A stretch of 64,000 bases of DNA from NCBI RefSeq assembly GCF_032118995.1, contig NC_092662.1, positions 17,249,701 to 17,313,700 of the forward strand, in the 5' to 3' direction. Position 1 is the first letter of the stretch. The number at the start of each line of letters is the position of its first letter. The DNA is from Asterias amurensis (lineage: Eukaryota; Echinodermata; Asteroidea; Forcipulatida; Asteriidae). The notes below the pieces were generated by a model. That model did no database searches and had not been told where the DNA came from. It saw nothing but the letters and a program-made list of their open reading frames with translations. Of this stretch, positions 1 through 64,000 are shown piece after piece. Position numbers and translations under genes: made by a program.

Positions 1-724
1 TCTCCATTTGCCTTAAAATTCCAGCACGTAAGAACTAAAGAAGCCATTAGGGAAAGCTGGGAGCTCTTGAAATATCTCGTGGCTGAGTCCAAGATTTTGT
101 TTTCTATATTTGTGATGATTCAGAGAGTTTGATAACCATGGAAACGTAACCCACAAGATGATTGTGAACCTTTTCCCATAAGTCCATGAGACTAAAGGGA
201 CACCTGTGTCAAGTTTATTTACTTTGTTCAGTTTGCCTCTTTTTTGTACAAACAACATTAATCGTGCCAGATTTACTTGTAAACAAGGGCCAAAGTTTTT
301 GTTAATTTTTTTTTTAAAGATTTGTTGTTTTATGTCTAACCACAAATATCAACAAAAAGTTCACAACACTTTTTCAAAAAATTGTTTTTTTTAAATTCTT
401 TTGTGGTCAATGACACTTGATATGAAAAAAAAATCAGTTGTAATAAATGCAATCTGTCAATGCATTTTTCCTGCTAATTCCTTGATCATGTCTTTTTGCC
501 ATCAAAATCCATTTTGACTTAAAAAAATAAAAGAAAAATCTTATTTTGTGAAAAAAATACATCTTTCAATAAACATGCCTGTAGTACTTAGTAAAATATT
601 TTATCTCAGTACTTAATAAATCCATCTCTGTTACAGTTTCATAACCAAGTTTGTTACATAAATTTGTTAAATTTCAAACCAAAAATACTTCAGAACTAGA
701 TCTCTTTTATTAGGTAGTCTAAGA
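1..724. other. AT-rich non-coding sequence, 3' flank of the GPCR
   Basis: No convincing exon is visible. The sequence is AT-rich with T and A runs, as expected for 3' UTR or intron DNA. On the minus strand an AATAAA signal lies at 711-706, only about 14 nt past the GPCR stop codon. That is unusually close, so the true polyadenylation site may be further left. If the GPCR is nested in the RABGAP1-like gene, this segment is also intron of that gene. Confidence 0.5.
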
Positions 725-1789
725 TTAACAGTTCGTCACAGAAAATTCCTGTAGCTGCATCACCTGACTTTGTGAACGTTCCCTGCTCTTAGAGAAGCAA
801 AGATCCTTACATGTTTTACATACTGAGGTTATACCACGCCAACATGACCTGAGCATCAAGTAGAACCCCTCACGGAATGATCGATGTCCGATGATATAGA
901 TGATGCAGTTAAGAAAACTATTTAAGAATCCCAGCCATGCGGTCAAGAAGCTGACCACTGGATTCACCTGGACTTGACATGTGACTTCGATGATCTTCTG
1001 AATCACAAAGGGTATCCAGGAGAAGTAGAAAGCACTGATTACGATAAGGAACATCTTAGCTAGCATCCGCTCGTAGATTCTTGTGGTTGTATCTTGAGTG
1101 TCTGGCTCGTGAAACAGCGTCTCTAATCGCTCAATGTGTCTAGTTTGTGCCAGGCAAGCATGTAGGATGTGATAGTAGCAGAAAATAGATATAATGAGTG
1201 AAGGAATAATGAGGATGCAAATCACGCAAAATGACACTTGTAAACTTTTGTCGAAAGTTACCTTGCAGTCATTGCTTTGAGCGAATCCACCCCAACCAAA
1301 CATGGCTGGTAGAAATATGAGTAAAACTAAAATCCATACAATCAAAGCGTAGATGCGAGCTCGGCGTTTAGTCACGATGGATTTATATTTCAGTGGTTTA
1401 ATGATTGCGATGTAACGATCGATGCTTACACATGTTAAGCTCAATATAGATACAGCGACCATAACAGCTAGGAGGTACCCCATGAGCTTACATGACCACA
1501 TCTCATGTGGCCAATCGGTAGCCCACTGGGATTGCGTCGCGATCAAGACACAAACACCAACCCCCAGATCGGCCACAGCTAACGAGCGAACAAATACACC
1601 CGTCATGTTCTCCAATGTCTTCATATATTGGAACACTATCAAGACAATGATGTTTGCTGATATAGTTAAGATGGAGGTGAGAAGTAATGTTACTCTAGCC
1701 AACTCAGCATTCAAACCAACACTGTCCGTGATTCTCGTTGCATTTGTAACATTATCATAGTACATGTAGGAGTACAGTGTCTCGGCCAT
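725..1789 (-). CDS. GPR21/GPR52-like class A G protein-coupled receptor (intronless)
   Basis: A complete single-exon reading frame of 354 aa encodes a rhodopsin-family seven-helix receptor of the plasma membrane. Class A landmarks are in place: N46 in TM1, D74 in TM2, the C100-C175 disulfide pair, DRY at 124-126 after TM3, W152 in TM4, and W258/P260 in TM6. Two N-glycosylation sites (N13, N16) precede TM1. The TM7 motif is N290-S-F-L-N294-C-I-I-Y298, so the usual NPxxY proline is Cys; vertebrate GPR21 has a similar NCVIY. Further resemblance to GPR21/GPR52 is seen in SIDRYIAI.KPL.Y...VT, FLP..F.WG and FLT.WL...NSF.NC.IY. The C-tail is Cys- and Ser-rich, suggesting palmitoylation and phosphorylation. 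The start at 1789 gives the longest frame; M9 is an alternative. The family is orphan in vertebrates (GPR52 couples to Gs), so the ligand is unknown. Family assignment is from memory of the vertebrate proteins, not a search. Confidence 0.88.
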   Translation of the reverse strand: MAETLYSYMYYDNVTNATRITDSVGLNAELARVTLLLTSILTISANIIVLIVFQYMKTLENMTGVFVRSLAVADLGVGVCVLIATQSQWATDWPHEMWSCKLMGYLLAVMVAVSILSLTCVSIDRYIAIIKPLKYKSIVTKRRARIYALIVWILVLLIFLPAMFGWGGFAQSNDCKVTFDKSLQVSFCVICILIIPSLIISIFCYYHILHACLAQTRHIERLETLFHEPDTQDTTTRIYERMLAKMFLIVISAFYFSWIPFVIQKIIEVTCQVQVNPVVSFLTAWLGFLNSFLNCIIYIIGHRSFREGFYLMLRSCWRGITSVCKTCKDLCFSKSRERSQSQVMQLQEFSVTNC

Positions 1790-2498
1790 TGTTACTAGTT
1801 TTTTAAATTTATTTTTAGGACAATTTCACTTGATTTTCCTTTCTGAGATATGCCGGTTCTCAGCTGTTATGTTGTGCTTCATTGATGTCAAAATGAGAAT
1901 TAGTCGAGTTGTTTTCATGAGAGTGACCAAACCAGTATATTGTTGTGTATCCCTTACTATGTTCATCTCTAGCGGGACGTCAAACCCAAGATCTAAATGC
2001 TCATTTGTTTCATGTAGATTAAGTCCAACTGAGTGGTTCTATCAGAGTCAATACACTTGTCATCTCATCGATCGATAAATGACTAGAGTTATTTGAACGG
2101 ATGCTCCCTGTAGGGAAGGCTGCTGTGATGTCAGCCTGCCACACTCATCCAGGATATGTAGTTCCACAGATCAAACAAAAATTAATTTAGTTTCTGAAAG
2201 ATGCAAAGGGGAGGGAGTTTGTTCATTTAAAGAGGTTAGTGTGAATGAAGGCGTAATACGGTTCGCTGGTAATAATAGCTTGTGATGGATGACTTGTTTG
2301 CACTGACAAATTGCCTTCCATCTGTTTACATCAGAAACAATTTATAAAATTCTCTTCATTCTGGCTTGATCATTATTTGAAACAAACTTCTATAGTTTCA
2401 GAGGTTTTTTTATTATTTCAACATTCAATGGACGGCAAAAGATTTCCAGATCAGAGCTCAGAGCTTTAATTGACAAGTGAATTGCTCAGCGGTGATTT

Positions 2499-2855
2499 GA
2501 TTGAACAATAATCACATTTGTTTGATGATTTTCATTTCAAGAGGTTCAAATGATAACAAGAAATTGTCAAAATGATTTCTGAGACACGGAATGGTTCAGG
2601 GTATCAAATATATTCCTTCTGTTCAAATACTGCTTCAAGTGTTGCTTATTTAACGTTATTCCACTGTGCTAGTCCACGCTCCTTATAATAGCATTTCAAC
2701 CAATAATCACTTTTGTTTGGTGATTTTCATTTTAAAAAGTTCCAACAAGAAATCCTTGTAATGATTTCTGAGACACGAAGCTGTTCAGGATTTTCTTTCT
2801 GCCTCTACTGCTTCCACTGTTGCTTATTTAGAGATATATTTCATCCTATACAATC
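2499..2855. repeat. Diverged tandem duplication of about 160 bp upstream of the GPCR
   Basis: Two similar blocks lie at about 2499-2660 and 2694-2850. Both carry 'aataatcac.tttgtttg.tgattttcatt', 'aatgatttctgagacacg' and 'ctgcttc.a.tgttgcttattta' in the same order and spacing. The duplication is direct and moderately diverged, with small indels. It lies 0.7-1.1 kb upstream of the GPCR start codon. No coding potential is evident. Confidence 0.65.
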
Positions 2856-4900
2856 ATGACTACATCAACAGAGCTGTTATGCGATCCGGAAAGGAGGTTT
2901 CCTCCAATAATTGCCCTATTATCTCCTCTGTATTTACATTCCTTGTTTTCTTTACCTTCTGCTGATTTCCTGAGTGTTTTTGTTGTTGGTAAATTAGATT
3001 ACTGTACATCCAGAGATGAGGAGTTGAGTTATTACCCTTCGTCCTCCTCTCTCCTCCTCTTTGTGGTAAACAACACTCGTCCTACACTACTTTAATTCTA
3101 ACTTTATATCTGTTTGTTCCCCGAGACGTGACTTTCTAACAAGAACTGCGCAATAATGATAGCATCTGCACATCTACCCGATGGTCATCTTTGACCTATC
3201 CTCAGGACCTGTAAGATAAAGTTTCACAGTGGTCAGCCTTTGGGTGAAAAACACAACAAGCTCCAAGGCTGTACTGTATTCCGCTGTTATTGAATTAAAG
3301 CTTCTGGACGGAGATGGTTGAAACAACATGGGCATCTTACTCATAGGGGTCGACTTGTTGTTCCATTTGTCCTATAGTGTTTGTCGTTTCTGATTGTTTC
3401 TAGTGGGCATGGCTCAACAGCTTTCCATTAGTGCTCCTTCTATTGGTTTACAGTGATTTCACCCACTTCCGTTGAAAGACTGAGTCTAAAAGTAGGAACA
3501 ATGTTTGATCACTTAATTGTTTGTAACTCCAAGGCAAATCATTCACACCTCATTATGAAAGCTCAATTGTCACCTGATGGGCGTTGCTGAAGTCGGACAT
3601 GCGGTGAGATCTTGTATCTACTGCAGTCAGTGTGGATTTCACACAGAAGTATTGACGTATTTCCTATTGTGCGGGTAACTTTACCTCAATTGAGTTTGTT
3701 ATTCAGGTTTATTCTTTCAGGTAGCATCATTTAGGTCATGTTTGTCTAGTTGATTTGTTCTGTAACTGCTCTGTATGAAGAGGAATTTGGAATCCCATTT
3801 CGAGAGTCGTAGCTGATTATTCTGATAAAACAGCGACTTGCAAAAGTAGAAGTCTTTCAGATTTGCAGCATTTTTTCCCAAATTATTTATTGTTTCATGT
3901 GTAACATTCACTCTGTTTTTTTCTTCACCTATGTATATCGCTTCTTGTTGCCATTTAATATTTGGGTGAACAAGTCATCTTTCAATATGATAGAGTAGAC
4001 TAGTAATCCTTTTGACATCCAGTTCCAAAAATTGTCGAAGAAATGAGGTTCTCTTCAAAAATGCTGCACATTTTCCTTTTAGCGGTTGAAATTTTCACAC
4101 TTGTCCCAATTCTTATACGTCACAGTTGTTGCCGGCAATCTGATCGTTCAGATGGAAAAATAATCTACGTTCCACATGAGTGTTTGTTTTATTGCCGTGT
4201 CCGAGCTACTTTACAAGCAGTCGTCTGTCGCGCATAAATCAACCGAAAGTCAAAGCGTAGCAGGGCTGGTTTGTCCGATGATCCTCACGATTCTTGCAAT
4301 TAGTACTCCCTCTCTCTTGTAATACTTAGCAATCACTCCGCAACGTGGTGTAACCATGGTAACTCATCAGGGAGTTCTTGGCAACGTAACAGTGCAATTT
4401 CTCCAATTGAAGTGTGGTGAGGCTGGTTCCCTGTGTTGTTGTGATAGATGCTGTGCTGTACATGTGATATTCAGTCTCATCAGGGATTGGCACCAGTCTG
4501 ATCAGTCATCACTTCTGCATTATGGTAGAAATCAACAAAGATATGGAATAATTAGGGTTTCATGTCAAATGAATCAATATAACATTTGTAATGACTCAGA
4601 CGGCTACTAGAATCAAAAGTTGTTGAAATCTTATTGACATATTGATTTTAAAACCACAGCCGAACTGCTTCTTTCCCCAAATGTCATGCATAATCTCTGT
4701 ATTTCTAACTCAATTCAGCTTGTAGCTACGATGTTTGAATTTTTTTTTTTAAACAAAACCGATAATAATAATAATTAGTTCCAAATAAAGCGCTCAAACA
4801 GAAAGTCCTTGGCTAATCCGTACTTAAAAAAATAAATAATGGTGATTTATTTAGCAAGGTTAATGCATAGAATTATACTGGTCATAATAGTTTCTGGGGT

Positions 4901-5052
4901 TGACTTGAGAGCAACGATAATTCTTGAATTAATTTAAGCAATTTTTTTTATCAACGATTGACTTGCGAGCAACAATAATTCATGAATTAATTTAAACAAT
5001 TTTTTTATCTTGGATCGACTCGCGAGCAACGATAATTCATGAATTAATTCAA
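4901..5052. repeat. Three-copy tandem repeat, unit about 57-58 bp
   Basis: Copies begin near 4901, 4959 and 5016. Each reads roughly 'gacttg.gagcaacgataatt' followed by 'catgaattaattta' and a T run ending in 'atc'. Copies differ by a few substitutions, and the third is truncated. This is minisatellite-like and lies in presumed intron. Confidence 0.75.
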
Positions 5053-8000
5053 CACTATTATATTATGTATCATTTGACCAGCATAATGAAGTTTCTGCTT
5101 GCGGGATTACCCAAACAATTGTTTTCTGCTGTTGGAATAAGAATCTGAATAGTTTTGCTTAAACACAGTCAAATAAGCGTTTTAACCGCTAGAAAACAAG
5201 GAATGCACACTTTTAAATGAAAATATTTTTTTTTACATTTATTGTCCAAAAAGCTGTTGGATATTTTTATTTAGAAAAAAATACATTATTTGGTACTGCC
5301 ACAGTATCACTTTAGGATAGACTCAACTTCAAATGTTGGCCTTATTACGTATTCACCTTGGATAATTTCCATGCCATTCGATACATCACTATATTCACGA
5401 ACATTTCCATTTCCACTTACTTATAAATCCATCAATCAGAAACAAAAAGAACGACATGAATTCATAGAAAAACAAAATAACTGATCATGGCCGGAATCAA
5501 ACATGCTTACTTTGCTTTTACTTAGAGCAGTGAAATAAAACCATTCAGTTCATGTTCACCTGTCATCTTTAATTGATAGTAATTCCACAAACCCCTTCAG
5601 TAAATGCTTTTGAAGCAGGTTGTTTATTTCCATAGCTTTTTCAGGTGGGGACAGAGATGCATTATAGATCCTGCTTGCTACATGTAAACTCTCTACTGAT
5701 AATGAGTAGGGTAGATGGCCTTAGCTTTCGATCCAAACCGGACCTTCTTTATGTAAACCGCAGGGGAAACTGACTCCGTACATTTAATATTATTTGGGAT
5801 GTAACCCTAAGTGATTGTATGATTAAATTTGAACAATTACACTTAAGGCAGTTCTTTATAATATAGCACATCGCCAAGAGGCCCCTATGCATTAGAGAAG
5901 AGAAATCAATGAACGAAAACTATAGTTTAAATATATATGTTTAGTTGGTCAGTAGTTTCAATTTCAGCCAGTTCAACTTGTGAAGGTTAGTCATTGCAGA
6001 ACTTCATAACAGAACCTTGAAAGAACTCCCCTTGAAAAGAGCAAGACCCATTCAATGAAGTTGCCCTAAACAACTGATTCTACTACCAGTATTTATTTTT
6101 ACACCTTATTAATTAACCATTTTATCATCATGATTTATTGAGCATAAATTTTCATCTGTCACGATCTCAGATGTTCTTTTGGTGACTTCTTCCGAAGTTA
6201 TTTGCAACATCTTTGTTTGTGTTTCACAAGAGGCAGTTTACAATGCAATAAATATGTCATTGGTAATTGAATAAGGAAACAGATGCTCTGGTTTTCTTGT
6301 AAGTGGGTCCCTTGAGAACGGTTGGTTGAGAGACTCTTAAGAATTCCTAACTCAATATTATAATTGAGGATTTTCTGTGAAATTCTTGAATGGTCCTTCA
6401 GCCAAATATGACTGCTTATTATTTGCGATGAAAACAGATCAGTAGACTGAGCAAAAACAAGATTTAATTGAGAACCTCAGGATGGGATGGAGTCCCATTA
6501 TCTGTGGGAATGCTGAAGATGAATTAGATTTGGGATAGGGAGAGTTTATCAAATTCTTGTTGTTACATTTTGAAGATTGATCTGAAAAGGAGCTCAACAT
6601 TTACCTTAAGAGAATGGCCTGCGTGTGTCGTAGTTTTCATATTGATGGCTTTTTAAAGGATTTGGATACCTTTTGTAGATCAAGTTGTTGGCCATGACAT
6701 GAATCCCTACTCACTGTGAATGAAGATATATGTAAATTACCACAAGTATGTTGTATATTTTTAGATTTCTATGAAATCCCTTTCGTCTGTTTTCTTTTCG
6801 AACAATATTTAACTTTTGTTTTTTTGAGAGCATTTCAAGTACAGTTTTGGTTTCAGGCACCATTTTATTTTTTATAAAGTTAGCTCAAGTGATGTGTTTT
6901 ATATTTTACTCCAAAATCAGGTTGTTAAAAAAATGTCATTGTCTCAAATACTTTAATAATTAAATTACTACAGTAACCTGTTAGTAACATTTCACAGTTT
7001 TTAAATTAATTCAGCTATTCAAGAAAAGAGTACAAAATTAAGAACTTTAATTTTTGTTAATACCCCCTCCCTCCCCAAAAAAGGAAAAAAAATAATAAAT
7101 ACAAAATTTGTTAACTTAATCAGTTTTGTTATTTCACCATGGTCTTGGCAAGCAATTTATTTCAAAGTGAATTAAATTTCTATTCACCTGTGAAGGCAGT
7201 GTCGTTTAGTACTAGTGTGTCATAACTGTGAGTCATGGTCGCTCTAAATTAATTTGAAATAACGGTCGACAATGGGTGGCAGGAAACCCTGTTCACCAAG
7301 CTGTGTCCATAATTCATCTTAATTGTCAGTCCTTATTGTGGACTTGACTGCTTCTATTGAAGATCTTGAAGAAACAATTCCCTTCTGAGGTCATTTTATT
7401 TGATTGAATAAGAACATTTTACCAACTGAACATCTCCAGGTCTAGAAATAATGATCAGCATCTGGAGTTATGAGTATTATATCAATATTTTTATATGCAC
7501 AATAATAATATATGCACAGTATACTATAAAACTGCCTTTTATGAGATACTTACCATGTACATTTGCATGTTATGTTTATGTAATTCAAAATCCAGCACAG
7601 TAATGCCAGCATGACTTTACGATTTTCCTAGAGATGCCTCAATCTTAGGCTGACCTGATCTTATCGGACGCAACGTGATTCAAAGAGATTTGAGCATCAA
7701 TAAGACACTAAAGAGAAAGGCTGAACCATCTTAATTATCATCTTACTCAGACTGATTTTACTGTTGACCTTATCAGACGTACTTTTTGGAGGATTGTTAA
7801 TGCAAGAAGTTTGTTGGGAGGTGCTGTAAAAATCTGTTTGTCCAGACCTCGAATTAACCCACAGCACCCACAGCAATTGCTGCCAAGGTGCCCTGTGCTT
7901 TTGATCCAGTGCCATCTTCAAAATTCTAACACAATTTAAATTTTCCTCATGGAAGGGTGCCTTGCCAGAGGAAAATCTACTTCAAGAGCAAACTCTAAGG

Positions 8001-8880
8001 CCTTATTGTGTTTTGTGTATAGACGGTGATGGTGACATCTTAGATGTTTTTCTCAGGATGACGTTATTGAAGTTTATAGAGTTGTCTGTTGGCTATAAAC
8101 TATAACTTATATTCCCATGAGGTCATCAATAAGTCCCATGCGAAGGGAGTAATAAACGCCTTTCCTATCAACACACGGTTGTCTCACTTTAGTTGACACA
8201 TGACTGCAAGCAATCATCATTGCATATGTTGTCATTTATCACTGCTTTTCACTTTGGAGTTCCTGTGATGGGAATTCACTTTGATTATTGCTCTATGAAC
8301 CGTAGTGATCTGTTAATGCACAATTGTTGAGAGAAATCTTACTTGTCTGAAATAGGCGGTTTAAGATGCTGTTTCTGTGAGAGGTGTAAGTGATCTATTG
8401 AATTTTTTGTGTCTTACTTTCTTAATTCCTTCAAGGGCTCGATAACAATAAAATATACACATATCAACTCAGATATTCCAGATGAAATTGCCCAAGACTA
8501 AATTCCTAACAATTATTAAGGAATTTCAGTTATTAACATATTCGGACATCTTTGAAACAAAAATTGTTCAAAACAAAAATTGAAAAGAATAAATCTTGTA
8601 AGAAGTGTGGTTGATATTTGAAGTAGAGTTCAAGAATCCTCCAGGGTGTTATCCAGCTTGGTGGTAGTGTGAAGGGTTGTTTCAAGACGTCATCTCGGGA
8701 GCCTCCAATGGGTCGCTTTCCAGCTTTGAAAAATCTAGTCTGAAAAATAGTTCACCTCCTAGGGACAAACATCGGCCTAGTAGTGTCAGCTTGGAATGTC
8801 AGAGAATTATTGGTGCTTTTTTCTGACATGTTTCAGTAAACAGCTTTTTTCACTTAGTTGATTGGAAAGGTGATTATGAT

Positions 8881-8892
8881 GGGGGGGGGGGG
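8881..8892. repeat. Poly-G tract (12 G)
   Basis: A G homopolymer followed by 'tccccc'. Long G/C tracts recur at 17130-17140, 33367-33382, 40564-40574, 52722-52736 and 56821-56842. Confidence 0.9.
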
Positions 8893-9614
8893 TCCCCCAA
8901 GCTACACTCAAGTAAATATAACAGTCTATTTTAGTTGTTCACAAAGTGAAAACTTTGCAGCATGAAAAAGAAGGATCAAGTTATTGTACTAATCAGATAG
9001 AAGAAATAAATCAGGTTTTTTTCCTGGAGCAGGATGTAAAAACTCACAAAAGTTGTCAAAGCCTGTTTGTCATGAAGTAAACTTTTTTAAATCTTAAAAA
9101 ATCAGATTTCTTTATATTCCCTGTTTCATCTGTGAATATAACATCATATCTGTCCTTCCATCAACTGCATATCAAAAATGTTAACATATGTTAAGATTGT
9201 AGCCACTGTTATAGTTCACGATCCTAATCATCCGGTCGCAGTCTTTCATTTAAGTGTTTTCTGCCAGCTAACATTTTAACGAGGAGTCATTGGACGTTGC
9301 TTCGGTATGGACGGACGCTATGCTGATGTATAAAATGATTTATGTTGAGTCTGCTGCTGTTAGATAATTGGGAGGTGGCAGTGCCTGGCTTGTGGTAAAA
9401 CCTTCCTAAGTTGCTATGCACAGTTTGTCAGGAAAGCAATCAAACCTAAGATTCTTTGTTTTTATCGTCCGAGAGTGTATGTGTAGGGACAATTACACCC
9501 AAAGAGAATGGGATAGACAGAAAACCACAGAATATCTACTAAAGATATGGAAAGGTTTCCGGTAACACCATGTACTAGTGTAACATCTTTTGGTCGTGCG
9601 GTCTTGATCATGGA

Positions 9615-9865
9615 ACTCAAGGTTTAATGGTTTAGTCATTAGAGTGTTGGTTTGAATTGAATGCCTATCTTGACACTTCCGTTCTTGGGCAAAACACTTA
9701 ACTATAATTACTTCCCATCGCCCAGGAGTACAAAATAATTTATCGGGTATCTGTGAGGGTAGAGATTGTTGACATGAATGATTAGCAACCTGTCACCATT
9801 TTGGTTGCTGGTGCTGCATACTCCTAAGGAGTTGGGATGGTTTCAGAAATGCTTAAGGCCCAACG
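9615..9865. repeat. SINE-like interspersed repeat
   Basis: The unit contains 'ggtttagtcattagagtgttggtttga', resembling a degenerate tRNA-type promoter, then 'ttgggcaaaacacttaact', 'cccaggagtac', 'gggtatctgtgagggtagag' and 'gttgctggtgctgcatac'. This layout recurs in invertebrate deuterostome tRNA-derived repeats that I recall. Boundaries are approximate. Confidence 0.5.
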
Positions 9866-10554
9866 AACAGTGAAAATAATAAATACAAAATTTAAAAGCA
9901 CATAATAGACATTTTATATTTTTTCCACAAAATAATTGCTGAAGGCCTCACATTTTGAACATCAGAGTCTTTCTTATTTTTATGTAAGATTCTTTTCTCT
10001 GTGATAACCCAGATATTTTTTACCAAAATGCCTTTATAGACACCAGCCTCTACTTACACTTAATTTGGGTAGTGAGAAAAGGTTATTAAGAGTTGAAGAT
10101 ACCAATCTCTAGTTGTGTGCCTATAGAAACTGAGAAATGTGACTTGAAGCACAGTAGGGTAAGTAGGGTAAGGTCTGTATTTGAATGAAGAAACTGCTTG
10201 CATTAATCGTTCCTTAAGATCAGAGGCCAAGATATAATGGTTGTCTTAATCAGTGTAGCTGGAGGAAAACCCTAGTGACCTACATACATGAAATATCAAA
10301 TATAATACTTCAACGTTAGGCAGAGTACAGAAAGCCAACAACTGCTCAGTGACAATCTGTGTGCCGCTTTTAATTATTAGCTGCACGTCATCGCTTAATG
10401 AGGAGGTAGAGGTGACAATACTACTGCAACTAACTGACAATCTTACTTTCCCTAAATCAGCATGGTTTCGTTTTCTCTGTGGTATGCAAATATCCTCTTT
10501 GAATCCAAATATGGTGAAGGTTGCATAATATTGTTTGCTGCTCCCAGTATTTTT

Positions 10555-10658
10555 GAGGCCTGGAATTTCATGTTTGAGAGGGCAAGGCCATTTTCATTTT
10601 GCAAAGGGCAGTTCCACTGACCAGGGCAACGGAGGCCTTTGCCTCCATGGCCTCTGTG
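10555..10658. repeat. Family C interspersed element ('ggcctga...caaggccattttc...gcctcc')
   Basis: One of at least seven copies in the window of an element that starts 'aggcctg.aatttcat', continues with 'gcaaggccattttc' and 'ccagggcaac', and ends with 'gcctccatggcctc'. Other copies are at 14551-14710, 18875-19042, 30279-30393, 43060-43505, 55675-55796 and 63021-63157. It has no coding capacity and is non-autonomous. Confidence 0.7.
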
Positions 10659-10660
10659 TT

Positions 10661-10728
10661 GACTCACTTTGAATCAAGGTACTTGACTCACTTTGAATCA
10701 AGGTACTTGACTCACTTTGAATCGAGGT
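10661..10728. repeat. 24-bp tandem repeat, about 2.8 copies
   Basis: The unit 'gactcactttgaatcaagg' plus 'tactt' starts at 10661, 10685 and 10709. The first two copies are identical and the third carries a single change before it stops. It directly abuts the family C element to its left. Confidence 0.85.
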
Positions 10729-10735
10729 AAAGCAT

Positions 10736-10955
10736 TGGTAATAGTAGCCTTGTCCAAACCTGCTTGTACGAGGTTGAAAAACCTCAAAAAACCATGCTTC
10801 GACCCCATGGTATCAAGTACTGTTATATACCGTGTGCAGTACATGACTGTATCTATGCAGTTCGTCTTCCCAACGCGCTATACAGGGTGAATTCAGAGTT
10901 GGCCGTGCTTTGCGTAAAGAGCCTTGGACAAGGCTATGGTAATAATATTGGTAGG
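10736..10955. mobile_element. Palindromic MITE-like element
   Basis: The left end contains 'taatagtagccttgtccaa' and the right end 'ttggacaaggctatggtaat', an imperfect inverted repeat bracketing about 220 bp. An open frame crossing it (10764-11075) has no family resemblance and looks fortuitous. Confidence 0.5.
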
Positions 10956-11437
10956 TTTGAACACCAACCAGGCATGTTTACGATATGTTTTTACGATGTC
11001 CCCGTTATAAGTTCAACTACTCATGCAAGCATGCCATGTGCATTCATGTGTAAACACCAATCAACCTCTCATTGACTACCGCACATTATATTCATTATTT
11101 CAAGCAACCGTACCGTACTGAACAGGAAATTAAACAGTACCACAAACACACACGCACTGTAAATGCACCCTTGCCTTAAGCCAACATTTCCACACTACAT
11201 ACCAATATCGATCGATTCAACCATTGGTCTTATTTCAGAGGCGGAATTAAACCAGGTCAAGATTGCACATGAGTTTGTCGTGAATTCGGAAACTTTTAAA
11301 GCTCCTATTATTCCAATGTCTATTTGAAGGTTCTTAAAGTTGTCTGTAGTCTCTGATTGTTATGGCATGAAATATTGGCAGCTGACTCCACACCTCCAAG
11401 CGCCTACTATTTTAAACACAACTGGAAACATCCAGCC

Positions 11438-11827
11438 TTAAAGCCAGTGGACACTATTGGTAATTGTCAAAGACCAGTCTTCTCACTTGGTGTATCTCAA
11501 CATATGCATAAAATAACAAACCTGTGAAAATTTGAGCTCGATTGGTCGTCGGAGTTGCGAGATAACTAAGAAAGAAAAAAACACCCTTGTCACACGAAGT
11601 TGTGTGCTTTCAGATGCTTGATTTCGAGACCTCAAATCCTAAACTTGAGGTATCGAAATCAAATTCGTGGAAAAAAAATTCTTTCTCGAAAACTACTCCA
11701 CTTCAGAGGGAGCCGTTTCGCACAATGTTTTATACTACCAACCTCTCCCCATTACTCGTTACCAGATAAGGTTTTATGCTAATAATAATTAGTTTGAGTA
11801 ATTACCAATAGTGTCCACTGCCTTTAA
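11438..11827. mobile_element. Family A MITE, full length (about 390 bp)
   Basis: It starts 'ttaaagccagtggacac' plus 'tattggtaatt' and ends with the inverted counterpart 'aattaccaatagtgtccac' plus 'tgcctttaa'. The interior carries a second palindrome around 'gatttcgagacctcaaat' and 'aaacttgaggtatcgaaatc'. Copies or fragments also lie at 13125-13472, 25552-25645 and 47615-47827. It is non-coding, with terminal inverted repeats typical of a DNA-transposon-derived MITE. Confidence 0.85.
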
Positions 11828-12179
11828 CCAACCCGTAGAATTAAAACAACTTCAAAATAGCTGTTGCTCTGGAAAACACTTCTTCCTGAACCAACAACTG
11901 TCATTATTGATTCTGTTGGTTATTCATTGAAGTGGTGCGTGCTGTACTTGGACTTTAAAATATTGTAGCACATTGATCGTAGTGTGTTCCATTTTAATTT
12001 CATGTGTCACTCTGAAATTCTAGACGGCAACAGAATGCTAGGATGTTCGATTATAGAGTAATAATTAGTTTGGAAAGGTATCACTTTTCAAAAACTTGGG
12101 GAAAATTATTCGTGTACTGGCTTGTCGTATTGAAGTAAGACTTTTCCAGCCAGCAATATGATATCATGTGGTACATCTA

Positions 12180-12260
12180 TACAGCACACATGTGCTAAGT
12201 GGTTAGACTGCAGGACTTGCATTCACAAAGTTGTGGGTTCGAATCTGACCAGGCTAACCG
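12180..12260 (+). repeat. tRNA-derived SINE head
   Basis: A degenerate A box lies in 'tgctaagtggttagactgc' and a B box in 'gtgggttcgaatctgacc', spaced as in a tRNA gene. The acceptor arms do not pair into a full cloverleaf. An inverted relative occurs at 29041-29105. Confidence 0.55.
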
Positions 12261-13124
12261 CTGATTTCACCATGACTATAATAAACATTGTTTCTCTCTG
12301 CTTTTCTCACATTGAACCCACATCGAAGTATGTTATATGTATTCACAACTTTTCCCCCAAAATTCTCCAGTAGTGTACAAACATAATTTCAACAACCCAG
12401 AGGAAATAAGTACAGTTATTTTGTAAGAAGGCCCAGAGGAAATTAGTACAGTTATTTTGTAAGAAATAAACTCTTTCAGTCAGAAAATGTTAAGAAATAA
12501 ATTTATACTTTACCCTGTAAATGTTCACGTCTCATCAGATGTCTAACCAGTCAGAACAAATTTGTCCGCATATATTGTTGAGTATAAGCTTCCGATTAAT
12601 GATGTGCAGCCGGTCAGAGCAATTTATATTTACAACAAACTGTCAGTTGAAATAAATAGAGTAGCTGTGCAGTAGAGACCTGTCTCTTGACTCAAAGGCT
12701 GCTCGCAAAATGTCAATATCGCTCTCGCCTCACAGCTGATAGTCCAGAATAGGAGAAATCCAGCCTCTAACTGCAAATGGAACAACCCGGCTGAAACTTA
12801 TCAGTTAAACAGTGCCATATAGCAGATTGTTCCATTTCTAAATAGGGATATGTTGTCTGGAGGGGAATTTTGTAATGTCAGAAGTGGGTAAGCCAAATTC
12901 ATACTTCCCGCTAAAGCAAATGCTAAGCAATATTTTTTATCGCAAACAATCAACTGCTAACCAACTGTGACATTAACCTATTATATTAACCCATATCCTT
13001 ATAATCTGTTTGGATGTAAGACTCTGATTTTAAAATAGCAGTTAAATCCATCAAACTGTTTGTCTTAAACGAGTAAACATATTGACACAGTTGTTGAAAA
13101 TGAAATTGAATTTGAAGTTTTACG

Positions 13125-13472
13125 TTAAAGGGAAGGTACACTTTGGTAATTACTCAAAACTGACCAGGAAACGAGCATTGGAGAGCTGTTGATAGTATAA
13201 AACATTGTGAGAAACGGCTCCCTCTGAAGTAACGTAGTTTTTGATAAAGAAGTAGTTTCTCACTAAAATATTAATAGACGTCTTTTATTCTTATCTGAAA
13301 GCACACAAATTCGTCCAACATGGGTGTTTTTACTTTCATAATTTTCTCGCAACTTCGATGACCAATTGAGCCCAAATTTTCACAGGCTCGTTATTTTATG
13401 CTTTAAATGTTGGGATACACCAAGTGAGAAGACTGGTCTTTGACAATTACCAAACATGTACCTTCCCTTTAA
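13125..13472. mobile_element. Family A MITE, inverted or diverged copy
   Basis: It starts 'ttaaagggaaggtacac' plus 'tttggtaatta' and ends 'taccttccctttaa', an inverted repeat. Interior shared blocks include 'gagaaacggctccctctgaa' and 'caagtgagaagactggtctt'. Compared with the 11438 copy, the interior blocks are in reverse orientation. Confidence 0.8.
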
Positions 13473-14550
13473 GTACACTGCACCTGGAGCGTTTTTTTTT
13501 TGTCTCTTTCGGACTATGTGTATTTGTTTTGATGTAAACATATTGGACTATTTACATTTGATTTTCCTTGCCTATGACGTTTATGTTAATCTGTCTACGG
13601 TCCACAATTGAGACCACATTAGCATTTTAATGGATTATTAATATATACATGTTTGGTACCTTATTTGATACCTGATTGTAAGAGGGTTGATACATTCCAA
13701 TTATACACCTGTTTTGGGTTTCTTATATATTTATGAGAAAAAGTTTCTTTGTTAAATTAAAGTTCCCAGATCAAGTGTCTTCATTCTGAGTTAATAGAAT
13801 CAATAATGAAGTCATAAAGGCCTACATGTTTAAGTCACATCCAAATCATCTTTAGCTTTGACATTGGCTGCAGCAATAACATTTCTAGAATCGGACTTTT
13901 CAATGTTCTGGCAACAGTCACTGCCATAGTAAGGCCTTTGTTACCTTAATTTCTGAATTCACTAAAATCAAAGTTCATAGTTACTGAAGGTGAACCCAAG
14001 TTTTGTTAAATTGTTAAGCACACATCTATGCTTGGCACAGGGGGAAAATCTGCTAAGAACAAAAAAACATTGAGCTGTTTATGATCAGTTTCCCAGAAAA
14101 GGTTGCAGGCAGATTTTCTTGGCAAAACAAAATTTGCTCAGCTGAGCGATCAGATAAAAACAATTTATAGGAAGTAAGCAGATTTGAATTGAGACTTGCT
14201 CAAGACCACTGGCTCCTAAGAACCATATTGATTGCTTGTGTTGACTGAGAGATATTCATTCTGGACTATATATAAATCAATTTTCCTTCTCTTGGCAGAT
14301 AATTAAATTAAAATTGATTTAGTTTATACATGTTGGGATCAGCTGCTTCAAATAAATTAATTTACATATATTTGGAACTTTTGCTCCCATACATTTTTTT
14401 TTAAAAGGCTTAGATTCCTACGTGTTTTGCATAAATTTGCAAAGGAAACTAAATTGCCCACTTAAACAGATCGATACATTATTTCTTGTCTTCTCATCCA
14501 AGCATTTTCCTCGCATCTTAAAATGTTTAGAATCATATTAAGATATGTCT

Positions 14551-14710
14551 CAGGCCTGAAATTTCATCTTGAGGAGAGCAAGGCCATTTTCCTTTAGAAA
14601 ATGGCACTTTCGATGGAAAATCGTAAAATCTATGGAAAAGTTTTGAAGGGGCACCAAAGCTAAGACCAGGGCAACGAAGGCTGTGTCCTCCATGAATTTC
14701 TGGGCCTGAT
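14551..14710. repeat. Family C interspersed element
   Basis: It contains 'caggcctgaaatttcatc', 'gcaaggccattttcc' and 'gaccagggcaacgaaggc' and ends 'gggcctgat'. The ends are short inverted repeats (aggcctga / tcaggccca on opposite strands). It lies about 100 bp before the first recognised RABGAP1-like exon. Confidence 0.7.
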
Positions 14711-14814
14711 GTCTTAGACTGGATGGAGAAATCCCTCAAGTTAACTTGGAGGATCTTCTCAATTCAACTTCCAATTTCCTAAATATGTTCTTCTATTTTG
14801 TTTTTGTTATTCAG

Positions 14815-17800
14815 ATTTCACCTGCCGAGCAGGTAATTCTTGCCGACATAACGAGAACATTCACAGCTCATGAGAAGTTCCAGAATGAAAGCGAAGGAGG
14901 ACAAGACGCAATGTACAAAATCAGCAAGGTAGGTTCAATATTGACTAAGTGACAAGGGTAAAATATTTGCACCTGTTTCACTCGACAGTTGATTAATCTG
15001 AACACCTTGGATTTACAGTTGCGTACTTGAGTTTTGGTATACAACATGGAAGGTAATGGTAGCACAAAGTACATGAAAACTGCATGACCTTTCGAAGCCA
15101 CAAGTTATCAGATGCAATGAACAAGACAAGCCAAGTCCAAGTTATACAAATATTTTATGGGTGAAAAAATCACATAACAACGAATGGTGTGAAGGTGACT
15201 TCCTATTAGGTTTTTTAAGTTTTTCATTTTATTTTTATATGTAATTTGATTGCTGTCTCCAAATTGAAACTAATAAAAATAAATTCAAAATAATCTTTGA
15301 AATTTACAGAAAAATTGACTCTAGTTTGCATCTCAAATTTTCATTTTGTGAACTTGCCATGTCTCTTGCACGCTATTTTCATGATCCTTCAGCAATAACT
15401 GTCAAATCTGAAGCCAGTCAACACATAATTGTGAAGAAATTCCCCTGAAAATACACTGGGGATGTTGGTATAAAAGCTTATTATATTCGACCTTAAAGGG
15501 TCAAACAGATTTAAAAGCAGTTGTGGAAATAAACAACTTCAAAAGTTCAGCATTAATGAAATTTTTATTTATTGTTATGAATTTATGGTCGGTTTGTGAA
15601 TGTCAGAGTTTTTAATCCAGAATTTCGCAGCCATTTTCTGTTTATTTTCCTCTGACATCTCTCTGAGCTGTACGGGTTCAAGGAACTTCAATTCCTATCC
15701 ATTCCTATCCCAACTTCCCCAGAGTATTTCCAGTGAAATTTCCTCACCAATTATGAGTTGACCAGCTTCAGAACTGACAGTTATTGTCCAACAATCTTGA
15801 AAATCGCGTGCCCTAAGGCCTTAAAGAGTTGTCTGGAGAGAAAACTTCTTAAGCAAAGCGGAAATGTTTTACTGGTCGTGCAATGTCAAGTGCCCATATC
15901 CATAATTGTCTCTGCTGACCATCTCTAAATACTTACAGGTTGATGAAATACCAGGGCCCAATTTCATAGAGCTGCTAAGCACAAAAATTTGCTTAGCATG
16001 AAATTTCTTCTTTGTCAAAAACAGGATAACCAACCAAGTTTCCATTTGTTGCATATTGCTTGTATTAAGCTTTTGTTGGCTTTTTCTGAAAACCGTTTGG
16101 AAATTTGTTTGGTAATCTTCTTTTTATCAAGGAAGAAATTTCATGCTAAGCAAATTTTTGTGCTTAGCAGCTCTATGAAAATGGACCCTGGTCACTAGTA
16201 GGTCAGATTGATCCGTCATTTTGAAATATTGAAGTGTCATCACGTTTTAGTCACTTAAAAATAATGAAGAACATCTATCTAGAAATTGTTGAGATTCCCT
16301 ATTTGTTTTCTTCTTCATTAAGGGCATACTTATGCAGGGAAATTTAGGAGAAGTCAAGCATGTCATACATGTATCAGAGAGAGAGTGGGAAATTCAAAGA
16401 GCCTTCTCGTTTCATTTGAAACTACTCATTTTGGATTCACATTCTAGCTGACATCATGTTTGAATACAAAGACAACGCTAGTATACCTTTATCATGCTGC
16501 CTCCATCTTGGTCATGTTCCTTTATCGAATAACAATAATGAATGCTAATAATCATTAAACAAATAGGAACCAGACTATTTTGTTCTTCCAGCCTCGGTTT
16601 GGTTACATTGTTACCGATGGAAAAAATGAAGATACTGCACCATGATAAAGGTCTAAAAAAGTACAGTTTTCAGACACCAGCATTACATCCAATCCTGTAG
16701 GACGACGCACTGAAGGTTAAGTATCTAAGACATAAGTGTCGAGACCAGGACTCGAACCCAGTCCCTACTGATCAGAATATTAAAGCTTGAGTATGGTGTC
16801 CGAGACATGCCATAAAGTAAACAGAACATGAACAAAAAATGTCTTTTAAAATTGTATTTTTGTTTGGTTGTTTTGTTTCTTGGCAGGCGTATTCAGTATA
16901 TGACTCTGAGGTCGGCTACTGTCAGGGTCTATCGTTTCTTGCCGCCGTTCTTTGGTTACATGTAAGTAAACTTATCACTTTCAGTAAGAATAGATCCAGA
17001 ATTGTAGAGGAGGACTAACTCCTTCAAGTTTTTCCTTCATTGTGGTACAATAAAAAACAGGACAGATATAAAGTGCCTTTTACCAGATGATGCAAAGTCC
17101 TGAAAAAGGAAAGAAGTGAAAAACAGAAAGGGGGGGGGGGCAGACAGGAGAAAACCAGAGAAAAGATGGGTCTTGGGGGCCTTTTTAAAATTATTGAGAC
17201 CAGTTTAATTTCTAGCAGGAGTAGGAAGTTTATTGCATAGTGAAGGGTACAGAAAGAACCAAGTCACCAGCCAGTACTAATAACTTGAGCCTTTTCTCTT
17301 TAACTTCTTACATCCAGCATATTTTCTTGAAGATTTTGTTTGGGGAGGACCAGGAGGTTCAGGGAACTTTTAGGCCTTGGGGAGACTTAGCGAGGCTTCT
17401 CATCATCTAGGACCTCAAATAACATCTTTCATCTTTATGATTATACTCGACAGATGCCAGAAGAGCAGGCATTTGCCGTCTTAACAAAGATCATGTACGA
17501 TTACCACCTCCGAGATCTCTTCATGAACAGCTTTATAGAATTACACGTCAAGTTCTATCAGCTTGAACGCCTCATGGAGGTGAGTAAAAAAGGCGCTTTA
17601 TCCATGTTCTTGATTTTTTGTTTGGTGGAAAACTATCTGGGCCCAAAGTCATGGCTCTGCTTATCGTAAGCAAAGAATTAGCACTTCAGTAGCAGGGAAT
17701 TCCGCAATTATTTCCCAGGTTAGCACTAGCAGGGAATTTTGTGTGTACTCAGCTTGCATTCTTCAAGTAAGAAATAAAGCACCGACACTTTCCCTTCAAC

Positions 17801-20800
17801 CGAAAAACAATCTTCATTTGGTAATCAGTTTGCAACTGCTTATTCTATTTTCTCATTGAATCGTTTTAACAGGTGTTTTATCTTTTCATGTATTTTGATT
17901 TTTAGGACAACATTCCAGATTTGTTTTCTCACTTTGTGCATATTGGAATTGAAGCTCACATGTACGCCTCACAGTGGTTCCTGACTCTATACACAGCAAA
18001 GTTTCCTCTCTATACAGTATTTCACATCATGGATCTCTTTTTAATGGAGGTAAGATTAATTAAACTTCATTCTTACTTGGGCAAGGCTTCTTTTTCCCTA
18101 TTGAACTGGATCACTTCAAGGGGCATCAAGGCAAACACCCACAACAAATTGAATGAAATCTGTGGTTTTATACTGCATTGGTTTAGCAAAATGGTATTGC
18201 GAAATAGTAAGAGGCAGTGTTCATGTTTGGCAAACAAACCTGTGAATATTTTGGCTTTATCCGTTTTGTGAGTCAGGAGAAAATACTGAAAAATTTGACA
18301 CACCTTGTCCTTAATTTTGGTTGTAATATCCAAAATAAGCTGTTGCATTTTTATTTTAAAGAAACAACAAGACATCATCAAAAACATGTTTTTTGCTTTT
18401 TCGCATTGTACTGTTAATTTTAAAGTAGAAGCGTCCAAATTATGCAATAGTGTTTGTGATTAAAGGTTTTGTTTTCCATTTGAAGTAGCTTTCTGGGTGA
18501 GCTTTGAATCACAAACAGGCTTCCATACCATGGTTGCTAACCAAGGCATGTTGCTACCCTGAATCGTGACTTTAATTACCTCACCAACAAGGGCACTGTT
18601 TGCGTAATTTAATAGCAACTCAGCAACATATGGTATATGGCTTTCTGGCATGCCTTGATTCCTGTTCAATTAACCCTGTATTTGTTCTTCTTGACCAATG
18701 GGGTCAAGTTTATTGTTTGCCCAGAGTCTGAAGAATGAGACTCAAACTCAGTACTGTCAGAGGTCCACTGCACTTAAACAGTAATTAAATTTCTTGGAAA
18801 CATTACACTGAATACTGTGCATTTAATTAATAATTGTTTTCATAACTGTTTTAGGTGCTTTTAATTATTAACTTCAGGCCTGATACTTCACGAAGGCAAC
18901 ATTGCCTCCGTGCCCCTTTGTCGTTGCCTTGGTTCCCTTGCAATGCTCCAGTAGAAATTTACAATTTCCTCATAGGGTGCCCTTTTAACTAAGAAGAAAA
19001 TGCCTTGGTGCCCTTGTCCTTTCAAAAACGAAGCATACAGGCATGTAGCTGTACTCATAGCTGTTTTGGAATTTCTAAGGGTTCTTCGAAGTCGGTCCAT
19101 TTGAAAGTGATGTTATATTTTGCTTCGATATGAAGAAGTTTGCCAGGCTGAAGTCCGCTAGGGTTCGTCCAAATCAAATCAGCATTATTGAATAGCGTCA
19201 CTATGAGCAAGGGAAATTGTTTAACACAATTGAGTTAAAGAAAGCAAACCATCGTTGGAATTATTTGTTAAGTGAATTAGAAAGTGGAGAATGTTGTGGG
19301 TATCTTAGATGCTACCGAGAGTAGAAGCTGATAAGGAATGGTTGAATTGAGAGTGACGTTGACTGAAGGAAATGGGGGTAACTTTGTAAGTTTAACAAAG
19401 GCACTTTTCTAAAACTGACGAAAACTTGTCCCGAGTTTGTGAGTTTGAAGGGAATTTCCCGTGTTGAACGGGTCGCCGTGAAATGCGATGAGCAGATGCA
19501 CGCTAGTTCTTCATATGCTTCCCAGTAATTGCGCAGATAAGTTTCAGCACTGACGTCAGACTGCCATACTATTGGGAATTTAATCCATTGTACTCGATTG
19601 CCTTCTACAGTACACACTAATTTAATCAAGTTATAAATATCTCTGATTATTTTTACAGGGTATGCCAATTGTGTTCAACATAGCTGTAGCACTGCTCAAA
19701 GTAAGTGAAGCCCATCATTCAATTATTACTGACTACTTGCTCGTTAAGTTTTCATTTCCTCTTTCATAAATTCACACTTTATTTCACATTTTGTGGAGAC
19801 ATTTCCTGTTGTGGCTGCAATGAGGTTGCTGAATATAGACAACGTAGATCATTTTCTCGGTAGTCCTAACCACAGAATTCTGCGCTTATGGCACCCTGTA
19901 AAGGACTTTTATTCTATTGGCCAGTGTTATGAGCAGAGTAGACTGTTCGAAACATTAAGACCAAACACTCCCACTAACGAGATCGACACATGGTTGTACA
20001 CACAAGTTTGCTATTTATTTATAGTTAATTCTTGTTTTCACACACCATGCAAAGCTTCAAACACTATTTGTTGACTTGTCCTTTAATGGATAACTTACTC
20101 AGAGCTTAGTTTAATAGACAATGATAAAGGCAAAGGCATTCTTGGTCCTGTTACGTATTGAGCGTAACTTTCTACGAGCCCATTGTTTAGGAAATTTATC
20201 CCTTCCTGTTCTCCGTGAGTAAGACTCAAGTGATTCAAAGAATGAATCTTAAGACCCTGTGGTCCTGACAAGAAGACGTAAATCACTTTGTTTATGTCTG
20301 GGGCTTGTATGATACAGTTAGTAGGCTCAGTGTTAAGGTTGCTGTATCAAACTAGTCAATTACCTTGCTGTTGTGATTTTGTAGGAATCCTTTATGGTAA
20401 GTGTGCTGGTAGGAATAGACAGCGCAGGCCCAAATTTTATCAAGCTGCTTAGGAACAAATACTGCTTAACAAATGTCTTTGCTTAGCAAAAGATGTGTGG
20501 AACACCAGTTTAAACATTGTAATCTTAGTGTAGAATGTTGGCTGGTAACTTGTTTCTGATTAGCCATATTTATTTGTGCTTACTGGCTTTATGAAATTGA
20601 GCCCTTGGCCCAATGTCATTGTCATGCTTACCATGGAATTCTGCGCTTACCACCCATAGAATTATTGCTTTACAGAGCTTATATCAAACTTAAGTGTCAA
20701 TGTACCGTGCGAGTCGTGTGTGAATTTGAACACTACGGGTAGCTATTCTCAGTAGAGGTCGAACCTGCTTTGATAATTCAACCTCAGAAGTAAAATCTCT

Positions 20801-23800
20801 TCAAACTTTTAAAACAATCGTTGTTGATTTTTCAGGCTGCCAAAAAGGAGTTACTTGGACAAGATTTCGAAGGTGTATTGAAGTACTTCCGGGTGACTTT
20901 ACCGAAACGCTACCGGACTGAAGAAAGCGCTCAAGAGCTCATGCAGACTGCACTGAGTACAAAGGTTAGTAAGAGGGTTGTGATGGTAGATGGTTAGGGT
21001 GAAACCTATCCTTGTATAGACCTTATGCATTGACGTCATCCAGCCGCCATCTTAGAGGAAATACGGTGATGAAACAATCGAAACGCACAGATTTTACGCG
21101 CAGCGCACAGTATTGGCCAATGAACAACCTCCTTTTGACCTCTAGGTGAGGGCGCTCTACTGAAATGAGGTGCATAAGGTCTTTTGCAGACATCCAGTAC
21201 AAAACTGCATTCTGTACAAAAATTTACAGACCCACTTATCTCAGAATGATGTCATTGTATGTTTTGGATGTCGAACAATTTTGCCCAAGAACGTTATCAA
21301 TTTCGATGGCAATTTTAATACAGCATATTAATGTGAGGTTAGAGACTTGTAATTTTTTTTCACACTCACTTTCTCCTAAAAATGAATTTTATCTAGTAAA
21401 CAAGGTTATTTCAGCCAGGGTTTGCCAACCTTGTAGTTGTTTTTAGTAATAAACCAGATTAATAATTAAAATGATTTCCTTTCTACCCTAGATCAGTAAC
21501 CGTAAACTCAAGAAATACGAGAAGGAGTTTTATGCAATGAGGGAAGATGAAGACAGAGAAGACCCTCTGGAGAGAATTGAAGTAAGATTCAAAGTCTGTC
21601 GTTGTTGGTCCTCCATGACTGAAGGAAGTCTGTTTCCATCCCCCCTTCCCATAGACTCCCCAATCCTACACTTGAGAAGACAACACCGTGTCACCTCTCT
21701 CATTTTGTTTTTATGTCAGGGACGAGATTGTTCAGACTTTTGGCTGAATTCAGACTTTTTATGACAGCCTAGTCGAGAAAATCAGACAATATTTTTTTTC
21801 ACAAATAAAGAAATCCTGCTCATTGGTCTTCTTACCTAGTGCTTGTGATACTGTTTCCAAAAGCTCCTTGGAATCTATAACCCGATGGGTTCCCAAACGG
21901 TAGAAATGCCATCATTCAACATACCTTTGAATTTCTATCCAGGTTTCAGACCTTTTCGTTAGTGATGACTCATATGTTATGTCATTTCCCACGATAGTTT
22001 TTAAATGCAGTGATTTTCTGATTGAGTTATTAATCTGACTTTATCTTCCACACACAGAGAGAGAATAAACAACTCATGCATGCCAACATTCGTCTGGAAC
22101 AAGAGAATGACGAGTTAGCCAGAGAACTAATTGTCCATAGATTAGCCATGGAGAAACAATTAGATAAGGTAGGATACTAGACTTTTCAAAACGAGTGTCA
22201 GACTGGCCCCTTTTATTGGTTGAATTCTATAATCTTTGTTGAACACTGGGAATCTGACAAAAACATGGAACCATGATAATGGTCTGTGGCTGTTATTGGA
22301 ACCACTACTCTGGTTTGGGCTCCCACCTTGGGCTTTCGGCTTGAGCTCCCGCCTTGAGCTTGTGGCTTGGGTTCCGGCTTGGGGTACGCTTTGGCTCCTT
22401 GCTTGGGTTTTGTCAGTTATTTTGAAAACGTGTTCTTTCAGTTTGGAGCGTCCAATCGGGTGGACGAGCTCAAACCATAGCCTGGTATTAAAAATGATCT
22501 ATAGATTATAGTCATCTGCACAGGGGAGTGTTGTCTATGTTCAGTGTTGTTTGTTTGCTTTTAGCGGGCTTTGGGGTAGGGATATTACCAATAAGCAACT
22601 TTAATGCTTATTTTTGTCATGGGGATCTTATCCCACCTTTTTCCATATTTTCAAGACTAAATCGATCAGTCGCAGTTTAAGTTTTTCTATTCTTTATGAA
22701 CCAACAGGAGAGAGATCGAGCTGATGAATTGGACAGAGACCTTAAGGCCATCAAACTCCAACTTCTAGATACTGAAGAAGAAAATAAACACCTGGAGTCG
22801 GAGACTTCACAGGTGGGTGGTTTGCTGCAGAAACTTGGCGTAATTTGAAATTATTTACTATTTATTTATTTCTTCTTATTTAACCAGGGTAGCCCCATCA
22901 GTTTTCAATGAACTGTTCTACCTGGGGGCCTCGTTGAATGTTATCAAAAATGTCATCGTCCACACAAAGTTTCTAACTATTTTTTATACCTTTTTTTATC
23001 AATCGGTTACAGATCAAGGAAATGTATCGGACCGGGATGGAAAAATCAGAGTCAGACTCAAAAAGGAATTCTACAATCATCGCGGATTATAAACAGATTT
23101 GTTCACAACTCAGTGAACGTCTTGAGAAGCAACAGACAGCAGCCCGGGAAGAAATGGCAAGACTCAGGGTAAAGAAATAAGACAAAGGCGTCATTTTCAA
23201 TTCAAGTGTTTCACTTGTAGTACAGTCTGACAAAAATCTTTAAACAAAAAGTTTGGCATTATTCATAAGGAGCTGAAATTAATTTTGAGATGCGTCAGCT
23301 GATGAATCTAAAGCACAAAGGGGAAGAGTGATTTGAAAAAAAAATTAAAGATAAATTAAAGAAATCATGTTCTCTTGTTCTTGGGAATTTTGTCTTTCAT
23401 TCTATCCTTGATGTATCTTTAAGATAACGGATTTTACTCTTGTGGTTATTTCTTCAGCGGAGGTTACAGTCTTGTGAGCAGTGTGCCAATCTGATTAATG
23501 AAGACGGTAAACTTAACCAGTCCTCTGATGTAATCAGAGCCTCAGAGGAAGAAGAACCAGAACCAGAATTAGTTGTTGCAGAACAACAGGTAAGAGCTGG
23601 AGGGACTTTGACCATGTCTATGGTTGTAAGCATTCTAAATCATGCACTTAATTACATACAGTGCGAGAATGAGAAATGACAGTGTTAAATAACAATGAAA
23701 GTGTTAATTCTCTTTTAAAATGCTGTGTCTTGCTTTCACTTTTTTCATATATATGTTGTAATGATAGGATGTATGATTTTGTGAAATATCGTCAATAAAC

Positions 23801-24299
23801 CATTATCCACTGGGATAAAATAAAAAAAAAATAAAAATGACAGTCTATTTATCTTATGAAAGTCTTCACATCATGCATGTGACTATAGTCATATTAACTT
23901 AAACACTACTCATAACTCAGTCTGAGACATTCTAGGCTCAATCATATCATGTTATAAATCTTAACTCATTATACATAACCGTGGTTTGGAAAAGGGCCTT
24001 AAAAGGCCCTTTTCAAAACCACGGCTTCCGCTTTGGATTCGGCAGGAGAGCGCTTGTCAGTGAGCGATTCTTAAGACATTCTGAGATAATTTTAACTTTT
24101 TCTCTTTCATCAGATTCGTGAGCTTGAGCTAGAGTTAGCTCAGACCAAACTACAACTCGTTGAGTCACAATGTCAAGTTCAAGATCTTGAGCATAAACTC
24201 AACTCGGCAATGACAGACCTCCATTCCTCTAAGAATAACAGCTGGCTCCAGAAGACATTCTCCTCACTCAAAGATGCCACGGTTACCAAGAAAGAGTAA
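14815..24299 (+). CDS. RABGAP1: RABGAP1/RABGAP1L-like Rab GTPase-activating protein, C-terminal 12 exons
   Basis: Exons: 14815-14928, 16887-16961, 17454-17579, 17906-18049, 19659-19700, 20836-20964, 21492-21581, 22058-22168, 22708-22812, 23013-23168, 23458-23589, 24114-24299 (TAA). All are bounded by AG/GT and all junctions are phase 0. They give 469 aa without a stop. The TBC domain shows the arginine finger in ILADITRT (Arg codon 14854-14856) and the glutamine finger in GYCQG (Gln codon 16923-16925). It continues with MPEEQAF, KIMYDY.LRDL, HMYASQWFLTL and LPKRYR.EE. Exons from 21492 onward encode a long charged coiled coil (LEQENDELA, IIADYKQICSQLSERLEKQQ, ELELAQTKLQLVE) as in vertebrate RABGAP1/RABGAP1L. 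The protein stimulates GTP hydrolysis by Rabs in endosomal traffic. The N-terminal PTB region and first TBC helices are missing from the window and presumably lie to the left. It is probably the single pre-duplication homologue of both vertebrate paralogues, so the symbol is provisional. Confidence 0.95.
15951..16191. mobile_element. Family B palindromic MITE, full length
   Basis: It begins 'gggcccaatttcatagagc' plus 'tgctaagcac' and ends with the inverse 'gcttagcagctctatgaaa' plus 'atggaccctgg'. Near-perfect arms of more than 60 bp contain 'tttgcttagcatgaaatttc'. Related copies are at 20427-20607, 45798-45974, 57454-57672 and 58846-59024, with decayed ones near 24714, 26290 and 31424. It lies in the first RABGAP1-like intron shown here. 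Confidence 0.88.
16690..16800 (-). repeat. tRNA-derived SINE fragment (antisense)
   Basis: Read on the minus strand it contains 'actgggttcgagtcctggtc', a B-box-like motif, followed by 'gacacttatgtctta'. A sense relative with the same 'ggttcgagtcctggtc' core is at 29215-29330. It is intronic. Confidence 0.6.
17130..17140. repeat. Poly-G tract (11 G)
   Basis: A G homopolymer in a purine-rich intron segment of the RABGAP1-like gene. Confidence 0.85.
18875..19042. repeat. Family C interspersed element
   Basis: It contains 'caggcctgatacttca', 'ggcaacattgcctccgtgcc' and 'gtcctttcaaaaacgaagca' and ends 'acaggc'. It is closest to the copy at 63021-63157. It is intronic. Confidence 0.65.
20427..20607. 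mobile_element. Family B MITE, shorter diverged copy
   Basis: It starts 'ggcccaaattttatcaagc' plus 'tgctta' and ends 'ggctttatgaaattgagcc'. The middle retains 'gcttagcaaaaga' and 'tggctggtaacttg'. The palindrome is degenerate. Confidence 0.65.
21018..21182. mobile_element. Family D palindromic MITE
   Basis: The termini are 'agaccttatgca' and its inverse 'tgcataaggtct'. Inside lie 'gacgtcatccagccgccatc', 'cgcagcgcacag' and 'ttggccaatgaacaacctcc'. A decayed relative at about 26085-26270 shares 'attggccaatgaacaacctc' and 'gcgtaaggtct'. It is intronic in the RABGAP1-like gene. Confidence 0.8.
23979..24024. repeat. Near-perfect hairpin with 22-nt arms
   Basis: Left arm 23979-24000 and right arm 24003-24024 are complementary at 21 of 22 positions around an AA loop, with a G/C-rich 'aaagggcctt' core. 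It lies about 90 nt before the last RABGAP1-like exon. It may be a MITE remnant or an intronic RNA hairpin; no function is shown. Confidence 0.8.
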
Positions 24300-24328
24300 T
24301 GGCAACTTCTTGAAGACAGTTTGTTGCT

Positions 24329-24499
24329 GCAAGTTTGGGTGAACGACTAGACTTGACCAGAAACTATGACATAGCTCTGGAATTGACCGTAGTCGACCAT
24401 GCTCCAGTGCATGGTTCGATATAGTCAATCTCCCTGTGGTTCTATGATTTCTGGTTGGTCTAGTCTGTGTAGTCAAGTCTAGTCGCCACCCGAACTTGC
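24329..24499. mobile_element. Palindromic MITE in the RABGAP1-like 3' UTR
   Basis: The left terminus 'gcaagtttgggtgaacgact' and right terminus 'agtcgccacccgaacttgc' are inverted repeats. The similarity extends inward through 'ctagacttgaccagaaac' and 'ctggttggtctagtc'. It begins 30 bp after the stop codon, so the mature mRNA would carry the palindrome as a long hairpin. Confidence 0.82.
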
Positions 24500-25539
24500 T
24501 CAATACTAAAATAAACCATTTTGGCCACATATAAATAACAAAACAGGTTTTTATTGGCAATTGAACTACTATTTATCACAAGAGTCAGTAAAACAAACTT
24601 GCATTGCCATGGTGATCACAAAATTTCCTGAACGAATTCCAAATATTGTTCCGTATAAATTAAATAATTTGTGTGCAGAATCTTGTCAACAGCCAAAAGG
24701 CCAAGCGATCCAAGCCTAATTTCATATCATTGCTAAGCAAAAATGAGATGTTAAGCTGTTTTTTTTATATGCATTATTCTCTTGTGGTCTTGCATTTGTA
24801 TAGCAGCTCTATGTGATATATTTGTAAATGGTAATAATGAAATGTAAACAAAGGAAACAGCAATAGCTCAATATAAAATCAGTTTTTGAGAAAAGTTTTT
24901 TGTTTCAACAAACTAGTCTTCTCTCAAAACTGTCTTTGCTGAAACCACTAGATATCGTCAGCATTTCAGTGACTTTTGTTAAGTATGACAGGCGGCCAAA
25001 GATTGTGTAGTGAACTAGTGAGCGTAGCTTTATTCTACACAGCAGGACCGAATGACATCAACTGCTTACGTATAAATTCTGCTCTTGAGCCCAGTTCCTG
25101 CATGGCAAAGCGAATTTTGGTCACACAATAATCAATTTCTTTTTTGTGACGGAAGAAATTCGCTTCGTACAAAGCAGTAGCAGTCGGGATGAACTGGGCT
25201 TTAGGCCGCTCTGTGAAGTGTGTTTTTCAAACAGCCATAAGTGTTTGTAAGAGCATGATTTTGGAGTAAGCAGCATTAGGAAATTGGCCATCGATCCATT
25301 GTATTATACACAATAGTAAAACTAATTTACAACGATTCGTTTATAATCTGTAAATAAGTAGGCCTAGTCTTATTTAATAAACCTCCAGAAATCTTTTGTA
25401 AATTAAAAAATGTGAGATAGTAAATCATGCGCATTTGTGGAAGCTATTGAAAGAATTAATAAAAGTGCTGAGAATATTTTATACTCTAGAGTCATTCATC
25501 AAGACAATGATCGAAATCTAACGGGAAAACAATTCATAA

Positions 25540-25645
25540 AGCTGCTCATGCTTAAAGCCACTGGACACCTTTGGTAATTGTCAATGACTAGTATTTTCAC
25601 TTGGTGTATCCCAACATATGCATAAAATAACAAACCTTTGAAAAT
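25540..25645. mobile_element. Truncated family A MITE joined to a family B scrap
   Basis: 'ttaaagccactggacacct' plus 'ttggtaattgtcaatgac' marks a family A left half that stops after 'caaacctttgaaaat'. Just before it, 'aattcataaagctgctcatg' resembles a family B end. The right half of family A is missing. Confidence 0.65.
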
Positions 25646-26084
25646 AAAACAGCCACAGTCAAGTCATCAAATGTATACAAAATTTAAACATTTGTCTAAT
25701 AGCAAGAGCTTTTGCTGATGCTATTTGCTCACTGCTTCCACGTTTACTCCTTCATTTGAGAATCATAAATGGTTTATCCAATCATCGTTCACGATCATTG
25801 AATGAAAGGAAATAAGTTTTCCTTAATTTAGTTTTAAAGGGGAGTCTACAGAGACTGACTGATTTGTATATATTGTGTATATACACCGTGCTAGAGATGC
25901 TAAAATGTAAATGTAGAGTCTGGTTACCAGACCAAGATTCTTAGGTGGTTAGCACAAAGTGTTTGATAAGCATAAAGTAGGGAGGTACCAGTCACAATTG
26001 TAACTTGGCTGGTAACATGTTTTTTATAAAGCAAGTTGTGGCTTTTAGGAAACTCTTTGTTCAAGAATATAGTTTGTGCATTAA

Positions 26085-26270
26085 TGTCATCAAGTTGCTA
26101 TCTTACTGTCAAACCAATGATGAAACTGTTGAAATTAACAAACTTGTACTAATTTTGTAAACGCAACGCACGCGACGCACAGGATTGGCCAATGAACAAC
26201 CTCCTGTTGGGCTCTAGGATCGGGGTGCCCTTCTCAAATGGCGCTGTGTGCGTAAGGTCTCTTCAATCTC
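26085..26270. mobile_element. Decayed family D MITE
   Basis: It shares 'attggccaatgaacaacctc', a GC-rich 'cgcaacgcacgcgacgcac' block and a right end 'gcgtaaggtct' with the 21018-21182 copy. The left end is degraded. Confidence 0.6.
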
Positions 26271-27548
26271 AGCCCATCTAATGAAGTTGAGCAAGTCAAT
26301 CCATAAAGCTGCGACACACATAACAACTGCTAAGCACAACAAAAATATTGCTTGCAGAATTTGTTTACCAGCCAAAGTACTGTTTAACATTACTCGTGAC
26401 TGGTTCCAAATTGTTATTATCAACACTTTCTGCTCACTAGCTTGATGGCCAAGGTATACAATTTCCATACATGCTTACCAAAAACTTCTGTGAAATGTTT
26501 TGAGCTTAGCAGCTCAGTGGATGTTGTATAAAAATAAATTAATGTTTGATGGCGAACTAATGTTAAATAAAGCAAAAATGGACTCTCTGCCCAGATGATA
26601 TTCACCTAAATAAATCTACTCCAGAATTGTAACTCAGTGGGTTAGTGCCAAATGTTGCTCAAGATATGCACGTCAATTGTGTAAAGTAGGTAGAATTAGT
26701 ACTTAGGTTTGGACTTCAGGCTAGCTTGTGAAACTAACACCAGTTAGGTCAACTGTGATAACTAATAACATTCTTATGATCACTAAAAGTCACTCAATTC
26801 AAGGCATGTTACAAGACGATCTGGTGTTCCAATAGGGATGGGATGTGTTTATTTAAAACCTAGTACAATAATATTTGTATATTACTTGACAGAGGTGAAA
26901 CCAGTACCGAATCAGGGAAATGAAAAAATGTTAAGCAAATAATTTGAGAATGTTTTACTAAACTTGATTTAGTTAATTTATTTGTTTGTTCGTTTGTTTG
27001 TTTGTTCACTTATTTGTTTATTTTTTCTTTATTTATTTAATATTATTCAGTGTTTATTGTTCTTTTTATTATTTGTTGGGGTCCCACTTTTTCTTCTTTA
27101 ATCCATTGTATGAGCTCTTTGTGACACTTAGTGCAACTTAACATGATCCAACAAAGTTTGATTTCCAAAGAGAGCTTTATTAGGTGGAACTCAGTGGCCA
27201 AAGTTTAATTCTTTCCTAACAAATCCTCTGCTGTCCCCGCCCTGGATCAAGAAGAGCCTGATGAATTCAGTACTTCATATCTGTACAAAACATGCCGTAC
27301 TAAAGTTTAGCATTGATTTTCCAGGGGACTCTTTGCAGAAGTAAATCATTTTATGTGAGCTCATATAGATGGATTCTGTACTTTGGGTTTTTCTGTCAGG
27401 TTTTGGTTATATTCATCATCACTTTGGAAGAGGGTATGGCTGTTCAACAGACTAGTATCTTAAGATGTTAAGACAATTATCTGCTTCTTCTCCCAAACTA
27501 AGAATGATAATTAAGATTTCTCTAGAAACAAGACTTATTAGTCATTAT

Positions 27549-27870
27549 AGATGTTAAATTTGCGTCGGGGATAAAGATAGTTATTTGTTTTTTACCCTTA
27601 CACCGATGTGTTTGAGCACCGTATACTCAGTGCTTTCTCAAGTTCTGTAAAAAAAATCACAGGCACATCACTTGGGTGGGATTCAAACCCATGACCTTTG
27701 TCAATCTAGAGCAGATGTCTTACCAACTAGACCACCGAGATTGCCTGGTAGCTAGAGGCAGTTCGAATCCAAGGTCAGAGGAATCCCACCCGAGTAATAT
27801 GCCTGTGATTTTTTCACAGAATTTGGGAAAATACTGAGTACACAGTGCTTACACACATCGGTGTACGGGT
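27549..27870. repeat. Two copies of SINE family H in inverted orientation
   Basis: 27549-27750 is a minus-strand copy. Reversed, it reads 'ggtggtctagttggtaagac' (A box), 'gtcatgggtttgaatcccac' (B box), 'gtgatgtgcctgtgattttt', then a tail with 'cggtgta' and 'ctttatccccgacgcaaat'. 27751-27870 is a plus-strand copy with a broken head but the same body ('atatgcctgtgattttttc', 'actgagtacacagtgctta', 'acatcggtgtacgggta'). Other copies are at 33424-33591, 34995-35112, 38420-38512 (antisense tail) and 41060-41120 (antisense head). Confidence 0.8.
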
Positions 27871-29040
27871 AATATTTAAATCATATTTGTATTAGTAGTG
27901 TGTGGTGTCTCTTTTGAATTGTGTAGGTCAACATTGTATTGTTATAGCTCTTACAGTATTTATGTTTCTGTACATTTGTGTAATAAAATGTCAATGCAAT
28001 AAAAAAAATCAAGCAACAAATGACGACCAGTTTGAATTGGCTTTTGGTTCATTTTTGTAAATTTAATTTAAATATCATTATCTTTATGGAAGCACTTTCT
28101 TTTTCAAGGACAATTTTAGTATTGTACAGTTTGCATATCTAAAATACAAACATAAACTATATCAAGTACATATTTAGGTATTATTTGTTTTGTAAGTGCG
28201 TAATTTAAGTCCTTTGCATGCTTTCCAGTCTTGGAATTATCTTGGTTCTTCAGTATTTTATAATAATACATCTGTTTTCTGTTCTTAATTCCCCTCCCCT
28301 TATTTTAATATTATAGTCTACTTTTTGCATTATTCATTAGACAGGTAACAGTTAACCAATCACAGTCTCACAAATTCCAAGAGTTATCTTCATTGACCAA
28401 TCGAAACACTTTATCAAAATTTCCCCAAAATTTGCTTTCTTATTCAAATTTATCTGGCTGGTGTCTTGTGGGAGATTGTCCCTCAAGCAAAATGGTTTCC
28501 AGTCCAGTTTAATGACGGCCCTACTCTTCTGGCCTAAACAGCGCCCTTGTGGCTGACTTACAGACAACAATTTTAGCCAGATAACATTGATGACGATTGG
28601 AGGTGAGTTGGTTAAGTTTTTATGATCATTAATTCGTTTCAGAATGAACAAATTCGTGGGAAATTCTGATCAGCAGTGTTGAAGTTTTGACTTGGTTGAC
28701 TGTACTGTGGACATGTTGGGTGGGGGCAGGTGCAGAGGTTTGGGGGTGTTTGTAGTTTAATAGGGTTTAGACTAGTCAAGGGTGTTATAATCAATACAAT
28801 ACTATTATAGTATTTTAAAAAGGTCTTCATCTATCAAACCTTAACATATTCTAATTCATATTTGTTTGCTTGATTAGATTGTCTCCCCAACCGGGGAACT
28901 CGGCAAAGCTCCCGCAACAACCATTATTTTCTCCCATATATAAAGTTTCATCTATGATTATGAATTGCACGCGACCAATCAGTAGTTTAGATTAAGTAAC
29001 TAAACAACAATCGCTATTATTGTCATTATGAAATCAGTAG

Positions 29041-29105
29041 GGAGCTTGGTAGGATTGGAACCCTCAACCTTGAGATTGCATGTCCTGCAGTCAATCCGCT
29101 TGACC
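29041..29105 (-). repeat. tRNA-derived SINE head (antisense)
   Basis: Read in reverse it gives 'gtcaagcggattgactgcag' and 'tcaaggttgagggttccaat', i.e. degenerate A and B boxes, related to the copy at 12180-12260. A further scrap with 'cgaaccctcaaccttgtgat' is at 29622-29660. Confidence 0.5.
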
Positions 29106-29214
29106 ATGTCCACACGTTAGTAACATCTTATACAGTTGTCCTTTATTATTTGGACCAATGGAATGTTATTTATAAATTTCCAGTAAAGCGTACCTGACTG
29201 TGGCGTACATAAAG

Positions 29215-29330
29215 TGGGTTCGAGTCCTGGTCTTGTGTTCTTAGTAAGCAAGACACGTAACCACGATTGCTTTTGTCCTCCGGATGGCGGGGCTCGCGAT
29301 GCCATAGGTTCTGTGTATTTATTATGACTA
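29215..29330 (+). repeat. SINE body immediately upstream of the four-TM gene
   Basis: 'gtgggttcgagtcctggtct' is a B-box-like block, followed by 'agtaagcaagacacgtaacc' and 'gcttttgtcctccggatgg', then 'gccataggttctgtgt'. This is a SINE body of the same group as 16690-16800. It ends about 50 bp before the start codon at 29381, so the leader of the four-TM mRNA is probably spliced in from further upstream. Confidence 0.55.
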
Positions 29331-29380
29331 TTGTACAATTCATCCATAGCAGCATCAAGATCCATGCGCTCTGTCTAACC

Positions 29381-32300
29381 ATGGGAGGTTTACTTGGCAA
29401 CCGTATGGTTGTCTTGGGTATGAGTCTGTTTGCTGCCCTCTATCTGCTTGCTGGGTCTATGATGGCCGTCGTTGGGATTGTTGCTATGCATCTTATTCCT
29501 CATCTGTTTACAACAGGATCAGTCATCTGGGTTGGAGTTTTGGTAAGTGACAAAATTGAAAAGGGTTCACTCTTTTTTAATGTGGTTACTAGGAATGAGA
29601 TATTTCAGACTTTTATCTGAATTCGAACCCTCAACCTTGTGATTGCAAGCACGCCACTTTTTCTTCTACATATTGAAAGAGATAACGCTCTTTGATCTAT
29701 GTCTTAACTCTGTGGCACTCTACATCTCTTAGATCCCCAACTTAATTGATGAGTTATTCCGCTCTGAGTCTGTGCTGATCTTCCGTCAACCACCACCCAT
29801 CCCTCTTCAACCACTTGGATCTTTGATATTTGCTTTCTTTCCTCACTTGTGAACTTCTTCATCTTCTTTTCAATCTCTTGAATCAACCCTGTCTTAGTGA
29901 ATGTCTTACTTTACCTGCAGGTGTTTGTTATTGGAGTGGTTCTCCTCCTACTCTCGGTCTGTACTCAGCATGTGTCCATCATACAGGTAATTTCTGAACA
30001 TCATTTTGTCTTGGAAGAAACTACCCTTAAAACAATCTATAAAAACTATCCTGTAATTAAAGATTTCAATGACGGTGATGTTCGGGTCTCTTTTCTATCC
30101 TTCTAAGGGGTTAGATAGCAGCCTCGGGCAGAACCAGGGGTGGTTTACCAGGGGGTGGGGGTAGCAAACTCATAAGAAGCGGAGATGTTTTTGGTGTAGT
30201 GGTAAGGACTTCCCTGCTACTGTACCCCCGTGATCCAGAAGTGAATCTGCGTTAATAAAACATTACTTCTAGGCGACAAGGCCTGATGCTTCACCTTTGA
30301 AAGGACATGGGCACACAAGGCATTCTGACCTTGGTAAATGGCCAAGGGCAATGGAGGCAATTGCCTCTGTTGCCTTCTAATTGTATCAGGCCTAACGTTT
30401 TGCTGTTATCATTTGGCTGCTTTGAAATTATACAACTTACAGTTAAACTTGAGTTAAATTTGAACTATTTGCCCTCTCACAGTCATGACTTTAAGTTTAT
30501 GTTCTGTGTTTTTCTTCCCAGAGTTACATAATGTTTCTACTGTGCGTTCTTGTTCTGATCTTCACCATCGTTAACATCGTCCTGATGGAGATAGTGGAAT
30601 GGGATTATTTAGAAGTCAAAAAGGCGGCTGATGCTTCTGATGATGACTTGCGTAAATCTGAGAACAGTCTTATCTTCCTCAGTAAGTCCAGTCACAAGAG
30701 GGTTCTTCTATCACTTCATCAAAACTTGTTAAATTTTGATATTCATTTTATTGATTCAATTATTATCACGTAAATTAAATTTTCTTAATTTGTCCGGTTA
30801 AGTTGCAACCATCTCCTTCGTAAACAGAACTTAAATATTGTATATAAAGCAGAAAAACCGACAAAACCAAGTCCATGAAAATGTTCACAGCTAGGTTCAA
30901 GAATTGTTTATTTCATCTCTTTTTGTTTTAATGACTTCTATGCTACTGTTTTTGGACTTTTAGAAAGTGTTACTGGTTTTGCAATTGTATCATCACTTTT
31001 GGTAACAACTCTTTCTTACATTATAATGAATTATTTTGTATTTGTGTCTGTAGGTTATCTCCTTGGACTTCTAGGCAGTGTGATTGGTCTTGTGTCTTCA
31101 TTTTTTGGGACAATTTATGTCTACTTTACTTTAACTTTACCACTTCTCAAAGCTGAAAAACAGAGCAAGCCACAGTATCGAGTGGAGATCAGGAAACAGA
31201 GTTATATCAAACACAAAAAGCAACCTCTACGCAAATTCAACTTCAAGGTAACTTTTTTCTTAATTCCATTACGGCTACCATTGGAACCCTGTCCTTTAGG
31301 CCCCAATCTTATTTTATAGCGTTACTCGCTCTTGAAATCTTTTACAAGTACTGCAAGTCATGTTTTTACAATGATGCAAATCAGATACTGCAAAAAGATG
31401 GAGACACTGTGAGCTCCAGCCAAACAGTTTTGCTTAGCAAGGCTGCTTAGCAGGACAGCTAAAGTTAGCTTCAGCACTGTGTTAAACAGTTTTTTTGACC
31501 TCAGCAGGTCAAAGTCATCATTAACCAATCAGTTGTCTACCCTTTTAAAAAGGAGACAAACCTTTTCTGGGTCGGTCTTAACAAGAATTGGCTAAAAGAC
31601 GAGATGGTTGCCCAAGTATTAATACAACCTCCTTCTCTTGTCAACAGCTGACACCACCCCCAGAGGTCCAACTCACTGCCCCATCAACAACCTGGAGCTC
31701 TGGAGAGTCGGACCTTTACCATGTCAGTTGGGTTTATGAAGACCAAGCTGCTGGCCAGCAGAAGGACAAAGCTGATAACAACAACGATGAACCTAACGAT
31801 AACAGGGTATGCCTTACAAAATGTATTTTCCCCTTGAATGAGCCCTGGTAATCTCATCGTCAACATTTGGCAAAGACTTGTTTGTGGTCGCCTGATCCTC
31901 AAATTGTAACGGGGGCACATCCCTTCATGAGCCCATCACCTGTTCTCTTTCAATCGCTGCTCTTACCTCAGAAATCTGACTTTCATGAAATGATTGACAG
32001 TTACTTTTCGATCTCTCTCAGTCTGTCTTCTGAAGATGTGATTAAAAAAACAAGATGATTAAGATTTTGCTCTTTGGAGGAAGATCCTCAGCTACTCGCT
32101 GTGCAAATGCCACACGTACCCCAGTGCCAGACTGCCATATGAACCCGCTCTTCATACTTAAGATTTGTTTTTAAATTTATGTACCAACTGAACAAGAAAT
32201 GGCTTTCAAAATTAAACCACCATTATTAATCCAAAAACAAATTTGGGTTCATTTTAAAGAATTGTGTGTGTTTTCCCATCAACAGGCACTCATGAATGAG

Positions 32301-32510
32301 ATCAAAGCGAGGGTTAGTTCTCGAAGACCACCCAGTCCAACCTCATATGATGTCACTGCACAGATGAACCTCTATCCCATTCTAGATGAAACCAGCAGTA
32401 ACCAGTCAGAACCGGTTCGAGGCAGAATAGGCCAGTTGCCACCAAATGCTAGAAGTAGTTTCCAGAGAAAGTCTGTTGATCCTCTTACTGAGGAGTGTAC
32501 AAAGCTGTAG
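29381..32510 (+). CDS. Four-transmembrane protein of unknown family, six coding exons
   Basis: Exons: 29381-29542, 29921-29986, 30522-30681, 31054-31247, 31648-31806, 32286-32510 (TAG). Phases are consistent (0, 0, 1, 0, 0) and give 321 aa. The start 'aaccatggg' is a good initiation context. Four hydrophobic segments are seen: about residues 8-36 (VVLGMSLFAALYLLAGSMM), 42-68 across the first junction (VFVIGVVLLLLSV), 77-101 (IMFLLCVLVLIFTIVNIVL) and 131-162 (YLLGLLGSVIGLVSSFFG). After them comes a basic stretch (residues 165-195) and a hydrophilic, Ser/Pro-rich cytosolic tail ending EECTKL. The layout resembles CD20/MS4A-like or MARVEL-like four-pass proteins, but I do not recognise a specific orthologue. 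The tail is encoded by separate exons with no clear motif. An acceptor-like 'ccatagcag' at 29345-29353 suggests a spliced 5' UTR. No homology search was possible. Confidence 0.75.
30279..30393. repeat. Family C interspersed element
   Basis: It runs from 'aggcctgatgcttcacc' through 'gggcaatggaggcaattgcc' to 'gtatcaggcct', with inverted ends. It sits in the intron between exons 2 and 3 of the four-TM gene. Confidence 0.7.
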
Positions 32511-33344
32511 TTTATTAATCGGCTATGAAGACAAATCTTATCAAGAAATTAGTAATGACCTGTTGAAACTGGTTCCAACCAGATTGGGCCAGTTTTCACC
32601 CAATCCTATAGTAGATAGGGGGCTCTTTAGTTTCTTGTTGTGGAATGTAATTGTAAGTGAGTTATTTTGATGATGAACTACAGACAGCTTTCTGGATATT
32701 AAGAATAAATGCCAGTCAGAAGTAGATGAAAAGTAGAATCCAGTTTTGACAATTAATTTATTTAGAAGTAGGGCCTATGTGTGCTCGGTCGTTATTTTGT
32801 GTAAAAAATTGTTATTTATTGAGCATGTTTTACAGGTCTTAATTTTTGAATTAATTTTTGACACTTTTTCTTATTACTTTTTTTTTGATCTGTATAAAAC
32901 AATCAGCAAGAAAAATATTCCTGCTCAAAAACAAAATGTTGATATAACTAATCAAAGAAAGAACTTTGAAACTTAAGATTAAGATTAATTATTAAATTGA
33001 GGTAAAACAAAGATGAACAGATTGTTTGATATAAAATTGTACTTTTATGTAAATTATTTATTCCAAAGAAACATTATTTTTCAAGACATTAATTTGACCT
33101 ACTTTCTGATACATTAATTTTGTTTATATCTAGTGGATAATAATAGTTTTCTCTGAAGTGTATTATGGCAAAACAAGGAATTCATCCACTAATAAAAACC
33201 ACTTGTGGAAAGTGATCTTGTTCAAAGCTTGTCAAGATTGTGAACTTTAAGTAAAACAGTGTATGACTACCAACTTTATCCGCTTAAAATTATGAACTGA
33301 GAACGTTTTCGATAAGGAAACATGCTAGTTTTTTGTTTGTTTAA

Positions 33345-33382
33345 TTTTTTTTTTTTTTTTTTTTTTGGGGGGGGGGGGGGGG
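33345..33382. repeat. T22-G16 double homopolymer
   Basis: A run of about 22 T is directly followed by 16 G. Such a pair is prone to slippage and assembly error. It precedes a SINE copy by about 40 bp. Confidence 0.9.
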
Positions 33383-33423
33383 TATTTGTTTTAATTACTT
33401 TATAGCAAGAATTATATTATATT

Positions 33424-33591
33424 ATAGGTAAGACACTGCTCTAGAATTGCAAGGGTCGTGAGTTCGAATCCCACCCAAGTAATATGCCTGTGATTTTTTT
33501 TTCTCTCTGAGTTTACAGTGCAAAACACATTGGTGTATGGGTAGAAACCAAAATTAATATTCTTTATCCCCGATGCAAATTTAACATCTAA
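33424..33591 (+). repeat. SINE family H, nearly complete sense copy
   Basis: The head is 'aggtaagacactgctctag', the B box 'gtgagttcgaatcccaccc', then 'agtaatatgcctgtgatttt', 'cattggtgtatgggta' and the tail 'ctttatccccgatgcaaatt' plus 'taacatct'. The conserved tail defines the family. Confidence 0.75.
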
Positions 33592-33639
33592 GAATTATAC
33601 TTTTTGCAAAGTGCAGTACAAATTGTCATGCGCCCTCTC

Positions 33640-34090
33640 TAGTTCAATTTGAAGACGGTTAAATCTATCAAACATGGCGGGAGTCTTGAGTGATGTCTCT
33701 ACCCACATGACTGTTGCATATATCCAGACGCGGGGCCACTTTCACTACCTAGACCATCCATGATGCTTCCTGCTTGGTCATCAAAGGCTAGAGCATTTGA
33801 AAGGTAAGATTCAGAGTGATTTGTATGTATGAAACAAGTAAATTTTGGGTGGGTTGTTCTTTTTCTTAATTCACACTGTCAACCGTGAAGTGCCAAAGAA
33901 AGTCGGGTACCGGGCCGGTTGTCACTTAACAGCAGATACACATAATATAGGAGTCGGGGTACTTGACGGGTTCTGATGCCGTGACGCGGTCATTCAAAAT
34001 GGCTTCCAGTCATGCTTGATTTCGTATTGTTAACGCCGTGGATGAAATACAAACATTTGGTGTGATTTAAAGTATCTGCAGGTAAGCTTT
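33640..34090 (+). promoter_or_regulatory. Possible promoter / non-coding first exons, antisense to the TIR gene
   Basis: The patch is richer in CpG than its surroundings. It contains 'aaacatggcggga', a YY1-type element also seen at the TBC1D13 start. Two donor-like sequences follow short exon-like stretches: 'gaaaggtaagat' near 33801 and 'ctgcaggtaagc' near 34079. ATG frames from here close within about 30 codons. A transcript would run towards the minus-strand TIR gene. No RNA evidence is available. Confidence 0.25.
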
Positions 34091-34994
34091 ATTGTGTAGT
34101 TTATGCAAGTTCAATATGTAGAATACGAATCATAGTTTGTGAGTCTTACATGGTAAAAACAAATAGTCAGAAAACGGTAAATTTGTTCTGGACAATATTG
34201 TCACTGAGTCGGACGTTGATGTTGGTCGCATTATTAATGTAACACACGGTCGTTGTTTGGTTTAACACACGGGTGAAAAACCAACACCAGTAGTTTTTTT
34301 CAAAGTATCCTACCAAAATTTTCTGAAGATAATTGAGTTTCTTTTTAAGACATTTGAAAAAACTTCCTCTCATTGATCAGTAGATTTAACAAGAAAATAA
34401 CTTTGAACAAGTATTGTGTCTATAACCATGAATAGTGAAGGATTTTGCCTGTTTATCACTCGGTGTGCTTACATTTGACCTTTCTAGAAAATAATTGAAT
34501 ATTAATTAGCCCTAATAGCAAGGTATACTTCGATAGCTTTCAAAGCGTAGATCATGGATTGATTGAAATAACTCAATGCCTTTATAACATCCGACACAAC
34601 TGCTGAAGAAACACACAACAAAATGACAGCCAAGCTTTAAATGTCACAATGTAATCTAACAGTATAATTTTATTCAGGTTAAGAATAAGTGAGGTTTATA
34701 ATGGAAGACACCTTCAAAGGAGTTGAAGTTTATTTACAAAAGTTTGTGTCTACTGAGTATATAATTCGAAATTCTATCAGACATGTATTGTTAACAAATG
34801 TCTGCTCAGGCAGACATGGTAAACATTAGGCATTTGAGTAAATTTTCAGTACAGTTATTGACCTTTCGTCTCTGACCTCTGACCTCTGACCCATAACCGA
34901 ACTGAGACTTGGAAGAGGAACATTAGCCTGGTCCCTTTTTGCGAAATGGGAATAAGACATGTCCTTGTTGATGTGTATACTGGAAAACTGGACA

Positions 34995-35112
34995 AAGGCG
35001 ACAACATTTGGGTTCGAATCCCACCCCATATTACAGGACTCTGGGAAGTACTGAGCACTTTTACAGTAGGCTACTTTATATACACATCAGTGTGAGAGCA
35101 AAAACCAACAAG
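34995..35112 (+). repeat. SINE family H fragment
   Basis: It retains the B box 'tgggttcgaatcccacccc' and body 'ggactctgggaagtactgag' with 'acacatcagtgtgagagc'. The head and the 'ctttatcccc' tail are lost. Confidence 0.65.
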
Positions 35113-38100
35113 TTGTCTGTATCATCCCAAGGCAAAATTAAACAAAGCAGTGACGTCATATTCAAAACGGTCCATTGATGTCAACAGTTGATGACGTCAA
35201 TGGAAGTGTCGTAAAATACTTTTTAATTTCTTTTTGTATACAATCCACTAAAGTTGCGTAGACCTGAGACTAAGATAGCATTTAAAACAATTTATGGAAA
35301 CATTTGAAAAAACAATTGAACAAGTTTCTAAAATGTGTGAGATCATAAAAATTTTTAACAACATGAGAAGTCATGCACATTTTGCATCAGGATGTCATTA
35401 GATTGATCATATAAATTTCAAATTCCTAAACTGTCCAATTTTGTATACAAGAAATGAAGTAACAATATTTTACTCAACAAGGCAGCATGGAAGACACAAT
35501 TGTATTTTCATCTGCAGGAGAATGACCGATCGAGAGTTTTGCTGGACCAGTCTCAAGTTTCCTGCTTTGCAAATTGTCCCCTTTTGTCTAGCTTCTGAAA
35601 GGCTTTATGACATTGGGTTGCATGTGTTAGAGAAGATAACAAGTACCCAATAAACCAGCACATAAGTAAAGGGTTTCAAGATAACTTTCACCGCAGGCTT
35701 CTGAGATGCTGTGATAAAAAAATGGCTTTGGAGGCACCCTTGGTTAAAAACAACCCCAGAGATATAAAATAGTTTTTACAGTAGAGTGATAATAATGTTA
35801 AGGCAATTCCAAATCAATCTGCAATCAATGCCTTGATAATGTAATAATTCCCAATTCATTATCAATACCGTGTATAACACTTGAAATTTATTTTGTTAAA
35901 ACCATAGAAATTGTTAAAACATATACATACGCTCTGCTATCAACCAATATCCCTCTTTACACCACACTCTACTTTCGGAGCGCCATTTATGTTAACAGGT
36001 TACACCTTATAAGAAAAGAACAAGCTCCGGTAAAGCCTTCATACAAATATTATGCAATCTCACATCGATGAGTTAACAAAAATAAAACAATTTAATAATT
36101 ACAATAAACTGATCCCCATTTAAAATCATATGCGGAACATATTGCTGCCTTCAAGCCAATAGGCAACACCTTCGCATGAGTCAGTATGATTAATATTCAC
36201 TTATCAATTCGCTATGCACAATCTGAATCAATTAATTATATAAAAACAGGTGTTTTATAACGGATGAGTAAATAACAACAAAGGTAAAACAGAACATAAT
36301 TAAAAACAATGAGCAGTTTTTAAAAAGCAATTTATGACACCCAAGGACCTCTTAAATCACTCCTTAACCTAAAAAAATACACAAAGCCAATGAAAATCAG
36401 TGCATCTTACATAATATCTAACTATGTGCATTTTATACTGTTCAGCAGGGTGAACAAAAATAATGCCCGTCAATGTACATGGTAGAGCATTACATACAAG
36501 CAAACGTAACTTTTAGGCCATTATTGAACCGACAGCTTCAGCAGTAACCATTGCTAAACAGTCCTACTCTTCACTGCATGCAGCCGAAGACCACAACAGT
36601 AGCTCAAGTTACTTGTTCATTACATTTTACACAAACAATAAGGATTTATGATGACAAAACTCAACAAGACCTCCCAAATATTGAAAACATCTGAACATCC
36701 TTACAGAGCTGCCATTATGTGTATCTTGCAATCATGGAATTTTGTACAACAATCGTGGAGAACAAAGTTTCAATATTGAATAATCAGTGAGATTTTAAAA
36801 TTTATTCATCAGAACATGGAAAGGTTAGTTTATTTTCCCAGACTTCCTGCTGAATCAGGGAGAAATGGCAGCTCTGTCTCAACCATTTCTTAGCGTACAA
36901 AATATGTAGAGGTTAGTTGTGTTGTGTATAATTTATTTTGATTTCTACAGCTGGTTAAACTTGATAAAATCTTCAAATTTCTTAAAATGTTGTAAGACAT
37001 CAAAAGTGTACATTATTTACCTGAACCTAAGAAAAAATGTCAAGGAGAATTGTATAAAAATAGAACAGCTTCCCAAATGTGAAAAACCACGATTTCAGAC
37101 AAAATTGTATTTCATATAAATCTCTGGAGCAAACTTCAGAAAAGTTGAGAGACAGAATCTATATATGGGGACTTTCAGAATTAGCAATGCAATGTTTTTA
37201 AATGCCAATTTGTTACTATGAAATATACCAACACATATACAAGAAAAAATGGTGGGGGTTCAGAGAAAATAATTGAAAAAAAAAAAAAAAAATTAAACTG
37301 AAATTAGGCGCGAGTGGTTGAGTCAAACATTTCTAAAAAACCCTCCCCTTTTTAGACAAACATTGATAATTCAAAACTACCATAATTTGAGTTACCCAAA
37401 ATCAGGGTTTAAGATTCAGTTAAAGATGATATGGGGTAACTGTATCTGAGGTATAGTACATTTTAAGACAGTTTGTAAGAAAAGTATCAAAGAAAGAAAA
37501 TAATTAAAATGTACAAAACAAAGTTACATGTAGCATAACATAAAGGCAAACAAAGTAAGTGTCCAATTTCATTGGGACATTTGTAAGATTATTCAAATTT
37601 CACATCATTTACATTCAAATTATTTAAAGTGTTTTTGTCCTATCAAATTTTAAGGAAAGAACAAAATTCATACAAACACTCGTTAAAAAAGTACTATGAA
37701 TGTGAAATTGAGTACTGAAATATGAAAAAAATGAAATAATTTGAAGGGAAAAAACCCAAGCATGAACATACAGTACTGGAAAAATGGAAAGTGGTGATTG
37801 TGTCGTTTTTAGCCAAGTTGACTGTGACATGTCAAAAGTTGTTTGCAGTTAGAGCTCGATGTCTTAATTATAAGTAATGGATAGAACGATAGATCACAAC
37901 AATTTTAAGTTAGTAAACTTGCAGGTCCAACCATGTAGGGAGAAGTGTTGCTTCTGATAATAACTGGTGTGGTCTGGACATTTCGAACAGTTTACTCTGC
38001 TCTCCTAAATTCCGAAAAACTCTGTGGTAGTAGAATATATAGCAAGACAACTTCTCAAAAGAACATAATCTAATAATTATTATTATTTATCTACCCAGCA

Positions 38101-38178
38101 ATTAACTGTACACGTGTGTTACCATAAACCAAATATACATACTCTGGTCGTCTTGGAGAAAAAAATGGATGTCTAAGA

Positions 38179-41100
38179 TCAGACGTCTGTGTGGAATATG
38201 ATGAGTTGTGTGTACTGACAGAGACACATGTCGTGATCAGAGTGAAGTGTTCTTTGCGCCCTCGGTAGCTTGCCTCGGATGAGCTTATGTACGTAAGATG
38301 GACTACACTGTAGAAGATATAGGTCACCTTCCTCCTAGAGAAACAAAGATGATAAAATATTATGAGATTTATAGTTTGTGGGCCAGGTGCAGCAATGTTG
38401 GATCCAAATAGATGGAAACTGGCTTCGGGGATAAAGAATATTAATTTTGGTTTTACCCATATACACCAATTTTCTGTTAGCACTGTATACTCAGTACTTT
38501 CCCGTAGACCTTGTTAGATCTTGTTTGTGCAAGAATGTCAAATGTCAAAACCATTCTTGAAAATGGTTCGTACAAAAACATCAAGTCTCTGCACCTATTA
38601 CGTTGTGTGTGCATTAAGGTTATTTTAAGTGAAGATTTTACAACGGTTTGGCTAGAGGGGGAAGAAAAATAATTTGTTGGGGTTTATGCTTTACCAATTG
38701 ATTGCAATGTACTTTATTGATATATATTTGGTTTGTGTTACCGCAAACCAAATATATATTGATACCCCACCATGCAATGCCTCAAATCCTATATACTTTA
38801 TTGATGGAATCAACCACATAGTGTGTATTACGAAGCTGTAGGTCTAGAGTAGAAAATGTTAACTTTTGTGATTATGCACTGTGCCAAACCACAGCAACCA
38901 CAAACAAGAAGTCTGGAGTTTCTGATTGTTTATTGACTTAATATGTTTAAAATAATTTGTATAATACGAACTGGAACAAATTCATTGAAACAGGCTGTTG
39001 TTTTGTTGTTTGTATTAATTACAAGGTCTGACCTTATGGTATAGGAATGCACGGCTTCCTGTTCAAGTTATTTTTGTTACTAACTGGTATTAGAAAAAAA
39101 TCATAAATCAGATAGAAATAGTAAGAACACAGTGCTGGTTATTTTGATTTTTGGGGTTGAACAAAAATTGACTAGAGTGGGATTCGAATTAACGACCTCC
39201 AGAATAACGTGCTGGCGCTCTACCAACTGAGCTATTTAGCCCTATGTTTGCAGTGTCTGGTTATAATGACATAGTTGTTCTTCAAGACTCACTTGTACTG
39301 AGGATGGTTCAGTAGCTGCAGTTAATGTCTCAGGTGACATTACACGATGTCGAGTATCGATGGTCAGACGAGATGTATCATCAACATCTCCTTGCATATC
39401 AAAGCTGACTGTCACATCCTGTGTGTATTAAAGAGAGCGTTTGCATCAAGGGAGGGATTAGCACTGGAGTTTAAGGGGGATTAAGAATTCGCTAATTCTC
39501 TGGAATTTTAGATCAAAACTTTACCAGGTCACAATGAAACTACACCAAAACAACATCAAGGGGTGTTCAGCAGATGCCTGAACACCTTAGAAGAGAAATA
39601 CTTTTCTCAAATGAGTATTCATTTTTGATATTTTGGGAATGGAATGAGGTGGTTTATAACCGTAAGTTACATACATTTCTCATTCTTTTAAGTTACATCA
39701 CTTACTGATAACCCTGACACGCATCTATACAATAGTATAATTCTAAACCTTAAAACATTTAGTTTATCCTAATAAACATAAAACCACTTGATGGATCCCT
39801 GGACAAAAGATAAGATCTTTGGCCTTGAGCCGGCAGTCAAGGGGGTACTTCAGTTTTCCCAGGCCATGTGAAAAGACGCTGCAAATTGCATTTTGTTTTC
39901 TTGAGTGTCGATCTAAGTAGATTAAACGTCTTACCGTGTTCGTTCCTCTTTGTAGGTTTCTCTGCTCCGTTAGAAACTGGCTCATCCTCATCTGTAAGGA
40001 CAGAGAGAAAAATCATGGTGAATAAAAATGCTTTACTCCTGTTTAGACCTTATTCATAGCGCAACCGTCATGCTTGTCTGATGTAAATACAATGTAGATG
40101 AATAAGCCTTTTTGAGGTATGGTGGACATGCATAGGAGTGCACTGTTTGGTTTGGGTGTTTACACACAAATTTACCCAAAACTTATACTGTTGTAGCATT
40201 GTGTCCGCCATATCTAAAAAAAGGCTTATAGAGGTTGGAAGGCGGCAATATTAAAGTCTGAGCCCCCTTTTGATATTCAAAGAAAACCAGTGTGTATTAA
40301 TGCTAAGGCACTCAAGGTACATGACAAAGATTTGAATAGCATGATTTGTACATTTACTTAATTATCTATTTATTTATTGTCCACTTTCACAACAAAAATA
40401 AAATTGAAATTTACATGTCTAAAATTGATTTAAGCTCCAGAACAGGACAGTAAAAAAAAATAAAAAATAGACAACCTTGAAAAATAAATATTAAAAAACT
40501 TGTTAAAAAAGTGCAGTACAAATAAAGAGAATATTGGTAAGATTGAGACACCTCAGATCACAGCCCCCCCCCCCAAGAATCGTAAGGCTTAGCATGGTCA
40601 CCTGCTTAGCATACTCAGTGTACATTTTTATTGGAAATCAGCTCTGTGCTGTGCAAAGGGCTGCAGTCAAATGATACGATGCCCTTACAAAACAGCTTAG
40701 CAAATTTGCATTTGAAAGCAGCAGTAAGCATGCTTAAAAGAGACTCAGTAATTTGAGTCATTAAAACTACCCTCAAGCAATACTAATTAGGAGGAAGTAA
40801 GTGAACATTCTATGAGGAACTGACTCCAACTGAATTATGAAAATGAAAGAAACTAAATTGAAAAGAACTTACCCTGCATTTCCGAAGGTCATAATAAATG
40901 AAATGCAACTGTGCATGAAGTCAAGGAAACATTAAGTTATTTTAATAATATTTCAAATTATTTATATGCTTTTATTACTATATGTTATATGACATGTTTT
41001 TAACGTGTTAGGTTTTACTTTCACACAAAAAATAAAATAAAAAATCTGTAGGCTATTTACCCAAAACCTCCGCATTCTAGATCAGATGTCTAAGCAATTA

Positions 41101-44100
41101 GACCATCGAGCGTGCCCAGTTATCACATGTATATTATGGGTTGTACACAAGATTGATGACCCTTTGGATCACGTAAATAACATTATACATGTACGACCTT
41201 AGCACAGAAAGAGTTAACAAACATGAGTTTTTTTTTATTAAATTGAAATTGAGTGGGTGTACTACAAAGTTATAAAATAACCGATATGTTTTATTTCATC
41301 TGGTCCTTGCTCTATCATTTCATTTAGCTTGTTTTATAGCTACCCTACCCGTTAGTTCAAGAACTATGAATTGAAAATTACAACCTGTAAAACGCCTTGA
41401 AAAATGCGAAAAGGATACAGTTGCTCTGTTCCAGCAGGCCGAGAAGCAATCCGTCATTCCAACCAGGGTGTTGTGTCTGGCTAGGGTAATATTAGCCTTG
41501 GCTAGGTGGTTCTCTATGTGGGTGTTTAACTGAAGAGAAAGAAATAAACATCAATAATAACAGCAATAATTACTTGATATTCAGCTTCTGTTGTTTACAA
41601 AAACAAGTTGTTTGTGAATGATGACAATAAATTATGATTGGATGAATTGGTGCAACGTTGTACGCTATCAATCTAATGTCTGGTTTCATTTTCAAGAGTT
41701 ACATTTTTTCCAAAATAAAAACTTCAACTTCCGGTTTGAACTGGCTGTCGAGGTCAAATGGGTTCACACAATGTGTAGTGTTTGGTGACTTTTTGAAGAC
41801 CTTTACAATGATGTATAAACTGTAATCAGTTGTTATGTTTAGCGCTTTATCTACGGACATCTCAAATTGCTTAAAAGTATGTTTTAAGTATGCGCAAGAG
41901 TTTCACAGTATTGTACTAGAGTTGAAACCATCAGTTCCAACTCAATTACAGATTATCATTACAAGGTGTTACCACACACCCAGAGAGTTATATATAAGAA
42001 CTAGAGGGCACACTGGTGATGCTTCTTGCACAAACGCGACGGGACTGCAAGATGACATGCGCTTGGCATTCTGTGCGCGCGTTGAATATGAAGTACACGT
42101 TGGAGTTTGTGTTAATTGAACGCTATGCGATGAACGCTATGCGATGAACGCTACGCAATGCTGTTTTGCACAAACACACGCTGTGCGATGCCTGTTTTGT
42201 CAACTTAGAAAATGGCCGCATGCGCAGATGCCTGGTCGCATATATAGGCCAGTGCGCCCTCTAGTTCTTATATATAACTCTATGCCCAAACCCTACTAAT
42301 GTATAGTTCTTGTACTTACCTTAACTGTTTCAAGATGGGTGATAACATGGACCAGTACAGTGATGATAATGGATAAGATGAGACCGATAAGGAAAGCCCA
42401 GCCAGCATGGATGGTAGCCTTCTCACTACCGAAGGCACTGAGGTTGCCCACCAGACCAACAATGATGAGTACAGAGAGTAAGATGCAGAGAGTGATGCTG
42501 AAGATGCGGTTATACCAAAGGGTGTGCCAACGCATCTTAGGACTCTCTAAGATGGTATTGATGCATGAGGTGTAGTCAGACTGAGGAACCTACAAAGAAA
42601 ATGTGAAAGGTAAGTTTAAAAAATGGTATGAGAATGTTCTGAAATAGAATGTGTAACCTGGGCTCAATTTCACAAACCAATAAACCCCAAATGATACTTC
42701 TTAAAAAATGACTTGATGCTAAACATATTTTAGGGCCAGGTTAAAATGTCTTTCAGTGTAGCCTGGCCCAAATTTGGTCTAAAAGGAACCAGTTATCACT
42801 ACTGCTTTAGCTCACAGGGAACAAGACAGAGATGGTAAACTTACAAACGTCTTGACTCTGTACTTACCATAACTCCTTTCCTTGCAAGTTCATCTGGACA
42901 GTAGATGGTATCAAACCTTGCCCTACAACAGCATTCTGTCATGGAGTAAACCTGACCCAATTCTACACCGTTGTACAAAGCTACAAAAACAAAAATTCAA
43001 CCATGAACAAACAAGTCAGGTTTTATCTTAGGTTACAACACGCAGCACTGATATTCCATTCAGGGGCAGAGATTTTGCCCTAGTGAAGGGCACCTCTATG
43101 AGTGAAACAAACATTTCTATTGGGCCATTTTAAGGGGCACCAAGGCACTGGCCTCTATCGCCTCCATGGTCCCAATTCCTGAAGGATGGTCTATTTTTAG
43201 TGTTAACTTGTACATTGAACATTTCATGAGGCACCAAGGCAGTAACATGGGAAATGGATGAAGGCAATGGCCTCTGTTGCCTCTGTAGAGAAAAATCATG
43301 CTCCCACTTTCTAAAGGAAAGAGTAAAATTGTCAGGAACATTTCATGGGGGCAACATTACACAGAGGCCATGGACTTAATTGCCTCTTGGTCTTGGCCTT
43401 GGTGCCCCTTGAAAAGAAACCCATAGACCTTAAGACTTTCCAATGTAAGTGCACTTTGCAATAATAAAAATGGCCTCGCCCTCTCAAAGAAGAAATGTAA
43501 TCAGCAGAAAGGCTTGAAAAAAGTTTGTCCCCTTTGTACTTACCGGGAACGTTGTACTGAGCTGAAGTTTCTAACGTTCCTCGGTAGGGATCTGTAGAGG
43601 AAAATGAAACAAACAAAAAACTACTCATCGTCTTAAAGTAACCAGGAAATTGTTTTCATGGTTAGTCATGTCAAGCAATATTTTGCGATACGTTGACAAA
43701 ATGAAAATGCAAAACCTGTATAATCCACTTGGAATATATCTTCAAAACTGATGAGTGAATTAATGACAGGTAAAATCCAGATGAAAAATTATATTCTCAG
43801 ACAGGTAAGATGTTTTCTAATTCCAAGTTTAGGATTGCTCAAAAGATTTTGCAGTGTTTCCTCTGATGCATCTCCTCATCAGCTCTAAGCATGGATCTAA
43901 ACTTACCAAACTGGAGAGCAGCGATGAATTTCTGCCAGAAGTTCTTGGACATTCCATCCACATTTGGAATATCCTGCAGGAAGTCCGGTAAGTCAACCTC
44001 TGTCAACAGCACTGGGATCACCTTGTTAACATTTCTAAAATGATTCTTCAGAGCTTTTAAGTTTTCGTAGGTACACCACTGGCTCAAGACAAAATCAGGG

Positions 44101-47100
44101 GAGAGAACAAGGACGATTTTCCGCGCCGTGCAGAGTGAGTTTACAATTTTATCCATGCGTACATTTCCCGGGTCCAGTTCATTTTTGTGATTGCAACAGC
44201 TGAAGCCGTATGCTGGAGACTCTAGTTTCTGCATGACGTTAACAACCCATTCTTCGTCATCCTTGGAGTAGCAGAAGAAGGCGTGACAGGATTCCTCGCC
44301 GACGAGTGGAGGGGAGATCCCGCTCTCAGAGTGACCCCTGCTGGCGGCCTGGGTTGCTTCATCTTGGAATGTGGAGTTGTCTGATCGGCTGTCTCGGAAG
44401 TCATCTTCATCATCTTCTCGGACTCGGATGATGTGATCACCTTGATCCGCCTCCGCTTCCCAATCGTCTAGCGGGCTGGCGCTATGAGCGAGGTCATCTG
44501 TATACAGCAGCCCCTCTGATACAACAAATAAAAATAGAAATTTGATCAATCCAGCACTCATAAATTCATTTGTTTTGCAAAATTCTTCCTGGTAGAGCAC
44601 CATCACCTTAATCCTTAGGTTGTTGTCCCTATTACTCTGGTCGTTCTTTTCTCCTTATAAGCGCCTTATAAGGTAATGATTATAGGTTAAAATCCTGCGC
44701 TTGGTAATTTTTTTTTGTTCGAACCAAAATAAAGTTTCTTCCTATAATGTTTAGTAGGATTTGAAACTTTCTAGTTTGCATGGAGGGAGTATCAGGTGAG
44801 GTTTGCGGTGACACCATGTGTAAAGTCTCTTTGAGTTGAAGTAGTTCTGAGAAGAAACTCAACATTTCGATCGATATGCTCTAATCGTCTTCAGGAGGAG
44901 GCTGGAATCTGTAGCTAGATGCTGCTTTATAAGCACTGCCAATAATGTTGGTTAAAATGGCGTTGAGACAAGGGGTTATTTGCAATCAATCTGAATTCAG
45001 ACACACAAGCGATGTAATTTACATTGTTACACAAAATAAATAAATAATTGCGTTTGCTTATGACAGCCCATTTCAAACTTCACACTCATCCTTCATTAAA
45101 TTTATTTCAAACGGTTCAACTTGACTGCATATTGACAGTTCCACTTTGCTTTCAACATTCCACCCCACTTAATTAAATCTGACATAGCCACTTAGTATCA
45201 CACAGCAAAGATAAACCTACGATACATGACAGCAGAAGTTGCAAACAGCGATCCGGCCGTCCTGCTATCCCGCTTGATAAAACGCCCCTGGCATTTTCCG
45301 AGCAACACAAAGTCCACGGGTTTACAAATCGGCATTTAATTCCTTTCTAGCTACTGATAATTATAAATGGCTTTCAAAGATAGGTTACTGAACTTATCAC
45401 TAATGATAAAATTACAACTTGGCATCTCACTGCATAATACCAAGTCATACTAAATAGACTGTTGTGGTTGTATTAGTACTGGCTAGCGTTAGCGAGCACT
45501 ACCGTCCCCACCCACACACTGTATACAAACAACTAGTTCGCTCTTTAGCGATGTGGCATATGTAGGTTTACACTCAATTTGAACCAGGCTTTTATTTACA
45601 TGTCTGCTTTTATCCAACAGGTGTGAGTGCATCAGGATTAGTGAGGGTATATTTAAAGAGACATCACAAATATTTGGTTGTGGTGTTTCAAAGGCCGTAA
45701 TGCATGGCAGAAAAAAGTATCACAAATAGTGAGATTGGTCTTAAGTGCTTATCAATCTTAATTGCTTAGCAAAAGTGTGATGTCACAATAATACACTGGA
45801 CTAAATTTCATTTAGCTGCTTGAGATGAGCAATATTTTTAACAACTTTCTGCTAACTGCTAAGCAAAATCAGCAGGATACCAGTCATAGATTAAAAATGT
45901 GTCATCATGTTTTGGCTGGTAATCTTAATTTTTGTTGTGCTTTTTTGCTATATAGCAACTCTGAAATTAGGCCCTAGTGTTAGCCATATGGATGTCTGTG
46001 TGTCAACATTGGATTTTATTCCCATGTAAAAAGTACTAGAAATTGAACCATTTAGAGAGAATGAAAACCGATTCTAAATTTTCAGTTATTTTTTCAAGAA
46101 TTTATGACTGATAGTGATAGGCCTACTAGTAGTACACCCTACATAGAAAAGCCTTCCTAACAATTGTTAACCAGTGTCAGACTGCAGACCATGAAATATA
46201 TAGCTAGTTTGAAGCATTTTCAAAACAACTTAAATGTAACATTTTCAAACTGGGACAAAATCTTGCCTTGAAATGTGTGATTTTATCAGCAACCTCCATT
46301 CACTGTTCATGGGTTACTTGTTCAATGCCACTACCACATTCTTTGTGTCTAGTGAACTATGGTAAATACTTCTTGTAAATGTTTAGGTTTGGCTTTCTCT
46401 TTTACCATTCCCACGAACCGTGTCAGGAGAACTGTTGTTATAACTCTGTGAATGCACTGTCCTCACGCTTCTGACTGCTACCTGTACAAATGTCCATTTG
46501 TGTCGCATAGTTGAACAGGTGACAAGGAAATTGTTGTGGATTTAAACAAGTACGTCTAGGTTTTATTAACATTGTTAGTAATTTGTAATTAGGGTATTTT
46601 GTTTAGGGTATTTTGTTTGGAAATCATGCTGGTATTAATTCTGATGAAGCATGGAGTTGTATTTTGAAGCTATGTATTTGTACCGTCAGTGCACTTGACT
46701 TTTTGTTGTTTTGGGTAAATCGCTTGTTAAGGTTCAGGGTGTTTTAAAACACCACTCGTTGTGGGGTTAAGACAAGTCAGTCCACTTGCACATTATAGAA
46801 ATTATGAAGAAATTTACAATAAAAACATGAGTTATATTTACACTTAATTACCTTTATCTACATTAGAAAACAACTTTGATGCCATAATAATTGTTGATAT
46901 AACCTTGTTCCAGAGACGAGGTGGTTTTTAATAAATCATCTTTTGAATAAAAAAATATCTTTTAACTTAATTCACAAAAAGGTGACATACGACCTTGCTG
47001 CATTGGCGCCATGATTATTTTGCTGTAATCTGCAACACATTGTTCATTACAAATTAGTAATAGTTAGTCAACTGTTGATAATGTGCCAATTCCTGCAATA

Positions 47101-50100
47101 TCACATCTTAATTCTTAGTAACTCATTTAGCAGGCGCCTCAAATATTTCATAATTGGAATTTTATCCATGATACATTCAATGTGTTTATAAGCCCGCAAC
47201 ATTTATCTAACTTAAAAATGGAATTCAACATTAAAAATGAGTATTAAAATAATCCAAGAAATAAATGTTGGACTAAAATTTCAAAAGCGAAATTCAATGG
47301 CCACTAAATTTTGTTTGTAAACAGTTACTTCGGAACCAGGTGTTTTTGTACACAAGTTTATGAGGCATGTTACACTGACATCACACAAAAATATAAACAC
47401 TAATTCGTCTACAAGCTTTTCTGAGGAATGATTTGAACTTGGGTTCACAGAGGTGAAAGGGAGAGCAAGATACCACTTAGCCAACCTGGGCCTTGTGATT
47501 TTACGTGACCTTTTATAATTTTAAACAAGTGGTGTTCCGGGCTTATTGCCTGAACACCTTATAAAACCCAAAGTTGCATAAAACAACTTGAATCCTAAAC
47601 CATGACCAAAATGATTAAAGGCACTGGACACTCTTGGTAAATACTCAAAATAATGTTTAGCAAAATAAAACTGTTGAGAGTATAAAACATTGTGAGAAAC
47701 GGCCCCCTCTTGAATGACCCAATTGAGTCAAAATTTTCACAGATTTGTTATATTATGCATGGGATATACACCAAATGAGAATACTGGTCTTTAACAATTA
47801 CCAAAGGTGTCTGTCCATTGCCTTTCAACCCTACTTTTTAACACTCAACCTGTAGGGTAGGATCTATGCTTGGGTAGCCCGGTAGACCAGGTAGAAGAAT
47901 GAAGACTGGTACCACAGACATCCCTCTTTATCCACCTTTTGTCATTTAAATTATATACTTAAGAGAGAATTCCAGGAATGTGGTATTATAGGAAGACTGG
48001 GTACTGAACACCTATAGTGAATGTGAAAGTTACCCACTCAACTAACACTTTCAATGGTGATATTTTCCAGTTCATACTTTCCTCACAACGCTTGCGTGAT
48101 ACTCGTACTGGTTGAGTAAGATTCATTCAACAGGAATCCTTTCAGAATGTTTAAGCATGGAACGAGACGTTTTGTTCGGTTTTCTGGTTGTTTGGTTTTC
48201 ATCGCCTTTAGAGCTGGGTGAGGGGTGTGTGTGTGTAAAACATAATCTGTCCTCTTTATGACCGTAAGAAATACACAAACAAATCAAAGCCCACCTGAAT
48301 CTGTGATTCTGCTGGAAAGCTGTAAATGTGTAAAATGAGACTCAATAATGTTTCAAAGCCCTCAGCCAAAGTTGTACTTGGCTGTTTAGCAATACCGTAC
48401 ATAACTCATATTAAGAAGTTTTTTCCTGACATAATAATTGTTATTTATAACATTAAAAAGCATACTAGCTTTTCATTTCACATTGTTTTTCCCCTTAAAT
48501 TTTTTATGTTAACCTTTCTCCAGGTTAGACCACTGGAAAGCCTACCTAAATTGTAAAACATTTCTGAAAAAGGGTTGTTTAAATTTCTTAATATATTTGC
48601 GATACATAAGTTTATATTTTCAAACGAGACCAGATTTTTTAAGAGAAACAACACAAATTCCAAGATGGTCAAATTTCCAAGCAGGTTTTGTCAGTAATAC
48701 CATTTCTTCCTCCATGGTAATAAACAGTGTCTTGATTCTCTGAAACTGTACACAACCAGCAGCTGCATTTGAAATTATTTCTACACCAATCAGTTTTCCT
48801 TTCTAAAAGGAAATAAAACTACACTAGCAATCAGTGATTTTAGACCATGGACCTATCTTCAAGTCCAGGTTTACAGATGTGATAAAAGATATATATGTCC
48901 CATGTAGAGCATCATAACACAGCAGGGCTCCCATATTACATGTCTGTCTAGACGTGGCAAAGTTCACATACAAAGGTGCAATGCCGTCAAACTCAAGCTA
49001 TGGGGAAATGTTCCGACAATGGTTGGGTCTGTCCAATAGATTGTGAAGTGTTCCCAATTACACTTGGGAAAGTCATCAAGATCACATGAATGAGATGCAT
49101 ACATATTTCCATACTACAAAGTATAAAACCACAACTGGGTCTTTTTTGTCACAAAATTAAATCGTCCGGACAGATTTATTAACAAGAAATAAATTAGAAT
49201 TCAAAACAGTTATTCATATCCAACCAATATTGCAACTAGATTTTGTGCTAATTTTGGCTTAGAAAAATGTTTAAGCTTTTAAAATGGATTCTTAAGTTGA
49301 GAAAATTTACATTTGCACTATTCATTGATGGTTTGTCACCAATTGAAATAGTCTCATAGTATCATGATGTCATTTTATTGATTGGTTGCAACTCGGTTTT
49401 ATGCTTTGATGACAATTATGTAAATCTTATTTACATGTATTGTGAAACAAATCAATACATGTAAATAGTAAACTTGTACAACACTAGCTATTTCTATTTT
49501 GTTACAAAGTTAGCTTTTTCTACTTCAGAATGGATCTATTAACTTTTGAATGACAATGTAGTAGCCCAATAAAGCTAGTGCCATATTTTGGAGCCATGCT
49601 CTGTGCTCAGTGTCAAGACTTATTGATATAATTTTATCATTTATACTAACAGGACAAACTACCGTGAAATGAGTCCAGAGTAAAGTTAAAGCATACGTTA
49701 TACAAAATAATTTAGACCCAGTAACTGGGGCGCTGTACTCAACACTCAAGTTGGGATGGAACAGTACGACTGATTACAGCGCCCCAGGTACTGGGTCTAG
49801 TTGCGATTATCGTTACCCTCAATCACTGTACCCTAAAACACTTCCTGCCTGGAACTTACTACCCGAGTCAATCCGCGGTGCACCAACTCTGGATAAATTC
49901 AAGGATCTCCTACTTAAAATTGAGTTGGCTGATCTATATAACAAAAATTAGTGTATACCGCCTCCTTGCATCGCGCGTTCTGTACGGGATAGCCACAACA
50001 GGCGTTTGTACAGTAACTGACAGATGCAGATGCAGATGCAGAATCAAGGGTTACGACTATCGCAACTAGATTAACACATCACAATGATCAGCACAACTTC

Positions 50101-50684
50101 CCTAAACACCAGCCCTCTTTACGTGCGACTGCATGCCATATCACACAAGATTCTCTTAAGTCTTAGACAGCGAAGAGAGTCAACAGATTCAGAAAGGTAC
50201 ACTGTAGAAACCTCAAAAGAACTACCCCAGTCATGCTAGTCCTATTTTATCTATTCATTTGAACATTTTTTGTTGTTCTTGTTTTTATATTACTAATTTT
50301 CCCTTTTACATTACCCACACAGAGACACATTTGATGTGATTCAAGTCAAGCACTACATCAAACCACAGAGGAAAAAAATAAGTAATTATTTAAAATAACT
50401 GAATACATTAATTATTGATTAACATTATATTTATTTTAACAGTCTTTTTAAATCATTTATTGATTAACATTATAATTAATTTAACAGTCTTTTTTATCAT
50501 TTATTCAAAATACTCAAATGGAAAATATGGTATGGACAGTCAGTTCAGTCTGACTCAGACAAATTGTACAACAAGAAGTACAACAACGAACAACAACAGA
50601 CAGATCATCAGTTTTGAGAACCACAAAATGCTTACCATCCTCCACAAAAAAATCATCATCATAGTCAGGTATACAGTCACCCAT
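38179..50684 (-). CDS. TIR domain fused to TMEM268 (DUF4481)-like membrane protein
   Basis: Exons, from the start: 50684-50636, 44515-43907, 43591-43544, 42980-42868, 42589-42320, 41529-41419, 40908-40873, 39991-39935, 39418-39293, 38334-38179 (TGA). Every junction is AG/GT and the phases agree; total 1,575 nt, 524 aa. Residues 1-91 are acidic and without a signal peptide. Residues 92-220 form a TIR domain: box 1 HAFFCYSKDDEEWV, box 2 NELDPGN, then LSPDFVLSQWCTYE (Glu167) and box 3 NFWQKF. Residues 236-524 follow TMEM268: a VPQSDY segment, two transmembrane helices (about 301-322 and 335-358), TLVGMTDCFSAC followed by LHFIYYDLRKC (vertebrate LLGVTDTVEGC and LWFVYFDLENC), and a C-terminal SYVHKLI...LP block. 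Both ends should face the cytosol. Vertebrate TMEM268 (about 340 aa) has no TIR. Glu167 sits where NADase TIRs have the catalytic Glu, but adaptor TIRs also have it, so activity is undecided. Confidence 0.85.
38420..38512 (-). repeat. SINE family H tail (antisense)
   Basis: It contains 'ttcggggataaagaatatta', 'ttttacccatatacacc' and 'cactgtatactcagtacttt', the reversed 3' part of the family. It lies in the last intron of the TIR-TMEM268 gene. Confidence 0.7.
38720..38759. repeat. Perfect 16-bp inverted repeat
   Basis: The arms at 38720-38735 (ending 'tttggtttg') and 38744-38759 (starting 'caaaccaaa') are exact complements around an 8-nt loop. It is in the last intron of the TIR-TMEM268 gene. 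Function is unknown. Confidence 0.8.
39165..39245 (-). repeat. tRNA-derived SINE head (antisense)
   Basis: Reversed, it shows a strong A box 'tagctcagttggtagagcg' and a B-box region 'ttaattcgaatcccactc'. The spacing is tRNA-like, but the acceptor stem does not pair and the B box is altered, so it is read as a SINE rather than a functional tRNA gene. Confidence 0.6.
40101..40230. mobile_element. Family G palindromic MITE
   Basis: The ends 'taagcctttttgaggtatgg' and 'ccatatctaaaaaaaggctt' are inverted repeats enclosing 'gcactgtttggtttgggtg' and 'aaatttacccaaaact'. A second copy is at 59758-59887. It is intronic in the TIR-TMEM268 gene. Confidence 0.78.
40564..40574. repeat. Poly-C tract (11 C)
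   Basis: A C homopolymer in an intron of the TIR-TMEM268 gene, next to remnants with 'gcttagcatggtcacc' that resemble family B. Confidence 0.85.
41060..41120 (-). repeat. SINE family H head (antisense)
   Basis: 'attctagatcagatgtctaa' plus 'gcaattagaccatcgagcg' is the reversed A-box region of the family. The rest is lost. It is intronic. Confidence 0.55.
41984..42281. mobile_element. Family E palindromic MITE, about 298 bp
   Basis: The termini 'agagttatatataagaacta' plus 'gagggc' and 'gccctctagttcttatatat' plus 'aactct' are perfect inverted repeats of at least 26 bp. The interior is CpG-rich and holds a three-fold 'gaacgctatgcgat' tandem at about 42118-42160. It starts about 40 bp beyond the donor of the 42320-42589 exon. 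Confidence 0.9.
43060..43505. repeat. Cluster of family C copies
   Basis: Several family C blocks lie head to tail or nested: 'aaggggcaccaaggcactgg', 'gcctctatcgcctccatgg', 'gaggcaccaaggcagtaac', 'aatggcctctgttgcctctg' and 'ggccttggtgccccttgaaa'. They suggest repeated insertion or local duplication. The cluster occupies the intron between exons 3 and 4 of the TIR-TMEM268 gene. Confidence 0.65.
45798..45974. mobile_element. Family B MITE, degenerate copy
   Basis: It runs from 'ggactaaatttcatttagct' plus 'gctt' to 'agcaactctgaaattaggcc' plus 'ct'. The interior keeps 'tgctaagcaaaatcagcagg' and 'tggctggtaatctt'. Confidence 0.65.
47615..47827. mobile_element. Family A MITE, internally deleted copy
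   Basis: It starts 'ttaaaggcactggacactc' plus 'ttggtaa' and ends 'accaaaggtgtctgtccatt' plus 'gcctttcaa'. It keeps 'cattgtgagaaacggccccc' but lacks the central block seen in the 390-bp copy. Confidence 0.75.
49709..49800. repeat. Inverted repeat beside the LINE remnant
   Basis: Left 'agacccagtaactggggcgc' plus 'tgta' and right 'tacagcgccccaggtactgg' plus 'gtct' pair almost completely around a loop of about 40 nt. The right arm overlaps the start of the LINE-like reading frame, so this may be a folded-back insertion junction. Confidence 0.7.
49751..49951 (+). pseudogene. Fragment of a non-LTR retrotransposon (LINE) ORF2 C-terminus
   Basis: The frame contains LYPKTLPAWNLLPESI then APTLDKFKDLL. 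This matches the usual end of LINE reverse-transcriptase proteins (a 'F.PRT...WN.LP..I..A.S...FK..L' pattern). No reverse-transcriptase or endonuclease domain is present upstream, so only a 5'-truncated tail remains. It lies on the plus strand in the first intron of the minus-strand TIR-TMEM268 gene. Confidence 0.65.
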
Positions 50685-51941
50685 TTCCGCCTATTCAACT
50701 AATCACCGCACCAACCGGCGGCTAGCCACGGCTCGGCCAAATATGTACCCTGGTTTGCACCGTCTGACGGAGCGTTCCCCCGGCCCGACCTCTCTAAAGG
50801 TTCACACGCTACACGGGGATTATACCGAGGTCGACGCCAGATCAGCGATCAATTAAAATGGTGGAGACAACATCAGTCACCGATGCATCAGCGGCTTGCA
50901 AACACCTGGTGTTCGAGATCGATTGAAAAGTGTAATATTCACAAACTAAGGAACATTTTGATGGAAGAAATTATCACAAGTTGGGATTAGGAAAGTTGTG
51001 GTTTTGCCACAGAAGTTTTTGAGACCCCAGTTGATCATGTAACAACAAGGAGGAAGCTTGAAGCGGTATAAGAGCGCGATGTACTGTGTGTGTGATGGGT
51101 TTACTGGGCTCGATCGGAGTTTTGTTGTGTTGTGTTGTATTTGCTCAAAATTTGTCTTTGTGCGTACGACAAATTAATCAACCTCGTGTATGAGTAGACG
51201 GACCACAGTGTGTACAATTTACCCCTGGCAAATTATATTTACCAAGAGTTTTTCACTGCAATCGATCAAGAGCGGGCGCTCTTGTGATGGAAAGTCCGAT
51301 CAGAAATATTATGGGTCGGGCGCAAAAAGGGGGTGGGGATTAAAAAAGAAGAAGTATGTTTTGCCCTTGACTTTATTAATATTAGACATGTGGACAATTG
51401 TAAGGCAGTGCTAAAAACATTCGAAATCATTTAAGTATGTTCGACTTCACTTGGAGAAGCACCATAACTCTTTTACAGGGGTGTATAATAAAATAAAAAC
51501 TCACTCAGCAGAAAATATCGTCACAGCTATAGAAATATTTCAAAAATAATCTCAAAAGCCTGGAACATTTCTGGATCCGACTAGCACTTTTCAATCTCTT
51601 TTGAATGAATGAACAAATGACAATCTTTCGGAAAACCCTCCAAATGGGAGGTGGGCGTGGGGATCGGAGATCACATCTGTTGCGCGGCGGCCGCCATCAG
51701 CAGTAATAATCGGACTATAGATAAAAACATTATTTTCACGTTTAGTTTAAGATTCTTGTATCTAAATTTGTAATGGTTTTGTCTTTTTTTTTTGTAAGAT
51801 TTCCGTGGAGATTGAAAAATAAAATTGGCATTAATGGGCCTCCGTAGGCATTGAAACTGTACGGAGAGGAGGCGTGTACAACGTCACGTGCTCGATGAGA
51901 AGTTTACATTGAGGTCAAAGGTAACTATAATAATAGACAAC
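50685..51941. promoter_or_regulatory. Shared head-to-head promoter region of the TIR-TMEM268 gene and TBC1D13
   Basis: 1,257 bp separate the two start codons. The left part (50700-50900) is CpG-rich and should hold the TIR gene leader. The right part carries 'gtgggcgtgggga' (GC-box-like, about 51650), 'gcgcggcggccgccatc' (about 51684), a CACGTG E-box at 51885-51890 in 'acgtcacgtg', and 'caacatggcggcc', a YY1-type element spanning the TBC1D13 ATG. No TATA box was placed. The middle is less CpG-rich, so two adjacent promoters are as likely as one bidirectional promoter. Confidence 0.5.
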
Positions 51942-54900
51942 ATGGCGGCCTACAGAGCGAGGTTTGTGTACATTTTATTTTTAGAAATTAAATTATACTG
52001 GCTGTTTAATGAATTGTTTTTCTCAGTTCGTGGACTGAGTTATAATACCTGACTAATTGTTCTTTTAATCTGCAGGGTTGCGGAGTTTGAAGATCTGCTG
52101 AAAGGCCCCGTAATTGATGTTAAAAAGTTGAATCAAATGTGTTCGAATGGTGGTAAGTGAAAACCGTTTTGTTGTGGATAATTGAAAACCCAAATTGACC
52201 GCGCCTGTTTTAATTTATTCCCTTTTTACTTTTTCACCAACAGTACGCTTCAGAATTGTAGCTAAACATTGTTGTTTCTTATCATACACATACAGTAACG
52301 TAAAGTTCAGTATAACTTATAAAATAATATAACTTACTTTTATGTAATGTAGTATTACTATTTACATCATTAGGAAAGAGAATTAAATTAATAATTTACT
52401 TAGCCTTAGTTTCTTAGCTGTGTTTTGCACACTCATCATGAGTTGCTTTTTCACTTCAGCCATGTCAGCCAACAAAGCCCAAAGGTATCGAACCTAGTGG
52501 GCTTCTTAACAAAAATCTTAAGCACAAGAAGGCTTGTAAAGATTCTTGATTTTTTCTTTCTTGTTTTCGCAGGGATTCCAGAATGTCCAGGCTTTAGAGC
52601 AACATGTTGGAAGGTAAGTATTAGATATGCATAGAAAATGATGACGACACATATCTTTATTATTTCTTGAGAAAAGTAAACCATGTAGGCTCTACCCAAT
52701 TGGCGGCTGCAGCTATGTAATGGGGGGGGGGGGGGGTGGGCTTGGGCTATGGATTTTCTATACTAGCCTTATAATTATATGTAGCTACAAATTCAGGTAT
52801 TGGCAATGCCTGATGACCATGTGTGAAATCATGTATTCATTATTTAATTTGCTAGTTTTGCAACGGTTGTTTATTGAAAATGAATAACAACCTATTAAAA
52901 TAACTTTGGGTAATTTAAACACAAATAAATTGTTTTTCTTTGCAGCTTCTGTTGAATTATTTACCCGCCAAAGTCAACCAATGGCCAGAGGCTCACAAAT
53001 CACAAAGGTAAGCTCCTTCAAATCTATTTTATTTTAAAAACTTTTAGAAAGGTAGTCCACCAAGATATCTGCTGCAGGTTGTTTAAACTTTGGTTTGATA
53101 AACACTTGAAAGGCTTAATTTTATTCAGTATTTTTTTTTAGTATAAAGGGGATTGATTTTCCTGTTTGTTTTCAGATCGTTGTACAGGCAGTTTCTCCAA
53201 GAGATGATCATCAAACCAGGACAGCAGCTTCAAGGCGTCACAAGAGCAGATGTGACATTTGAAGATCATGTAAGAAAATCCTTTTGATATGGTTATCAAG
53301 TAAACTCAGTACTCAAGATACTTTTCGAATTAGAAGTAAAACAAAACATGAGATCTGAATTTATTATTCAAATGAAAAAAAAATTGAACTGACAAGATAA
53401 ATATATTTTTTGGAACAAGAATATATCGTTCATATCCCATTCATATGCCATACCTGATGAGTAGAATGCTTCTCACACTTTTGCTTCAGGGAATAAACTT
53501 TCTCTTTATTGCAACAAAAATGGCACAATATCAGCTCCAACATTAAGTTGTAAACTCATCTATATCTGTAATGTCATCTTTCAGTATTGTAAAACCATTG
53601 ATGTTTTCCAAGACTTTGTTTTGTCCTTTTGGGTAGTACAACTTACAAGTGTCTTCTGTTATTGTGGCTATTATTATTCCATTGCTTTTCACAGCCTCTG
53701 AATCCCAACCCCAACAGTGAATGGTCGCAATTCTTCAAAGACAATGATATACTTCTTCAAATTGACAAAGACACAAGGTACATTAATTTTAATTGCGCTA
53801 TTGTTTCTTACAGTTATATTCTCTTTTTGCCTTTGTCTTCTCTCTTTTCCCCACAGATAAGTGTGCCTTAATCGCCAATTAGTTGCTTTTTTCTCACTCT
53901 TCCCATCTGTCATTTTGTCCTTTAACTTTTTGTGGTCAAACAGGCCCCTTCCCTCCACCCCCTTTTGTCTCCTTATTTATTGTTAACCCCTTGCTTTTTG
54001 TGCGATGCACTATACATGAATGGCATTCTTCTTATTATTCTTAAATGCTTGCATACCTTTTTAGACCCTACTCATTAAGTTTAATTTTTTTTTCTAATTT
54101 TCACTATTCTTTTTCCAGGCGGCTGCAGCCAGACATAGGGTTCTTCCAGCAAGCGACAGAATTTCCCTGTGAGGAACTGGTAGATGCATCCAATAATATT
54201 GAAACACTACGGAAAAGGGTCGAGCACACTTTACTTTACTCGGAAGATGTGGCAAAAAATAAACTTGGAATAAGTGTAAGTTTTAACCGTATCTTTAGTT
54301 TCAATATTTCCTGATACTGCTTAACCCTCCTACTGTTGGAACTTTTAATATAAGCCACTCTGTTTTTAATTAGTGTGAGGCAGACAAGTTGGTTAAATCA
54401 AAACATGGGGAGCGCGCTATAGCGATTTACAACTGAGCGTAGTACACTATCCACGATCGACGTCTTGGGCCAAGACTAACTGCTAAGCTGATGCAATTCA
54501 TAATCATACACATTAAACCAATGTTTTTATGAGAGAGACTGGCTGTTGCCAGCTTGGTGTTCGTTTGCTGGAAGTTGCCTTGACTAACACTAGAATTTTT
54601 CCAAATTTTGAGCTCATTTCATAACCATTCTCCCTGCAGACTACAACACAGAAGAAGAAGCCCAAGAGTTATGACTTTGGTCACGAGACGCTTCCAGAAG
54701 GTCAAGAAGCTCACTGGGAAGTAGTGGAGAGAATCTTATTTACCTACGCCAAGCTCAATCCTGGCCAGAGTTACGTCCAAGGAATGAATGAAATAATTGG
54801 GCCTGTCTACTATGTCTTTGCCTCAGACTCTCAAATTGAAAACAGAGGTAGGAACTTTTCGCTGTTGATTCCATAGTATATATTTGCTTTTCAACTAGGG

Positions 54901-57440
54901 TCAATTTCATATCCCTGCTGAACAAATTTTCGTACTAAGTAAAGCAGAAAAACTTATAAATGTAAGCGTATTTCACAGATTAGGCAGACAGAAAAATAGG
55001 CAGTTCATCATTGATTTGCATTGTAATGTCATTCATTTTCATTCAGTAAGCACCAGAAGGTTAGCATGCGTTTTTCTGTGCTATATGAGATAAGGACCAG
55101 GCTCTAAAAAAACAAAAAACAAACAAACAAACAAACAAACAAACAAACAAACAAACAAACACACAAACACACAACAACTAAAACTAGAAAATATACAGTG
55201 CTTCCTATTTTGAGTTTTGTTTGTTTGTTTATTGAGCGTCTATTTGAGGACCCTTTCATCTCCAATCTGAATTCCTCCACAGAGAACGCTGAAGCTGATA
55301 CCTTCTTCTGCTTCACCAACCTCATGTCTCAAGTCCGAGATAACTTCATCAAGTCCCTGGATAACTCTCCAGATGGCATCAATGCTAAGATGCAGCATCT
55401 TATGGCCATGCTGAAACAGAGCGATCCCGCCGTCTATCAAATCTTCTCATCACAAGAACTCAAGCCAGAGTTCTTTGGTTTCCGTTGGCTAACATTGTTA
55501 CTTTCACAAGAATTCCCATTGCCAGGTCGGTTCATTTTCTTTCATCTTTAAGCCAATAGACCGATCCACTAAGCTCCGCCCCATGGCGTATTGACCAATC
55601 ACAACGCAACGGTCCGACAAATAAGGTCTGACATGCGTGTGCGTATCTTGGCGAGCGGGGTAAGATTTGTGCAGAAAAGCATTTGTCCTTGGAGCCCCTT
55701 CAAAATTTGCCAATAGGCTTTCAGATTTTCCAACGGAAGTGCCCTCTACAAAATGAAAATTTTCTTGCCCTCTCAAAGATGAAATTCTAGGCCTGGCTAA
55801 TCATAACTTGTTAAGAAAAATACATTGATCAAGAATATAATGATGTTGTCAACCACCTGTTTTCGACCATCTATTATTTTCAAAACCAACACTACTCAAA
55901 AGAGATTTGATACATGATGCTACTACAAACCTCATCCAAATATACTCCCACCATGCAAAGTTTCAAATCCTAATTGTGGTTGAATATGATTTATATCCAC
56001 TGTTGCTTTCAGATGTTATCAGGTTATGGGATTCATTGTTTGCCAACGAGAGGAGACTAGAGTTTCTTATTTGTGTGTGCTGTGCAATGATAGTGTAAGT
56101 ATTGCTACAATTTTGGTCATGTTCCCATAATATAGAAGCAGTTATGATTACCTGTAGTATTTTCATAGCAAATACCAGGCTGTTTCCACTCCAGCCTCAA
56201 TTTGGTTATGTTGTTTTAAACAGTTTTGAGTTTGAACAAAGACAAATTGACTGGAGCCAACAACCTCCAGATTAACTTACTGGCCCTCTTCCGAACTGAA
56301 TGAAGCCTTTTTAAATTCCTTGGAAAATTTCCTTTAACTCTGTCAGTGCCTAGCCCATGGGACTTGTTAGATTGTTGTAACCCTTGGAAAAGGCGCTATA
56401 TAAATGGGATTATTATTATTATTATTGTTATTATTATTAAGGATATCAGATTAATGTAGTGGTTTATTCCCTCGCCTTTCACCTCTAGGGACCCTGGTTT
56501 GAATCCAGCACGGGCACTATTGTGTTTCAGTCCCTGATTCTTTTTTCTTCCCACATCTATACTGAAACTTCCTTCTTTGTATTCATTCCGTAGGGTTCGT
56601 GCTTGGTAAATTGATTAAAGTTTACTTGAGAAACCTTGGCTCTTTGCAACCAGAACAACTAATAAACAAATTAATTAATTACAGAATTTATAGAAAGTTT
56701 TCCTTTTTTTAACAGACTACAGAGAAGTACAATTTTGAGCGGAGATTTTGCCTGCAACATCAAGCTTCTCCAGGTAACTTTACTCTATATCATGCCAAAA
56801 TGTGGCAGAGGGAGACCCGACCCCCCCCCCCCCCCCCCCCCCAATGTTCTAACACTCTAACAAACGTTTCCCCTGAGCTTTCAAGCCCTATATGTTGGTG
56901 GTCCTCCTATTTTGTCAATAACTTGCCAGTCAGAAGCCATATAACCGTTGGCTGCCGTGTAGCCGGGATCACACCCAAGTTTACGGTACAACATGGGAAG
57001 CGGCAGCCGGGGGATCAAATTAAGGGGATGTGAATTTTGTAAAAATCAAATATCAAGTTATAAACCACAAAGGAAACTGACTTGTTAAAGAAATTGGAAG
57101 AGGTTAAAGAGGATCCCAAGAACATCTACTTCTTCCTCCTCTTTCAAACCATTCCACATCAAAATTTTGGTGTCTTGCGTATGGGAATACGATATGCATA
57201 TTTTGATGTTACAAATTTGCAATGAGTAATTTGCAACAGTTGAGTTGTGCTCAACACCTGCGAAAAATATTCGCTGCGAAAATAGAGATGTGACGTCAAT
57301 ATTTGTTTCGCATTCGCCAAACTGAATTCTCTCAACCAACTGTTAATCATTGTTTCAATGTCTTTACATTTTAGAACTATCCAACTGTGGACATTAATGT
57401 CATCCTAAGGAAAGCTACGGAGTTATGCAAATATCTTTAG
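51942..57440 (+). CDS. TBC1D13: TBC1D13, Rab GTPase-activating protein (complete, 12 exons)
   Basis: Exons: 51942-51961, 52076-52152, 52573-52613, 52946-53007, 53176-53269, 53695-53777, 54119-54275, 54640-54847, 55283-55525, 56013-56094, 56716-56773, 57375-57440 (TAG). Phases agree throughout; 1,191 nt, 396 aa, against about 400 in vertebrates. The TBC domain covers nearly the whole protein: GIPECPGFRATCWKLLLNYLP (residues 33-53, in two exons), arginine finger I121-x-x-D124-x-x-R127, PLNPNPNSEW at 99-108, AHWEVVERILF at 202-212, glutamine finger Y223-V-Q225, ADTFFCFTNLM, FRWLTLLLSQEF and DVIRLWDSLFA. Vertebrate TBC1D13 acts as a GAP for Rab35 and affects GLUT4 traffic; the active-site Arg and Gln here imply catalytic competence. 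The ATG lies in 'caacatggcgg'. No truncation or frameshift was seen. Confidence 0.96.
52722..52736. repeat. Poly-G tract (15 G)
   Basis: A G homopolymer in the third TBC1D13 intron, ending in 'tggg'. Confidence 0.88.
55107..55178. repeat. (AAAC)n microsatellite
   Basis: About 13 uninterrupted AAAC units follow an A-rich lead-in and decay into ACAC/AAAC. It lies about 100 bp before the 55283 exon of TBC1D13. Confidence 0.92.
55675..55796. repeat. Family C interspersed element (reverse orientation)
   Basis: It contains 'ccttggagccccttcaaaat', 'gattttccaacggaagtgcc' and 'cttgccctctcaaagatgaa' and ends 'ctaggcctgg', i.e. the reverse of the 14551 copy. It is in a TBC1D13 intron. Confidence 0.65.
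56375..56600. repeat. Simple ATT repeat and SINE-like unit
   Basis: 'aaaggcgctatataaatggg' leads into an (ATT)n run at about 56410-56440. It is followed by a SINE-like unit with 'ccctggtttgaatccagcac' as a B-box relative and 'gtgtttcagtccctgattc'. It is in a TBC1D13 intron. Confidence 0.55.
56821..56842. repeat. Poly-C tract (22 C)
   Basis: The longest homopolymer of C in the window. It starts 48 nt after the donor of the 56716-56773 TBC1D13 exon. Confidence 0.92.
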
Positions 57441-57453
57441 TAGAGAATCATCT

Positions 57454-57672
57454 GGGCCCAATTTCATAGAGCTGCTAAGCACAACAGTTTGCTTAGCACA
57501 AAATTTCTTCCTTGATAACAACTGGATTACTAACCAAATTTCCATTTGTTACATATTGCTTGTTACTGGTATTCAGCTGTTGCTTGCTTATCCTGAAAAT
57601 CATGTGGAAATTTGGTTAGTAATCCTGTTTTTATCAATTTTTATGCTTAGCAGCTCTATGAAATTGGGCCCT
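57454..57672. mobile_element. Family B MITE directly after the TBC1D13 stop codon
   Basis: It begins 'gggcccaatttcatagagct' plus 'gctaagcac' 13 nt past the stop codon and ends 'cagctctatgaaattgggcc' plus 'ct'. The arms are long and well preserved, close to the 15951-16191 copy. It would form a long hairpin in the mRNA 3' UTR. Confidence 0.88.
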
Positions 57673-58016
57673 GAGGTCTTGTGGATGTCCATGATACTAC
57701 TATGGGCTTGTCATACTGGACACCTTTACAGGGACAATTGACGCAATCATGCTATGGGATTACCTCGGTGAAACAAGATACACTAAGATTGCATCCCAAC
57801 AAAATTGTATGAGCTATTTTTCTTCTTGGAGTTTGAGATTGCATGGTAGCCTGGATGCCTGCCGTTGCTTTCACAAAAATCTTCCTAACTTAGGACGAGT
57901 TAAGTTCCGTAACCATATACGTTAGGACGCATTGAACCCATCCTAAATTGTCCTAATCCAAGCGTTTTGTGAAAACGGCTGCAGGTCACATGACATGGCC
58001 CTGTGACTAATGATGC

Positions 58017-58185
58017 TATAGATGGACTGCACTAAGCGTCATACGTCCGCCATATTTGATGAAATGTGCACACGTGCGAGGCTATCATTGGCTAAGAGCT
58101 GTGAGTAGCCTGTACATGTATGCCAGTTTGCATTGTTTATACATCAAGTGTGGCGGTTGATGACGCTTAGTGCAATCCATCTATT
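58017..58185. mobile_element. Family F palindromic MITE
   Basis: The ends 'tagatggactgcactaagcg' plus 'tca' and 'tgacgcttagtgcaatccat' plus 'cta' are inverted repeats with two mismatches. The interior has 'acgtccgccata' and 'gtggcggttg', extending the palindrome. Only one copy was noticed. Confidence 0.82.
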
Positions 58186-58845
58186 GATAGTACTGTTCTA
58201 CAAATTAAGAATACCCTTGCCACTATGACGACTGACTTTGTCTATGCCATGACTCTGACTAAACAGACATGACACCAATACAGCGACTTGATAGTACAAT
58301 ATTTTGTCACATTAACGCACAGCCAGTGCAGTGAGATCAAAACCTTTTGTATAGAGGTGATTCTTAAACGTTTTATGTACAGATGCAACAAGGTGATATC
58401 TCACATCATTGCTTCTGTTTCCTACATCTGGGTATGTTTGAGAAAATTATACCCAGTTGCAACTACCAAAAAAAAAAAGTGTAAGTTTTTAAAGACACTT
58501 TTACTTCATGACAACCATTTGATGGCTATGTATGCATATTTGGTGCCTCATGTCATTATGCACTAAAAATACAAAACAGTCCAGGCCTAATTGGGTCTAT
58601 CCTAAGTAGGCTTTGAAACTTGGAACTGGGTCTATCATTATTTACAGCATTTTTTTTTTATTTTATGGAAATGCAGTGTAGAATGTACTACTTCGTATGC
58701 TACTGTTTCTTTTCGTTGTTAATTTAAGAGTCACAACAATTTTTAAAAATCAAACTACATTCCTAGTTTGATTGAGTGAACAATTTTTTAAAATTAAATT
58801 CAAGAAACCTTTACTGTGCTGTCACCATCTTAGTTTTTGTTTTCC

Positions 58846-59024
58846 ATGGACCAGTTTCATAGAGCTGCATCTTAACAATTGTCTGCTTAGCAGAAATGAG
58901 CAGGATACCAGTCAAAAATTGTACATGTGAAATGGTAGCTTGACTGGTAACCTTATTCTGGTAAGCAAAGTTTGATTTTGCTTGGCTACTTTTTGTGCTT
59001 GAGCAGCTCTTTGAAATTGGACCC
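58846..59024. mobile_element. Family B MITE, diverged copy
   Basis: It runs from 'ggaccagtttcatagagctg' plus 'catctta' to 'agcagctctttgaaattgga' plus 'ccct'. It shares 'tgcttagcagaaatgagcag' and 'gtagcttgactggtaac' with the copies at 45798 and 20427. Confidence 0.75.
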
Positions 59025-59757
59025 TGTTCTTGATTAATATGATACTTTGTTATGTAAAACATACATGCTATTAAATGTTGTTTATTATCTTTTTTGTTTT
59101 GGTTACATATGATGTATAAACCACCAAAACAAATCTTCTAATGTTAGACTCCATCTGAAAATAATGAAATTACAACAAAAGTGTACTGTATTGTGATTTT
59201 GATTTATTTAAGTTTTTTCTTTTTATTAACTACAAATGTACTCTGAGGTCTTTAAGAATTTTTGTTTAAATAATCAGCTTTCATAAATGAGATTTCTTAA
59301 TGGACTATCATGCACTCTAAGTCAATTAATAATTGCCAAAATAATTAATCTCTAAGCACTGTATAAAAAGCTCTCTGGAGCATTGTATAAATTATATAAC
59401 TTGTCTATTAAAATAACACACATAGTTTTTATGTACACATGTTTATAAACACTACTGTATCAAAATGATGAAAGTATTTTCATGTCATTTTTATAGATTT
59501 TAGAATAAAAATTGCTTTGCTGCTCACTTGTTGGAGATTTCACGGGATGTCACATATTTCATATAAGTATTACTATTATTATTCTATTAAAAAAGTATTG
59601 CTATGATAGTATTATATCTACTATTATGATTTTGTTGTCCACTCTCTTGGTGAGAAATAAGGGGAGGATTGTGCCATCTGTATTTTTTCATATGACTCCC
59701 ACCCACCTAATTTCTGATGTCTTGGTTAAGCTGATTCTGTTCGCTGCGTTTTGCGCT

Positions 59758-59887
59758 AAGCCATTTTGAGATATGGCGGACACAATACTACAACACTATG
59801 AGGTTTGGGTAAATTTGTCTCTATTATTATACACCTCAACCAAACAGTGCACTCCTATCACGTCCGCCATACCTTAAAAAGGCTAAC
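59758..59887. mobile_element. Family G palindromic MITE
   Basis: 'aagccattttgagatatggc' plus 'ggaca' pairs with 'gtccgccataccttaaaaag' plus 'gct'. The interior keeps 'gtttgggtaaatttgt' and 'caaccaaacagtgcactcct', matching the copy at 40101 in the reverse orientation. Confidence 0.78.
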
Positions 59888-60889
59888 AGCGAGATTGCTA
59901 AAGCTCAAAATGGTTTTGCGAAATTGTCCATGAAATTTAGCCCTGGACTTATAAACTCTATTTTGAACACTTTACGGGTTATCATGGCTGAGTGGAAAGT
60001 AATGGTTTCAGCAGTAGCTGTGGTTTTCTGATTTCTGAAAAGACCTTTGTTGTTACTGGACTGCTGCAGCCAATGGTCATAGCTGTTATCAGAGTAACTT
60101 CATTTGGACATGGTTTATCAATTTTGTGAAAGTAAATAAATTCACAGGGCTGTCTTGTCTTAGGAACCTCCAATTTCCAAATGCTTGAGATCTGTGTTAC
60201 CTTCTCTGTTTACCTTTCTGAATTGTTCTGACTATGACATTCTGCAATACACATCGAATAGCATTATAAAAGTGGACTTAAATTTTACAATTATTTTATT
60301 GCGTCTTATTTTGGTTGGTATTCAATAAAATGCTAAGATTTAAAAATGTGTGATTGCCTTGTGTTGTTTGTTTTACCCCTGACATGTTGATTGTGATTGG
60401 TTTAGGACTGCTGAAAGACTTCTTTAACTGACACAAAAAGGTGTTTCGTAAAAAAACATGAACCTGCCGAAAAAGTTCAATATTATTAAATAAAATTGTA
60501 GGGCCGAGTGACAAACTAAAAGTTTCAAACTTATTAAAAACAATTGTGAAATCGTTTCAAGATTCTTAGTTTCTTCCCAGGGAAAGTCTTAACAGATTTG
60601 TAATATTATAAATCTGTTATTCGAGAAATTTCTAATTCTTGGGGAAATATAAATAAGAATGTTTATATCTGGATGATTGATTGAATACTGGAGCTTTGGA
60701 AATGATAAGTACCTCTTACTTTGTAAACAGTTTACTTTTCTCAAAAGTACAAACAACTGTTTGGGGGTAAAATAGTAGCTGAGAGATATTATAGGGTTGA
60801 GACAAAAATACTGTTTTTCATGAATATGGACAACTTGTTTTGTGTTAATAATAAATGCAAACATCCACATGACATGGATGATAAACAAA

Positions 60890-61250
60890 GTCAGATCGAC
60901 GCGCATGCGCAATCACTCGCTGATAGGTGGGTGAGGAGTTTGGGTGGGAGTACAGACGCCGATCGTCTAGAAAGTCGAATTTTACCATTTCTCGACAGAA
61001 TCAGTTCAAGTTGGTCCCATAACTGTTTCAGCAAAACAATAAAGTGCTCATACACACATAAATACAAGGAAATCTTCACGAAAAACACGTAAAACGGAAT
61101 TTCATTACGAGGAGAGAGGTCACCTGACCATTATTAACCAATGAAATTTTCGCGGTCTTATGCTGACGTGACGCCATTGAAAATTGTCCGTCAGAGTTGA
61201 GATATTCAAGCCTTTTTCAGACGAACCTCTTCAGATGTCACCAAGTGTTA
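60890..61250 (+). promoter_or_regulatory. CpG-rich promoter candidate with NRF1-type site
   Basis: 'gcgcatgcgc' at 60901-60910 is a perfect NRF1-type palindrome. CCAAT occurs at about 61137 in 'attaaccaatgaaat', and the stretch 60940-61200 is CpG-rich against AT-rich flanks. It lies 250-600 bp upstream of the possible coding exon at 61505. Confidence 0.45.
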
Positions 61251-61504
61251 TGTATGGCATCGTCAATTAATAGTCCATTATTAACATGGTTAAAGTTTTG
61301 GGATGATATTATTTGATATTTTGGTAGAAAATGGGGAAAAATTACATGCAAGGTCTGTTGTAATCCGTGAAGAATGTACCATGTGACATGTTTCAGCCAA
61401 TAGGATTTGCGCATTTTCGTATAAAGAAACTGTAGTATGTGCTGGTCCGCCATTACTGCGACTCCAGAAAGCTCGATGGTGTAGCCTGAAATCCTGCTGA
61501 CGGA

Positions 61505-61563
61505 ATGGACACCAAGAGCCATCCGGCGATGCAGGGTTATCAGCAGTCAGTACTGAACACCGT
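61505..61563 (+). CDS. Possible first coding exon of a gene running out of the window
   Basis: The ATG in 'cggaatggac' opens a short frame (starting MDTKSHPAMQGYQQ) that reaches a good donor 'gtgtaaggg' after 59 nt, in phase 2. A promoter-like, CpG-rich stretch lies upstream. No second exon was recognised to 64000, so the product is unknown. The reading frame closes right after the donor if not spliced, so this rests on the start context, the donor and the promoter only. Confidence 0.3.
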
Positions 61564-64000
61564 GTAAGGGTACAGAACATTAATTTCAATAAAAAATGTA
61601 TTTCTGACCAAAATATAAGACCCCAAAATGATCGTTCATTTCGTGTGGTTATGAACATTGTATAACGAGCGTCATTTTCTCGAAAAGCCTGATTATGTAC
61701 ACGCCTCGTACATCTTTGAGCGGTAAATGTATCTTTTTACTCTTTGTATTTTTTGGGGAAAAACATTTGACTAAATTCTATATGTGTTATAGCACAAAGT
61801 GGTTGCTGTTTTGTTACTGTTAATATAAAAATTTGTCTAAAAATATGACGATGAATTTTTGTGAAAGGTCGCCGGTATCCGCGGCAAAAATCTGACGCAA
61901 GGGCACGTGTCACACAATGCTAATGAAATGCGGGTATTCCATTGTACGCAGCTCATGTGTGTTACAGTCGTGTGAACCACATTGGTCAAAAATACATGAT
62001 TTTTTTGGTATGTGATTTCGGGTAAGGATTAGTGATGTATTATTTTGATTAAATTAGTTGATTTATTGACTAACAATTAACTTGGAGCTGAGCATGCTGA
62101 GTAGAGAAACCAATTCAGTAAGTAATGCCATTATTATGATTTTGTCACTCAACATCCTCTTTTTTCGTTGGTTAGGCCTTCCTCGATGGTTATCTGACAC
62201 TTTTTTCAGGTTGTTGTTTGATTTCTTATTGTATTAAAATCGGATGAAGAAATCATGCGATGCTGTTGTTTGACGAAAAACAAAAATTGGTTTTAGTTTT
62301 TACCTTCTTTTCAGGCAGTGGCAAGGAACAACATAAATATAAATATGTTTTTTCTGTTGGAGCTTTTTAAGAATGTGTACCAACTTTTGCCAACTTGATA
62401 TTCAACGTTGCCAAAGTGATACGCAATGTTCTATTAAAATTAGTGCCAATACGCTGCGATTGCTCTGCTTTTATGGCCCTACGCCATGACGCCAGTACCA
62501 GCAAGAGTAAAAATGATTTTGTAATAAAAAAAGCACATTTTTGTTGCTGCGCTTATTCCCTAATCAGCTAATTATCGCTTACCATTTGATCAACCGTTTG
62601 AGAGCACATCGATTGAAATGAAAAATTGTGCAAGCTAATTTTGATGTAGTGTTTGAAAGCCTCCGAGCTGACAATTCGTAAAATCACTCGGTTAAACATT
62701 GTCTGTGCCATGATGTTAAGTGGTGCGCATGATCACAAGCGCTGATTCGATTCGCTGGAAAGAGCAGCACTTGGTATTAATTTCATTTTCAGTTACAGGC
62801 ACAAATTTTGTTTTCAGAAATCGGCAATATGGAAAATAGGACACAGGATTTTGATGGAAATATTCCAGCCATAGGCGTAGACAGCAAGATCGTTTGCTCT
62901 TCTTTGTAGCAAATTAAATGTAGCCAGATGATACTTGTTGAACTGGTTAGCATTCATAGTGATGTAATACATGACGAGGAATACAATTCTAATTCTGGTA
63001 GTTGTACATATTACATTCGTCAGGCCTGATGCTTCATGCAACATAGGCAACTGCCTTAATGCCCCTGGTTGTTGCTGTGGTATTCCCTGAAATGTTCCAA
63101 TAGAAACATGGGATTTCTTCACAGAGCTGCCCTTTCAAAAATGAAGCATCAAGCCTGCTTTTGTAGTAATGCAATCTGGATTAAAAAAATATGAATTAAA
63201 ATAATTAAAGTTATAGTTTACACTGGTACTGACTGTACATTTAAGACGATGTTGAAACACTTTGTACTAAAAGAAAAAGCTCAAGAATCACACCTCAAAG
63301 GCATGGGCCTCTAGTCCCACTTGGGGCAATAAGAATGGCTCTAAATCACATGAGGTAATAGCAACCTACTAGTCTCTGTGTTAATCCCAACCTATCCTCT
63401 ATATGGTGACGGTTGTTTCATGACGGAGATACACACCTATATATTGTCAATACAATGGAGATTAAAATTAATTATCAAAAAGCCAGGAATAGAACATGAA
63501 ACTAATGCTCATCTCTACAAAACATACTATGAATTGTTTTTATTTGTGTACAATCGTTGTTGAGGAGTAAGCGGTCATTGCACTCCTATTGTCTCATGCC
63601 CTTTTACATTCTGTTATTAATGACATGATAAAGAATTGCTTTCCTTTGTATTCCTATGTCCAGATTGCCTTGCTACGTATAAAGTGCCGGAGATTAATAC
63701 CTTAATTTCCCAGGCAAGTTAATTTGTAAAATGTTGCTTTATTTGTGCAGACAGAACGTCATGAGTTATGGCTGCCTGCTATTATGTGTTGTCTGGTTCT
63801 ACGTTACTTTCATTGAATTGCCGCGGCGTTTTTTCATGTGTTGTGTGCGTTTTCTACTTGGCAAATAATGTGCCCCGCTGGTGAATAGCCTACTAGCAAC
63901 GATGCGGACAAACAAATTAAACCTTGGTCTAAAAATGTATTTCTTTCAACTTGCTATTTTTATTCCTGCTTCAGTTTATTATAAATAATTATTAAATTTA
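61564..64000. other. Right-end sequence without recognised exons
   Basis: AT-rich DNA, probably intron if the 61505 exon is real. It contains one family C element at 63021-63157. No RNA gene or conserved reading frame was seen on either strand. Confidence 0.45.
63021..63157. repeat. Family C interspersed element
   Basis: It starts 'caggcctgatgcttcatgca', continues with 'ggcaactgccttaatgcccc' and 'gttccaatagaaacatggga', and ends 'aaaatgaagcatcaagcct'. The ends 'ggcctgatgcttcat' and 'atgaagcatcaagcc' are inverted repeats, which shows that the family is MITE-like. Confidence 0.75.

What the first reader, a model, noticed from the sequence alone, without database searches (positions are those of the whole stretch)
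38179..50684. TIR domain fused to a TMEM268/DUF4481 membrane domain
The ten exons join in frame into one 524-aa protein: acidic N-terminus, full TIR domain (92-220), then a TMEM268-like body with two transmembrane helices and the conserved blocks TLVGMTDCFSAC, LHFIYYDLRKC and a C-terminal LP block. The TMEM268 family in vertebrates has no TIR and no established immune role. A TIR held at a membrane by a re-entrant two-helix anchor, with both ends cytosolic, is unlike TLRs, IL-1 receptors, MyD88 or SARM. It could be an adaptor, or a signalling or NAD-cleaving effector. I do not know of a published description of this architecture; that statement is from memory only.
Basis: partly seen in the sequence, partly recalled or inferred. 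Interest (0 to 1): 0.87.

Follow-up and report, generated by a model that had tools for sequence, protein, structure and literature searches.

The report
Sea star TIR–TMEM268 fusion gene
A sea star gene appears to join a Toll-receptor-type signalling domain to TMEM268, a membrane protein whose mouse version keeps a phagocyte integrin stable, which suggests a direct link between microbe alarm signalling and phagocyte adhesion; RNA evidence is still missing.

Summary
Ten minus-strand exons (50684 to 38179) join in frame into 524 aa. Pfam gives TIR_2 3.8e-14, TIR 7.7e-13 (aa 96-205) and DUF4481/TMEM268 2e-27, nearly full length (aa 247-515). No other DUF4481 gene was detected in the 491.5-Mb genome (8 of 11 matches lie in this gene; the other 3 have E>=0.19). 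The region 5' of exon 1 is GC- and CpG-rich, whereas the introns between TIR and DUF4481 are CpG-poor and hold no AATAAA/ATTAAA. The TIR exon is phase 1-1, so skipping it keeps frame.

The TIR is TLR1/2/6/10-like with a Pro-Gly BB loop, so an assembly TIR is likelier than an NADase. Best reading: a hairpin-anchored TIR adaptor bringing Toll/MyD88-type signalling to integrin-bearing membranes. Architecture well supported; mechanism inferred; no RNA and no second species seen.

The parts
50636..50684 (-). exon 1, start codon at 50684-50682, aa 1-17 (phase-1 end)
   Evidence: donor in top 0.62% of GTs
50685..50900 (.). GC/CpG-rich putative promoter and 5' UTR (GC 0.56, CpG o/e 1.15; whole window 0.369 and 0.52)
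   Evidence: 0.19% of 216-bp windows are this GC-rich
43907..44515 (-). exon 2, 609 nt, phase 1-1: acidic N-terminal region plus TIR domain, aa 17-220
43544..43591 (-). exon 3, 48 nt, phase 1-1: linker aa 220-236
   Evidence: acceptor top 0.08% of AGs, donor top 0.06% of GTs
42868..42980 (-). exon 4: start of DUF4481, aa 236-273
42320..42589 (-). exon 5: DUF4481 with both transmembrane segments, aa 274-363
41419..41529 (-). exon 6: TLVGMTDCFSAC block, aa 364-400; followed by a U12-type donor at 41418
40873..40908 (-). exon 7: LHFIYYDLRKC block, aa 401-412; preceded by a U12-type branch site TTCCTTGAC beginning at 40928
39935..39991 (-). exon 8, aa 413-431
39293..39418 (-). exon 9, aa 432-473
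38179..38334 (-). exon 10: end of DUF4481, stop codon, aa 474-524
36932..36937 (-). nearest AATAAA after the stop codon (candidate poly(A) signal, 1241 nt downstream)

Best explanation
A sea star TMEM268 gene, the only one detected in its genome, carries between its first exon and its DUF4481 body a phase 1-1 exon encoding a TLR-type TIR. The product would be a cytosolic TIR held by a two-helix membrane hairpin. Most likely it is a membrane-resident sorting adaptor: the DUF4481 body binds integrin tails and rides with them between plasma membrane and endosomes, as mammalian TMEM268 is reported to do for CD11b, and the TIR assembles with Toll receptors and/or MyD88 there, coupling integrin-based adhesion and phagocytosis to Toll signalling. 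In-frame skipping of exon 2 could give a TIR-less TMEM268, so splicing could set the balance. Shown at DNA level: domains, order, frame, phases, no second copy detected. Inferred: one mRNA, topology in the sea star, integrin binding, TIR partners, isoforms.
For: Domains and frame. TIR with a C-terminal FW motif; nearest solved TIRs are TLR2 3.9e-13, TLR1, TLR10, TLR6, then TIR-STING 7.3e-11, against MyD88 1.4e-5 and SARM1 0.11 at best. The nearest TIRs elsewhere in the genome (C11, C1) lie in LRR-TIR receptors (L013, L014; TM segment by eye). Only DUF4481 gene detected. GC/CpG-rich region at exon 1, CpG-poor introns 2 and 3; no AATAAA/ATTAAA in introns 2 or 3. Mammalian TMEM268 binds CD11b and ITGB4 and protects them from degradation; knockout mice have higher cytokines, which the authors attribute, as a hypothesis, to enhanced TLR signalling (PMC11169502; PMC6748091).
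Against: No transcript evidence. No second species could be examined. No interaction data; conservation of the integrin-binding surface was not tested. The acidic dileucine motif EDEGLL at aa 15-20 is no better than chance (652 of 5000 shuffles of aa 1-91 hold one). No TRAF6-type motif and no Death family. An in-frame ATG in intron 2 (43628, read) leaves an alternative TMEM268 start open. The exon 2 acceptor is the weakest of the nine. The TIR tree does not place this TIR (long branch, weak forks).
Confidence: 0.45

Rival explanations
1. The fusion is real but inhibitory: the membrane-held TIR is a decoy that sequesters MyD88 or TLR TIRs at adhesion sites, as SIGIRR-like receptors are thought to do (recalled).
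For: Same anatomy as the best explanation. Tmem268 knockout mice in the sepsis model have higher serum TNF, IFN-beta and MCP-1, i.e. TMEM268 dampens output (PMC11169502 discussion). No Death family and no TRAF6-type motif in the protein, so it could not signal without partners.
Against: The BB-loop Pro-Gly, which a decoy need not keep, is kept. SIGIRR matches are weak (E 0.22 and 0.33).
Confidence: 0.25
2. The TIR is an NAD-cleaving effector activated by clustering on the membrane.
For: The Glu at the catalytic position is present (WCTYE, aa 163-167).
Against: That Glu is also frequent (>90%) in TIR subgroup 3.2 of heterodimerising TLRs, and among animal TIRs only SARM1 was known as an NADase (PMC7075850). 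The SARM1 BB-loop pattern E-(R/K)-L-E-A-G reads N-E-L-D-P-G here (aligned by eye), so 2 of the 3 positions that paper names for catalysis differ. SARM1 matches only at E 0.11-0.17.
Confidence: 0.08
3. Two neighbouring genes: a TIR-only gene ending after 43907 and a TMEM268 gene starting in intron 2 or at exon 4.
For: Exon 2 reads on to a stop at 43841-43839, and an ATG at 43628 opens the frame into exon 3. No RNA evidence excludes it.
Against: Strong donor and acceptor across intron 2 in matching phase (top 1.05% of GTs and 0.08% of AGs); intron 2 is 315 bp without AATAAA/ATTAAA, though it has one AATATA; CpG-poor introns 2 and 3 (o/e 0.34 and 0.12) against a GC/CpG-rich region at exon 1; exon 4 has no in-frame ATG before M249, which lies inside the DUF4481 match.
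Confidence: 0.08
4. The gene makes mainly TIR-less TMEM268; exon 2 is a minor or regulated cassette exon.
For: Exons 2 and 3 are both phase 1-1, so exon 1 can join exon 3 or 4 in frame. The exon 2 acceptor is the weakest of the nine (top 2.55% of AGs).
Against: Exon 2 is open over its whole length with TIR motifs kept, which argues for use; no isoform data. Not exclusive of the best explanation.
Confidence: 0.2

Closest known systems
TMEM268 (C9orf91; Pfam DUF4481, PF14800)
   Same: Nearly full-length DUF4481 match, two closely spaced TM segments (human 104-126 and 130-152 by PMC6748091)
   Different: An acidic region and a TIR stand before DUF4481; PMC6748091 gives human TMEM268 as DUF4481 plus two TM segments (passages)
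Toll-like receptors (TLR1/2/6/10-type TIR)
   Same: Closest solved TIR sequences by phmmer; Pro-Gly BB loop and WC..E segment
   Different: No LRR match, TIR lies before the membrane part, two TM segments in place of one
TIRAP/Mal and TRAM (TIR sorting adaptors)
   Same: TIR with its own membrane targeting (working analogy; targeting facts recalled)
   Different: Integral membrane part and an integrin-linked body in place of a lipid-binding or lipid-modified N-terminus (recalled); TIRAP matches at E 8e-6 at best, TRAM at 0.44
Animal TIR-STING (PDB 6wt6; oyster by PMC10732462)
   Same: Animal TIR joined by domain shuffling to a conserved immune protein; among the ten best TIR matches (7.3e-11)
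   Different: Partner is the STING domain; no STING match here
SARM1
   Same: TIR with the catalytic-position Glu
   Different: No ARM or SAM match; SARM1 BB-loop pattern not kept; E 0.11 at best

Membership tests
TIR domain | Profile match above the curated cut-off | tested here: met
   PF13676 53.7 bits (cut-off 28) and PF01582 49.1 bits (cut-off 21.3)
TIR domain | Boxes 1, 2 and 3 present (box names recalled) | tested here: met
TMEM268 / DUF4481 | Profile match above the curated cut-off, near full length | tested here: met
   PF14800 96.8 bits (cut-off 25), profile 9-292 of 293
TMEM268 / DUF4481 | Two TM segments | tested here: met
   Hydropathy
TMEM268 / DUF4481 | Orthology to vertebrate TMEM268 | tested here: inconclusive
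   Only DUF4481 gene detected in the genome; a RABGAP1-like neighbour fits the recalled human 9q32-34 linkage; no tree was possible
TMEM268 / DUF4481 | Binds integrin tails | not testable with these tools
   Reported for mammalian proteins (PMC6748091, PMC11169502)
Toll-like receptor | LRR ectodomain plus C-terminal TIR | tested here: not met
   No LRR family among the 4 families listed at E<=1, TIR is N-terminal; three TLR-like loci of the same genome (L013, L014, L020) show LRRs in the same library
MyD88 | Death domain plus TIR | tested here: not met
   No Death family among the 4 families listed at E<=1
SARM1 / NADase TIR | ARM-SAM-TIR, BB-loop E-(R/K)-L-E-A-G, catalytic Glu | tested here: not met
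   No SAM or ARM family listed; 2 of 3 named BB-loop positions differ by eye; Glu present. NADase activity itself was not tested
TIR-STING | STING domain | tested here: not met
   No STING family among the 4 families listed at E<=1

The most novel reading that the evidence does not exclude
In sea stars the integrin-chaperone TMEM268 was turned by exon shuffling into a built-in Toll adaptor: one protein that rides with phagocytic integrins and nucleates MyD88-type assemblies on phagosomes and endosomes, with splicing switching the same gene between a plain chaperone and a signalling form. It would point to a conserved TMEM268-TLR link that mammals keep as separate proteins.
Probability: 0.25. 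Interest if true: 0.8.

Novelty: new variant of a known kind. Interest (0 to 1): 0.62.

Why it matters
A gene fusion is a natural hint that two proteins work together. Here it joins Toll-type signalling to a protein that in mice keeps CD11b on phagocytes and whose loss raises cytokines by a route its authors leave open (PMC11169502). It gives a testable prediction for mammals (TMEM268 near TLR/MyD88 assemblies) and adds a two-helix-anchored architecture to the animal TIR proteins.

Tried and rejected
Second TMEM268 copy: of the three weak matches outside the gene, two were read as ORF lists (L008, L010) and look to me like EGF-like and M28-peptidase genes (named by eye, from recall); the third (L011, E 8.2) was not inspected. 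The family search with the PF14800 profile found nothing even at this locus and in none of its 14 controls, probably because it searches exon by exon; it therefore says nothing about copy number and was followed by the protein query.

TIR origin: a tree of 12 TIR stretches of this genome did not resolve; the window's TIR is a long branch. The 12 were taken from the 23 places; the 11 left out are L035, L046, L047, L049 and L050 (near-duplicates of rows used), L037, L039, L040 and L053 (TIR cut by an intron), and L054 and L055 (distant, weak matches). One row used (L041) is cut short at 89 aa. None of the 44 places was added.

Short motifs: dileucine, YxxPhi, YxxL/I, N-glycosylation and CK2 motifs occur at or near the number expected in shuffles and are not used as evidence.

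Relatives elsewhere: none in viral contigs or in the prokaryote genome contigs, as expected for an animal family. No animal collection was available, so conservation in other echinoderms, hemichordates and amphioxus could not be tested.

In print: TMEM268 34 papers (30 listed); DUF4481 1 paper; C9orf91 22 papers (20 listed); at least two of 'TMEM268', 'TIR domain', 'transmembrane protein 268' 10 papers, 0 of 10 holding 'TIR domain'. Wider TIR/echinoderm/starfish searches were seen as listings. All this covers open-licence PMC text only. Of the 2008 amphioxus survey (PMC2575513) I saw passages; its supplements were not read.
Full report
What is there. The window lies in a 491,506,623-base genome of 23 contigs (C15:17249701-17313700). 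That size fits the published Asterias amurensis assembly (491.53 Mb, 22 chromosomes; PMC10625585, abstract start and passages), so the species name is an inference. Reassembling the listed exons gives a 1575-nt reading frame with one terminal stop, GT at all nine donors, AG at all nine acceptors and matching phases. GC is 0.472 in the CDS and 0.357 in the introns.

Domains. Pfam finds DUF4481 (PF14800) at aa 247-515, E=2e-27, covering profile positions 9-292 of 293, and TIR_2 and TIR at aa 96-205 and 96-188, E=3.8e-14 and 7.7e-13; all three exceed their cut-offs. The TIR appears complete: by eye it ends with a FW segment (NFWQKFIAAL) just before the exon 2 donor. The first 91 residues are acidic (29 D/E, net charge -24) and two hydrophobic segments lie at about 302-326 and 335-357.

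Is it one gene? Five points favour it. (1) The DUF4481 query found 11 places in the genome at E<=10; 8 lie in this gene and the other 3 have E>=0.19, so no second TMEM268 gene was detected. (2) Intron 2 is 315 bp, with a donor in the top 1.05% of all GTs and an acceptor in the top 0.08% of all AGs on the minus strand by a simple weight matrix typed from general knowledge. (3) Introns 2 and 3 hold no AATAAA or ATTAAA; weaker variants occur (AATATA in intron 2; GATAAA and ACTAAA in intron 3). (4) The 216 bp before the start codon have GC 0.56 and CpG o/e 1.15, a GC level reached by 0.19% of windows, whereas intron 2 has 0.333 and 0.34 and intron 3 has 0.423 and 0.12. (5) The open frame around exon 4 begins a few codons before it, without an ATG, so exon 4 must be reached by splicing or translation must start inside the domain. 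Against: no RNA, an ATG at 43628 in intron 2 that is in frame with exon 3, and an exon 2 acceptor that is the weakest of the nine (top 2.55%).

Phases. Exon 2 (609 nt) and exon 3 (48 nt) both begin and end in phase 1. Exon 1 can therefore join exon 2, 3 or 4 without loss of frame. This is a usual mark of exon shuffling (general knowledge) and allows a TIR-less isoform. The nearest TIRs elsewhere in the genome are at C11 (1.8e-13) and C1 (2.6e-11); there LRRs and TIR lie in one open frame, so the donor exon is not identified, and a tree of 12 TIR stretches was unresolved. The genome has 23 places over the PF01582 cut-off and 38 of 44 listed places over the PF13676 cut-off; the two lists overlap and are not gene counts.

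Junction check. The exon 6 donor looks weak as a normal site (53.5% of GTs score higher). It reads GTATCCTTT, the only match to (A/G)TATCCTTT on either strand of the window, and TTCCTTGAC lies shortly before the exon 7 acceptor; the looser branch pattern alone occurs seven times in the window. These are the recalled consensus signals of minor-spliceosome (U12) introns, so the junction is credible.

What the TIR resembles. By phmmer against solved structures the best matches are TLR2 (3.9e-13), TLR1, TLR10, TLR6 and a TLR15/TLR2 entry, then a metazoan TIR-STING (7.3e-11), Toll-receptor-related 2 (2.8e-8; from Hydra, recalled), TIRAP (8e-6) and MyD88 (1.4e-5), SARM1 (0.11). The BB loop keeps Pro-Gly. 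The catalytic-position Glu is present but is also frequent in a TLR subgroup, and by eye 2 of the 3 BB-loop positions named for SARM1 catalysis differ (PMC7075850, passages). An assembly TIR is the more likely reading.

What TMEM268 does. In mouse, Tmem268 loss impairs phagocyte adhesion, migration and complement-dependent phagocytosis; TMEM268 binds CD11b (its N-terminal part, aa 1-152, with the CD11b C-terminus) and limits its endosomal-lysosomal degradation (PMC11169502: abstract, discussion and one results section). In human cells its part 104-342 binds the ITGB4 C-terminus and its loss promotes ITGB4 degradation (PMC6748091, passages). Both partner regions are cytoplasmic (general knowledge), which puts both ends of TMEM268 in the cytosol; a TIR placed before DUF4481 would be there too. 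C9orf91 (the older name of TMEM268) is listed among interferon-stimulated genes in one screen, and TMEM268 shows IFN-gamma memory near AKNA in another study (PMC7289892, PMC7657446, one passage each).

Mechanism. I commit to a membrane-anchored TIR sorting adaptor at integrin-bearing membranes (0.45). A decoy or brake with the same anatomy is the main rival (0.25): knockout mice have higher TNF, IFN-beta and MCP-1, and the protein has no Death match. NADase is unlikely (0.08).

Setting. A RABGAP1-like TBC gene lies on the plus strand to the left (exon 17391-17666: RABGAP1L 1.4e-15, RABGAP1 2.4e-14) and another TBC gene at 54.6-55.5 kb (PDB matches to GYP1 and TBC1D22), which I read by eye, from recall, as TBC1D13. 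From recall, human TMEM268, RABGAP1 and TBC1D13 all lie in 9q32-q34, which would fit orthology; it was not tested.

Verdict. The architecture is real at DNA level (my estimate about 0.9) and not found in print by the searches named. New TIR combinations are many in amphioxus (20 of 28 specific to it) though only about six combinations were counted in sea urchin (PMC2575513, passages), and oyster TIR-STING is a precedent for joining a TIR to an immune protein by domain shuffling (PMC10732462, passages), so I call it a new variant of a known kind.

Noticed in passing
window 41418 to 40909 (-): Intron 6 carries U12-type signals (donor GTATCCTTT, branch site TTCCTTGAC); the donor pattern has no other match in the window.
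   Followed up: partly
window 39169-39241 (-): tRNA-like sequence inside intron 9 (Rfam RF00005, 36.8 bits); may be a tRNA-derived repeat.
   Followed up: no
window about 41983-42282: About 300-bp element in intron 5 with long inverted ends, seen by eye; looks like a small inverted-repeat transposon.
   Followed up: no
window 49673-49948 (+): ORF in intron 1 that looks by eye like the tail of a LINE reverse transcriptase; no Pfam match at E<=0.5.
   Followed up: no
window 728-1825 (-): Single-exon rhodopsin-type GPCR, 7tm_1 E=9.3e-45.
   Followed up: no
window 17391-17666 and 54625-55548 (+): Two TBC RabGAP genes flank the TIR-TMEM268 gene; one is RABGAP1-like.
   Followed up: partly
G000:C15:3406425-3460588 (L044-L050): Seven tandem, very similar long ORFs (796-864 aa) ending in a TIR-like domain.
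   Followed up: no
G000:C1:22631581 and 22641198 (L014, L015): Two TLR-type genes about 10 kb apart with nearly identical TIRs; the second has only a 205-aa open frame, too short for the LRR part, perhaps a truncated copy.
   Followed up: no
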